DNA of 38,491 bases from positions 1 through 38,491 of the forward strand of contig JAQGPI010000058.1 of assembly GCA_028293175.1 (NCBI GenBank). The letters are read 5' to 3'. Source of the DNA: Verrucomicrobiaceae bacterium (GTDB lineage: Bacteria > Verrucomicrobiota > Verrucomicrobiia > Verrucomicrobiales > Verrucomicrobiaceae). Under the pieces are notes generated by a model. That model made no database searches. It saw only the letters and a program-made list of their open reading frames with translations, and was not told the DNA's origin. Made by a program: the position numbers and the translations under genes. Shown here piece after piece: positions 1 through 38,491 of the stretch (its first letter is position 1; each line of letters opens with the position of its first letter).

Positions 1-16
1 GCGTTGGACCCTTCCG

Positions 17-139
17 CCCCTCACCCCAACCCTCTCCCGCCGGGAGAGGGAGTTTGCACTGGAGATATCAAAGCATCTCGTTTTGACGAGACGAGAAACA
101 GTCTCCCTCTCCCGGGGGGAGAGGGCAGGGGTGAGGGGC
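17..139. repeat. Long inverted repeat, each arm containing its own short palindrome (CCCCTCACCCCAACCCTCTCCCGCCGGGAGAGGGAG ... CTCCCTCTCCCGGGGGGAGAGGGCAGGGGTGAGGGG)
   Basis: Arms at about 17-52 and 103-139 are near reverse complements and each has an internal CTCTCCC/GGGAGAG dyad. Resembles interspersed REP-like intergenic elements. Confidence 0.7.
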
Positions 140-173
140 CTGAACGTCCCATGACGATTAGAAGCTCCTAGCC

Positions 174-1337
174 TCATGCTGCCAATCGTTCTGCTTCCTC
201 TTCCACCACCGCCTCCGGCAGCTGCACAACAGCGCAGCCGATGCGCTCAAATACCGCCGTCTCCACCGTCAGCCCCGGACCGAAGGCCATGGCACCGGTC
301 AGGGCGCGTTCGGTATCAGCGGATTCGAGCAGTTCCTTCAGCACAAACAGCACCGTGGCGCTGCTCATGTTGCCGTAGCCGCGCAGGATTTCGCGCGAGG
401 CATTCAGCGCATCGGGTGCAAGCCCCAGGCTCTCCTCCACACGATCCAGGATGGCGCGGCCACCGGGATGCACCGCCCATTCCTGAATGTCCTCCAAGCT
501 CATGCCCTTGGCCCGCAGCGAGTCGCTGAGCATCTGCTTGATGTTGCTGCCGATAATGTCCGGACTGTAGGAGGAAAGCACCATGTTGAAGCCCTCGTTG
601 CCAATGGTCCAGGCCATGTCCTGTTCGCCGGAAGTGACCAGCGAGGTGTTGAAATCGCGCACCACAAAAGCCGGGCGACCAGGGACGGGTTTGCGTGCGC
701 TGACGATGGCAGCCGCGGCACCATCAGCGAACAACGAATTCGCCAGCAGGCTGTCCGCCCGCTCATCGATTTGCAGGTGCAGCGTGCACAGCTCCAAGCA
801 CATCACCAGCACCACGGCCTTCGGGTCGGCTTCGCAAAACTGAGCCGCCATGCGCAGGCCGGGAAAGGCGGCGTAGCAGCCCATGAAACCGAGCGTGTAA
901 CGCTGGACATGGTTAGACAAACCCAGCTCGCGGATGATGTGATAATCCGGCCCGGGATTGACGAAACCGGTGCAGGAAACGAAGACGATATGGGTGATAT
1001 CCTGTGCGGTGAATCCTTCCGCATGGTCGAGCGTCTTGCGCGCTAGCTTCACCGCCAGCTCGCGCGCCGCTTTGGCGTAGAGCGCATTGCGATCACCCGT
1101 GGCGGGCGAGATGGGAATGCCATCCGGCCCGGGCTTGTAAAGCTCCGGCTCGCGGCCCGGCAGGAAGTCGCCGCAGGCGCTATGGCGTGTCTCGATCCCC
1201 GAGCGATCGTGGATGGCGCTAATCATGCGCTTGGTTCGTGGCACCCGGCTCCAGCCCATCATGCAATCGCGTGCAAAGGCCTGACTGTAGATAAACTCGG
1301 GCACCTCAGTGCTGATGTGGTGGATGCAGACAGGCAT
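174..1337 (-). CDS. Type III polyketide synthase (chalcone/stilbene synthase-like)
   Basis: 387 aa thiolase-fold protein with GFMGCYAAFPGLR around the likely catalytic Cys, LFADGAAAAIV, WAVHPGGRAILD and GNMSSATVLFVL motifs. Confidence 0.92.
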   Translation of the reverse strand: MPVCIHHISTEVPEFIYSQAFARDCMMGWSRVPRTKRMISAIHDRSGIETRHSACGDFLPGREPELYKPGPDGIPISPATGDRNALYAKAARELAVKLARKTLDHAEGFTAQDITHIVFVSCTGFVNPGPDYHIIRELGLSNHVQRYTLGFMGCYAAFPGLRMAAQFCEADPKAVVLVMCLELCTLHLQIDERADSLLANSLFADGAAAAIVSARKPVPGRPAFVVRDFNTSLVTSGEQDMAWTIGNEGFNMVLSSYSPDIIGSNIKQMLSDSLRAKGMSLEDIQEWAVHPGGRAILDRVEESLGLAPDALNASREILRGYGNMSSATVLFVLKELLESADTERALTGAMAFGPGLTVETAVFERIGCAVVQLPEAVVEEEAERLAA

Positions 1338-1352
1338 GGGATCAGTCGGCGC

Positions 1353-1454
1353 GTTTAAGCTTCACACTGGCGTGTAGTTTGATGGTGTCACCATCCGGAT
1401 GTCAGCATCTTCGACCACACGATAATGCCGCTGTCCCTGAGTGAAAGCTTAAAC
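1353..1454. repeat. Short inverted repeat pair GTTTAAGCTTCAC / GTGAAAGCTTAAAC bounding about 100 bp
   Basis: 1353-1365 and 1441-1454 are reverse complements apart from one extra A. Confidence 0.5.
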
Positions 1455-1585
1455 TCCAGCCATCGGACGATAACACTTCGTTCACAGGGCTGCTTTAGCC
1501 GGGTCAGAAGCACCAAAGGCTTCAACGAGCTTTCATCAGAGCTCCGACACGCATCCACTCCAAAGTGCGCATGCGAACTGCTGGC

Positions 1586-1780
1586 ATGAGCACGAATCAT
1601 TCCGCAGCGAAGAGAGAACTTATCGAACCCCATCCTGGCGATAAACGGTATGTCCGCCGTGATGAACAAGGCCAGTTCAAAGAGAGCGATGACGTGGGCA
1701 AGTCCCTCGCGGCGGATCGCCGTCAACACGCCAAAACCGTCGCGGCCAAAGGCCAGGGCGACAAGGGGGACAAAAAGTGA
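1586..1780 (+). CDS. Small conserved hydrophilic protein (KRYVRRDEQGQFKESDDVGKSLAADRRQ type)
   Basis: ATG at 1586 gives MSTNHSAAKRELIEPHPGDKRYVRRDEQGQFKESDDVGKSLAADRRQHAKTVAAKGQGDKGDKK; resembles a widespread family of small charged bacterial proteins. Confidence 0.65.
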   Translation: MSTNHSAAKRELIEPHPGDKRYVRRDEQGQFKESDDVGKSLAADRRQHAKTVAAKGQGDKGDKK

Positions 1781-1827
1781 CTCTTCCCCCTCCGAAGCTT
1801 AAGCTCCACAACCTTCACTTATCACCC

Positions 1828-2550
1828 ATGAAACGAACCAAAGCGGCCCGGTACCTTCTTGCAGGTTTCTCGGCCATCCAAATGACGTTGGTCGCCGAAG
1901 ACAACAAGGCCAGCCCTGGAACCTCCAGTCAGCTCCAGTTAATGAAGCCCATCGACGCCGCTTCCTTGAGTGATCCAAGGATTATCGCAGAGGAGCGGAA
2001 GGCTCAGTTTCAGCGTCTGGATGCCGACGCCGATGGGCGGCTTACCGATCTGGAGTTTTCGCGTATCACTGGACTGGCGCGGCGTATCGGAAGCGGAATT
2101 GGCACCGCTGGAGCTAATACTCCCGAGCCCGAAGGAAATGCCCTGATACCCACCGGCGACATCCCACAACTGTTCAAGCAACTGGAAGCAAACAAGGACG
2201 GCGTACTGACCCTTGACGAATTTCAGCGGATACCGCTGTCGAAGCCCAGCGAAGTGCTGGAGGCGGTGAATACTGACAATGCGAATATCACCCGCAGCAC
2301 GGGTGCAAATGTAGGCAGGCCCTCGCTCTCGCATTTGGATCGATCCGCTCTCTTTCATCGCCTGGACAAAAACGAGGATGGCAGCCTGGATATGACTGAA
2401 TTCGGCAAAATGACCGGAACCGAACTGCCTTCCCAGGATCATGGGACCGTTTTTCACCGCCTGGATTTGGACAATAACAGCAAGATCAGCAAAGAAGAAT
2501 TCCGCAAGCTCCCCGAGGGTCCTGCGACGCCGCCTAATGCCAACCGGTAG
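1828..2550 (+). CDS. Secreted EF-hand calcium-binding protein
   Basis: ATG at 1828 followed by a signal-like N-terminus; four EF-hand-like units: RLDADADGRLTDLEF, QLEANKDGVLTLDEF, RLDKNEDGSLDMTEF, RLDLDNNSKISKEEF. Confidence 0.8.
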   Translation: MKRTKAARYLLAGFSAIQMTLVAEDNKASPGTSSQLQLMKPIDAASLSDPRIIAEERKAQFQRLDADADGRLTDLEFSRITGLARRIGSGIGTAGANTPEPEGNALIPTGDIPQLFKQLEANKDGVLTLDEFQRIPLSKPSEVLEAVNTDNANITRSTGANVGRPSLSHLDRSALFHRLDKNEDGSLDMTEFGKMTGTELPSQDHGTVFHRLDLDNNSKISKEEFRKLPEGPATPPNANR

Positions 2551-2598
2551 TGACTGAGCCTGCCTGACCAAGGCGGCGCTACTTCCTACCGGTTTCCA

Positions 2599-2628
2599 GC
2601 GAGCGAGGGCACCTTGACCCTCGCTCGC
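2599..2628. terminator. Hairpin between convergent genes
   Basis: Perfect 11-bp stem GCGAGCGAGGG-caccttga-CCCTCGCTCGC between the EF-hand and catalase stop codons; no strong T tract. Confidence 0.6.
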
Positions 2629-2644
2629 GTGAGAAGCCAAGACC

Positions 2645-3463
2645 TTAGCGGCGACTGCGCTGTTTTACTGCTGGTTCCGCTTCTTGTGCGCGGCTTTTCT
2701 TTGCCGGTCCATCTAGCGTGGTGCGGCCGGATGTGGGAGTGGCTTTAAGCACTTGGAATTCCTGGAGTGCGGGAGATTCCACGATGGTGATGCCGTCGGA
2801 TGTGTTCCAGGGTGCGGTCACATCCATTTCACCGTCGTCGCCGGTGCCGGTGGAGTCGTTGTACCACTGATCCACAATGCCAGGGGTAGGGGGGATAAGG
2901 CCGACAGAAAGGGCACCTTTGCCGAGGCTATCGAGGGCCTGCATGAATGCGCGCATGTGCGTGATTTCACGAGTCATGAGGAACTGCAGGGCGTCGATGG
3001 TTCCGCGGTCGTCGCAGAAATTGATCAGCCGTTCATAGACGATTTTAGCTCTCGCTTCCGCAGCAATGTTGCTCCGGAGGTCAACGTCGAGCTCGCCGGT
3101 GATCTTCAGGTAGTCTGAGGTCCATGGATTGCCCATGGAGTTGCACAGGGCCACGCCGCCACCGCCAGCAATAGCGATGAGGGGATCGGCCTCGGCTGCC
3201 TCCCCATTGAGCTTCATCGGCTTCAGATGCATGCGGGCAAGCGTGCCGATGACTTCCAGGTGGCTGAGCTCCTCGGTTCCGATGTCCATCAGGAGGTCCT
3301 TGCAGGCCACGTCCTCACAATTGATTCCTTGGATGGAGTATTGCATCGCTGCAGCTAGTTCTCCGTTTGCGCCTCCGAACTGCTCGAGCAACATGTTGCC
3401 AAAGCGAGGGTCCGGCTGGCCAATGCGGACTGTGTACATGAGTTTTTTTATGTGGTGATACAT
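2645..3463 (-). CDS. Manganese catalase (non-haem)
   Basis: Starts MYHHIKKLMYTVRIGQPDPRFGNMLLEQFGGANGELAAAMQYSIQGINC; contains DIGTEELSHLEVIGTLARMH and MTREITHMRAFMQAL metal-ligand regions. Confidence 0.93.
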   Translation of the reverse strand: MYHHIKKLMYTVRIGQPDPRFGNMLLEQFGGANGELAAAMQYSIQGINCEDVACKDLLMDIGTEELSHLEVIGTLARMHLKPMKLNGEAAEADPLIAIAGGGGVALCNSMGNPWTSDYLKITGELDVDLRSNIAAEARAKIVYERLINFCDDRGTIDALQFLMTREITHMRAFMQALDSLGKGALSVGLIPPTPGIVDQWYNDSTGTGDDGEMDVTAPWNTSDGITIVESPALQEFQVLKATPTSGRTTLDGPAKKSRAQEAEPAVKQRSRR

Positions 3464-3902
3464 GGCGTATTTGGGTTAGGATGATGAATGACATTAACGT
3501 CATCTCTCATCGGCAGCCCGCTCGCTCCTGGCTGGGTATCAGCGAGAATTAAATAGCGAAGGCCTGAGCAACAATTGTCCTGAGTTGCGGCTATCATTCT
3601 CAGAGCGCGGTCTTGGGCCACGAGAACGGGTGTTATGATGGCTCTGAAATATCCCTGAGATTTGCTCAGAAACGCACCCGCTGATGCACTGGAAGCGTAC
3701 TGAATGCCTGATTTGCGCTGCCTGAACGGTTGATGTTGACGGAAACAACCGAACTTGTTAGTGACAAGGAGGTTCGCACTGTTAATCTCAAGGGCGATTT
3801 TCGCCCATTAATGTTTCCCCGTATCCGTATTCTGGCATGCTTTATATTGTCGCCGACCGCACGATTTGACTGGTTCCTGGCGGCAAAATTTTCCATTTTG
3901 GT

Positions 3903-6884
3903 ATGATGACAAAGTTAATCTGCGCGTCCCTACTGCTCATCCTGGGCGGCATTGGCCGTGCCCAAGCTCCTAAACCTCCTGTCGCACCTGCACCAGCCCC
4001 TAAGGCTCCGGCAGCACCTGCGGCCCCCGCCGCTCCAGCAGCCCCGGCCATTGATGCCGCGTCGCCCGATTTGCAGACGGCAGTCACGAAGGCCTATGAA
4101 GAAGGCTTTGCGCTCATGCAGGAGGGCAAGTTCAAGGAGGCGCTCGACAAGGTGAATTTCATCACCTCCAAGATGGCGAAGCCTTTTGCGCCCGTGCGCT
4201 TCATGGAAGGCGCCTGCTGGTTCAATCTCGGCGACTTCGCCAAGGCATCGACGGCTTTCGAGACCTACCTGAAGGAATACCCCACCGAGACGGATGTGAA
4301 TGGCGTGAAGATGGGCCTGGCGCGCTGCTACCTCAAGACCGGCAAGGATGAAGATGGTGTGAAGCTGCTGCTGGAAGTGGCCGGCGTGCCGGAGCTGAAA
4401 GGCGAAGCAGGCCTCTTGCTGGCGGATCATTACAAGAAGGCGAACAACAACGAGGAAGCCCTCAAAATTCTGACCAGCATCGTCGCCGATGGCGTGCGCT
4501 CGCCGGAGCAAATCCAGGCGGCGCTGATGGCGGCGGACATGTATGTGGCGGCTGGCGAGACCGACAAGGCCGGCCAAATGCTGGAAAGCGTCAAGGGCGG
4601 CGGCGGCACCTCCGGCGAAAACGTCATCCAGCTCAACAACCTCGGCCTCAAGCTGGGCGATAAGATGCTGGAAGAGAAGGCCTTCCGTCAGGCCCTCACT
4701 GCTTATCAGTCGGTGCGCCGCAAGAGCGAAGTGGTGCGCCTGCAGAAGGAGCGCATTGCCAAATTCCAACTGGCGATCAGCAAGGCCAAGAGCGGCAAGG
4801 AAGATCTGGAAGCCAAGATGGCGGCGGACAAGGGCATGCTCGATGAGCTAGAAAAGCGCACGGATTACGATGCCTCATTGTTCTACCGCCTGGGCCGCTG
4901 TTATTTTGAAATGCAGCGCCCCTGGGAAGCGATCCTGGCCTTCGATGCCATCGTCACCGAGTTCAAGGATTTCCCGCAGCGCGACAAGGCGATGTACGGC
5001 CTTATCATGGCCAATGCCTCGCTGAAGCGCATCAAGGTGGCGCAAGAGCAGTGCGAGCGCTTCATTCGCGATTTCCCCGACAGCTCGGAAGTAGGCACCA
5101 TTTCGGAGCTGTTCGGCATGCTCTCCTATCAGGTCGGCGATCTGGAAGGCGCTGAAAAGAACTTCAACAAGGCCAAGAACTTCCCGAAGGCGGACAAGGA
5201 AAAGATGCTCTACTTGCGCGGCAACGTGCTGTTTGAAATGCAGCGCTTCCAGGATGCCATCACCGAGTTCGAGATCCTCAAGAAGGACTTCCCCACCTCC
5301 GCCTATATGGATGATGCGGAGTACCGCATCGCGCTGGCTTACTTCTACCAGAACGATTTCCCCAACACGTTGAAGGCCCTCCAGGCCTATATCAAGGGCC
5401 ATGCCAAGGGCCAGTACGTGATCGATGCCAAGTACCGCCTCGCCTTCATCAAGTTCCAGGGCGGCAAGGTGGATGAAGCCATGAAGGAACTCATCAGCCT
5501 CGTCGAAGAGTCCCCCAATGATCCCAATATCGCCCAGGTTTACATCCTGCTGGCGGATGGTTTCAGCCGTAAGGCGACCTCTTCGCAGAACCCCGAAGCG
5601 GACTACGAAAAGGCGCTGGAAGGCTACATGAACGGCGTTAAAAAGGCGAAGACCGAAGACGTGCTAAAGTACGCCATGGAGCAGGCCACCGAGCTGTTGC
5701 AGTCCTCCAACAAGTGGACCGAGCTCGCGGACATGTGGAACACTTACCTGAAGACGCATGACAAGGACCCGAACGTGCGGCTGAAGGCCATCTACTGGGT
5801 CACGCGCGCCCTGATTCACGATCAGAAGGTCGAAGAAGCCAAGAAGCTGCTGGCCGACAACATCCGCCCCTATATCAGCAATCCAGGCAATGATCAGGTC
5901 GAAGGCCTGATACAGCAGCTCTGCACGCTGATGGTGCCCAAGAAGCGCCGCCCTGCTCCCGTGGCGGCGGTTACTGAAGTTAGCACCACTCCCGCCGCCC
6001 GAGCAGGAGGCGAGGCACCCGCACCGGCCGCCGCGCCGGAACCGCCGGCTCTTTCACCAGCCGATGCCAAGGCTGCCGCCGCCGCCGCGAATGCCGCCGC
6101 CTTCGAGGATTTGCAAAAGCAGCTCGAAGAGATGCTCAAGCCTGACCCAATGACGCCTGTGGCAAACATTCGCATCATGTTTGCCCGCGCCTTCCTGGCG
6201 CAAAAGATGCGCCTGATCGAGCAGGCCGAAAAGATCTACAACATCATCATTGAAGTCTCGAAGCCTGAAGACTTGAGCCCCCTGCTGCTTTCCGTGGTGG
6301 GTGACAATGCCCGCAAGAAGGGCATTTTCGAAAAGGCGCAGGGCTGCTATGAGCGCCTTCAGGCGATCTTCCCGGACAGCGAATACGCCGATGGCGCGCC
6401 TGTGGGTCTGGGTGAAATCCACTTCAGCAAGGGCGAGTTCGATGCCGCTTTGAAGGCCTTTGATGAAGCTACCAGCGAGAAGTATCAAGGCAGTGGCCGT
6501 CTCCTCGATGCCACGCTGGGCAAGGCGAAGACGCTCTTGAAGCTGAACAAGCTGGACTTGGCCGAAAAGGAATATGACCGCATCGCCCGCCTGAAAGAGT
6601 GGCGCATGTCATGGGCGGAGGCGCTCTATGGCCTGGGTCAGGTGAAGGAAGCGCGCAAGGATTACGCCGGTGCCATCGCGTTCTACCAGCGTGTGTTCAT
6701 CGCCCATCAGAAGTACAAGGACTGGATGGCCCGCGCCTACCTGCAATCCGCCCGCTGTTTCCTTCTCTTGAACAAGAAGGACGAAGCCAAGAAGACGCTG
6801 CAGGAGATGATTAAGCGCAACGACATCAAGGAGCAGCCCGAATTCAAGGACGCGCAAAAGGAACTGAACAAGCTGGGGAATTAG
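3903..6884 (+). CDS. Large secreted TPR-repeat protein
   Basis: Signal-like start MTKLICASLLLILGGIGRAQA, Pro/Ala linker, then many TPR-like units (e.g. SLFYRLGRCYFEMQRPWEAILAFDAIVTEF). Confidence 0.85.
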   Translation: MMTKLICASLLLILGGIGRAQAPKPPVAPAPAPKAPAAPAAPAAPAAPAIDAASPDLQTAVTKAYEEGFALMQEGKFKEALDKVNFITSKMAKPFAPVRFMEGACWFNLGDFAKASTAFETYLKEYPTETDVNGVKMGLARCYLKTGKDEDGVKLLLEVAGVPELKGEAGLLLADHYKKANNNEEALKILTSIVADGVRSPEQIQAALMAADMYVAAGETDKAGQMLESVKGGGGTSGENVIQLNNLGLKLGDKMLEEKAFRQALTAYQSVRRKSEVVRLQKERIAKFQLAISKAKSGKEDLEAKMAADKGMLDELEKRTDYDASLFYRLGRCYFEMQRPWEAILAFDAIVTEFKDFPQRDKAMYGLIMANASLKRIKVAQEQCERFIRDFPDSSEVGTISELFGMLSYQVGDLEGAEKNFNKAKNFPKADKEKMLYLRGNVLFEMQRFQDAITEFEILKKDFPTSAYMDDAEYRIALAYFYQNDFPNTLKALQAYIKGHAKGQYVIDAKYRLAFIKFQGGKVDEAMKELISLVEESPNDPNIAQVYILLADGFSRKATSSQNPEADYEKALEGYMNGVKKAKTEDVLKYAMEQATELLQSSNKWTELADMWNTYLKTHDKDPNVRLKAIYWVTRALIHDQKVEEAKKLLADNIRPYISNPGNDQVEGLIQQLCTLMVPKKRRPAPVAAVTEVSTTPAARAGGEAPAPAAAPEPPALSPADAKAAAAAANAAAFEDLQKQLEEMLKPDPMTPVANIRIMFARAFLAQKMRLIEQAEKIYNIIIEVSKPEDLSPLLLSVVGDNARKKGIFEKAQGCYERLQAIFPDSEYADGAPVGLGEIHFSKGEFDAALKAFDEATSEKYQGSGRLLDATLGKAKTLLKLNKLDLAEKEYDRIARLKEWRMSWAEALYGLGQVKEARKDYAGAIAFYQRVFIAHQKYKDWMARAYLQSARCFLLLNKKDEAKKTLQEMIKRNDIKEQPEFKDAQKELNKLGN

Positions 6885-6887
6885 CAT

Positions 6888-7862
6888 TTGAAAGCGATGA
6901 GGTATTTTGTTTCAGCAGTGGTAATGGCGGGTTATCTCGTCCTCGCGGGCTTGGCCCAGGGGCAGACCATCATTTTGAAGGACGGCAGCAAGCTCGGCCC
7001 CGAGCAGTTCAGGATTGAGGGTGGCAAGGTGGTGAAGCTGGTGAAAATCGGCGAGCAGACCTCCAAGGCAGCCTTGCCCCTGAACAGCGTGGCGAAGCTC
7101 GAGTGGCCCGTCTCCGAAGAACTGGTCACCGGCTCCAAGCTAATGGCCGAAGGCAAGACCGCCGAAGCCATGGCCATGCTCAAGAAGGGCATGGAAATGT
7201 TTGAGCCGCTCAAGGATGTGGAAGGCAACTGGTTTGCCGATCTCTCCTTCGCCTATGTGGAAGCACTGGTGCAGGCCGGTGAAGTGACGGACGTGGTGAA
7301 GACCCTGCCCAGCCTGAAATCCTTGAAGCTCTCCGATGCCCAGAAGCTCAAGCTCAAGATCATCCAGCTCAACATGGACCGCCAGACTGGTGCCAATGCC
7401 GACGCCGTCGTGGGTCAGGCGCAAAACATCCTGGGCGAGACGGATGACTCCAGCGTGGGCGCTTCCTTGTGGACCATCATCGGCGATGTGTACTTCAAGC
7501 AGAAGCAGTGGGAAAAGGCCCTCCTCGCCTATCTGCGCGTGCCCGTCTTCTACGGCACCCAGGTGCAAAAGGTGCCGGAGGCCGAATTCCTCAGTGCCCA
7601 ATGCCTGGCGAAAATGAAGCGTTTCGAAGACGCCCAGTCGTATTACAAACGATTGATCGAGACCTATCCAGGTTCCACGGTGGCGGAAAAGGCAGCCAAG
7701 GAAAGCGCCGCCATCAACGGGCTCAAGAACGAGGACGAGACCACCGCCGGCAAGCCCGCCGCCCCCAAGACTGATGACAAGAAGGACGGCACCACCGCTG
7801 CCGCCGCCGCCGAACCTGCCCCCGCAACACCGGAAGCCAAGCCGGAAGCCGCCGCCAAATAA
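6888..7862 (+). CDS. Secreted TPR-containing protein with Ala/Pro-rich C-terminus
   Basis: TTG at 6888 or ATG at 6897; signal-like N-terminus; TPR-like ASLWTIIGDVYFKQKQWEKALLAYLRV; immediately follows the large TPR gene. Confidence 0.75.
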   Translation: MKAMRYFVSAVVMAGYLVLAGLAQGQTIILKDGSKLGPEQFRIEGGKVVKLVKIGEQTSKAALPLNSVAKLEWPVSEELVTGSKLMAEGKTAEAMAMLKKGMEMFEPLKDVEGNWFADLSFAYVEALVQAGEVTDVVKTLPSLKSLKLSDAQKLKLKIIQLNMDRQTGANADAVVGQAQNILGETDDSSVGASLWTIIGDVYFKQKQWEKALLAYLRVPVFYGTQVQKVPEAEFLSAQCLAKMKRFEDAQSYYKRLIETYPGSTVAEKAAKESAAINGLKNEDETTAGKPAAPKTDDKKDGTTAAAAAEPAPATPEAKPEAAAK

Positions 7863-7886
7863 TCCCCGATTTATCTCCATCCATCC

Positions 7887-8774
7887 ATGCGCACCACCCT
7901 CTCCATGAATCCGCACTCCATGCAAACTCAACCAGCCAAAGCGTTCCTCCGGGCCGGCGTCTGCGCCGTGCTGATGATCGGCGGTTTCTCCCTCGTTTCC
8001 CCAGCCTTCGCCCAGGCCGATGCCAATGGCCTTAAGCCCGGTGAAACCAAGGTCACCGAATCGCACAAGACGATGTTGGAGATTTGGAACGAAGGCGGGC
8101 TAGTGATGTACCCCCTGGGCTTCTGCTCCATCATGCTCGTCTGGCTTTCTGTCGATGTCATGATGCGCACCTCGCCGAAGAACATGGCCCGCCCTGCATA
8201 CATGACCCAGCTTCAGGACCTCTTCCGTGCAGGTGATTACGTCGGCGCCTATCAGTTCGCCAAGAACAATCCCTCCACCGCCACTGATGTCACCCGCATC
8301 ACCCTCAGCTACATCGGCGACGGCCAGGAAGCCACCGAGTACGCCCTGGCGGACAGCCTCAGCAAAGTGAATGCCGGCATCCAGACGCGCATCAACTACC
8401 TCTCCGTTATCGGCGTTTGCACCCCGATGATCGGTCTGGTGGGTACGGTTATCGGGATGATGAAGGCCTTCGCCAACATGGGCAGCGCCGGTATCGGCGA
8501 TCCGTCCGGCCTTGCGAAGTCCATCGGGGAAGTGCTTATCGCTACCGCCTCCGGTCTGTTCATCGCCATCCCGGCTTTCATCATGTTCTACCTGCTGCGC
8601 AACCGTCTCCAGGTCTCCATGCACCTTGTGCAGGAAGAACTCACCGCCCTGTTCCGCAAGATGCCTTACAGCCACCTGAAGGATTGCCACGTGGGTGAGG
8701 AAGAATTCTTCGCCGCCACACCGAACTGGGTTGCCGGCGGTGCCGCACCGGCCGCTGAGCCTGCCCATGCGTAA
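7887..8774 (+). CDS. MotA/TolQ/ExbB proton channel family protein
   Basis: INYLSVIGVCTPMIGLVGTVIGMMKAFANM and IGEVLIATASGLFIAIPAFIMFYLLRNR match the ExbB/TolQ core; N-terminal signal-like extension. Confidence 0.92.
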   Translation: MRTTLSMNPHSMQTQPAKAFLRAGVCAVLMIGGFSLVSPAFAQADANGLKPGETKVTESHKTMLEIWNEGGLVMYPLGFCSIMLVWLSVDVMMRTSPKNMARPAYMTQLQDLFRAGDYVGAYQFAKNNPSTATDVTRITLSYIGDGQEATEYALADSLSKVNAGIQTRINYLSVIGVCTPMIGLVGTVIGMMKAFANMGSAGIGDPSGLAKSIGEVLIATASGLFIAIPAFIMFYLLRNRLQVSMHLVQEELTALFRKMPYSHLKDCHVGEEEFFAATPNWVAGGAAPAAEPAHA

Positions 8775-8830
8775 CATGGAAGACGGGACCACCCTTTTTC
8801 ACCCAATCAAACACACAGGAGGATCAAACC

Positions 8831-9271
8831 ATGGCAGGCGGCGGAGGTAATACTGAAAGCGGCGAACCGGAGTTCCAAATTGCTCCGATGATCGACGTGC
8901 TGCTCACGCTGCTCATCTTCTTTATGAGCATCACATCGGCGCAGGTGCTGAGGATCGACAAGGAGATCCAATTGCCTGTGGCATCTGATTCCAAGAAGAA
9001 GGATGAGAACCAAGCTATGAACGAGGCCGCGCTGAACATCCGCTGGCAGGCCTTGCAGCAAAAGGCCCTCATCACTTTTGAGGACAAGCCGTATCCGGAT
9101 GTTGAGCCCCTCGTGGACATCATCAAGGGCCGCAAGGACCGCAATCCCAAGTACAAGGTGGTGATCCGCGGTGACAAAAACATGCCCGCCATCGAGATTC
9201 AAAAGGTCATGACGCTCGTCGGTCAGGCAGGCATTGATGAAATCTCGTTCTCAGCCCTGAACAAAGAGTAA
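8831..9271 (+). CDS. ExbD/TolR biopolymer transport protein
   Basis: FQIAPMIDVLLTLLIFFMSITSAQ TM helix with conserved Asp, plus a periplasmic domain. Confidence 0.9.
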   Translation: MAGGGGNTESGEPEFQIAPMIDVLLTLLIFFMSITSAQVLRIDKEIQLPVASDSKKKDENQAMNEAALNIRWQALQQKALITFEDKPYPDVEPLVDIIKGRKDRNPKYKVVIRGDKNMPAIEIQKVMTLVGQAGIDEISFSALNKE

Positions 9272-9280
9272 CAACCGACT

Positions 9281-9754
9281 ATGTCCGCAGCACCTACGAA
9301 GGGGAAAAGAAGGCGTCCCGAGGAACCTGAAGCCGTCAACATGGGCTTCCAGATTGCTCCGATGATCGACGTTGTGTTCGTCATCATGCTGTTCTTCATG
9401 GCGATGGCCGGTGCCGTCAAAGTGGAGCGCGAGCTGAAGCAGACTCTGCCCGGCATGGCCCCCGCCACCACCGATGCTCCGGATGTGCCGGATGAAATCA
9501 TGGTGGGCGTGGAGGAGACCGGCTCCGTCACCCTCAATGAAGAGGAACTCGACCCTGCCACCAGCAAAATGATGCCCAATTTCACCGCGACCATGAAGCG
9601 GCTGAAGGACGAGGCGGATAACCGCAAGGCGAAGGTGCTCGTCACCATCAAGGCGGAGGAGCAGGCCAAGTATGAGCGCGTGATCGACGTGCTCAATGCC
9701 ATGGCCCGCGCCCAGGTCAGCAACGTTACTTTCACCGTCGGCGGCGAGGACTAG
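9281..9754 (+). CDS. Second ExbD/TolR biopolymer transport protein
   Basis: GFQIAPMIDVVFVIMLFFMAMAGAV TM helix with conserved Asp; starts 9 bp after the first ExbD stop. Confidence 0.9.
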   Translation: MSAAPTKGKRRRPEEPEAVNMGFQIAPMIDVVFVIMLFFMAMAGAVKVERELKQTLPGMAPATTDAPDVPDEIMVGVEETGSVTLNEEELDPATSKMMPNFTATMKRLKDEADNRKAKVLVTIKAEEQAKYERVIDVLNAMARAQVSNVTFTVGGED

Positions 9755-9915
9755 CAGCTCCCGAGCAAAATTTGCCGCATTATTTTCCAAGATCCCGCAA
9801 TGTCAGCCGTGAAGCGCGACTGACGCCCTCAAGAATTCTCTTTTCCAGCAGCCTCCGTTCTGTTTTGATCAATACAGAGGAGTCTAGCCACCGGAACCCC
9901 TAGTTAGCCAAGCCC

Positions 9916-12132
9916 ATGAGCCAGGACCCTGCCAATCCGAATCCGCCGCCACCGCCATCTGGAGTGCCGGTGCCTGATCCGCAAGCCGGACAGCCAGGCA
10001 TGCCGCCAGGATACCCGCCCCAGGGTTATCCCCAGGGCATGCCGCCCGGCTATCAGCAGCATCCCGGCATGCCGCCGGGATACCCGCCGCAAGGCTATCC
10101 TCAGGGTTACCCGCAGCAGCCGGGCTATCCGCAGGGATATATGCCGCCGCCTCCTGGTTATCCACCGGGCTATCCTCAGCAGGGCGGATATCCACCGCCT
10201 CAAGGCTATCCACCGGGCTATCCGCAGCAGCCCGGCTACCCGCAACAGGGATATCCCCAGGGCATGATGCCTCCAGGCTATCCCATGCCCTATCCAGGGC
10301 AGCCGATGCATCCGGGCTATCCGGCCCCAGGGCAGCAGCCCGGTTCCGCATCGCAACAGTTGCCCGCGCCTACGGCTGTCCCCGTGGCCGCCAATCCCGC
10401 CCCCAGCAGCCCTGCGGCTGCGGCGGCTTATGTGCCTCCGGTTGCCACTCCCGTAGCCGCAGCAGTGGCCCTGCCTGCGCCAGATTCGGTCCCGGTCCAT
10501 CTTTCAGCAGCGTCCGCCATGCCTGTGACCGAACAGCACGCGGTGGGCGAGGAGGTTTTCCATCCGGCAGCCGCCCATGACTTTGGCCCACCGCCGAAGA
10601 AGAACAAGATGATCGAATGGTGGCGCACTGTCGGTGGCGGTTCGCTCACCCTCAGTATCGCCGTCCACGTCGGCATTTTCATCATCGCGGGTCTGATCAT
10701 CTTCACCACCCAAACGGTGACGAAGAACGTCGATTTCCTGCCCGGTGGCGGCACCAACCAGGGAGCCCAGGCTTCCCAGGACTTGCAGCACAAGGTGCAG
10801 AACAAGAAGCAGAAATCGATCAGCAAGACCACGCCTCTGCGCAAAGTGGTGAGCACGAGCAGCAACTCCACGATGTCGCTGCCTGAAACCCCTCCAGACA
10901 TCCTCAGTGTGCCCGAAGTGAGCAGCATGATGGGCGGCAGCATGGGTGCCTCCGGCGGCTTCGGCGCAGGCGGCGCAGGTGGTGGTTTCGGCAAAGGCGT
11001 CGGCATGGGCGGAGCGGCTGGCTTCGTCAGCCTGCCGCCTTCCATGCGTGCTCGTTGCTCCACGGCGGAACGTCTCGAAAAGCTGCGCCAGAATGGCGGC
11101 AATCCGGAGTGCGAGGCCGCTGTGTCGCGTGCTCTGGAGTGGCTGAAGACCAAGCAGAATCCCGATGGCTCCTGGGGCAGCGGCTACAAGGCCGCGATGA
11201 CCGGCATGGCGCTGCTGTGCTACTTGGGACGGTGTGAGACACCAGAGTCGCCGTTCTACGGGGAGAACGTCACCAAGGGCATCCTTTACCTCATCGAGCT
11301 CTCGAAGAAAAACGAGTACGGCATGATCGCCGAAAACATCAAGCAGAGCGGCGCCACCTATGAGCATGGTATTGCTACTTACGCCCTCGGCGAAATGTAC
11401 ACGCTGGCTCGTCTGGGCTCCAAGAGCCTGCCGGGCATGCGCGATGCCTTCGAAAAGGGAGTGGAGCTGATTATCAAAAACCAAAAGGATGAAGGCGGCT
11501 GGGGCTACGGCGGCACCGGCGACATGGCCTACAACCGCGAAGGCGGCTCGGACTTGTCCGTCACCGGCTGGCAGTATCAGGCCCTCAAGGCCGCCAAACA
11601 TACCGGCCTCAAGATCCCCAAGCTTACCTCCTCCATCCAGCTCACGATGAAGTACCTGGAAAGCAAGCAGACGAAGGATGGCGGCATCGGCGGCATCAAC
11701 CGCGACCAGGCCTACAACCAGTGGAACCTCACCGGCACCGGCGTGCTGGGCTTGCAAACCCTCGGCAAGGGCAAGACCAGCGTGATCGACAAGGGCATCA
11801 AGTTCCTCCGTACCTTTACCGCCGCTGAACCGTTGGATTGGAACAAGAACTGCAATCTGTACTGCTGGTACTACTACACGCAGGCCTTCTTCCAAAAGGG
11901 CGGCGACGACTGGAAGTTCTACAACGAAATGCTGCTGCCGCAGTTGCTCAACAACCAGGCTCCCGATGGTAGCTGGAAGGCCGAGCGCTCCAACAACATC
12001 GGCGGCGCAGGCAATCAAGAAGGCGGCATCTACAAGGCCACCCTCTGCACCCTGCAGCTCGAAGTGTACTACCGCTACCTCAAGGTGGCCGACCGCGACG
12101 AAGAATCCTTCTTCGACAAGGGTGCCAAGTAA
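9916..12132 (+). CDS. TonB-like-anchored prenyltransferase/squalene-cyclase-like repeat protein
   Basis: N-terminal PPGYPPQGYPQ repeats, single TM SLTLSIAVHVGIFIIAGLIIF with an SxxxH motif, Gly-rich linker, then QW-type repeats (LKTKQNPDGSWGSG, IIKNQKDEGGWGYG, LESKQTKDGGIGG, LLNNQAPDGSWK). Confidence 0.82.
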   Translation: MSQDPANPNPPPPPSGVPVPDPQAGQPGMPPGYPPQGYPQGMPPGYQQHPGMPPGYPPQGYPQGYPQQPGYPQGYMPPPPGYPPGYPQQGGYPPPQGYPPGYPQQPGYPQQGYPQGMMPPGYPMPYPGQPMHPGYPAPGQQPGSASQQLPAPTAVPVAANPAPSSPAAAAAYVPPVATPVAAAVALPAPDSVPVHLSAASAMPVTEQHAVGEEVFHPAAAHDFGPPPKKNKMIEWWRTVGGGSLTLSIAVHVGIFIIAGLIIFTTQTVTKNVDFLPGGGTNQGAQASQDLQHKVQNKKQKSISKTTPLRKVVSTSSNSTMSLPETPPDILSVPEVSSMMGGSMGASGGFGAGGAGGGFGKGVGMGGAAGFVSLPPSMRARCSTAERLEKLRQNGGNPECEAAVSRALEWLKTKQNPDGSWGSGYKAAMTGMALLCYLGRCETPESPFYGENVTKGILYLIELSKKNEYGMIAENIKQSGATYEHGIATYALGEMYTLARLGSKSLPGMRDAFEKGVELIIKNQKDEGGWGYGGTGDMAYNREGGSDLSVTGWQYQALKAAKHTGLKIPKLTSSIQLTMKYLESKQTKDGGIGGINRDQAYNQWNLTGTGVLGLQTLGKGKTSVIDKGIKFLRTFTAAEPLDWNKNCNLYCWYYYTQAFFQKGGDDWKFYNEMLLPQLLNNQAPDGSWKAERSNNIGGAGNQEGGIYKATLCTLQLEVYYRYLKVADRDEESFFDKGAK
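9976..10345 (+). repeat. Low-complexity tandem coding repeat (PGYPPQGYPQ-type)
   Basis: Recurring ccgggctatccgcagcag / ccgggatacccgcc units within the CDS. Confidence 0.8.
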
Positions 12133-12166
12133 CAGGCTCGGCTCCTGCTGATTAGCTTCGATTTTG

Positions 12167-12197
12167 AACAAGGGCTCTTCGGAGCCCTTGTTTGTTT
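12167..12197 (+). terminator. Intrinsic terminator
   Basis: CAAGGGCTC-TTCG-GAGCCCTTG stem-loop followed by TTTGTTTT. Confidence 0.9.
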
Positions 12198-12355
12198 TGG
12201 AGCAGAAAGATTACGGATTCGGAGCGGAATCCGAAAGGCGGTGCTCAATGCGGATTTGTCTTGTGACCGTTGTATCTACACCGTATTCTCGCGTTCCCGA
12301 GAATTCCTTTGAATTTGCCCTGCGTCTTTTTCTCATGTGCGCCTCCTTTTTGATC

Positions 12356-15300
12356 ATGAAGAAGCCCGGGCGCGTCTTTGCCCGCCGGGCCATGGCGGCC
12401 TTGCTGGGGCTCATGGGCCTTACGGCGGTTGACGCAAGGGCGGAAAGGTCGGCACCGGTGGAGTTCGAAATCGCGCCCCTGCCCCCGCCGCCGCCCTGGC
12501 CGGTGCTGGAGGTGAAGATCGGCGATGAATGGCGCACGCCTACTACGCGGATAGCGGCCTGGGGCACCAGCGATCTGGCCCGTCGCGTACCCGTGGGGCT
12601 GGAGTATGTAGTGGCGGTGGCCGCCGGGGAGACCCAGGCCCTGGCCTTGAAGAGCGATGGCACAATGGTGGGCTGGACGGATGCCGATTATCGCACAGGC
12701 ATGGAGGTGCCGCAGGGGCTGACCGGCGTGGTGGCCATCGCGGCCTGCTATGCCTACAGTGAGGCGGTGCTGCAGGACGGCACGGTGGTGCATTGGGGGG
12801 ATGCGGTGTCATCGCGCGCGGGATCGCCGTTCGCCCCGCCTCGGGGGCTCACGGGCGTGAAGAAGATTGCGGCGGCGGGCGCCCACTCGGTGGCGCTGAT
12901 GAACGATGGCACGGTGACGTGCTGGGGCGATGCCCGCTTTCACCAGACGAATGTACCGGCGGGGCTGGCAGACGTCACCGCAGTAGCGGCCGGGGCCGCC
13001 CACAGCTTGGCGTTGAAGAGCGATGGCACGGTGGTGGCCTGGGGTTCGAACCAATCCGGCGAAGCGACGGTGCCAAGGGATCTGGGCAGGGTGATCGCGA
13101 TTGCCGCAGGCAGCGGTTTCAGCCTGGCGCTGCAGGCGGATGGCACGGTGCGGGTCTGGGGTGTGAATGGTTATGACCTTGTGCGCGTGCCTGCCGGTCT
13201 CACGGGCGTGGTGCAGATCGCGGCAGCGGGGGATCACAGCCTGGCACTGAAAAGCGATGGCACGGTAGTGGCCTGGGGCGCGGGCGGGCTGCCCTCCAAT
13301 CTTGCGCCCACCGGTCCGGATGGCTCGCCCAAGATTGGCGGTGTGCAAGCGCTGGTGGCGGGCAACAATTTCAATGCGGCGATCGTCAGCTCCATAGAGA
13401 TGGACCGCGCCCCGCCCGGCGCGAACAGCACCACCAGCAGCCCGCCCCTGCGCCTGCGCAATCCCGGCTCGCTCCCGCTCCTTGGCGTGCGCACGCTGGT
13501 GGGCAATGTGGCGGAGGGCAGCTTTTCGCTGGATGAGGTTAGCGACCCGATCAATCCGTTGGGGATCAGGCAACTGCAGGTGCGCTACACCCCCACGGTA
13601 GATGCGGATTCGTACACGCGGCTGCAAATCATGACCGATGTGACCCAGCGGGCGCGGGACTACACGATCTTCGCCAGATTTGCCAAGCTGGGCATGATTG
13701 ATGCCCAGGGCGATGCGGTTTCCACCACCGGTGCCACGAAAGTGGTGGCCTGGGGGCAGAAAGACTATGGCGAAGGGTCTCCGCCCGCAGACCTCACCAA
13801 TGCGGTGAGCATCGCCGCCGGGGGAAATATGAGCATGGCCCTGAGAAGCGATGGCACGGTGACCCACTTTGGCTGGTACAACAGCGCGCCCCCGTATCCG
13901 GGCTCCCCGCCGGATGAGGCGGTGAACATCCGCGCCATTGCGGCGGGCGACACCTTCTATCTGGGGCTCACCGATGAGGGCACGGTGGTGCAGCGGGGCG
14001 GCGGCGATACGGCGCTGATCCCCAAGGGCTTGTCCCATGTGGCGGCCATCGCCGCTGGCAGCGCGGCCCTGGCCTTGAAACAGGATGGCACGGTCGTGAT
14101 CTGGGGCGACAATCCTTATTCACCTTACTTGACTCCGCCCAAGGGGCTGAAGGAGGTCACTGCCATCGCGACGGGTGATTACGGCCCCACGCTGGCGGTG
14201 AAGCTGGATGGCACCGTGGTGAGCTGGGGGATGGACAATTACGCCGATGCCGCTTTCCACTCGACCAAGCCGCCCAAGGGACTGGCCAATGTGAAGGCCG
14301 TGGCCGCCGGCCGCTATCATGCCCTGGCGCTGAAGTTTGATGGAACCGTGGTGGCCTGGGGCGAAAACGATCCCTGGGCCCACCCGGAAGTGCCCGGCCT
14401 GCTCGATGTACCGCAGGGGCTCAGCGGCGTGACCGCCATCGCCGCCAACATTTACCACTCCGCCGCGCTGAAGGCCGATGGCACCATGGTCTGCTGGGGC
14501 CCCGGCTACGCGCGCAGCACCATGGTGCCGCCACGGCTCAGCGGCGTGATTGGCATCGCCACCGGCGTGGCCCACACCCTGGCGCTCACGGAGAGCGCGG
14601 GCACCTTCGCCACCACCCCGGTGCAGCAATCGCGCTCGCACCAGCTTTCCATCAGCAACGAAGGCACCCGCACGCTGGAGAACGTGCTCGTCGTGATCTC
14701 CGGACGGGATGCGGACGAGTTCAAGATGGATAAAAAACCGTCCTCCACTGTAGGATACCATCCCGCGCCCTTCACCCTCACCTTCACCCCCAGGCGCCCC
14801 GGCCCGGCCCTGGCCGAGCTGAAGGTGCATGCCAACACGCAGGACTCCTGGTTCGTCCTGCCGCTCACCGGCATGGGCGCGCCGCCGCCGTTCCTGATCA
14901 CGGCGGCGAGGGCGGGCACGCGCGGCGCCAGCTTCACTTACGCCTCTCCCAGGTCCGATCCGGTCACCGGCCTGATGCTCCAGCGCCTGACTTTTAAAAA
15001 CACCACCGGCTGGCGGTTGGACGGGCTGCGCCTGAGCCTCGCGCGCCTTCCCGTCGGCATCTCGCTCTACAGCGGCAGTGATGGAATCACCCCCGGCACG
15101 CTGGAGGTGCTTTATACCAAGCCCGTGCAGGCCGCCGAAATGGTGAGCTTTGATCTGGTGTACTTCGATCCCTACCGCCGCACCGCCGCCAGCCTCAACC
15201 CGCTCATCAAGGTGGCCCCGCTCGAAGCTGCGGTGGCCAATCCCGCCCCGGTGGACGGCAAGCTCATCCCTGTGCGCCGCATCCGCGACACGGCGGCAGG

Positions 15301-15502
15301 CCCGCTGCTGGACTGGCCCACGGTGCGTGGCAAAATTTATGTCGTGGAGTATTCCGACAACCAGGGCGCGAACTGGCACAGCGCCGTCCACCGCCTCACC
15401 GGCGGCACCACCGGCCTGCGCTGGATCGACCGTGGCCAGCCCGAGACGTTCTCAAAACCGCTGAACAAAGCGGCGCGGATGTACCGGGTGAAGGAGCTTT
15501 AG
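12356..15502 (+). CDS. Secreted RCC1-repeat (beta-propeller) protein, paralog A
   Basis: ATG at 12356 (MKKPGRVFARRAMAALLGLMGLTAVDARA signal-like); two sets of seven RCC1-like units with the SLALKSDGTVVAWG core; the track start at 12164 lies inside the upstream terminator. Confidence 0.85.
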   Translation: MKKPGRVFARRAMAALLGLMGLTAVDARAERSAPVEFEIAPLPPPPPWPVLEVKIGDEWRTPTTRIAAWGTSDLARRVPVGLEYVVAVAAGETQALALKSDGTMVGWTDADYRTGMEVPQGLTGVVAIAACYAYSEAVLQDGTVVHWGDAVSSRAGSPFAPPRGLTGVKKIAAAGAHSVALMNDGTVTCWGDARFHQTNVPAGLADVTAVAAGAAHSLALKSDGTVVAWGSNQSGEATVPRDLGRVIAIAAGSGFSLALQADGTVRVWGVNGYDLVRVPAGLTGVVQIAAAGDHSLALKSDGTVVAWGAGGLPSNLAPTGPDGSPKIGGVQALVAGNNFNAAIVSSIEMDRAPPGANSTTSSPPLRLRNPGSLPLLGVRTLVGNVAEGSFSLDEVSDPINPLGIRQLQVRYTPTVDADSYTRLQIMTDVTQRARDYTIFARFAKLGMIDAQGDAVSTTGATKVVAWGQKDYGEGSPPADLTNAVSIAAGGNMSMALRSDGTVTHFGWYNSAPPYPGSPPDEAVNIRAIAAGDTFYLGLTDEGTVVQRGGGDTALIPKGLSHVAAIAAGSAALALKQDGTVVIWGDNPYSPYLTPPKGLKEVTAIATGDYGPTLAVKLDGTVVSWGMDNYADAAFHSTKPPKGLANVKAVAAGRYHALALKFDGTVVAWGENDPWAHPEVPGLLDVPQGLSGVTAIAANIYHSAALKADGTMVCWGPGYARSTMVPPRLSGVIGIATGVAHTLALTESAGTFATTPVQQSRSHQLSISNEGTRTLENVLVVISGRDADEFKMDKKPSSTVGYHPAPFTLTFTPRRPGPALAELKVHANTQDSWFVLPLTGMGAPPPFLITAARAGTRGASFTYASPRSDPVTGLMLQRLTFKNTTGWRLDGLRLSLARLPVGISLYSGSDGITPGTLEVLYTKPVQAAEMVSFDLVYFDPYRRTAASLNPLIKVAPLEAAVANPAPVDGKLIPVRRIRDTAAGPLLDWPTVRGKIYVVEYSDNQGANWHSAVHRLTGGTTGLRWIDRGQPETFSKPLNKAARMYRVKEL

Positions 15503-15567
15503 GAGGAATGGGAGGAATGGCGCGTCCACGCCGCATCCACATTCCTCCCCTCCTTCCCATTCCTCCC
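15502..15567. repeat. Inverted repeat / possible terminator between RCC1 paralogs
   Basis: GGAGGAATGGGAGGAATGG versus CATTCCTCCCCTCCTTCCCATTCCTCC about 20 nt away; no T tract. Confidence 0.5.
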
Positions 15568-15645
15568 AGCATTACCTCGTTGTAATGCTTGCGCGCAGGG
15601 CATGTCTTGCGTGGGGGGCGTATTAGAAGGATAAAGGCCCTGCCA

Positions 15646-18600
15646 ATGAAAACCATGCCCACAGGTGCTGCCCTTGCCTTCCTGCTACTGCTGGCGGGCG
15701 GTGTGGTGGCGCGGGCGGACCAATCACAGCAGCCGGTGGCGGTGCTGGAACAATTCGATTACGACATCGGCAGCTGGCAGCCCGCGAGCTCGCGGCTGGT
15801 GGGCTGGGGGCGGGATGCAGCACTCATCGCCGCCATGCCGATGGGGCTGGAGGGCGTGGATCAGGTGGCGGTGGGCGATGATCATGTGCTGGCGCTGATG
15901 AGCGATGGCACGGTGGTGGCCTGGGGCAGACCGGGCAGCAGCAGTGGGGATCCTAGCCAGGGCCGTGCGCTCACGCGGTTCGGCCAAGTGTATGGCATCG
16001 CGGCGGGCGCAGCCCACAGCTATGCGCTGATGGCCGATGGCACGGTGGTGGCCTGGGGCTTGGGCGGCAGTTACATAGTGCCCGGGGTGAGGGGTGTGGT
16101 GAAATTGGAGGCCAGGAACCACTTCGTCCTGGGGCTGAAGGGCAATGGCACGCTGGCCGCCTGGGGCGATGATTGGGGCGAGATCGCGCTGCCTGCCGGG
16201 CTCACCGATATGGTGGATGTGGCGCAGGGTTACCTACACTGCCTGGCCTTGCGCCGCGATGGCACGGTGGTGGCCTGGGGCATGAACGGCAACGGCGAGT
16301 GCAATGTGCCTGCCAATCTGGGGCCTGTGAAGAGCATCGCGGCGGGCTCCGCTTTCAGCGTGGCGCTGCTGGCCGATGGCACGGTGACCGCCTGGGGCAG
16401 CAACGCACAGGGCCAGCTCGATGTGCCCGCCGGACTCAGCGATGTGGTGTGGATCAAGGCCGGTCTCTACCATGCCCTAGCCTTGAAGAAAGATGGCTCA
16501 CTGGTCCGTTGGGGGGATCGCAACACGGAGCAGCCGCCGCTGCCGCCCGTGGGCGGGGTGGTGGACATGGCGGCGGGCATCTCTGCGGACTTCGTGATCG
16601 TGCGCTCGATCACCCTGGACCGCTTTGATCGAAGCTGGGCTCCCTCCGCCCGCAGCCTGCCTTTGCGCCTGCGCAATCCCAGCACCACCACGGCCATCAA
16701 TGGTCTGGCGCCGGGCTTTGATCCGGTAACCCAGGGGAAATTCGCCCTCGCATCCTTCAACAAGGCAGACACCGCGACCTTTGCGCTCGATCCGGTGATC
16801 GCGCCGGGCAAGGTATCCAAGGTGTTCCAGATCGATTACACCATGTCGGCGGATGTGGATACCTTCACCCGCCTGCACAGTCCGAACGGCACCGAGCGGC
16901 CGCTGATGGATGCGACGGTGATCGTGGGCAGGGCGAAGCTGGACGTGGTGGATGTGTTTGGCGAGCGGATCTCCCTCACCGGCGAAACGAAGGTAAAGGC
17001 CTTCGGCCCGATCACTGTGCCGGAAGGGCTGAACCATGTCTCCAGCCTCGTTGCCGGACCGTGGAACAGCGCGGCGCTGAACAAGGACGGCACAGTGGCG
17101 GTCTGGGGCTTTACCGCTCCCAATGTGATCCCGCCGCTCACCGATGTCACCTCCGTCGCCGTGGGGGCCGATCACTTCCTCTTCCTTAACGGTCAGCGCA
17201 AAGTGGTGGGCTTGGGTCCGGGTTACGGCAATCTGAAGGTGATTGAGGGGCTGGCCAATGTGACCGCAGTGGCGGCGGGCGAATACCACAGCCTGGCCTT
17301 GAAGGCGGATGGCACGGTGGTGGCCTGGGGCGACAATACCTACGGCGAATGCAATGTGCCCAAGGGGCTGAAAGGGGTGACGGCGATTGCCGGAGGCGCC
17401 TCCGGTGTGTCATTGGCGCTGAAAATCGATGGCACGGTGACCGGCTGGGGCGAGAACCGTTACGGTGCCTCCAAGCCGCCTGCGAACCTGAAAAAAGTGA
17501 AGGCGATAGGCGCCGGGCGCCGCCATTCGCTGGCACTAAAGACCGATGGTACGGTGGTAGCCTGGGGCGACACACTGGGGGCGAACCCGAAAGACCCGCC
17601 CGCAGGGCTGGCCGGTGTGACGGCGATTGCCGCCAGCGAAACGCACAATCTGGCGCTGAAGGACGATGGTACCGTGGTCGGCTGGGGTGACAATTCCAGA
17701 GGCCAGCTCACCATGCCCGCCGGGCTCGATGGCGTGATCGGCGTGGCCGCTGGCGGTAACTACTCCCTGGCGCTGATGGAGGGCGCGAGCACCTTTGCCC
17801 CCACCGTTCTCGGGCACTCGCGGGTGCACCATCTTTCTGTCAAGAACATAGGCTCGCTGAAGATGGAGCTAAGCGGCGCTGTCCTCAGGTCGAACCAGGG
17901 GGGCTTCAAGCTCGAGGGGGTGGCGGCCTACAAAGGGCCCTATGATCCGCCAGTCACCCTCGGGTCCACGCCGCTGTCCCTCACCATCACCTTCACCCCC
18001 ACGCACGTAGGGCCGCACGCGGCGTATCTCGAGATTTACAGCCCTGACCGGGGCGGCCCCTTCACCCTGCTGCTCACGGGCTACGGGAAGCTGCCGTCGG
18101 TGGAGGCGACAGCGGCGAAGCCGGGCACGGTCGGCGCCACCTTCACCGCCGGGCCGCTGCGCTCTGATCCACTCACCGGCGTGCTGCTCCAGCGCCTCGT
18201 CTTCACCAATATCTCCGGCTACCGCCTGGAAGGCCTGCGCCTGGCGGTCTCCCACCTCGCTTCCGGCCTTTGGCTGCACAGCAGCTACTCCGGCGAGACC
18301 CCGGGCACCACGGAGGTCCTCTACCGCGCGCCCATCGGCATAGGCGAAACGGTGAGCTTTGACCTCGTGTATCAGGATGCGTACCGGCGCAATCCCGCCA
18401 GCCTCAGCCCTGTGGTGGAGGCCCTGCCATCTGAGTACGGCGGCGCCGGCGGCATGTTCGACGGCACGCTGGTGCCCCTGCGCAGCGTGCGCGATACGCC
18501 CCAGGGCCCGCTGCTGGATTTCGCCACCAAGCGCACCGAGGTTTACGGGGTGGAGTACTCGGATAACGGCGGCATTACTTGGAATGGTGCCTCGCAGGTT

Positions 18601-18708
18601 TTCTCCGCCACTATCCGCGTGCTGTGGATTGACCGTGGCCCGCCCGCGACGATTTCTAAGCCGCTGAACAAAGCGGCGCGGATTTACCGGGTGAAGGAAT
18701 TGAATTAG
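15646..18708 (+). CDS. Secreted RCC1-repeat (beta-propeller) protein, paralog B
   Basis: ATG at 15646 (MKTMPTGAALAFLLLLAGGVVARA signal); 7+7 RCC1-like units; C-terminus WIDRGPPATISKPLNKAARIYRVKELN nearly matches paralog A. Confidence 0.85.
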   Translation: MKTMPTGAALAFLLLLAGGVVARADQSQQPVAVLEQFDYDIGSWQPASSRLVGWGRDAALIAAMPMGLEGVDQVAVGDDHVLALMSDGTVVAWGRPGSSSGDPSQGRALTRFGQVYGIAAGAAHSYALMADGTVVAWGLGGSYIVPGVRGVVKLEARNHFVLGLKGNGTLAAWGDDWGEIALPAGLTDMVDVAQGYLHCLALRRDGTVVAWGMNGNGECNVPANLGPVKSIAAGSAFSVALLADGTVTAWGSNAQGQLDVPAGLSDVVWIKAGLYHALALKKDGSLVRWGDRNTEQPPLPPVGGVVDMAAGISADFVIVRSITLDRFDRSWAPSARSLPLRLRNPSTTTAINGLAPGFDPVTQGKFALASFNKADTATFALDPVIAPGKVSKVFQIDYTMSADVDTFTRLHSPNGTERPLMDATVIVGRAKLDVVDVFGERISLTGETKVKAFGPITVPEGLNHVSSLVAGPWNSAALNKDGTVAVWGFTAPNVIPPLTDVTSVAVGADHFLFLNGQRKVVGLGPGYGNLKVIEGLANVTAVAAGEYHSLALKADGTVVAWGDNTYGECNVPKGLKGVTAIAGGASGVSLALKIDGTVTGWGENRYGASKPPANLKKVKAIGAGRRHSLALKTDGTVVAWGDTLGANPKDPPAGLAGVTAIAASETHNLALKDDGTVVGWGDNSRGQLTMPAGLDGVIGVAAGGNYSLALMEGASTFAPTVLGHSRVHHLSVKNIGSLKMELSGAVLRSNQGGFKLEGVAAYKGPYDPPVTLGSTPLSLTITFTPTHVGPHAAYLEIYSPDRGGPFTLLLTGYGKLPSVEATAAKPGTVGATFTAGPLRSDPLTGVLLQRLVFTNISGYRLEGLRLAVSHLASGLWLHSSYSGETPGTTEVLYRAPIGIGETVSFDLVYQDAYRRNPASLSPVVEALPSEYGGAGGMFDGTLVPLRSVRDTPQGPLLDFATKRTEVYGVEYSDNGGITWNGASQVFSATIRVLWIDRGPPATISKPLNKAARIYRVKELN

Positions 18709-18997
18709 GGGAGGGAGAAGTGAGGCAGTGTAGGACGATGTCCTGGCCGTCCCCTTCCATAACATGCGAGGATTAAGCTGCGCGGGTGCCAAGCATGCCT
18801 TATATTCCCGCCATGAACGCCTTTTGCATTTCCCAACCGCAAACATCGCGTTTAAGCTGGCAATCCGACTCGATCCGACCGGATCAAACCAAAAATCCAC
18901 TTCAACCCCTCCGAAAATCGTCTCCCGAAGCCATAGAAAGTCAGAAAATACGCTTGCGAAGGCTTATTTTTGTGGCACTCCAGTAGGCTCCCCACCC

Positions 18998-19027
18998 GCC
19001 GAGTGCAAACTCGGCTCGTTTTTTCGT
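18998..19027 (+). terminator. Intrinsic terminator or attenuator just upstream of rpmJ
   Basis: GCCGAG-tgcaaa-CTCGGC hairpin followed by TCGTTTTTT, ending about 12 nt before the rpmJ ATG. Confidence 0.7.
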
Positions 19028-19038
19028 CTTTAAAAGCC

Positions 19039-19152
19039 ATGAGAGTTCGTCCATCCGTCAAGCCCCTGTGTGAATCCTGCCGCGTTATCCGCCGCAAGGG
19101 TGTGGTCCGTGTCGTGTGCAAGAATCCTCGCCACAAGCAGCGCCAGGGTTAA
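19039..19152 (+). CDS. rpmJ: 50S ribosomal protein bL36
   Basis: [37 protein letters not shown]; zinc-binding Cys/His form. Confidence 0.95.
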
Positions 19153-19186
19153 TCCAGTTTCATCCCCCAAATACCTATAACTCGTC

Positions 19187-19570
19187 ATGGCCCGTATTCT
19201 CGGCATTGATATCCCCAACGAAAAGAAGATCGAGTATTCGCTGCCGTATGTATACGGCATCGGTCTTCCCCAGAGCCGCAAAATCCTTGCGACAACGGGC
19301 ATTGATCCTAACATCCGTGCCGGACAGCTTTCCGACGAGCAGCTGACGCAGATCGTGCAGACGATCCAGGCGATGAAGCTGGTGACCGAAGGCGATCTTC
19401 GCCGTGAGCTGCAGCAGCACATGAAGCGCCTGCTGGGCATCAATTGCTACCGCGGCCAGCGCCATCGTCGCAACCTGCCAGTGCGTGGCCAGCGCACCAA
19501 GACCAACGCCCGTAGCCGCAAAGGCCCCCGTAAGACCGTGGGTGCACAGAGCGCTGCCAAGAAGAAGTAA
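19187..19570 (+). CDS. rpsM: 30S ribosomal protein uS13
   Basis: MARILGIDIPNEKKIEYSLPYVYGIG... RGQRTKTNARSRKGPRKTVG. Confidence 0.98.
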   Translation: MARILGIDIPNEKKIEYSLPYVYGIGLPQSRKILATTGIDPNIRAGQLSDEQLTQIVQTIQAMKLVTEGDLRRELQQHMKRLLGINCYRGQRHRRNLPVRGQRTKTNARSRKGPRKTVGAQSAAKKK

Positions 19571-19615
19571 GGCTGGCGTCTTAACCGAATACTCAGAACC
19601 GACTTTTCCCCTGTT

Positions 19616-20179
19616 ATGGCCGATACCCCCGAAACTCCAGTGGAAGCTCCGGCTCCCGCTCCTGCCGCCGCCGCCCCCGTGGCAGCACCAGCCCCAGCCG
19701 CCGCTCCGGCTCCTGCAGCACCTGCTGCGGAAGCGCCTCCGGCTAAGCCACAAACCATCAACGACGTCTTCCTTTCCCTGGAAGGTGGCGCTCCTGAGCA
19801 GCCGAAGATCGTTCGTGCCAAGGGCTCCAAGAACGTCTCCTCCGGCATTGTGCACGTGACTGCCACGTTCAACAATACGATGGTCACCATCACCGACCGC
19901 ACTGGCAACGTCATCGGCTGGTCCACCGCCGGCAAGATGGGCTTCCGTGGTTCCCGCAAAGGCACTGCTTACGCCGCCCAGGTGGTGTCACAGGATGCCT
20001 GCCGTCAGGCAATGGGCCATGGCCTTCGTGAAGTCGAAGTGCGTCTCCGCGGCCCAGGTTCGGGTCGTGAGTCTGCCGTCCGCGCCGTGCAGGCCCTGGG
20101 CGTGGAAGTCACCACCATCAAGGATGTGACCCCGATCCCTCACAACGGTTGCCGTCCGCCGAAGTCCCGTCGCGTTTAG
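19616..20179 (+). CDS. rpsK: 30S ribosomal protein uS11 with Ala/Pro-rich N-terminal extension
   Basis: [24 protein letters not shown]... [18 protein letters not shown] core preceded by roughly 58 extra residues relative to E. coli S11. Confidence 0.97.
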
Positions 20180-20221
20180 TCGAGCCGCCTTCAATACCCC
20201 TTACGTTTCCTTCCTTTTTCT

Positions 20222-20833
20222 ATGGCTCGATACACTGGTCCCCGTGACAAAATCGCCCGCCGCTTTGGCGTGGCCATCTTCGGCCCCTCGAAGGGTCTCG
20301 AACTGCGCAATTTCCCGCCTGGACAACACGGCGTGCGCAACACCCGCCGCAAGCTTTCCGAATACGGCACCGCCATGGCTGAGAAGCAGAAGCTTCGTTA
20401 CCAGTACGGCGTGCTTGAGAAGCAGTTCCGCAAGTTCTTCGCCGAAGCACAGCGCCGCAAGGGCGTGACCGGTGAAAACCTGCTGCAGATGCTGGAGCTC
20501 CGTCTCGACAACGTGGTCTTCCGCATGGGCTTCGGCAACACCCGTTTCGCCGCCCGTCAGCTTGTCAGCCACGGCCACATCCAGGTCAATGGCGGCCATG
20601 TGAACATCGCCAGCTATCAGTGCAAGCCAGGTGATGTGATCACCACGAAGCCGAATCCGAAGAGCCAGCAGCTCATCGCCCGCTTCTTTGAGATCACCCA
20701 GGGCAACCCGGTTCCTGATTGGGTCAGCGTCGATCGCGAAGCCGTCAAGGGCACCGTGAGCCGCATCCCGATCCGCGAAGAGATCAACCCCATCGCTAAC
20801 GAGCAGCTGGTGGTGGAACTCTACTCCCGCTAA
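20222..20833 (+). CDS. rpsD: 30S ribosomal protein uS4
   Basis: MARYTGPRDKIARRFGV... S4 RNA-binding domain LELRLDNVVFRMGFGNTRFAARQLVSHGHIQVNG. Confidence 0.98.
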   Translation: MARYTGPRDKIARRFGVAIFGPSKGLELRNFPPGQHGVRNTRRKLSEYGTAMAEKQKLRYQYGVLEKQFRKFFAEAQRRKGVTGENLLQMLELRLDNVVFRMGFGNTRFAARQLVSHGHIQVNGGHVNIASYQCKPGDVITTKPNPKSQQLIARFFEITQGNPVPDWVSVDREAVKGTVSRIPIREEINPIANEQLVVELYSR

Positions 20834-20854
20834 TCCGGAAGATCAGTACTTTGG

Positions 20855-20891
20855 CAAGGGACACGGGCATCGCTCGTGTCCCTTGTTTTTT
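20855..20891 (+). terminator. Intrinsic terminator after rpsD
   Basis: CAAGGGACACG ... CGTGTCCCTTG stem followed by TTTTTT. Confidence 0.92.
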
Positions 20892-20919
20892 GCCCGCGAA
20901 CCCTTCAGGGTAGCATTTC

Positions 20920-21783
20920 ATGGCCGCCAAACCCATCCTCGAGCAAGTGCCCCGCCATCAGGACGAGTCGTTCGATTGCGAGGTCATCCATGGGCGCGAT
21001 TACGGCACGCGCTGGCATTTCCATCCCGAAGTGCAGATCACCCTCGCCATCCGCAGCAACGGCTACCGCATCGTGGGCGACAACATCTCACCCCTGCGCG
21101 ATGGCGATCTGGTGCTGGTAGGCTCCGAGGTCCCGCACGTGTGGCAGCAGGACGAGATCCGCGAAGCCGCCGTGCATGCTATTGTGCTGCGCTTCACGGA
21201 GGACTTCCTCGGCCGCGACTTCCTCGCACGTCCTGAGATGGCTGCCGTGGTGAAGTTGTTGCAACGCGCCCGCCGTGGCCTGGAGGTGAATGGCAAGACC
21301 CGTCGCGAAGTCACCCAGCGGCTGCTGGTGCTTTCGGAAGCCACCGGCCTCGACCGTGTGATTGCGCTTCTCGGCGTGCTCGATGTACTCGCCCGCGCCA
21401 ACGACCTGAAGACGCTCGCCAGCGCTGGCTTCCGCCCGCAACTCGACGCGAGTGACCAGGAGCGCATGGGCCGCATCATGCGCCATATTCAGGAGCACCT
21501 CACCGAGGAGATCGCCCGCGATGATGTCGCACGTATCGCCAGCCTAAGCGCTGGCGCTTTCAGCCGCTACTTCCGCAATCGCACCGGCAAGACCCTGCCA
21601 GAGTATGTGAACGAACTGCGCATCGGCCGCTCCTGCCGCTTCCTGGTGGAAACCGATGCACCCGTGACCGAAATCGCCCTCGACTGCGGCTTCCAAAACC
21701 TCGCGAACTTCAACCGCTGGTTCCGCAAGGTCACCAGCACCGTGCCCCGCGACTACCGCAGCACCTTTGGCCGCAGCCGGTGA
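20920..21783 (+). CDS. AraC family transcriptional regulator with cupin-like N-terminal domain
   Basis: C-terminal tandem HTH: ARIASLSAGAFSRYFRNRTGKTLPEYVNELRIGRSCRFLVETDAPVTEIALDCGFQNLANFNRWFRKVT; N-terminal HFHPEVQITLAIRSNGYRIVGD. Confidence 0.92.
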   Translation: MAAKPILEQVPRHQDESFDCEVIHGRDYGTRWHFHPEVQITLAIRSNGYRIVGDNISPLRDGDLVLVGSEVPHVWQQDEIREAAVHAIVLRFTEDFLGRDFLARPEMAAVVKLLQRARRGLEVNGKTRREVTQRLLVLSEATGLDRVIALLGVLDVLARANDLKTLASAGFRPQLDASDQERMGRIMRHIQEHLTEEIARDDVARIASLSAGAFSRYFRNRTGKTLPEYVNELRIGRSCRFLVETDAPVTEIALDCGFQNLANFNRWFRKVTSTVPRDYRSTFGRSR

Positions 21784-22710
21784 TCACGCCGCCTTCTCCC
21801 CAAACGCCCCTGTCACCTCACGGCACAATCCCAGAAACGTCTCGGCCATGAACGACAGGCGCTGGCCGCTGTAGGACACTATACCCCATTCGCGGCGCAT
21901 CGAGGTGCCGGAGTAGGGGATGCTCACCAGCGAACCGGCATCCGTCTCGCGTGCCGTGACCCAGGGCGCGAGCACGCCCACTCCAAGGCCTACTTTCACC
22001 ATCTCCTTAATCGCCTCCATGCTGCCCAGCGACAGGATGGCGGAGGCGGGCACGCCCATCTTCTTTAATGAAGCGAGGATGAGCTGCGAGGTCACCGCGA
22101 TGCGGTCATACACAATCATCGGCTGGCCTGCGAGATCCTTGCGCGACACGCGATGCATCGTCGCTAGCGGGTGAATTGGACTAACATAGAACTTCAGGTT
22201 ATCGCTGAACAACGAATGCCACTTCAAGCTGGCGGGAAAGTCCGCCTTCACACACAAGGCCAGATCCAGCCGTCCTTCATCCACTAGCTTCGCCGCCGTA
22301 TCGGTATCCACCGCCGTGATGTTCAGCGTGCAGTCAGGGAAGCATTCGCGGAATTCCAGCAGCACGGCGGGCAGGAAATACTGGCACGCGCTTGCGGGTG
22401 CCGCGATGCGCAGTGTGCCTCGTCCCCATTCCTGCAAGGCCTGCATCTCCTGCCTTGCCGCCCGCATTTGGCGCAGGATGCGCTCGGCATGGCGCAGCAA
22501 TCTTTCGCCTGCGGCGGTGAGCACGGCGTGATGGCCGCGCCTTTCAAACAGAGCGCCGCCCATCTCAGTTTCGAGCGCCTTGATGGAGTGGCTCATGGCC
22601 GAGGGAGTCAACCCCAGCGCGCTCGCGGCGGCGGAGAAACTCCCCAGTCGCGCGAGCATGGTAAAAGCGCGCAGCCGCCGTGAATCCAGGGGTTCGTCGA
22701 GTGCGGTCAT
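21784..22710 (-). CDS. LysR family transcriptional regulator (candidate nitrate-island regulator)
   Basis: N-terminal HTH RRLRAFTMLARLGSFSAAASALGLTPSAMSHSIKALETEMGGALFERRG; divergent from nrtA. The ATG at 22710 fits better than the longer track ORF. Confidence 0.9.
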   Translation of the reverse strand: MTALDEPLDSRRLRAFTMLARLGSFSAAASALGLTPSAMSHSIKALETEMGGALFERRGHHAVLTAAGERLLRHAERILRQMRAARQEMQALQEWGRGTLRIAAPASACQYFLPAVLLEFRECFPDCTLNITAVDTDTAAKLVDEGRLDLALCVKADFPASLKWHSLFSDNLKFYVSPIHPLATMHRVSRKDLAGQPMIVYDRIAVTSQLILASLKKMGVPASAILSLGSMEAIKEMVKVGLGVGVLAPWVTARETDAGSLVSIPYSGTSMRREWGIVSYSGQRLSFMAETFLGLCREVTGAFGEKAA

Positions 22711-22730
22711 GTTCAGAGGAGATGAATAAG

Positions 22731-22757
22731 ATTCAACGTTGTGTTGAAAACAATGAT
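22731..22757. promoter_or_regulatory. Candidate LysR-type operator, copy 1
   Basis: ATTCAACGTTGTGTTGAAAACAATGAT with perfect dyad TTCAAC-N5-GTTGAA; 23/27 identical to 28525-28551; 20 bp upstream of the divergent lysR start. Confidence 0.65.
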
Positions 22758-22785
22758 AGCCACTTGCGTGCCATGATGGCCCGTC

Positions 22786-22802
22786 TTGGCACGTCTGCGG
22801 CT
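22786..22802 (+). promoter_or_regulatory. Candidate sigma-54-like -24/-12 promoter, copy 1
   Basis: TTGGCAC-GTCTG-CGGCT; shares TTGGCACG and GCGGCT with 28579-28595 at nearly the same spacing from the operator. Confidence 0.4.
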
Positions 22803-22814
22803 TAATGACTTGGC

Positions 22815-23060
22815 GTGAAAATCGCCGCCGCATCCTTCCCAAACACCCGCTTCCAGGCCGTCTGCGCCTGGGCGTTACGCCGGTACACAAACCTTCTGCC
22901 GGTGTCCGGCACATCCTCTTTCACGGGCCTCAGGCTCCGCTGCCGCGGCCCTGTGGAGTCACCATGGTTGGTTGATGAGATGCCTCGCCACGGCCTGCCT
23001 CTAAGGGCAGCCGTGGCGTACGCATCCCGCCGCCAGCCAACGCCTTTCCTCTCTCGCTGA
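22815..23060 (+). pseudogene. Possible relic of a NasS/NrtA-family gene in the nrtA leader
   Basis: GTG-start ORF containing WLVDEMPRHGL versus WLVDEMQRHGL near the C-terminus of the 28608 gene, with matching DNA; the rest is not recognisable. Confidence 0.35.
22979..23026. repeat. Long imperfect hairpin upstream of nrtA
   Basis: GATGC-CT-CGCCACGG-c-CTGCC-TCTAAG-GGCAG-CCGTGGCG-TAC-GCATC: 18 base pairs with one bulge and one internal loop. Confidence 0.7.
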
Positions 23061-23084
23061 ATCTGTTTCCAGCTCCCCTCTAAT

Positions 23085-24356
23085 ATGAAAGCCCCCACGC
23101 TCGCTACTCCCTCCTCCTCCCTCAGCCGCCGCCATTTTATTACTCGCTCAGCCGCAGGCCTGCTTGCCGCCGGTCTACCCACAGGATGGGTCGGCAGCGT
23201 GTATGCTGATGACTCGCCAGAGGTCACTGACATCAAGCTCGGCATCATTGCCCTCACCGATTGCTCGCCCATCGTGATTGGTCATGAGAAGGGCTTCTTC
23301 AAGAAGTTCGGCATCAACTCCACCGTTAGCAAAGAAGCGTCCTGGGCAGTGATTCGTGACAAGCTCACCACCGGTGAAAACCAGGCCACGCACATGCTCA
23401 TCGGCATGCCTCTTGCCTCCACCATGGGCCTCGGCGGCTCGGCGAAAAAGGAGATGGTCATCCCCTGGCTGCTCAACCGCAACGGCCAGGCCATCACGCT
23501 TGCCAACAGCCTCAAAGGTAAGGTGGCGGCTGATCCCAAGGCTTTGAAGCCCATCGTCGATGCGGCCAAGGCGGCCGGTGCTCCGATGACTTTCGCCATG
23601 ACCTTCCCGCCCGGAACACACGCCATGTGGATGCGTTATTTCCTCGCTGCCGGCGGCATCAATCCCGATACCGATGTGAACCTCATCGTGATCCCGCCAC
23701 CCCAGATGGTGGCTAACATGAAGGTGGGCAAAATGGACGGCTTCTGCGTGGGCGAACCCTGGAACGCCCGCTCCATCGCCGAGGACATCGGCTTCACCAG
23801 CATCACCACCCAGGAGATGTGGAAGAACCATCCGGAAAAAGTTTGTGCCTTCACCAAGGAATTCGCCGAGACAAACCCGAAGACCGTGAAGGCCGTATTG
23901 AAGGGCCTGCATGAGGCCAGCGTGTGGCTCGATGATCTGGGCAACCGCAAGGAGCAGTGCGACATCGTCAGCAAGGCCAGCTATGTGAACTGTCCGCCCG
24001 AGATCATCTATGACCGCCTCATGGGCAACATGGACTACGGTGATGGCCGCACCAAGAAGGATGAAGATTACATGATCTTCAGCAGCCGGAACTGCAACTT
24101 CCCTCAGGCCAAGTTTGCCAAGTGGTGGCTAAGCCAGTTCCGTCGCTGGGGCATGGTGGAAGGCGCGCCCGACTATGAAGGCGTGGCGAAGTCGGTCATG
24201 ATGCCATCGCTCTATGAAGAGGCGATGAAGGAAATCGGCTACGCCCACGGCGGTGCCGATGACAAGCCCGAGACCTTCTTTGACGGCGTGACCTTTGACC
24301 CTTCGAAGCCCGAGGAATACGCCAAGAGCTTCGCCGTGAACAGCATCAAGGGCTGA
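23085..24356 (+). CDS. nrtA: Nitrate ABC transporter substrate-binding protein (CmpA/NrtA family), Tat-exported
   Basis: Twin-Arg signal SRRHFITRSAAGLLAAG; VGEPWNARSIAEDIGFT, WKNHPEKVCAFTKEFAE and WLSQFRRWGMV family motifs. Confidence 0.9.
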   Translation: MKAPTLATPSSSLSRRHFITRSAAGLLAAGLPTGWVGSVYADDSPEVTDIKLGIIALTDCSPIVIGHEKGFFKKFGINSTVSKEASWAVIRDKLTTGENQATHMLIGMPLASTMGLGGSAKKEMVIPWLLNRNGQAITLANSLKGKVAADPKALKPIVDAAKAAGAPMTFAMTFPPGTHAMWMRYFLAAGGINPDTDVNLIVIPPPQMVANMKVGKMDGFCVGEPWNARSIAEDIGFTSITTQEMWKNHPEKVCAFTKEFAETNPKTVKAVLKGLHEASVWLDDLGNRKEQCDIVSKASYVNCPPEIIYDRLMGNMDYGDGRTKKDEDYMIFSSRNCNFPQAKFAKWWLSQFRRWGMVEGAPDYEGVAKSVMMPSLYEEAMKEIGYAHGGADDKPETFFDGVTFDPSKPEEYAKSFAVNSIKG

Positions 24357-24378
24357 TGCCCAGCACCCCGCACGAGAC

Positions 24379-25215
24379 ATGAATTCGAAACTTCTCCAAC
24401 GTCTGCTGCTGCCCTTTGTGGGCCTGATCATCGTCCTTGTAGCCTGGCAGGCCCTGTCCGGTTACACGGCTGAAACCAAGCTGCCATCAGGCTTCACCAA
24501 GAAGATCAAGGCAGGCATCATCAAAGATCTGCCGGGCCCTGTGCAGACGTGGACGGCGACGAAGAAATACATCGTGGAGCCCTTTGCCAAACGTGCGGAG
24601 CTCGATCAGGGCGTGCTGCGCTTCACCTGGTACTCGCTCATCATGGTGGGGAAGGGCTATGCGCTCGCGCTGCTCATTGGTACGCCGCTTGGGTTCATGC
24701 TGGGCCTGTCGAAGAAATTCGCCGCCATGTTTGATCCCTTGATCCAGGTGCTGCGGCCCGTGTCGCCGCTCGCCTGGATGCCGCTGGGCGTGGTGCTCTT
24801 CATGGGCGCGGGCAAGGATGCCAATGAACTGGGCGCTCTCTTCACCATCGCGGTCTGCGCCATGTGGCCCACGGTGCTGAATACCGCCGTAGGCGTGCGC
24901 GCCGTGCCACAGGATTACCTCAATGTGGCGAAGGTGCTGAAGCTCTCCTGGCCGAAGACGCTGTGGAAGATCTACCTGCCCGCCACGCTGCCGTACATGT
25001 TCACCGGCTACCGCCTCAGCCTTGGCATTGCCTGGCTGGTGATCGTGGCGGTGGAGATGCTCACCGGTCGCATCGGCATCGGCAACTTCCTCTGGAACGA
25101 ATACAACAACGGCCTCTACACCAGCATCATCCTTTGCATCATCACCATCGGGCTGGTGGGATGGGGCCTGGACCGCCTGATGACCCTGGTGGAGTCGCGG
25201 CTGAAGACGGCATGA
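24379..25215 (+). CDS. nrtB: Nitrate ABC transporter permease
   Basis: Membrane permease with SPLAWMPLGVVLFMGAGKD and IYLPATLPYMFTGYRLSLGIAWLVIVAVEML; follows nrtA. Confidence 0.92.
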   Translation: MNSKLLQRLLLPFVGLIIVLVAWQALSGYTAETKLPSGFTKKIKAGIIKDLPGPVQTWTATKKYIVEPFAKRAELDQGVLRFTWYSLIMVGKGYALALLIGTPLGFMLGLSKKFAAMFDPLIQVLRPVSPLAWMPLGVVLFMGAGKDANELGALFTIAVCAMWPTVLNTAVGVRAVPQDYLNVAKVLKLSWPKTLWKIYLPATLPYMFTGYRLSLGIAWLVIVAVEMLTGRIGIGNFLWNEYNNGLYTSIILCIITIGLVGWGLDRLMTLVESRLKTA

Positions 25216-25249
25216 TGCCGCGCGGCTCGAAATCAAATCGTATCACACC

Positions 25250-27013
25250 ATGATTGAACTTAACCAAGTCTCGAAGTCCTTCGACGGCAATGCCGTGCTG
25301 CGGGACATAACGCTCAAGGTGGAGCCCGGGCAGTTCATTGCAATCGTCGGCTATTCCGGCAGCGGCAAGAGCACCCTCATGAACCTGATCGCCGGCCTGC
25401 AGAAGCCGGACACCGGCACCATTACCATGGATGGCGCGCCGGTCTCAGGTCCGGGCCCAGACCGCGGGCTGGTGTTCCAAAACTACTCGCTGCTGCCCTG
25501 GCTGAACGTGCACGAAAACATCGCGCTCGCAGTGGACCAGATCTTCTCTGGCGAGACCAGGGGCGAGCGCCAGCTTCGCGTGGGGGAAGCCATCGCGATG
25601 GTGAAGCTATCGCACGCGGCGGACAAGCTGCCTCGCGAACTCTCCGGCGGGATGAAACAGCGAGTGGCCGTGGCGCGCACCCTCGCTACGAAGCCCAAGG
25701 TGCTGCTGCTGGATGAACCTCTGAGCGCCCTGGATGCACTTACTCGCTCGGTGCTGCAGGATCAGATCCTGGAGATTCGCGAGCAGACCGGGCAGACGAT
25801 CATCCTCATCACCAATGATGTGGATGAGGCCCTGTACATGGCCGACCGCATCATCCCGCTGAGCACGGGACCGGGCGCCACCTTCGGCCCCGAAGAAACG
25901 GTGCCCGCACCGCATCCCCGCAATCGTGCGGAGCTGATCCGCACCCAGGAAATGCGCGAGGTGCGCGAGCGGGTAGTGAATTACCTGCTGGCCCAGCGCC
26001 GGGACTCGGCGGCTTCGGAGGAAGTCAGCTCCGAGATCCCCGCTGAAATGTGGCCGGTAGACATCACCGGCGTACAGCCCGTCTTCGCCATGCGCATGCT
26101 GCGCGGCAATGAGGAAGAGTCGATGACGCTGCGCCGCGCTGGCGTGCGTGCTCCGGTGAAGGACCTGAAGTTCGTCGATAACGCCTTTGTCGATATCACC
26201 AAGCTGTGCAAGAGCTTTGGAACACAGCCGGTGGTGAATGATTTCAACCTGCGTGTGAAGCGCGGCGAATTCGTCAGCATTATCGGCCACAGCGGCTGCG
26301 GCAAGTCCACGGTGCTGAGCATGGTGGCCGGTTTGCTGGATGCCACCGATGGCGCGATGATTCTGGATCGTCGTGAGATCACCTGTGCCGGGCCGGATCG
26401 CGGCATGGTCTTCCAAAGCCCCTGCCTGCTGCCCTGGATGACCGCATTGGAAAACGTGATGCTGGGTGTTAAACAAGTGTATTACCACCGCACCCGGAAG
26501 GAGCGCCTGGAACTGGCCACGCATTTCCTTGAGCAGCTAGGCCTTTCGGCTTCGATGCACAAGCGGCCCGGCGAGCTTTCGCAAGGGATGCGCCAGCGTG
26601 TGGGGCTTGCCCGCGCCTTTGCCTTGCAGCCGAAGGTGCTGCTGCTGGATGAACCCTTCGGCATGCTGGACAAGCTGACCAAGATCGAGCTGCAGGACGT
26701 GCTGCTCACCCTCCGCAAACGCACCGGCACCACAGCGCTCATGGTCACGCACGATGTCGATGAGGCCATCTACCTCTCGGATCGTGTGGTGATGATGAGC
26801 GACGGCCCCTCCGCTTCGGTCGCTGAAATCCTTGCCATCGAATTTGAGCATCCCCGCGAGCGGCATGCGCTCATGGCCGAACCGGCCTGGCACGAATACC
26901 GGGCCCACATGCTCAGCTTTCTGCAAGAGCGCGCTCATCATCGTGGCGTCACGATGGAGTTCGCCCGTTCCGCAACCCCTCTCCTGGGCCTGTCGCCGCG
27001 CCGTGCGGCGTGA
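25250..27013 (+). CDS. Fused tandem nitrate ABC transporter ATPase (NrtC-NrtD-like)
   Basis: Two Walker A (GYSGSGKST, GHSGCGKST), two signatures (LSGGMKQRVAVA, LSQGMRQRVGLA) and two Walker B (VLLLDEP) in one polypeptide. Confidence 0.92.
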   Translation: MIELNQVSKSFDGNAVLRDITLKVEPGQFIAIVGYSGSGKSTLMNLIAGLQKPDTGTITMDGAPVSGPGPDRGLVFQNYSLLPWLNVHENIALAVDQIFSGETRGERQLRVGEAIAMVKLSHAADKLPRELSGGMKQRVAVARTLATKPKVLLLDEPLSALDALTRSVLQDQILEIREQTGQTIILITNDVDEALYMADRIIPLSTGPGATFGPEETVPAPHPRNRAELIRTQEMREVRERVVNYLLAQRRDSAASEEVSSEIPAEMWPVDITGVQPVFAMRMLRGNEEESMTLRRAGVRAPVKDLKFVDNAFVDITKLCKSFGTQPVVNDFNLRVKRGEFVSIIGHSGCGKSTVLSMVAGLLDATDGAMILDRREITCAGPDRGMVFQSPCLLPWMTALENVMLGVKQVYYHRTRKERLELATHFLEQLGLSASMHKRPGELSQGMRQRVGLARAFALQPKVLLLDEPFGMLDKLTKIELQDVLLTLRKRTGTTALMVTHDVDEAIYLSDRVVMMSDGPSASVAEILAIEFEHPRERHALMAEPAWHEYRAHMLSFLQERAHHRGVTMEFARSATPLLGLSPRRAA

Positions 27014-27059
27014 TGATGACCCTGGTCAAAACAACACCTCCCACGCACACAACACACCT

Positions 27060-28445
27060 ATGCAACTGCCTCCCAAATCTCTCAATCGCTGGAGCGGAGC
27101 CATGCTCCTGGCATCACTTTTACCCGCCCTGCCTATTCACGCTGGTGACATGGGCAAGGTCTCAGCGAAAGCCCCGGTGGCTCCGCTGCCTGCAGCCAAT
27201 CCGCTGAGCTTTGCAGATGGCCGCATCGTCTTCGACTTCGAAGAAAAGCTGCGCTTCGAGTACCGGGAAAACAACTTCGATTTCAACAGTGCCAACAAGG
27301 CGCTGACGGATGATTCCTGGCTTCTGGAACACACCCGCCTCGGCGTGATGATCAAGCCTGCGACTTGGTTCAAGCTCTATGTGCAGGGCCAGGATGCGCG
27401 TGAATTCGGCTCGGATCGCCCGAACGTTCCCGGCGTGCTGGGTGCGGAAGGTGACGATACCTTCGACTTCCGTCAGGCCTACATTCAAATCGGTGAAGAC
27501 AAGGGCCTCTCGCTCAGGGCTGGCCGCCAGCTCATCTCTTATGGGGATGAGCGCATTCTGGGTGCCTTTGAATGGAACAATCTCTCCCGCAGTTGGGATG
27601 AGGCGAAGCTGCGCTATGAAGGCGACAAGTGGTGGGTCGATGCTTTCGCGGCTTCGCTCGTCACCTTCCAGGATGACAAGCTGAACCGCTCGGATCTCTT
27701 TGATAACAAGGGATTGGGGCGCAACCAGGTGCTCAGCGGGTTGTACTTCAGCACCACGGGTCTGGACTTCCAGACGACGGATGTATATGCGCTCTTCCTG
27801 CACGAGCAGTTCCCCACCGGGGATTCCGATTTCGCCACTTTCGGCACGCGCTGGAAGAGTGCTCCCGGCAAGTTCGGCCCCTGGGACTATGATGCGGAAT
27901 TCGTTGCCCAGACCGGCAAGGTGAAGGGCAAGGATTTGGCGGCCTTCGCCGGCCATGCGGAAGTGGGTTATACCTTTGATGCGCCATGGAAGCCTCGCTT
28001 CGCGCTGGACTATGATTATGGCTCCGGTGACGGCAATGCGGCGGATGGCAAGGTCAACACCTTCCAAAACCTGTATCCCACCAACCATCTCTACTACGGC
28101 TACGTGGATGTGTTCTCCTGGCAGAACATTCACGATGTGAATGCGAGCTTCAAGGTCAGCCCCTGTAAGACGGTGACGGCGAAGCTAGACTACCATATGT
28201 TCTGGCTGGCTGATACCAATGATGCCTGGTACCGCGCCAATGGCGTGGCCACCGTGCGCCCCATCACCCCCGGTGCCTCCAGCTTTGCAGGCTCGGAACT
28301 GGACCTCACGATCACTTATGCGCCGAAGAAATGGCTCAGCTTCCAGGCTGGCTACAGCCACTTCTTCGCTGGCAGTTACCTGAATGACACGGGTGCGTCC
28401 AGCGATGCTGACTTCGCTTACACGCAGATGACCATCAAGTTCTAG
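27060..28445 (+). CDS. Outer-membrane porin, alginate-export (AlgE)-like
   Basis: ATG at 27060 with signal-like start; EEKLRFEYRENNFDFN, LRAGRQLISYGDERILGAFEWNNLSRSWDEAKL; C-terminal aromatic strand FAYTQMTIKF. Confidence 0.8.
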   Translation: MQLPPKSLNRWSGAMLLASLLPALPIHAGDMGKVSAKAPVAPLPAANPLSFADGRIVFDFEEKLRFEYRENNFDFNSANKALTDDSWLLEHTRLGVMIKPATWFKLYVQGQDAREFGSDRPNVPGVLGAEGDDTFDFRQAYIQIGEDKGLSLRAGRQLISYGDERILGAFEWNNLSRSWDEAKLRYEGDKWWVDAFAASLVTFQDDKLNRSDLFDNKGLGRNQVLSGLYFSTTGLDFQTTDVYALFLHEQFPTGDSDFATFGTRWKSAPGKFGPWDYDAEFVAQTGKVKGKDLAAFAGHAEVGYTFDAPWKPRFALDYDYGSGDGNAADGKVNTFQNLYPTNHLYYGYVDVFSWQNIHDVNASFKVSPCKTVTAKLDYHMFWLADTNDAWYRANGVATVRPITPGASSFAGSELDLTITYAPKKWLSFQAGYSHFFAGSYLNDTGASSDADFAYTQMTIKF

Positions 28446-28462
28446 TCGATTTACCCCACACG

Positions 28463-28499
28463 GCCCTCTTCCCTTCTATTGAAGGGGAAGAGGGCTTTT
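28463..28499 (+). terminator. Intrinsic terminator after porin gene
   Basis: GCCCTCTTCCCTTC-tatt-GAAGGGGAAGAGGGC followed by TTTT. Confidence 0.9.
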
Positions 28500-28524
28500 G
28501 GCGTGGCCTCCCAAAGTGAATGGG

Positions 28525-28551
28525 ATTCATCGTTTGGCTGAAAACAATGAT
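28525..28551. promoter_or_regulatory. Candidate LysR-type operator, copy 2
   Basis: ATTCATCGTTTGGCTGAAAACAATGAT; imperfect TTCA...TGAA dyad; 23/27 identical to 22731-22757. Confidence 0.6.
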
Positions 28552-28578
28552 GAAAACTGAATCCGAAGGGTGCCCGAC

Positions 28579-28595
28579 TTGGCACGGCGGCGGCT
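28579..28595 (+). promoter_or_regulatory. Candidate sigma-54-like -24/-12 promoter, copy 2
   Basis: TTGGCAC-GGCGG-CGGCT, 27 bp after operator copy 2 and just upstream of the ATG at 28608. Confidence 0.4.
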
Positions 28596-28607
28596 ATTCA
28601 GAGAAGC

Positions 28608-29645
28608 ATGAAAACGGTTCATGCCACACGTTCCACTCCAACCCGCCGCGGCCACTATGCCCTGCGTGTTGGCTATGTGCCGCTGCTGGATTGCGCACCG
28701 TTGATTGCGGCCGTTGAGCTTGGTATGTGCGAGCGCAACCGCTTGAACATCAAGCTGATGCGGCAGCCGGGCTGGGCTAACATCCGTGACAATGTGATCT
28801 TCGGCGAACTGGATGCGGCTCATGCGCCTGCCGGTTTGCTGCTGGCGATCAACGCCGGTCTAGCCCCTGTGCCCGCTCATTGCGTCACGGCTTTTGTGTT
28901 CAGCCAGCAAGGCAATGCTATCACGCTGTCGAAGCGCTTGTATGATCGTGGCATCCGCGATCTGGCGGATCTTGCCCAGGAGGCCAAGCATCGCAGGGAA
29001 GGGGAGATGGTCACGCTCGGTGTCGTCAGCCGTTATTCCACTCACGCCCATCTGCTGCGCCAATGGCTGCGTCAGGGCGGCATGAAGGCAGAAAAGGATG
29101 TGCGCATTGTGATCCTGCCGCCGATGCAGATGTCGCAAAGTCTCGCTGCCGGCCATGTGGATGGCTTCTGCGTGGGCGAGCCCTGGAACACGGTTGCGGT
29201 GGCTGAAGGCCATGGTTGGCTGGCTGGCCACAGCTCCACTCTCGCACCGGGACATCCTGAAAAGGTGCTGATGGTGCGCCGCGATTTTGCTGAGCAACGT
29301 GAGGCCGAGCATCTCGCACTTGTGGCTTCATTGTTCGAAGCAGCCGCTTGGTGCGCCGAGCCTGCCAATCGCAACGACCTGGCGGCGATGCTGCATCGCC
29401 ATGCTTTCCCCGCGCTTACGCCGAAACTTATCAAGAGCAGCCTCGCGAGCGAAGACGCCCCAATTTTCCACGGTCCCGAGCTGCATCGTCCCGCACCGGC
29501 CAAGGCCTCATGGCTGGTGGATGAGATGCAGCGCCATGGCCTTCTCACCGCCGCTGCGGCTGTGGAGGCTCATCCCCTGGAAGCCTTCCGCCCCGACATC
29601 TACGACCTCGCCCTTTCCCAAAAACAACCCGCCCTCATCGCCTAA
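28608..29645 (+). CDS. NasS-like cytosolic nitrate/nitrite-binding protein (CmpA/NrtA family without signal peptide)
   Basis: Starts directly with RVGYVPLLDCAPLIAAVELG; contains HVDGFCVGEPWNTVAVAEGHGW, GHPEKVLMVRRDFAEQ and WLVDEMQRHGLL; no export signal. Confidence 0.82.
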   Translation: MKTVHATRSTPTRRGHYALRVGYVPLLDCAPLIAAVELGMCERNRLNIKLMRQPGWANIRDNVIFGELDAAHAPAGLLLAINAGLAPVPAHCVTAFVFSQQGNAITLSKRLYDRGIRDLADLAQEAKHRREGEMVTLGVVSRYSTHAHLLRQWLRQGGMKAEKDVRIVILPPMQMSQSLAAGHVDGFCVGEPWNTVAVAEGHGWLAGHSSTLAPGHPEKVLMVRRDFAEQREAEHLALVASLFEAAAWCAEPANRNDLAAMLHRHAFPALTPKLIKSSLASEDAPIFHGPELHRPAPAKASWLVDEMQRHGLLTAAAAVEAHPLEAFRPDIYDLALSQKQPALIA

Positions 29646-29657
29646 CCACCGATCTCT

Positions 29658-30863
29658 ATGAAACTTTCCGACCTTAAATCCTCCGGTCACTGGCCCACCT
29701 TGCTGACCGCTTTCCTGTACTTCGATTTCAGCTTCATGGCTTGGACTGTTCTGGGCCCGTTGGGCGCGCAAATCGGTGAATCCTTGCATCTCGATGCCGG
29801 TCAAAAAGGCCTGATGGTGGCGCTGCCGATTCTGTCAGGAGCCGCGCTGCGCCTGATGCTTGGCCTCGCGGTGGACCGCATTGGAGCGAAGAAGACAGGT
29901 ATTATCGCGCAGATCATTGTTATGCTCGGCCTTGCCGCCGCATGGCTCATCGGCCTGCATTCATTCGGCATGGTTCTGGCGCTCGGATTAGTATTAGGCT
30001 TTGCCGGTGCAAGCTTCGCCGTGGCGCTGCCGCAAGCAGGCCGCTGGTATCCGCCGGGCATGCAAGGCGTCGTGATGGGGCTCGCTGGCGCAGGCAATGT
30101 GGGCGTGGTCCTCGACAGTCTGATCGCTCCGCGTCTTGCCAATGCCTATGGCTTCCAGAGCGTGTTCGGCTTCGCGCTGATTCCCGCTTTGATCGTGTTT
30201 GTGCTCTACATCGTCTTCAGCAAAGAAGCCCCTGGCGTTGTGAAGGTGAAGAAGCTGAGCGATTACGTGAAGCTCTTGAAGGAGAAGGATGCTCACTGGT
30301 TCTGTTTCTATTATACGGTGAGCTTTGGCGGCTTCGTCGGCCTCGCGAGCTACTACGTTCTCTACTTCAAAAGTGAGTTTGGTCTCGCTCCAGTGGCGGC
30401 GGGCGACAAGGCGGCACTCTGCACGCTGGCCGGTGCGCTGGCACGGCCCATCGGCGGTGCCATTGCGGATCGCATCGGCGGCATCCGCTCGCTCAGTGTG
30501 TTCTATTCCATCGCCGCCGCAGGCCTTGTGGCAACCGCCTTCACCCATCATCTGTATGGCAACCTGACCTTGTTCCTCCTCATCAGCGGCGCACTCGGCA
30601 TGGCCAATGGCTCGGTTTTCCAACTGCTGCCGCAGCGCTTCGGCAAGGACATCGGTGTGATGACTGGCCTTGTGGGCTGCGGCGGTGGCGTGGGCGGCTT
30701 CTATCTCGCCACTTCACTGGGCTACGCCAAGAGCGCCACGGGTTCCTGCAACGTCGGCTTCCTGGCTTTCGCGGGGCTCTGCTGCCTTGCCTTGGTAGGC
30801 CTCGCTTTGGTGAAGACCCGCTGGCGCACCACTTGGGGTGCCATCGCTGAAGCCCGCATCTGA
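29658..30863 (+). CDS. NarK/NasA-type MFS nitrate/nitrite transporter
   Basis: About 12 TM segments; FDFSFMAWTVLGPLGAQI, LALGLVLGFAGASFAVALPQAGRWYPPGMQGVVMGLAGAGNVG and GALARPIGGAIADRIGGI motifs. Confidence 0.93.
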   Translation: MKLSDLKSSGHWPTLLTAFLYFDFSFMAWTVLGPLGAQIGESLHLDAGQKGLMVALPILSGAALRLMLGLAVDRIGAKKTGIIAQIIVMLGLAAAWLIGLHSFGMVLALGLVLGFAGASFAVALPQAGRWYPPGMQGVVMGLAGAGNVGVVLDSLIAPRLANAYGFQSVFGFALIPALIVFVLYIVFSKEAPGVVKVKKLSDYVKLLKEKDAHWFCFYYTVSFGGFVGLASYYVLYFKSEFGLAPVAAGDKAALCTLAGALARPIGGAIADRIGGIRSLSVFYSIAAAGLVATAFTHHLYGNLTLFLLISGALGMANGSVFQLLPQRFGKDIGVMTGLVGCGGGVGGFYLATSLGYAKSATGSCNVGFLAFAGLCCLALVGLALVKTRWRTTWGAIAEARI

Positions 30864-30903
30864 CATCTTTGAACAGCTCCCCAAAATTGCACGCACTGCC
30901 ACC

Positions 30904-32535
30904 ATGAAAATCCGGTCCACGGCCTACGGCATTCCATACGAAGAGGGGAAACCTTCGTCGGATGCGTTTGCCGTGCGCGAGTCCGGCCAAACCGTGGTGG
31001 CGGTGTTGTGTGATGGGGCCGGCACAGGCGCTCCGGCCCGCGAGGCCGCCGAACGCGCCGTCCGCTCCGTGACGGAAAACTACTGGGCGAAGCCGCGCGG
31101 ATGGCAGCCGCAACGCGCGCTGACGGAGTTCACGCACCTGATCAACCGCACCCTGCATCAGGAATCGATGGCGAGGTTTGATGGCGTGGAAATGGTTTCC
31201 ACACTCGCTGTTGCCGTCATCGAAGGTGACCGCCTGTATGGCATCAATGTCGGTGATTCCCGGGTATGCGTGATGCGTGAAGGTCGGCTTCTCCAGCTCT
31301 CGCAGGATCATGTGTCTGCGGAACAACACAACGTGCTGACCCGCGCGCTGGGACTCGGCCAGGACATCGAGCCGCATGTGTTTGAGTCGGACATCAATGC
31401 GGGTGACGTTGTGGTGCTTTGCTCCGACGGTGTCAGCAATCATTTCACCAATGAGACGATGAGCGAGGCGCTGCAAAAGTGCGCCAGCGCGCGCACTCTG
31501 GTCACCGACGCCCGACTCCGGGCCGTGGACGAATCCTTGGACGACATGAGCGCGATCGTGCTCGACGTCGCTGAAACAGGTAAACTCCGCGCCATGAATG
31601 ACCGACAGCTCACGATTCCAGAGGCGCTGAACAAGGGCGATGTCATTGACGGCTACCAGCTTGTTAGGCAGTTCCAGCACGCCGACCGTGTATGGCTGGC
31701 AGACAAGGATGGCATGCGCGTGGTGCTGAAGTTCGCGCCCCGCGAAGCCATTGACAGCGAAGCTCATCTGAACGCCTTCACCCGCGAAACGTGGAATGCC
31801 ACACGGCTGGCGGAAGACTGCTTTGCCCGGGCCCTCGAACCTCTGGGGCAGACGGCACGCTACTACGTGATGGAGTTCGTGGATGCACCGAACCTCGCTT
31901 CGGTACTGCAAGCGCGCAGGCTTTCGGTGGATTCAGCCATCGCCCTTGGGCTTTTCCTTTGCGAAGCCGGGCTTGTTCTTCTGCGCCATGACCTTGTGCA
32001 TGGCGACATCAAGCCGGAGAATGTGCTCTGCCTTGGCGACTATGCGCGGCTGACCTTCAAGTTGGTGGATATCGGCAGCGCGGCTGGCGTGTTTTCCGTC
32101 ACCTCACGCGCTGGAACGCCCAGTTATCTGGCTCCCGAACGTTTCCACCAGTCACCTGTTAGTGAGCGAACTGAGATCTTTGCCATCGGTGTCACGCTGT
32201 ATCAGTCGCTTACCGGCGTGCTTCCCTACGGCGCCATCGAGCGTTTCCAGACTCCCGTTTTCGGTGCCCCGAAACGCGCCGCCCTGCTTAATCCCAACAT
32301 CCCTCACTGGCTCGATGCGGTGATCATGCGCTCCATCGCCCGCAAGCCCGAGCGCCGTTACCAAAACTATTCCGAACTCGCCTTCGACCTCGCGCATCCG
32401 GAAAAAGTGGAGGCCTGTTTCGAAGAAGACGCCCCGCTGTTGGAACGCAATCCGCTGCTTTTTTACAAGACCGGATTCTTCATTCTCGCCGCCCTGTGCT
32501 TCTGGCTGGCCTCCAAGCTCCTAACCCACCCCTGA
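30904..32535 (+). CDS. Bifunctional PP2C phosphatase / Ser-Thr protein kinase with C-terminal TM
   Basis: PP2C: VAVLCDGAGTGAPAREAAERAV, GINVGDSRVCVMREG, VLCSDGVSNHF. Kinase: VVLKFAPRE, LVHGDIKPENVL, LVDIGSA, GTPSYLAPERF. TM FFILAALCFWLASKLL. ATG at 30904 preferred. Confidence 0.9.
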   Translation: MKIRSTAYGIPYEEGKPSSDAFAVRESGQTVVAVLCDGAGTGAPAREAAERAVRSVTENYWAKPRGWQPQRALTEFTHLINRTLHQESMARFDGVEMVSTLAVAVIEGDRLYGINVGDSRVCVMREGRLLQLSQDHVSAEQHNVLTRALGLGQDIEPHVFESDINAGDVVVLCSDGVSNHFTNETMSEALQKCASARTLVTDARLRAVDESLDDMSAIVLDVAETGKLRAMNDRQLTIPEALNKGDVIDGYQLVRQFQHADRVWLADKDGMRVVLKFAPREAIDSEAHLNAFTRETWNATRLAEDCFARALEPLGQTARYYVMEFVDAPNLASVLQARRLSVDSAIALGLFLCEAGLVLLRHDLVHGDIKPENVLCLGDYARLTFKLVDIGSAAGVFSVTSRAGTPSYLAPERFHQSPVSERTEIFAIGVTLYQSLTGVLPYGAIERFQTPVFGAPKRAALLNPNIPHWLDAVIMRSIARKPERRYQNYSELAFDLAHPEKVEACFEEDAPLLERNPLLFYKTGFFILAALCFWLASKLLTHP

Positions 32536-32539
32536 TACC

Positions 32540-34294
32540 ATGTCCGCCCCTCAGCTTCCCCTCAATGCCCCGTTTTCCACCGAGCAGCGCGCTTGGCTGA
32601 ACGGTTGGATTGCCGGTGTGCTCTCGCTTCAGTTCTCCAGCTCTGGCAATGGCAGCGCCCCGGCTCCCGTTGCCGCGCTGCCCCTGCTGATTCTTTATGG
32701 CACCCAGACCGGATCAGCCGAAGGGCTGGCGAAGAAGCTCGCGAAGGCTGCGCAGTCCAAGGGCTTCGCTCCCAAGGTCCTGGGTATGGATGAATATGGC
32801 AAGGTGGACCTCGCCGCCTGCGAGCGTCTGCTCTGCATCACCAGCACCTACGGCGATGGCGAACCGCCAGACAACGCTACTGCCTTCTGGGAATGGCTGA
32901 ACGCCGAGACCGCGCCACGTCTTGAAGCGGTGCAGTTCAGCGTGCTCGCTCTTGGCGATACGAACTATGAGAAGTTTTGCCAGTTTGGCAAAGATATCGA
33001 TGCACGTCTGGAAGCCCTCGGTGCACAGCGCGTGCATGATCGGGTGGACTGCGAGACTGATTACGATGTGCCCTTTGCCGCATGGATGGCCGCTGCTATT
33101 GGCGCTCTACCAAGTGGCTTGGCCACTGCATCGGCCGAGGCTTCGGTGACTGCGGCCACGGGTGAGGCGCTGGTGGGAGAGACTGCGGCAGTGGGCACCA
33201 AGGCCAATCCTTATGAGGCGCGGCTAATTGACAACCGGCTGCTCACTTCTGAAAATGCCTCCAAAGAAACGCGACACTTCGGCATTCACCTGAATGGCTT
33301 GCAGTATGAAGTCGGCGATGCGCTCGGTGTGATACCCGCCAATCAACCGCAGCTCGTGAGTCTTATGCTGGAAGCTGGCGGATGGAGCGGTGAGGAATCC
33401 GTCGGTGACATTCCATTGAGCGAGGCGCTGCATCGCAAATTCGATCTCGGCAATCCCAGCCGCGACCTGTTGCAAGCAGTGGCTGAACGTGCTAAGCACG
33501 ACGACCTTGGCAGCCTGCTCAAGCCCGAGCGCTCCGGTGACCTCAAGATCTGGATGCATGGCCGCGATGTTCTCGATGTGATCCAGATGTGCCCGAAGGG
33601 CGAGTTGAAAGCGGTGGAGCTTACGGCCTTGCTCAAAAAGCTTCAACCCCGCCTCTATTCCATCGCATCGAGCTTGAAGGCAGCACCCGGAGAGGTTCAT
33701 CTCACTGTGGCACAGGTGCGCTATGAGAAGATGGGCCGCGCCCGCCATGGCGTGTGCTCCACCTTCCTGGCTGATCGCGTGAATGCCGACACGCCGCTGC
33801 CAGTTTTCATTCAAACCTCACATGGATTCCGCCTGCCCACCGACACTAGCAAGCCAGTGATCATGGTGGGGCCGGGCACGGGCGTCGCGCCCTTCCGCGC
33901 CTTCCTCCAGGAACGTCAGGCCACCGGCGGCGGCGGCAAGAACTGGCTGTTCTTTGGAGAGCAGTCGCGCGCCATGAGTTACTTCTACAAGGACGAGTGG
34001 GCAGCGATGATCAAGCAGGGCTCGCTGCACCGTCTGGACACCGCTTTCAGCCGCGATCAGGAGCAGAAAATTTATGTGCAGAACCGCATGCTGGAGAACG
34101 GCGAGGAGCTGTATCGCTGGCTCGAAGAAGGCGCACATTTTTATGTCTGCGGCGATGCCAGCCGCATGGCGAAGGATGTGGACGCAGCCCTGCATGAAGT
34201 GGTGCAGAAGCACGGTGGCAAGACGGAAGAACAGGCCGCCGCCTACATTGGCGAAATGAAGAAGGCCAAGCGCTATGCGCGCGATGTGTATTGA
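32540..34294 (+). CDS. CysJ-like diflavin reductase (sulfite reductase flavoprotein subunit type)
   Basis: Flavodoxin domain LLILYGTQTGSAEGLAKKLA, FAD domain PRLYSIASS, NADPH domain MVGPGTGVAPFRAFLQER, C-terminal KRYARDVY. Confidence 0.92.
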   Translation: MSAPQLPLNAPFSTEQRAWLNGWIAGVLSLQFSSSGNGSAPAPVAALPLLILYGTQTGSAEGLAKKLAKAAQSKGFAPKVLGMDEYGKVDLAACERLLCITSTYGDGEPPDNATAFWEWLNAETAPRLEAVQFSVLALGDTNYEKFCQFGKDIDARLEALGAQRVHDRVDCETDYDVPFAAWMAAAIGALPSGLATASAEASVTAATGEALVGETAAVGTKANPYEARLIDNRLLTSENASKETRHFGIHLNGLQYEVGDALGVIPANQPQLVSLMLEAGGWSGEESVGDIPLSEALHRKFDLGNPSRDLLQAVAERAKHDDLGSLLKPERSGDLKIWMHGRDVLDVIQMCPKGELKAVELTALLKKLQPRLYSIASSLKAAPGEVHLTVAQVRYEKMGRARHGVCSTFLADRVNADTPLPVFIQTSHGFRLPTDTSKPVIMVGPGTGVAPFRAFLQERQATGGGGKNWLFFGEQSRAMSYFYKDEWAAMIKQGSLHRLDTAFSRDQEQKIYVQNRMLENGEELYRWLEEGAHFYVCGDASRMAKDVDAALHEVVQKHGGKTEEQAAAYIGEMKKAKRYARDVY

Positions 34295-34314
34295 ACCAAA
34301 GTCATTAAAAAGAC

Positions 34315-36015
34315 ATGAGCAATCGAACCATTCCCGGCCTGGAAGGCCAGCAGTTCAACGGCGAACAGACCCAGTATCTTGAGGGTTTCTTCGCAGGCGT
34401 GGCCCAGCGCGGTTTTAGCTTCGCCGATCTAGGGCCCGTGGCTCCCGCGCAGTCCCGGGCGAATCTGGAAGACCAGACGGCGGAAGAACGGATGAAGCGC
34501 GAGGAGCATCCGCTCGACAGCTACTACCGGCTGGCGGAAAACGCGCTGCACAATGCCGCGCCGGACAAGGAAGACACCTTCCGCTTCAAGTGGAACGGCT
34601 TGTTCTTCCTGACCCCGGTGAAGGATGCCTACATGGCACGCCTGCGCATTCCCGGCGGTGTGTTGAAGAGCTACCAGCTTCGCGAACTTGCCAAGGCGGC
34701 GAAGGAATTAACCAGTGGTTACATTCAAATCACCACGCGCGCCAATCTTCAGATCCGCCTCATTCAGCCGAAGGATGCGCCAGAGTTCCTCTCGCGCATC
34801 CAGGGCTGCGGCCTTCATACCCGTGGCGCTGGGGCGGACAACATTCGCAACATCACCTGCAATCCCACGGCGGGTGTGGATGCAAAAGAGCTGATTGATA
34901 CACTGCCCTTCGCCCGCGAGATCGGCCATCAGATTCTCAACAACCGAGAATTCTACAACCTGCCGCGCAAGTTCAACATCGCCTTCGATGGCGGCGGCTT
35001 GGTTGGCAGCGTGGAAGACACGAATGACCTCGGTGCACGTGCGGTAAAGGTGGGCGATGAAGTGTTCTTCCGCATCGCCGTGGGCGGTGCCACCGGGCAC
35101 AAGTCCTTTGCTCGCGACATCGGTGTTCTGGTGGAGCCAGCCAAGATTGTCGCGGTGCTGCTGGCCATGGTGCGCGTGTACATTGCCAATGGCGACCGCA
35201 CTGACCGCAAGCGTGCGCGTTTGAAGCATCTGCTGGAAAAGATGAGCTTCGAGGAGTACCTCGCGGAAACCGAAACGCTGCTGGGTTGGAAGCTCAACCG
35301 GACTACCGACGGCGTAGACACACCGCGCGCTGAGTTTGCGCATTCGCATGTGGGCGTGTACCCGCAGAAGCAGGATGGCCTTCACTACATCGGTGCGGGA
35401 GTGCCGGTGGGCCAGATCACGGCTAAACAGCTGGAACGGCTGGCGGATCTCTCAGACCACTTTGGCTCCGGTGAGGTGCGTCTCACAGTGTGGCAGAACT
35501 TGATATTGCCAAACATTCCCACGGCCTTCGTGCAGACGGTGAGCAAGAGCTTGGTGCAGATGGGTCTTCCGATCAAGTCCTCGCCCCTGAGCACCGGCGT
35601 CATAGCGTGCACCGGCAGCCGTTATTGCAAGTTCGCGCAGGCGGATACCAAGGGCGCGGCGCTGGCCTTGATCAAGCATCTGGAGAAACGGGTGCCGCTC
35701 GATCAGCCGGTGAACATTCACTTCACCGGGTGCCCCAATTCCTGCGCGCAGCATTACATGGGCGACATCGGATTGCTGGGCACCAAGGTACGCGGCGAGG
35801 ACGGCTATCACATCTTCCTCGGCGGTGGCTTCGGCAGCAATCAGGCGCTGGGCCGGCAAGTCTTCAGCGGCATTCCGGCGGAGGAAGTGCCCCAGCTCAT
35901 TGAGAAGGTGCTGAAGGGCTATCTGAGAAGGCGCGAAGGCACGGAGAGCTTCCAGAACTTCGCGAATCGTCACGATCTGAACACACTGCAAGCCATCTTT
36001 ACCAATGATGAGTGA
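34315..36015 (+). CDS. nirA: NirA-type nitrite (sulfite) reductase, sirohaem/4Fe-4S
   Basis: ACTGSRYCKFAQADTKG and FTGCPNSCAQHYMGDIGLLGTK cofactor motifs; position in nitrate cluster. Confidence 0.9.
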   Translation: MSNRTIPGLEGQQFNGEQTQYLEGFFAGVAQRGFSFADLGPVAPAQSRANLEDQTAEERMKREEHPLDSYYRLAENALHNAAPDKEDTFRFKWNGLFFLTPVKDAYMARLRIPGGVLKSYQLRELAKAAKELTSGYIQITTRANLQIRLIQPKDAPEFLSRIQGCGLHTRGAGADNIRNITCNPTAGVDAKELIDTLPFAREIGHQILNNREFYNLPRKFNIAFDGGGLVGSVEDTNDLGARAVKVGDEVFFRIAVGGATGHKSFARDIGVLVEPAKIVAVLLAMVRVYIANGDRTDRKRARLKHLLEKMSFEEYLAETETLLGWKLNRTTDGVDTPRAEFAHSHVGVYPQKQDGLHYIGAGVPVGQITAKQLERLADLSDHFGSGEVRLTVWQNLILPNIPTAFVQTVSKSLVQMGLPIKSSPLSTGVIACTGSRYCKFAQADTKGAALALIKHLEKRVPLDQPVNIHFTGCPNSCAQHYMGDIGLLGTKVRGEDGYHIFLGGGFGSNQALGRQVFSGIPAEEVPQLIEKVLKGYLRRREGTESFQNFANRHDLNTLQAIFTNDE

Positions 36016-37603
36016 TCGTGCATCAGGCCGTGCCGTGAAGGACGAGAAGGTGTTCACCCTGGTGGACGAACTTCTCGCTGAACAGCAGACTCTGTCTGCT
36101 GTTGAGACCTTCAGCCGCCTGCATGATCGCGACGCCTTGCCCGCGATGGCGAGGCACTACAAGGCGCTGCTGCCTGCCGCTCCTCCAGGGCTTGGCGAGC
36201 AATATGCCTTTGAGGTGAACCTGGATGCCTGCACCGGATGCAAGGCCTGTGTGAGCGCCTGTCATTCCTTGAACGGGCTGGATGATGATGAGGCGTGGCG
36301 CGATGTGGGCCTGCTGCTTGGCGGCCAGCGCAACGACGCCTACCAGCAGGTGGTGACCACGGCTTGCCACCACTGTGCGGACCCTGGCTGCATGAACGGT
36401 TGTCCGGTCGGTGCTTATGAAAAGGAGGCCGACACAGGCATCGTGCGCCATCTCGATGACCAGTGCATTGGCTGCCAGTACTGTGTACTAAAGTGTCCCT
36501 ACGATGTGCCGAAGTATAGCGAGCGGCTGGGCATCGTGCGCAAGTGCGACATGTGCGTGGGCCGCCTGCGAGAAGGCGAGGCCCCTGCCTGCGTGCAGGC
36601 CTGCCCCACCAGCGCCATCAGCATCCGCGTGGTGAAGAAGGAGGATCTCACTTTCACCGCCAACACGACGATGCTGCCCGGTGCCTTTGATTCGAGCTAT
36701 ACCAAGCCTTCCACGCTCTATCGCACGACGAAGACGATGCCGAAGAACACCAAGCCTGCGGACGCGAAGGCGCTGCGGCTGGAGCACGCGCACTGGCCGC
36801 TGGTGTGGATGATGGTGCTCACGCAGATGAGCGCCGGGATGTTTGCCGTGCAGGCTGCGTTGACCGCCGCAGGCGTGCTGCCAATGCTGCCGCTGGTAGT
36901 TTATGGAGCCACGGCAGTGCTGCTTGCAGGCCTGAGTGTAAGTGTCCTGCACCTTGGCAGACCCCTCGGTGCCTGGAGGTTCTTCATCGGCCTGCGCACT
37001 TCCTGGATGAGCCGTGAGATTCTTGGTTTCAGTCTGTTTGCCGGTGCGGCTAAGGCGGCATGTGCCGTGGTTTTCTTCCATCTGGAGACAAGGCTGGTGA
37101 TGGGCGCGGTGGCGGCCAGCGCGGTGGTCGGTTTCGCGGCAGTGTTCACTTCGGTGATGATCTATGTTGATACGCACCGGCCGTTTTGGAACGCGAGACT
37201 GACGAACGGCAAGTTCTTTGGCACCTCTTTGTTGTTAGGCTTGACGGCGGTGGGTGCGGCCAGCCGGGACAAGCGCGTGCTGGTCGCGGCGCTGGTGGTT
37301 CGCGTGCTGATGTTTGCGTGGGAAAACGCAAAAAACCGTGCTGCATTCGAGGATGAGACTTCTCCTTGGCATGCCTCGGCGCGGGTGATGAAGCTGAAGC
37401 TCGACCATCTTATGAATGTGCGTGACGGCATGTTTTTGCTGTTCTTGATGATGAGCATTCCGGCGCTTTCCATGAGCGGTGCAGCGGTATCCTTATGGGG
37501 TTGCGGCATGCTGCTGGCGGCGGTCGCAGCGCAGATCATGGAGCGTTGCGTTTTCTTTGTCGCATCCATGGGGCCTCGAATGACGGGAGGTTACAAAGCA
37601 TGA
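36005..37603 (+). CDS. Fused DmsB-DmsC-like electron transfer protein (four 4Fe-4S motifs plus membrane anchor)
   Basis: [75 protein letters not shown], then multiple TM helices. Overlaps nirA stop. Confidence 0.9.
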
Positions 37604-38491
37604 ATCGCAGTGCCTTGCTAGAGTTGGTGAAGCAGCACAGCGGACCGCTGACTTCGGAGTTGGTGCGCGAGCCCGGCACCTTTGGCCTGGGTCAGGTGCC
37701 ACAGCGTTTGAAGCCGGATGCGGTGACCACCAGCGTATGCGGATTTTGTTCAACGGGATGCAGTTTGAAGATCCATCTGCGTGATGGCGAAGCGGTGAAT
37801 CTAAGCGCAAATTCGGACTACTCGGTGAACCTCGGCATGGCCTGTCCCAAAGGCTGGGAGGCATTGACGCCGCTCAGTTCCTCGGATCGCGGTACCGTGC
37901 CGACTTTGGATGGCGCGCCCATTGATTGGAACACGGCGGCGAACACCTTCTCACGCCGCTTCAAGCGTATCATTGATGAGCACGGGCCTGAATCCGTGGC
38001 GGTGTTGAGCACGGGACAGATCGTGACCGAGGAAATGGCCTTCCTCGGTGCCTTCGCCAAGTTCGGCATGGGCCTGCGGCACATGGATAGCAACACGCGC
38101 CAGTGCATGGCCACCGCTGCTGTCGCCTATAAGCAGTCCTTCGGCTTCGATGCGCCGCCCTACACCTATGCCGATTACGAGGAATCGGATGTGCTGGTCT
38201 TCTTCGGCTCCAATCCCTGCATCGCGCATCCGATCATGTGGCAGCGGGTGCTCATGAATAAGCGCAACCCGAAGATTGTGGTCGTCGATCCGCGCCGCAC
38301 GGAGACAGCGATGGCGGCCACACATCACTACCCCATCCGGCCCAAGAGCGATCTGGTGCTGCTATATGGACTCGCGCATCTGCTTGTCAAACGCGAGGCC
38401 GTTGATCCCAAATTTATTGAGGCCAGCACCACCGGCTATGAAGCTTTTGCCGCCTTCGTAGAGTCGTTTGATCCAGAACGCGTGAGTCGCG
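37600..38491 (+). CDS. nasA: Assimilatory nitrate reductase catalytic subunit (molybdopterin oxidoreductase), 5' part only
   Basis: Not in ORF track because it runs off the window; my translation from ATG 37600 is open to the end: [15 protein letters not shown] (4Fe-4S), [55 protein letters not shown] overlap with preceding gene. Confidence 0.9.

Follow-up and report, generated by a model that had tools for sequence, protein, structure and literature searches.

The 38,491 bp contig of a Verrucomicrobiaceae bacterium analysed here (the window; GenBank accession JAQGPI010000058.1) carries a conserved set of six genes, all on the + strand, which from their ORFs and Pfam matches encode TPR, TPR, ExbB, ExbD, ExbD and TM-toroid proteins (Table 1). 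The motor genes, ExbB-ExbD-ExbD, span 7887-9754 and the gene for a 738-aa protein is next, an order for which an earlier note on this DNA gave the ORFs exactly and with which the Pfam matches agree. The operon begins upstream of the motor with the two TPR genes (3903-7862). Other genera and families also have a homologue of the large TPR gene ahead of the motor, and the position of the small TPR gene between the large one and ExbB is kept in relatives. In the 161-bp gap ahead of the toroid gene, no terminator-like site was found on the + strand. Beyond the six genes, clustering of neighbours gave one item, a mutL-like gene found downstream in six families, which was taken as an unrelated housekeeping neighbour. 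An anti-phage defence locus (Zorya-like motor systems) was also considered and rejected, as just the generic TPR model matched among the defence models.

Table 1. Position and supporting evidence of features of the six-gene set in the window.
Feature	Position	Strand	Evidence
Large TPR protein, 993 aa, first in the conserved set	3903..6884	+	Pfam TPR families, down to 4.6e-35
Small TPR protein, 324 aa	6888..7862	+	TPR_6 1.5e-9
ExbB/TolQ-like subunit	7887..8774	+	PF01618 1.7e-24
ExbD/TolR-like subunit 1	8831..9271	+	PF02472 1.5e-19; PMIDV motif
ExbD/TolR-like subunit 2	9281..9754	+	PF02472 4.2e-18; PMIDV motif
Putative TM-toroid transducer, 738 aa	9916..12132	+	ORF, Pfam
Pro/Tyr/Gly-rich N-terminal tail, residues 1-150, predicted cytoplasmic	9916..10365	+	Sequence
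TM helix, residues 241-267	10636..10716	+	Hydropathy; AlphaFold helix
Linker, residues 268-376, periplasm-predicted, mostly disordered	10717..11043	+	pLDDT <50 at construct residues 73-155
Alpha/alpha toroid head, residues 377-728	11044..12099	+	AlphaFold pLDDT 87.7, pTM 0.90; Foldseek

Motor subunits and the 738-aa protein

When ExbB is aligned to TolQ chains from the PDB, its Thr187 and Thr220 fall opposite Thr145 and Thr178, both essential in TolQ, and the motifs GTVIG and ATASG opposite TolQ GTVWG and ATAIG. PMIDV of ExbD subunit 1 aligns with PLLDV of TolR, which holds the proton-site Asp, and the Asp motif is found in both ExbDs. The pore Thr pair and ExbD Asp essential to an ExbB/TolQ-ExbD/TolR motor are thus all present in the window. 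Ser81 (TM1) and Pro229 (TM3) of ExbB are kept in at least 90% of 34 family members.

The N-terminal tail of the 738-aa protein is variable, and in relatives the stretch ahead of the TM runs from some 10 to more than 300 residues. The TM segment (SLTLSIAVHVGIFIIAGLIIF), modelled by AlphaFold as one unbroken 27-residue helix, includes Ser247 (nt 10654-10656) and His251 (nt 10666-10668), the S-x3-H pattern that had been likened to Ser16/His20 of TonB and that occurs far above its background frequency (see below). The His is invariant and the Ser is conserved at a level of at least 90% in alignment A3, and both are invariant in alignment A2. In TonB and TolA, the Ser and His of the SHLS motif form the docking hub on TM1 of ExbB/TolQ, with the Leu at His+7 and the second Ser at His+11 (PMC12905483). 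SHLS is incomplete in the window protein, where S and H alone are kept, with Ala258 at the Leu position and Ile262 at that of the second Ser. The N-terminal side of the TM is the more positive in 92 of 99 proteins, indicating N-in topology. The motor-box strand that follows the TM in TonB/TolA has no counterpart strand in the AlphaFold model, which is of low confidence in that region. The model continues from the TM into the disordered linker (∼109 residues, including conserved VDFLPGGG and GAGGGFGxGxG) and then a globular head.

The toroid fold of the head was predicted with good confidence. The 738-aa protein matches SQHop_cyclase_C (PF13243, 1e-10, over the cut-off) and has no Pfam match to a TonB_C or TolA-type C-terminal domain, bearing out the view that a QW-type toroid stands in place of the TonB C-terminal domain. 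SHC, the AprG transaldolase and GH76 mannanases are its best structural matches (Foldseek). It is a single toroid of 350 aa, not a two-domain protein, and scores below the TIGR01507 and TIGR01787 cut-offs. A set of polar and aromatic residues is conserved (Y482, E493, Y531, D546, S548, W552, Y649, Y652 and R720), and their retention on inner helices of the predicted toroid suggests a pocket. Cys381 and Cys440 possibly form a disulfide, and the Cys motifs of the toroid occur together in 66/66 proteins. Two more specific assignments failed. The catalytic DxDD of SHC is not in the window protein, and any DxDD after residue 120 was found in 6 of 109 homologues, which speaks against a terpene cyclase; CGEQ, the mark of a thioester (TED/alpha-2-macroglobulin) domain, was found in 0/109 proteins.

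Recurrence of the arrangement and exchange of heads

The earlier note had made recurrence beside exbBD a check on its proposal, and the arrangement does recur. Among Verrucomicrobiota families, TM-toroid genes lie <1 kb from ExbB/ExbD in 22 of ∼34 sampled families, with TPR genes upstream; a pattern scan of genome contigs with the single protein alone gave 4 relatives. S-x3-H is found in 15 of these 22 families, in TMs that are otherwise divergent, where a shuffle control gave a mean of 1.5 families and a maximum of 7. Among the 680 other TM segments predicted in the loci retrieved, 7 (1%) have the same pattern, which is thus ∼60 times commoner in motor-linked TM-toroids. Of the remaining 7 families, most have no TM His at the corresponding position. 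The placement of TM-toroid genes beside exbBD is more than chance.

About half of the sampled TM-toroid copies are away from any ExbBD gene, and several genera of the window's own family carry the motor operon without an adjoining transducer gene (loci L172-L176, L181 and L186). Operon linkage is therefore not obligatory. Linked and unlinked copies are mixed in the toroid tree (17 changes, versus 34 in shuffles), and linkage has therefore been gained or lost repeatedly.

Heads of at least two other kinds, vWA-like and PA14, are found on the same TM-linker module. The slot after the second ExbD gene holds a vWA-headed protein at L180, a PA14-headed one at L184, and a toroid followed by PA14 at L132. 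The linker is common to the vWA- and PA14-headed paralogues, and the TM-linker is 40-53% identical to most paralogues in A2, including vWA-headed ones.

Proposed mechanism and alternative readings

The six genes are best read as encoding a PMF-driven machine of the ExbBD/TolQR type, in which the TM-toroid protein would be a transducer of the TonB/TolA type with a ligand-binding toroid head (probability roughly 0.7). The motor would consist of five ExbB chains and a pair of ExbDs, which in the window are two different proteins. The TM-toroid protein would dock on ExbB through Ser247/His251, as TonB and TolA do, and coupling between the two is considered quite likely. The flexible linker would cross part of the periplasm and the toroid would be the working tip, with the two TPR proteins as putative periplasmic partners or scaffolds. 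The likeliest role of the toroid is ligand binding under force from the motor; it may bind a glycan or other envelope component and possibly is also an enzyme, and a glycan ligand is proposed tentatively. The TM-toroid protein would then be one member of a transducer family with a common TM-linker and exchangeable toroid, vWA and PA14 heads.

One generic ExbBD-TPR motor could serve all three heads, partly in trans, with the window gene as one client. This would extend the transducer reading and is given slightly less than an even chance. It is favoured by S-x3-H in 28 of 58 motor-remote TM-toroid copies, by TM-toroids encoded elsewhere in genomes whose motor operon has no adjoining transducer, and by vWA and PA14 heads being present in multiple copies per genome, with a vWA paralogue on another contig of the window's own genome (L002). 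However, each genome has 4-10 PF01618 matches, and hence several ExbB homologues, so clients may use other motors. In its broadest form, a TM-linker coupling module with swappable heads (toroid, vWA, PA14) and variable cytoplasmic modules (P/Y/G tail, SAM, TPR-like), together with the TPR-associated ExbB-ExbD-ExbD motor and several heads per cell partly in trans, might act as an all-purpose source of mechanical power in Verrucomicrobiota, a proposal that is plausible though short of probable.

Alternatively, the toroid protein could be a periplasmic enzyme on a membrane anchor, active on terpenoids or glycans, that shares the operon while ExbBD drives another target such as the TPR proteins. 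The fold is one that enzymes use, as its best structural matches illustrate, the pocket is strongly conserved and motor-remote copies are common. An enzyme anchor, however, would give no reason for S-x3-H to persist in the divergent TMs of 15 families, the vWA and PA14 heads on the same TM-linker are not enzymes of that kind, and the SHC acid motif is missing, making this explanation unlikely.

An atypical Tol-Pal or TonB system is improbable: ExbB and both ExbDs are nearer to TolQ/TolR than to ExbB/ExbD profiles and the large TPR protein matches the YbgF/CpoB profile, but there is no TonB_C head, the operon has two ExbDs and a separate canonical TonB-ExbB-ExbD set is present elsewhere in the same genome (L185). 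A reading in which the TM serves as a plain anchor or a cleaved signal peptide and its S-x3-H is coincidental is very improbable, since, although the TM falls within the first 20-40 residues in orthologues of some distant families, that of the window protein starts at residue 241 behind a long low-complexity tail, is predicted as a continuous helix and carries a motif so enriched over background.

Comparison with known systems and implications

Transducers with vWA heads were described in 2025 in a TPR-tolQ-tolR-tolR operon of the PVC group (Williams-Jones et al., PMC12204202), and were independently proposed to dock through the same TM His. They share with the window the genes for TPR, tolQ-like, two heterologous tolR-like and transducer proteins, in the same order, as well as the TM His, a disordered domain II of ∼100 residues and the lack of a TonB/TolA C-terminal domain. 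The head differs, being a toroid in the window (PA14 in paralogues) and not vWA; the words "toroid", "squalene" and "cyclase" are absent from that paper, and no description of toroid or PA14 heads on such transducers was found in the literature searched. The interpretation as a PMF transducer gains from the recurrence, S-x3-H, N-in topology, toroid fold and a TM placed too far along the protein to be an N-terminal signal peptide, so that two of the three refuting conditions set in the earlier note, a cleaved signal peptide and a lack of recurrence, do not apply. The suggestion of a possibly undescribed machine does not stand: the operon type is already known with vWA heads, and the novelty lies in the toroid and PA14 heads and in head-swapping.

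With TonB-ExbBD and TolA-TolQR, the window locus shares the motor Thr/Thr/Asp residues and a single-TM S-x3-H transducer gene beside the motor genes, encoding a linker and C-terminal head. It differs in the absence of the TonB/TolA C-terminal fold, the incomplete SHLS, the two ExbDs, the two TPR genes and the long P/Y/G-rich cytoplasmic tail. QW-like repeats, the alpha/alpha toroid and PF13243 are shared with SHC and other toroids (AprG, GH76, GH88/105-like), whereas, in contrast to SHC, there is one toroid instead of two, without DxDD, tethered behind an ExbBD-type TM. A related toroid (25.7% identity) occurs as a stand-alone planctomycete "prenyltransferase/squalene oxidase repeat-containing protein" on a plasmid of Planctomyces sp. 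SH-PL62, with no ExbBD annotated within the stretch shown.

Verrucomicrobiota include gut mucin degraders. An ExbB-ExbD-ExbD-TPR locus was also seen in genomes of genus g12 (L196-L198). According to a review (PMC12418764), genes for pili and for protein complexes of the periplasm are required for mucin to accumulate in internal compartments of Akkermansia. As a lead, these complexes might be the same as the g12 locus; gene lists were not found in the Akkermansia mucin-use-locus literature searched.

To our knowledge, hardly any machine besides Ton and Tol is well understood among those that deliver proton-motive force to the outer membrane. If head-swapping transducers are indeed phylum-wide, one motor has several further tasks. 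This type of motor seems to have a much wider use than is known from the machines for nutrient uptake and envelope stabilisation. The nature of the heads suggests ligands that can be tested, and the conserved Ser/His pair lends itself to a simple genetic test.

Operon and flanking genes

The ExbB gene, both ExbD genes and the 738-aa gene after them were all found where an earlier note had placed their reading frames. The motor genes have clear matches to PF01618 (ExbB) and PF02472 (both ExbDs), and the 738-aa protein lacks a TonB-type domain, as had been claimed, with a SQHop_cyclase_C match (1e-10) and no match of the TonB kind. Two genes for TPR proteins extend the set upstream, the second leading directly into ExbB. 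The gap between ExbD2 and the toroid gene is 161 bp, and no terminator-like site was found in it on the + strand.

The genes outside this set include two large, secreted-looking RCC1-repeat proteins in tandem, with a choice-of-anchor-D/ASH-like part. A nitrate/nitrite assimilation cluster comprises NMT1-like binding proteins, a permease, a double ABC ATPase, an MFS protein, a flavodoxin reductase and a nitrite/sulfite reductase, with a fused PP2C phosphatase-protein kinase inside it. Two genes upstream of the operon share one strand.

Features of the toroid operon and its surroundings
Feature	Position	Strand
Type III polyketide synthase-like	174-1337	-
Manganese catalase	2645-3463	-
993-aa TPR protein	3903-6884	
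324-aa TPR protein	6888-7862	
ExbB	7887-8774	+
ExbD1	8831-9271	+
ExbD2	9281-9754	+
738-aa TM-toroid protein	9916-12132	+
RCC1-repeat protein	12164-15502	
RCC1-repeat protein	15589-18708	
Nitrate/nitrite cluster	23085-36015	
PP2C phosphatase-protein kinase	30838-32535	

Predicted structure and docking motif of the proposed transducer

For residues 225-738 AlphaFold predicts a TM helix (241-267) and a compact helical domain with a disordered linker between them, and the toroid folded alone has pTM 0.90 and pLDDT 87.7. Foldseek returned squalene-hopene cyclase as the top match by E-value, and AprG transaldolase and GH76 mannanases with the highest TM-score (about 0.62). For the modelled domain these matches establish a toroid fold, not a function. 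Mean charge at the TM is positive on the N side and negative on the C side, and because the N side exceeds the C side in 92 of 99 homologues, the toroid is placed by prediction in the periplasm. Cys motifs near Cys381 and Cys440 co-occur in all 66 proteins having either, consistent with a disulfide, though kinship of the sequences could also account for this. A related toroid (fetched locus L069:8634-10190) has an apparent signal peptide and lacks any TM after it, so the toroid may also occur unanchored, in the periplasm or secreted.

The proposed TM motif, S-x3-H, is kept in 15 of 22 motor-linked TMs (one protein per family), against 1.5 on average and at most 7 when the same segments were shuffled (5000 trials) and 1% of 680 other TM segments from the same loci; as families are not independent draws, it is the size of this effect that counts. 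The full SHLS motif is incomplete in the window protein, which lacks the Leu and second Ser (A258, I262). In TonB/TolA, the Ser and His of SHLS form a hub with ExbB/TolQ TM1, connecting to a conserved TM1 Ser and Trp and a TM3 Pro (PMC12905483). Ser81 is kept in 94% of the window ExbB family and Pro229 is also conserved; Trp86 is present in only half. The His is lost in the motor-linked TM-toroids of loci L116 (to Asn), L114, L128, L135 and L139, natural variants that could test the need for it.

Recurrence, linkage and exchange of heads

A homologue of the toroid protein occurs in 36 of 37 close genomes and, at E <= 1e-30, in 119 of 243 drawn from the phylum. Mapping of ExbB, ExbD and TPR genes in the neighbourhood of fetched copies confirmed recurrence beside exbBD: of the roughly 34 families covered, with sampling by best toroid match, 22 have a TM-toroid <1 kb from ExbB/ExbD. 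The order TPR-TPR-ExbB-ExbD-ExbD-TM/toroid is repeated in the organism's own family and across deep branches; one family (L068) has ExbB-ExbD-ExbD-toroid-TPR.

Linkage to the motor is not universal. No ExbB/D gene lies within 3.5 kb in the fetched stretch for 58 of 105 distinct toroid proteins classified, a count including some stretches cut off by the end of a contig; S-x3-H is still present in 28 of these 58. Motor operons without an adjacent transducer were found in sampled genera g4, g9 and g10 and one g11 genome. Linked and unlinked copies intermingle in the toroid tree, and genomes carry 4-10 PF01618 matches. Either the motor serves several heads in trans, or the unlinked copies work with different ExbB paralogues. 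Genus g12 (L065, L066, L146) has tandem membrane-anchored toroids whose TM lacks S-x3-H, and a separate ExbB-ExbD-ExbD-TPR locus elsewhere (L196-L198).

Some matches were limited to residues 222-387; they brought up proteins in which this TM and linker are joined to a different head. Ser and His are invariant across toroid-, vWA- and PA14-headed proteins in the TM-linker alignment. What follows ExbD2 differs between loci: a vWA head in L180, a PA14 head in L184, and in L132 a toroid with a PA14 head after it. PA14 matches are as good as 3.8e-7 in L132 and 1.5e-6 in L184. Of the vWA matches, only that in L160 (3.1e-8) rises above the cut-offs; the others are at or below them. A vWA-like paralogue on another contig of the same genome (L002) was identified by a DVSSS stretch and alignment; its head, too divergent in sequence, gave no Pfam match. 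Tandem TM-linker genes with alternating PA14-like and vWA-like heads form a multi-head cluster in L153 and L163, away from ExbBD within the stretch shown. The cytoplasmic N-terminus is exchangeable too, being a SAM domain in L184:4680-6317 (3.4e-11) and a P/Y/G tail in the window; that of L061 has TPR-like matches, and those of L060 and L072 look similar.

Relation to described systems and possible function

The earlier reading as a proton-motive-force-driven transducer held in part: S-x3-H and the recurrence beside exbBD support it. The suggestion of a possibly undescribed machine was not supported as put, for exactly the same operon type has been described for vWA-headed transducers of PVC bacteria, with predicted docking through a conserved His (PMC12204202). 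Toroids, squalene and cyclases are nowhere mentioned there, and no description of toroid- or PA14-headed transducers was found in the literature searched, in which subscription journals were scarcely covered.

For the toroid transducer we infer docking, force and a ligand. Residues conserved in a set of 101 toroids from the phylum are Y482, E493, Y531, D546, S548, W552, Y649, Y652 and R720; from helix order, they would lie on or beside helices lining the barrel. This conservation favours a ligand pocket over a mere spacer. Carbohydrate binding is common among PA14 domains, and sugars are acted on by several toroid relatives among the structure matches, so a glycan is our best, low-confidence guess at the ligand. 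The toroid might itself be enzymatic. Because the genome encodes an ordinary TonB-ExbB-ExbD set as well, the toroid set is an additional system.
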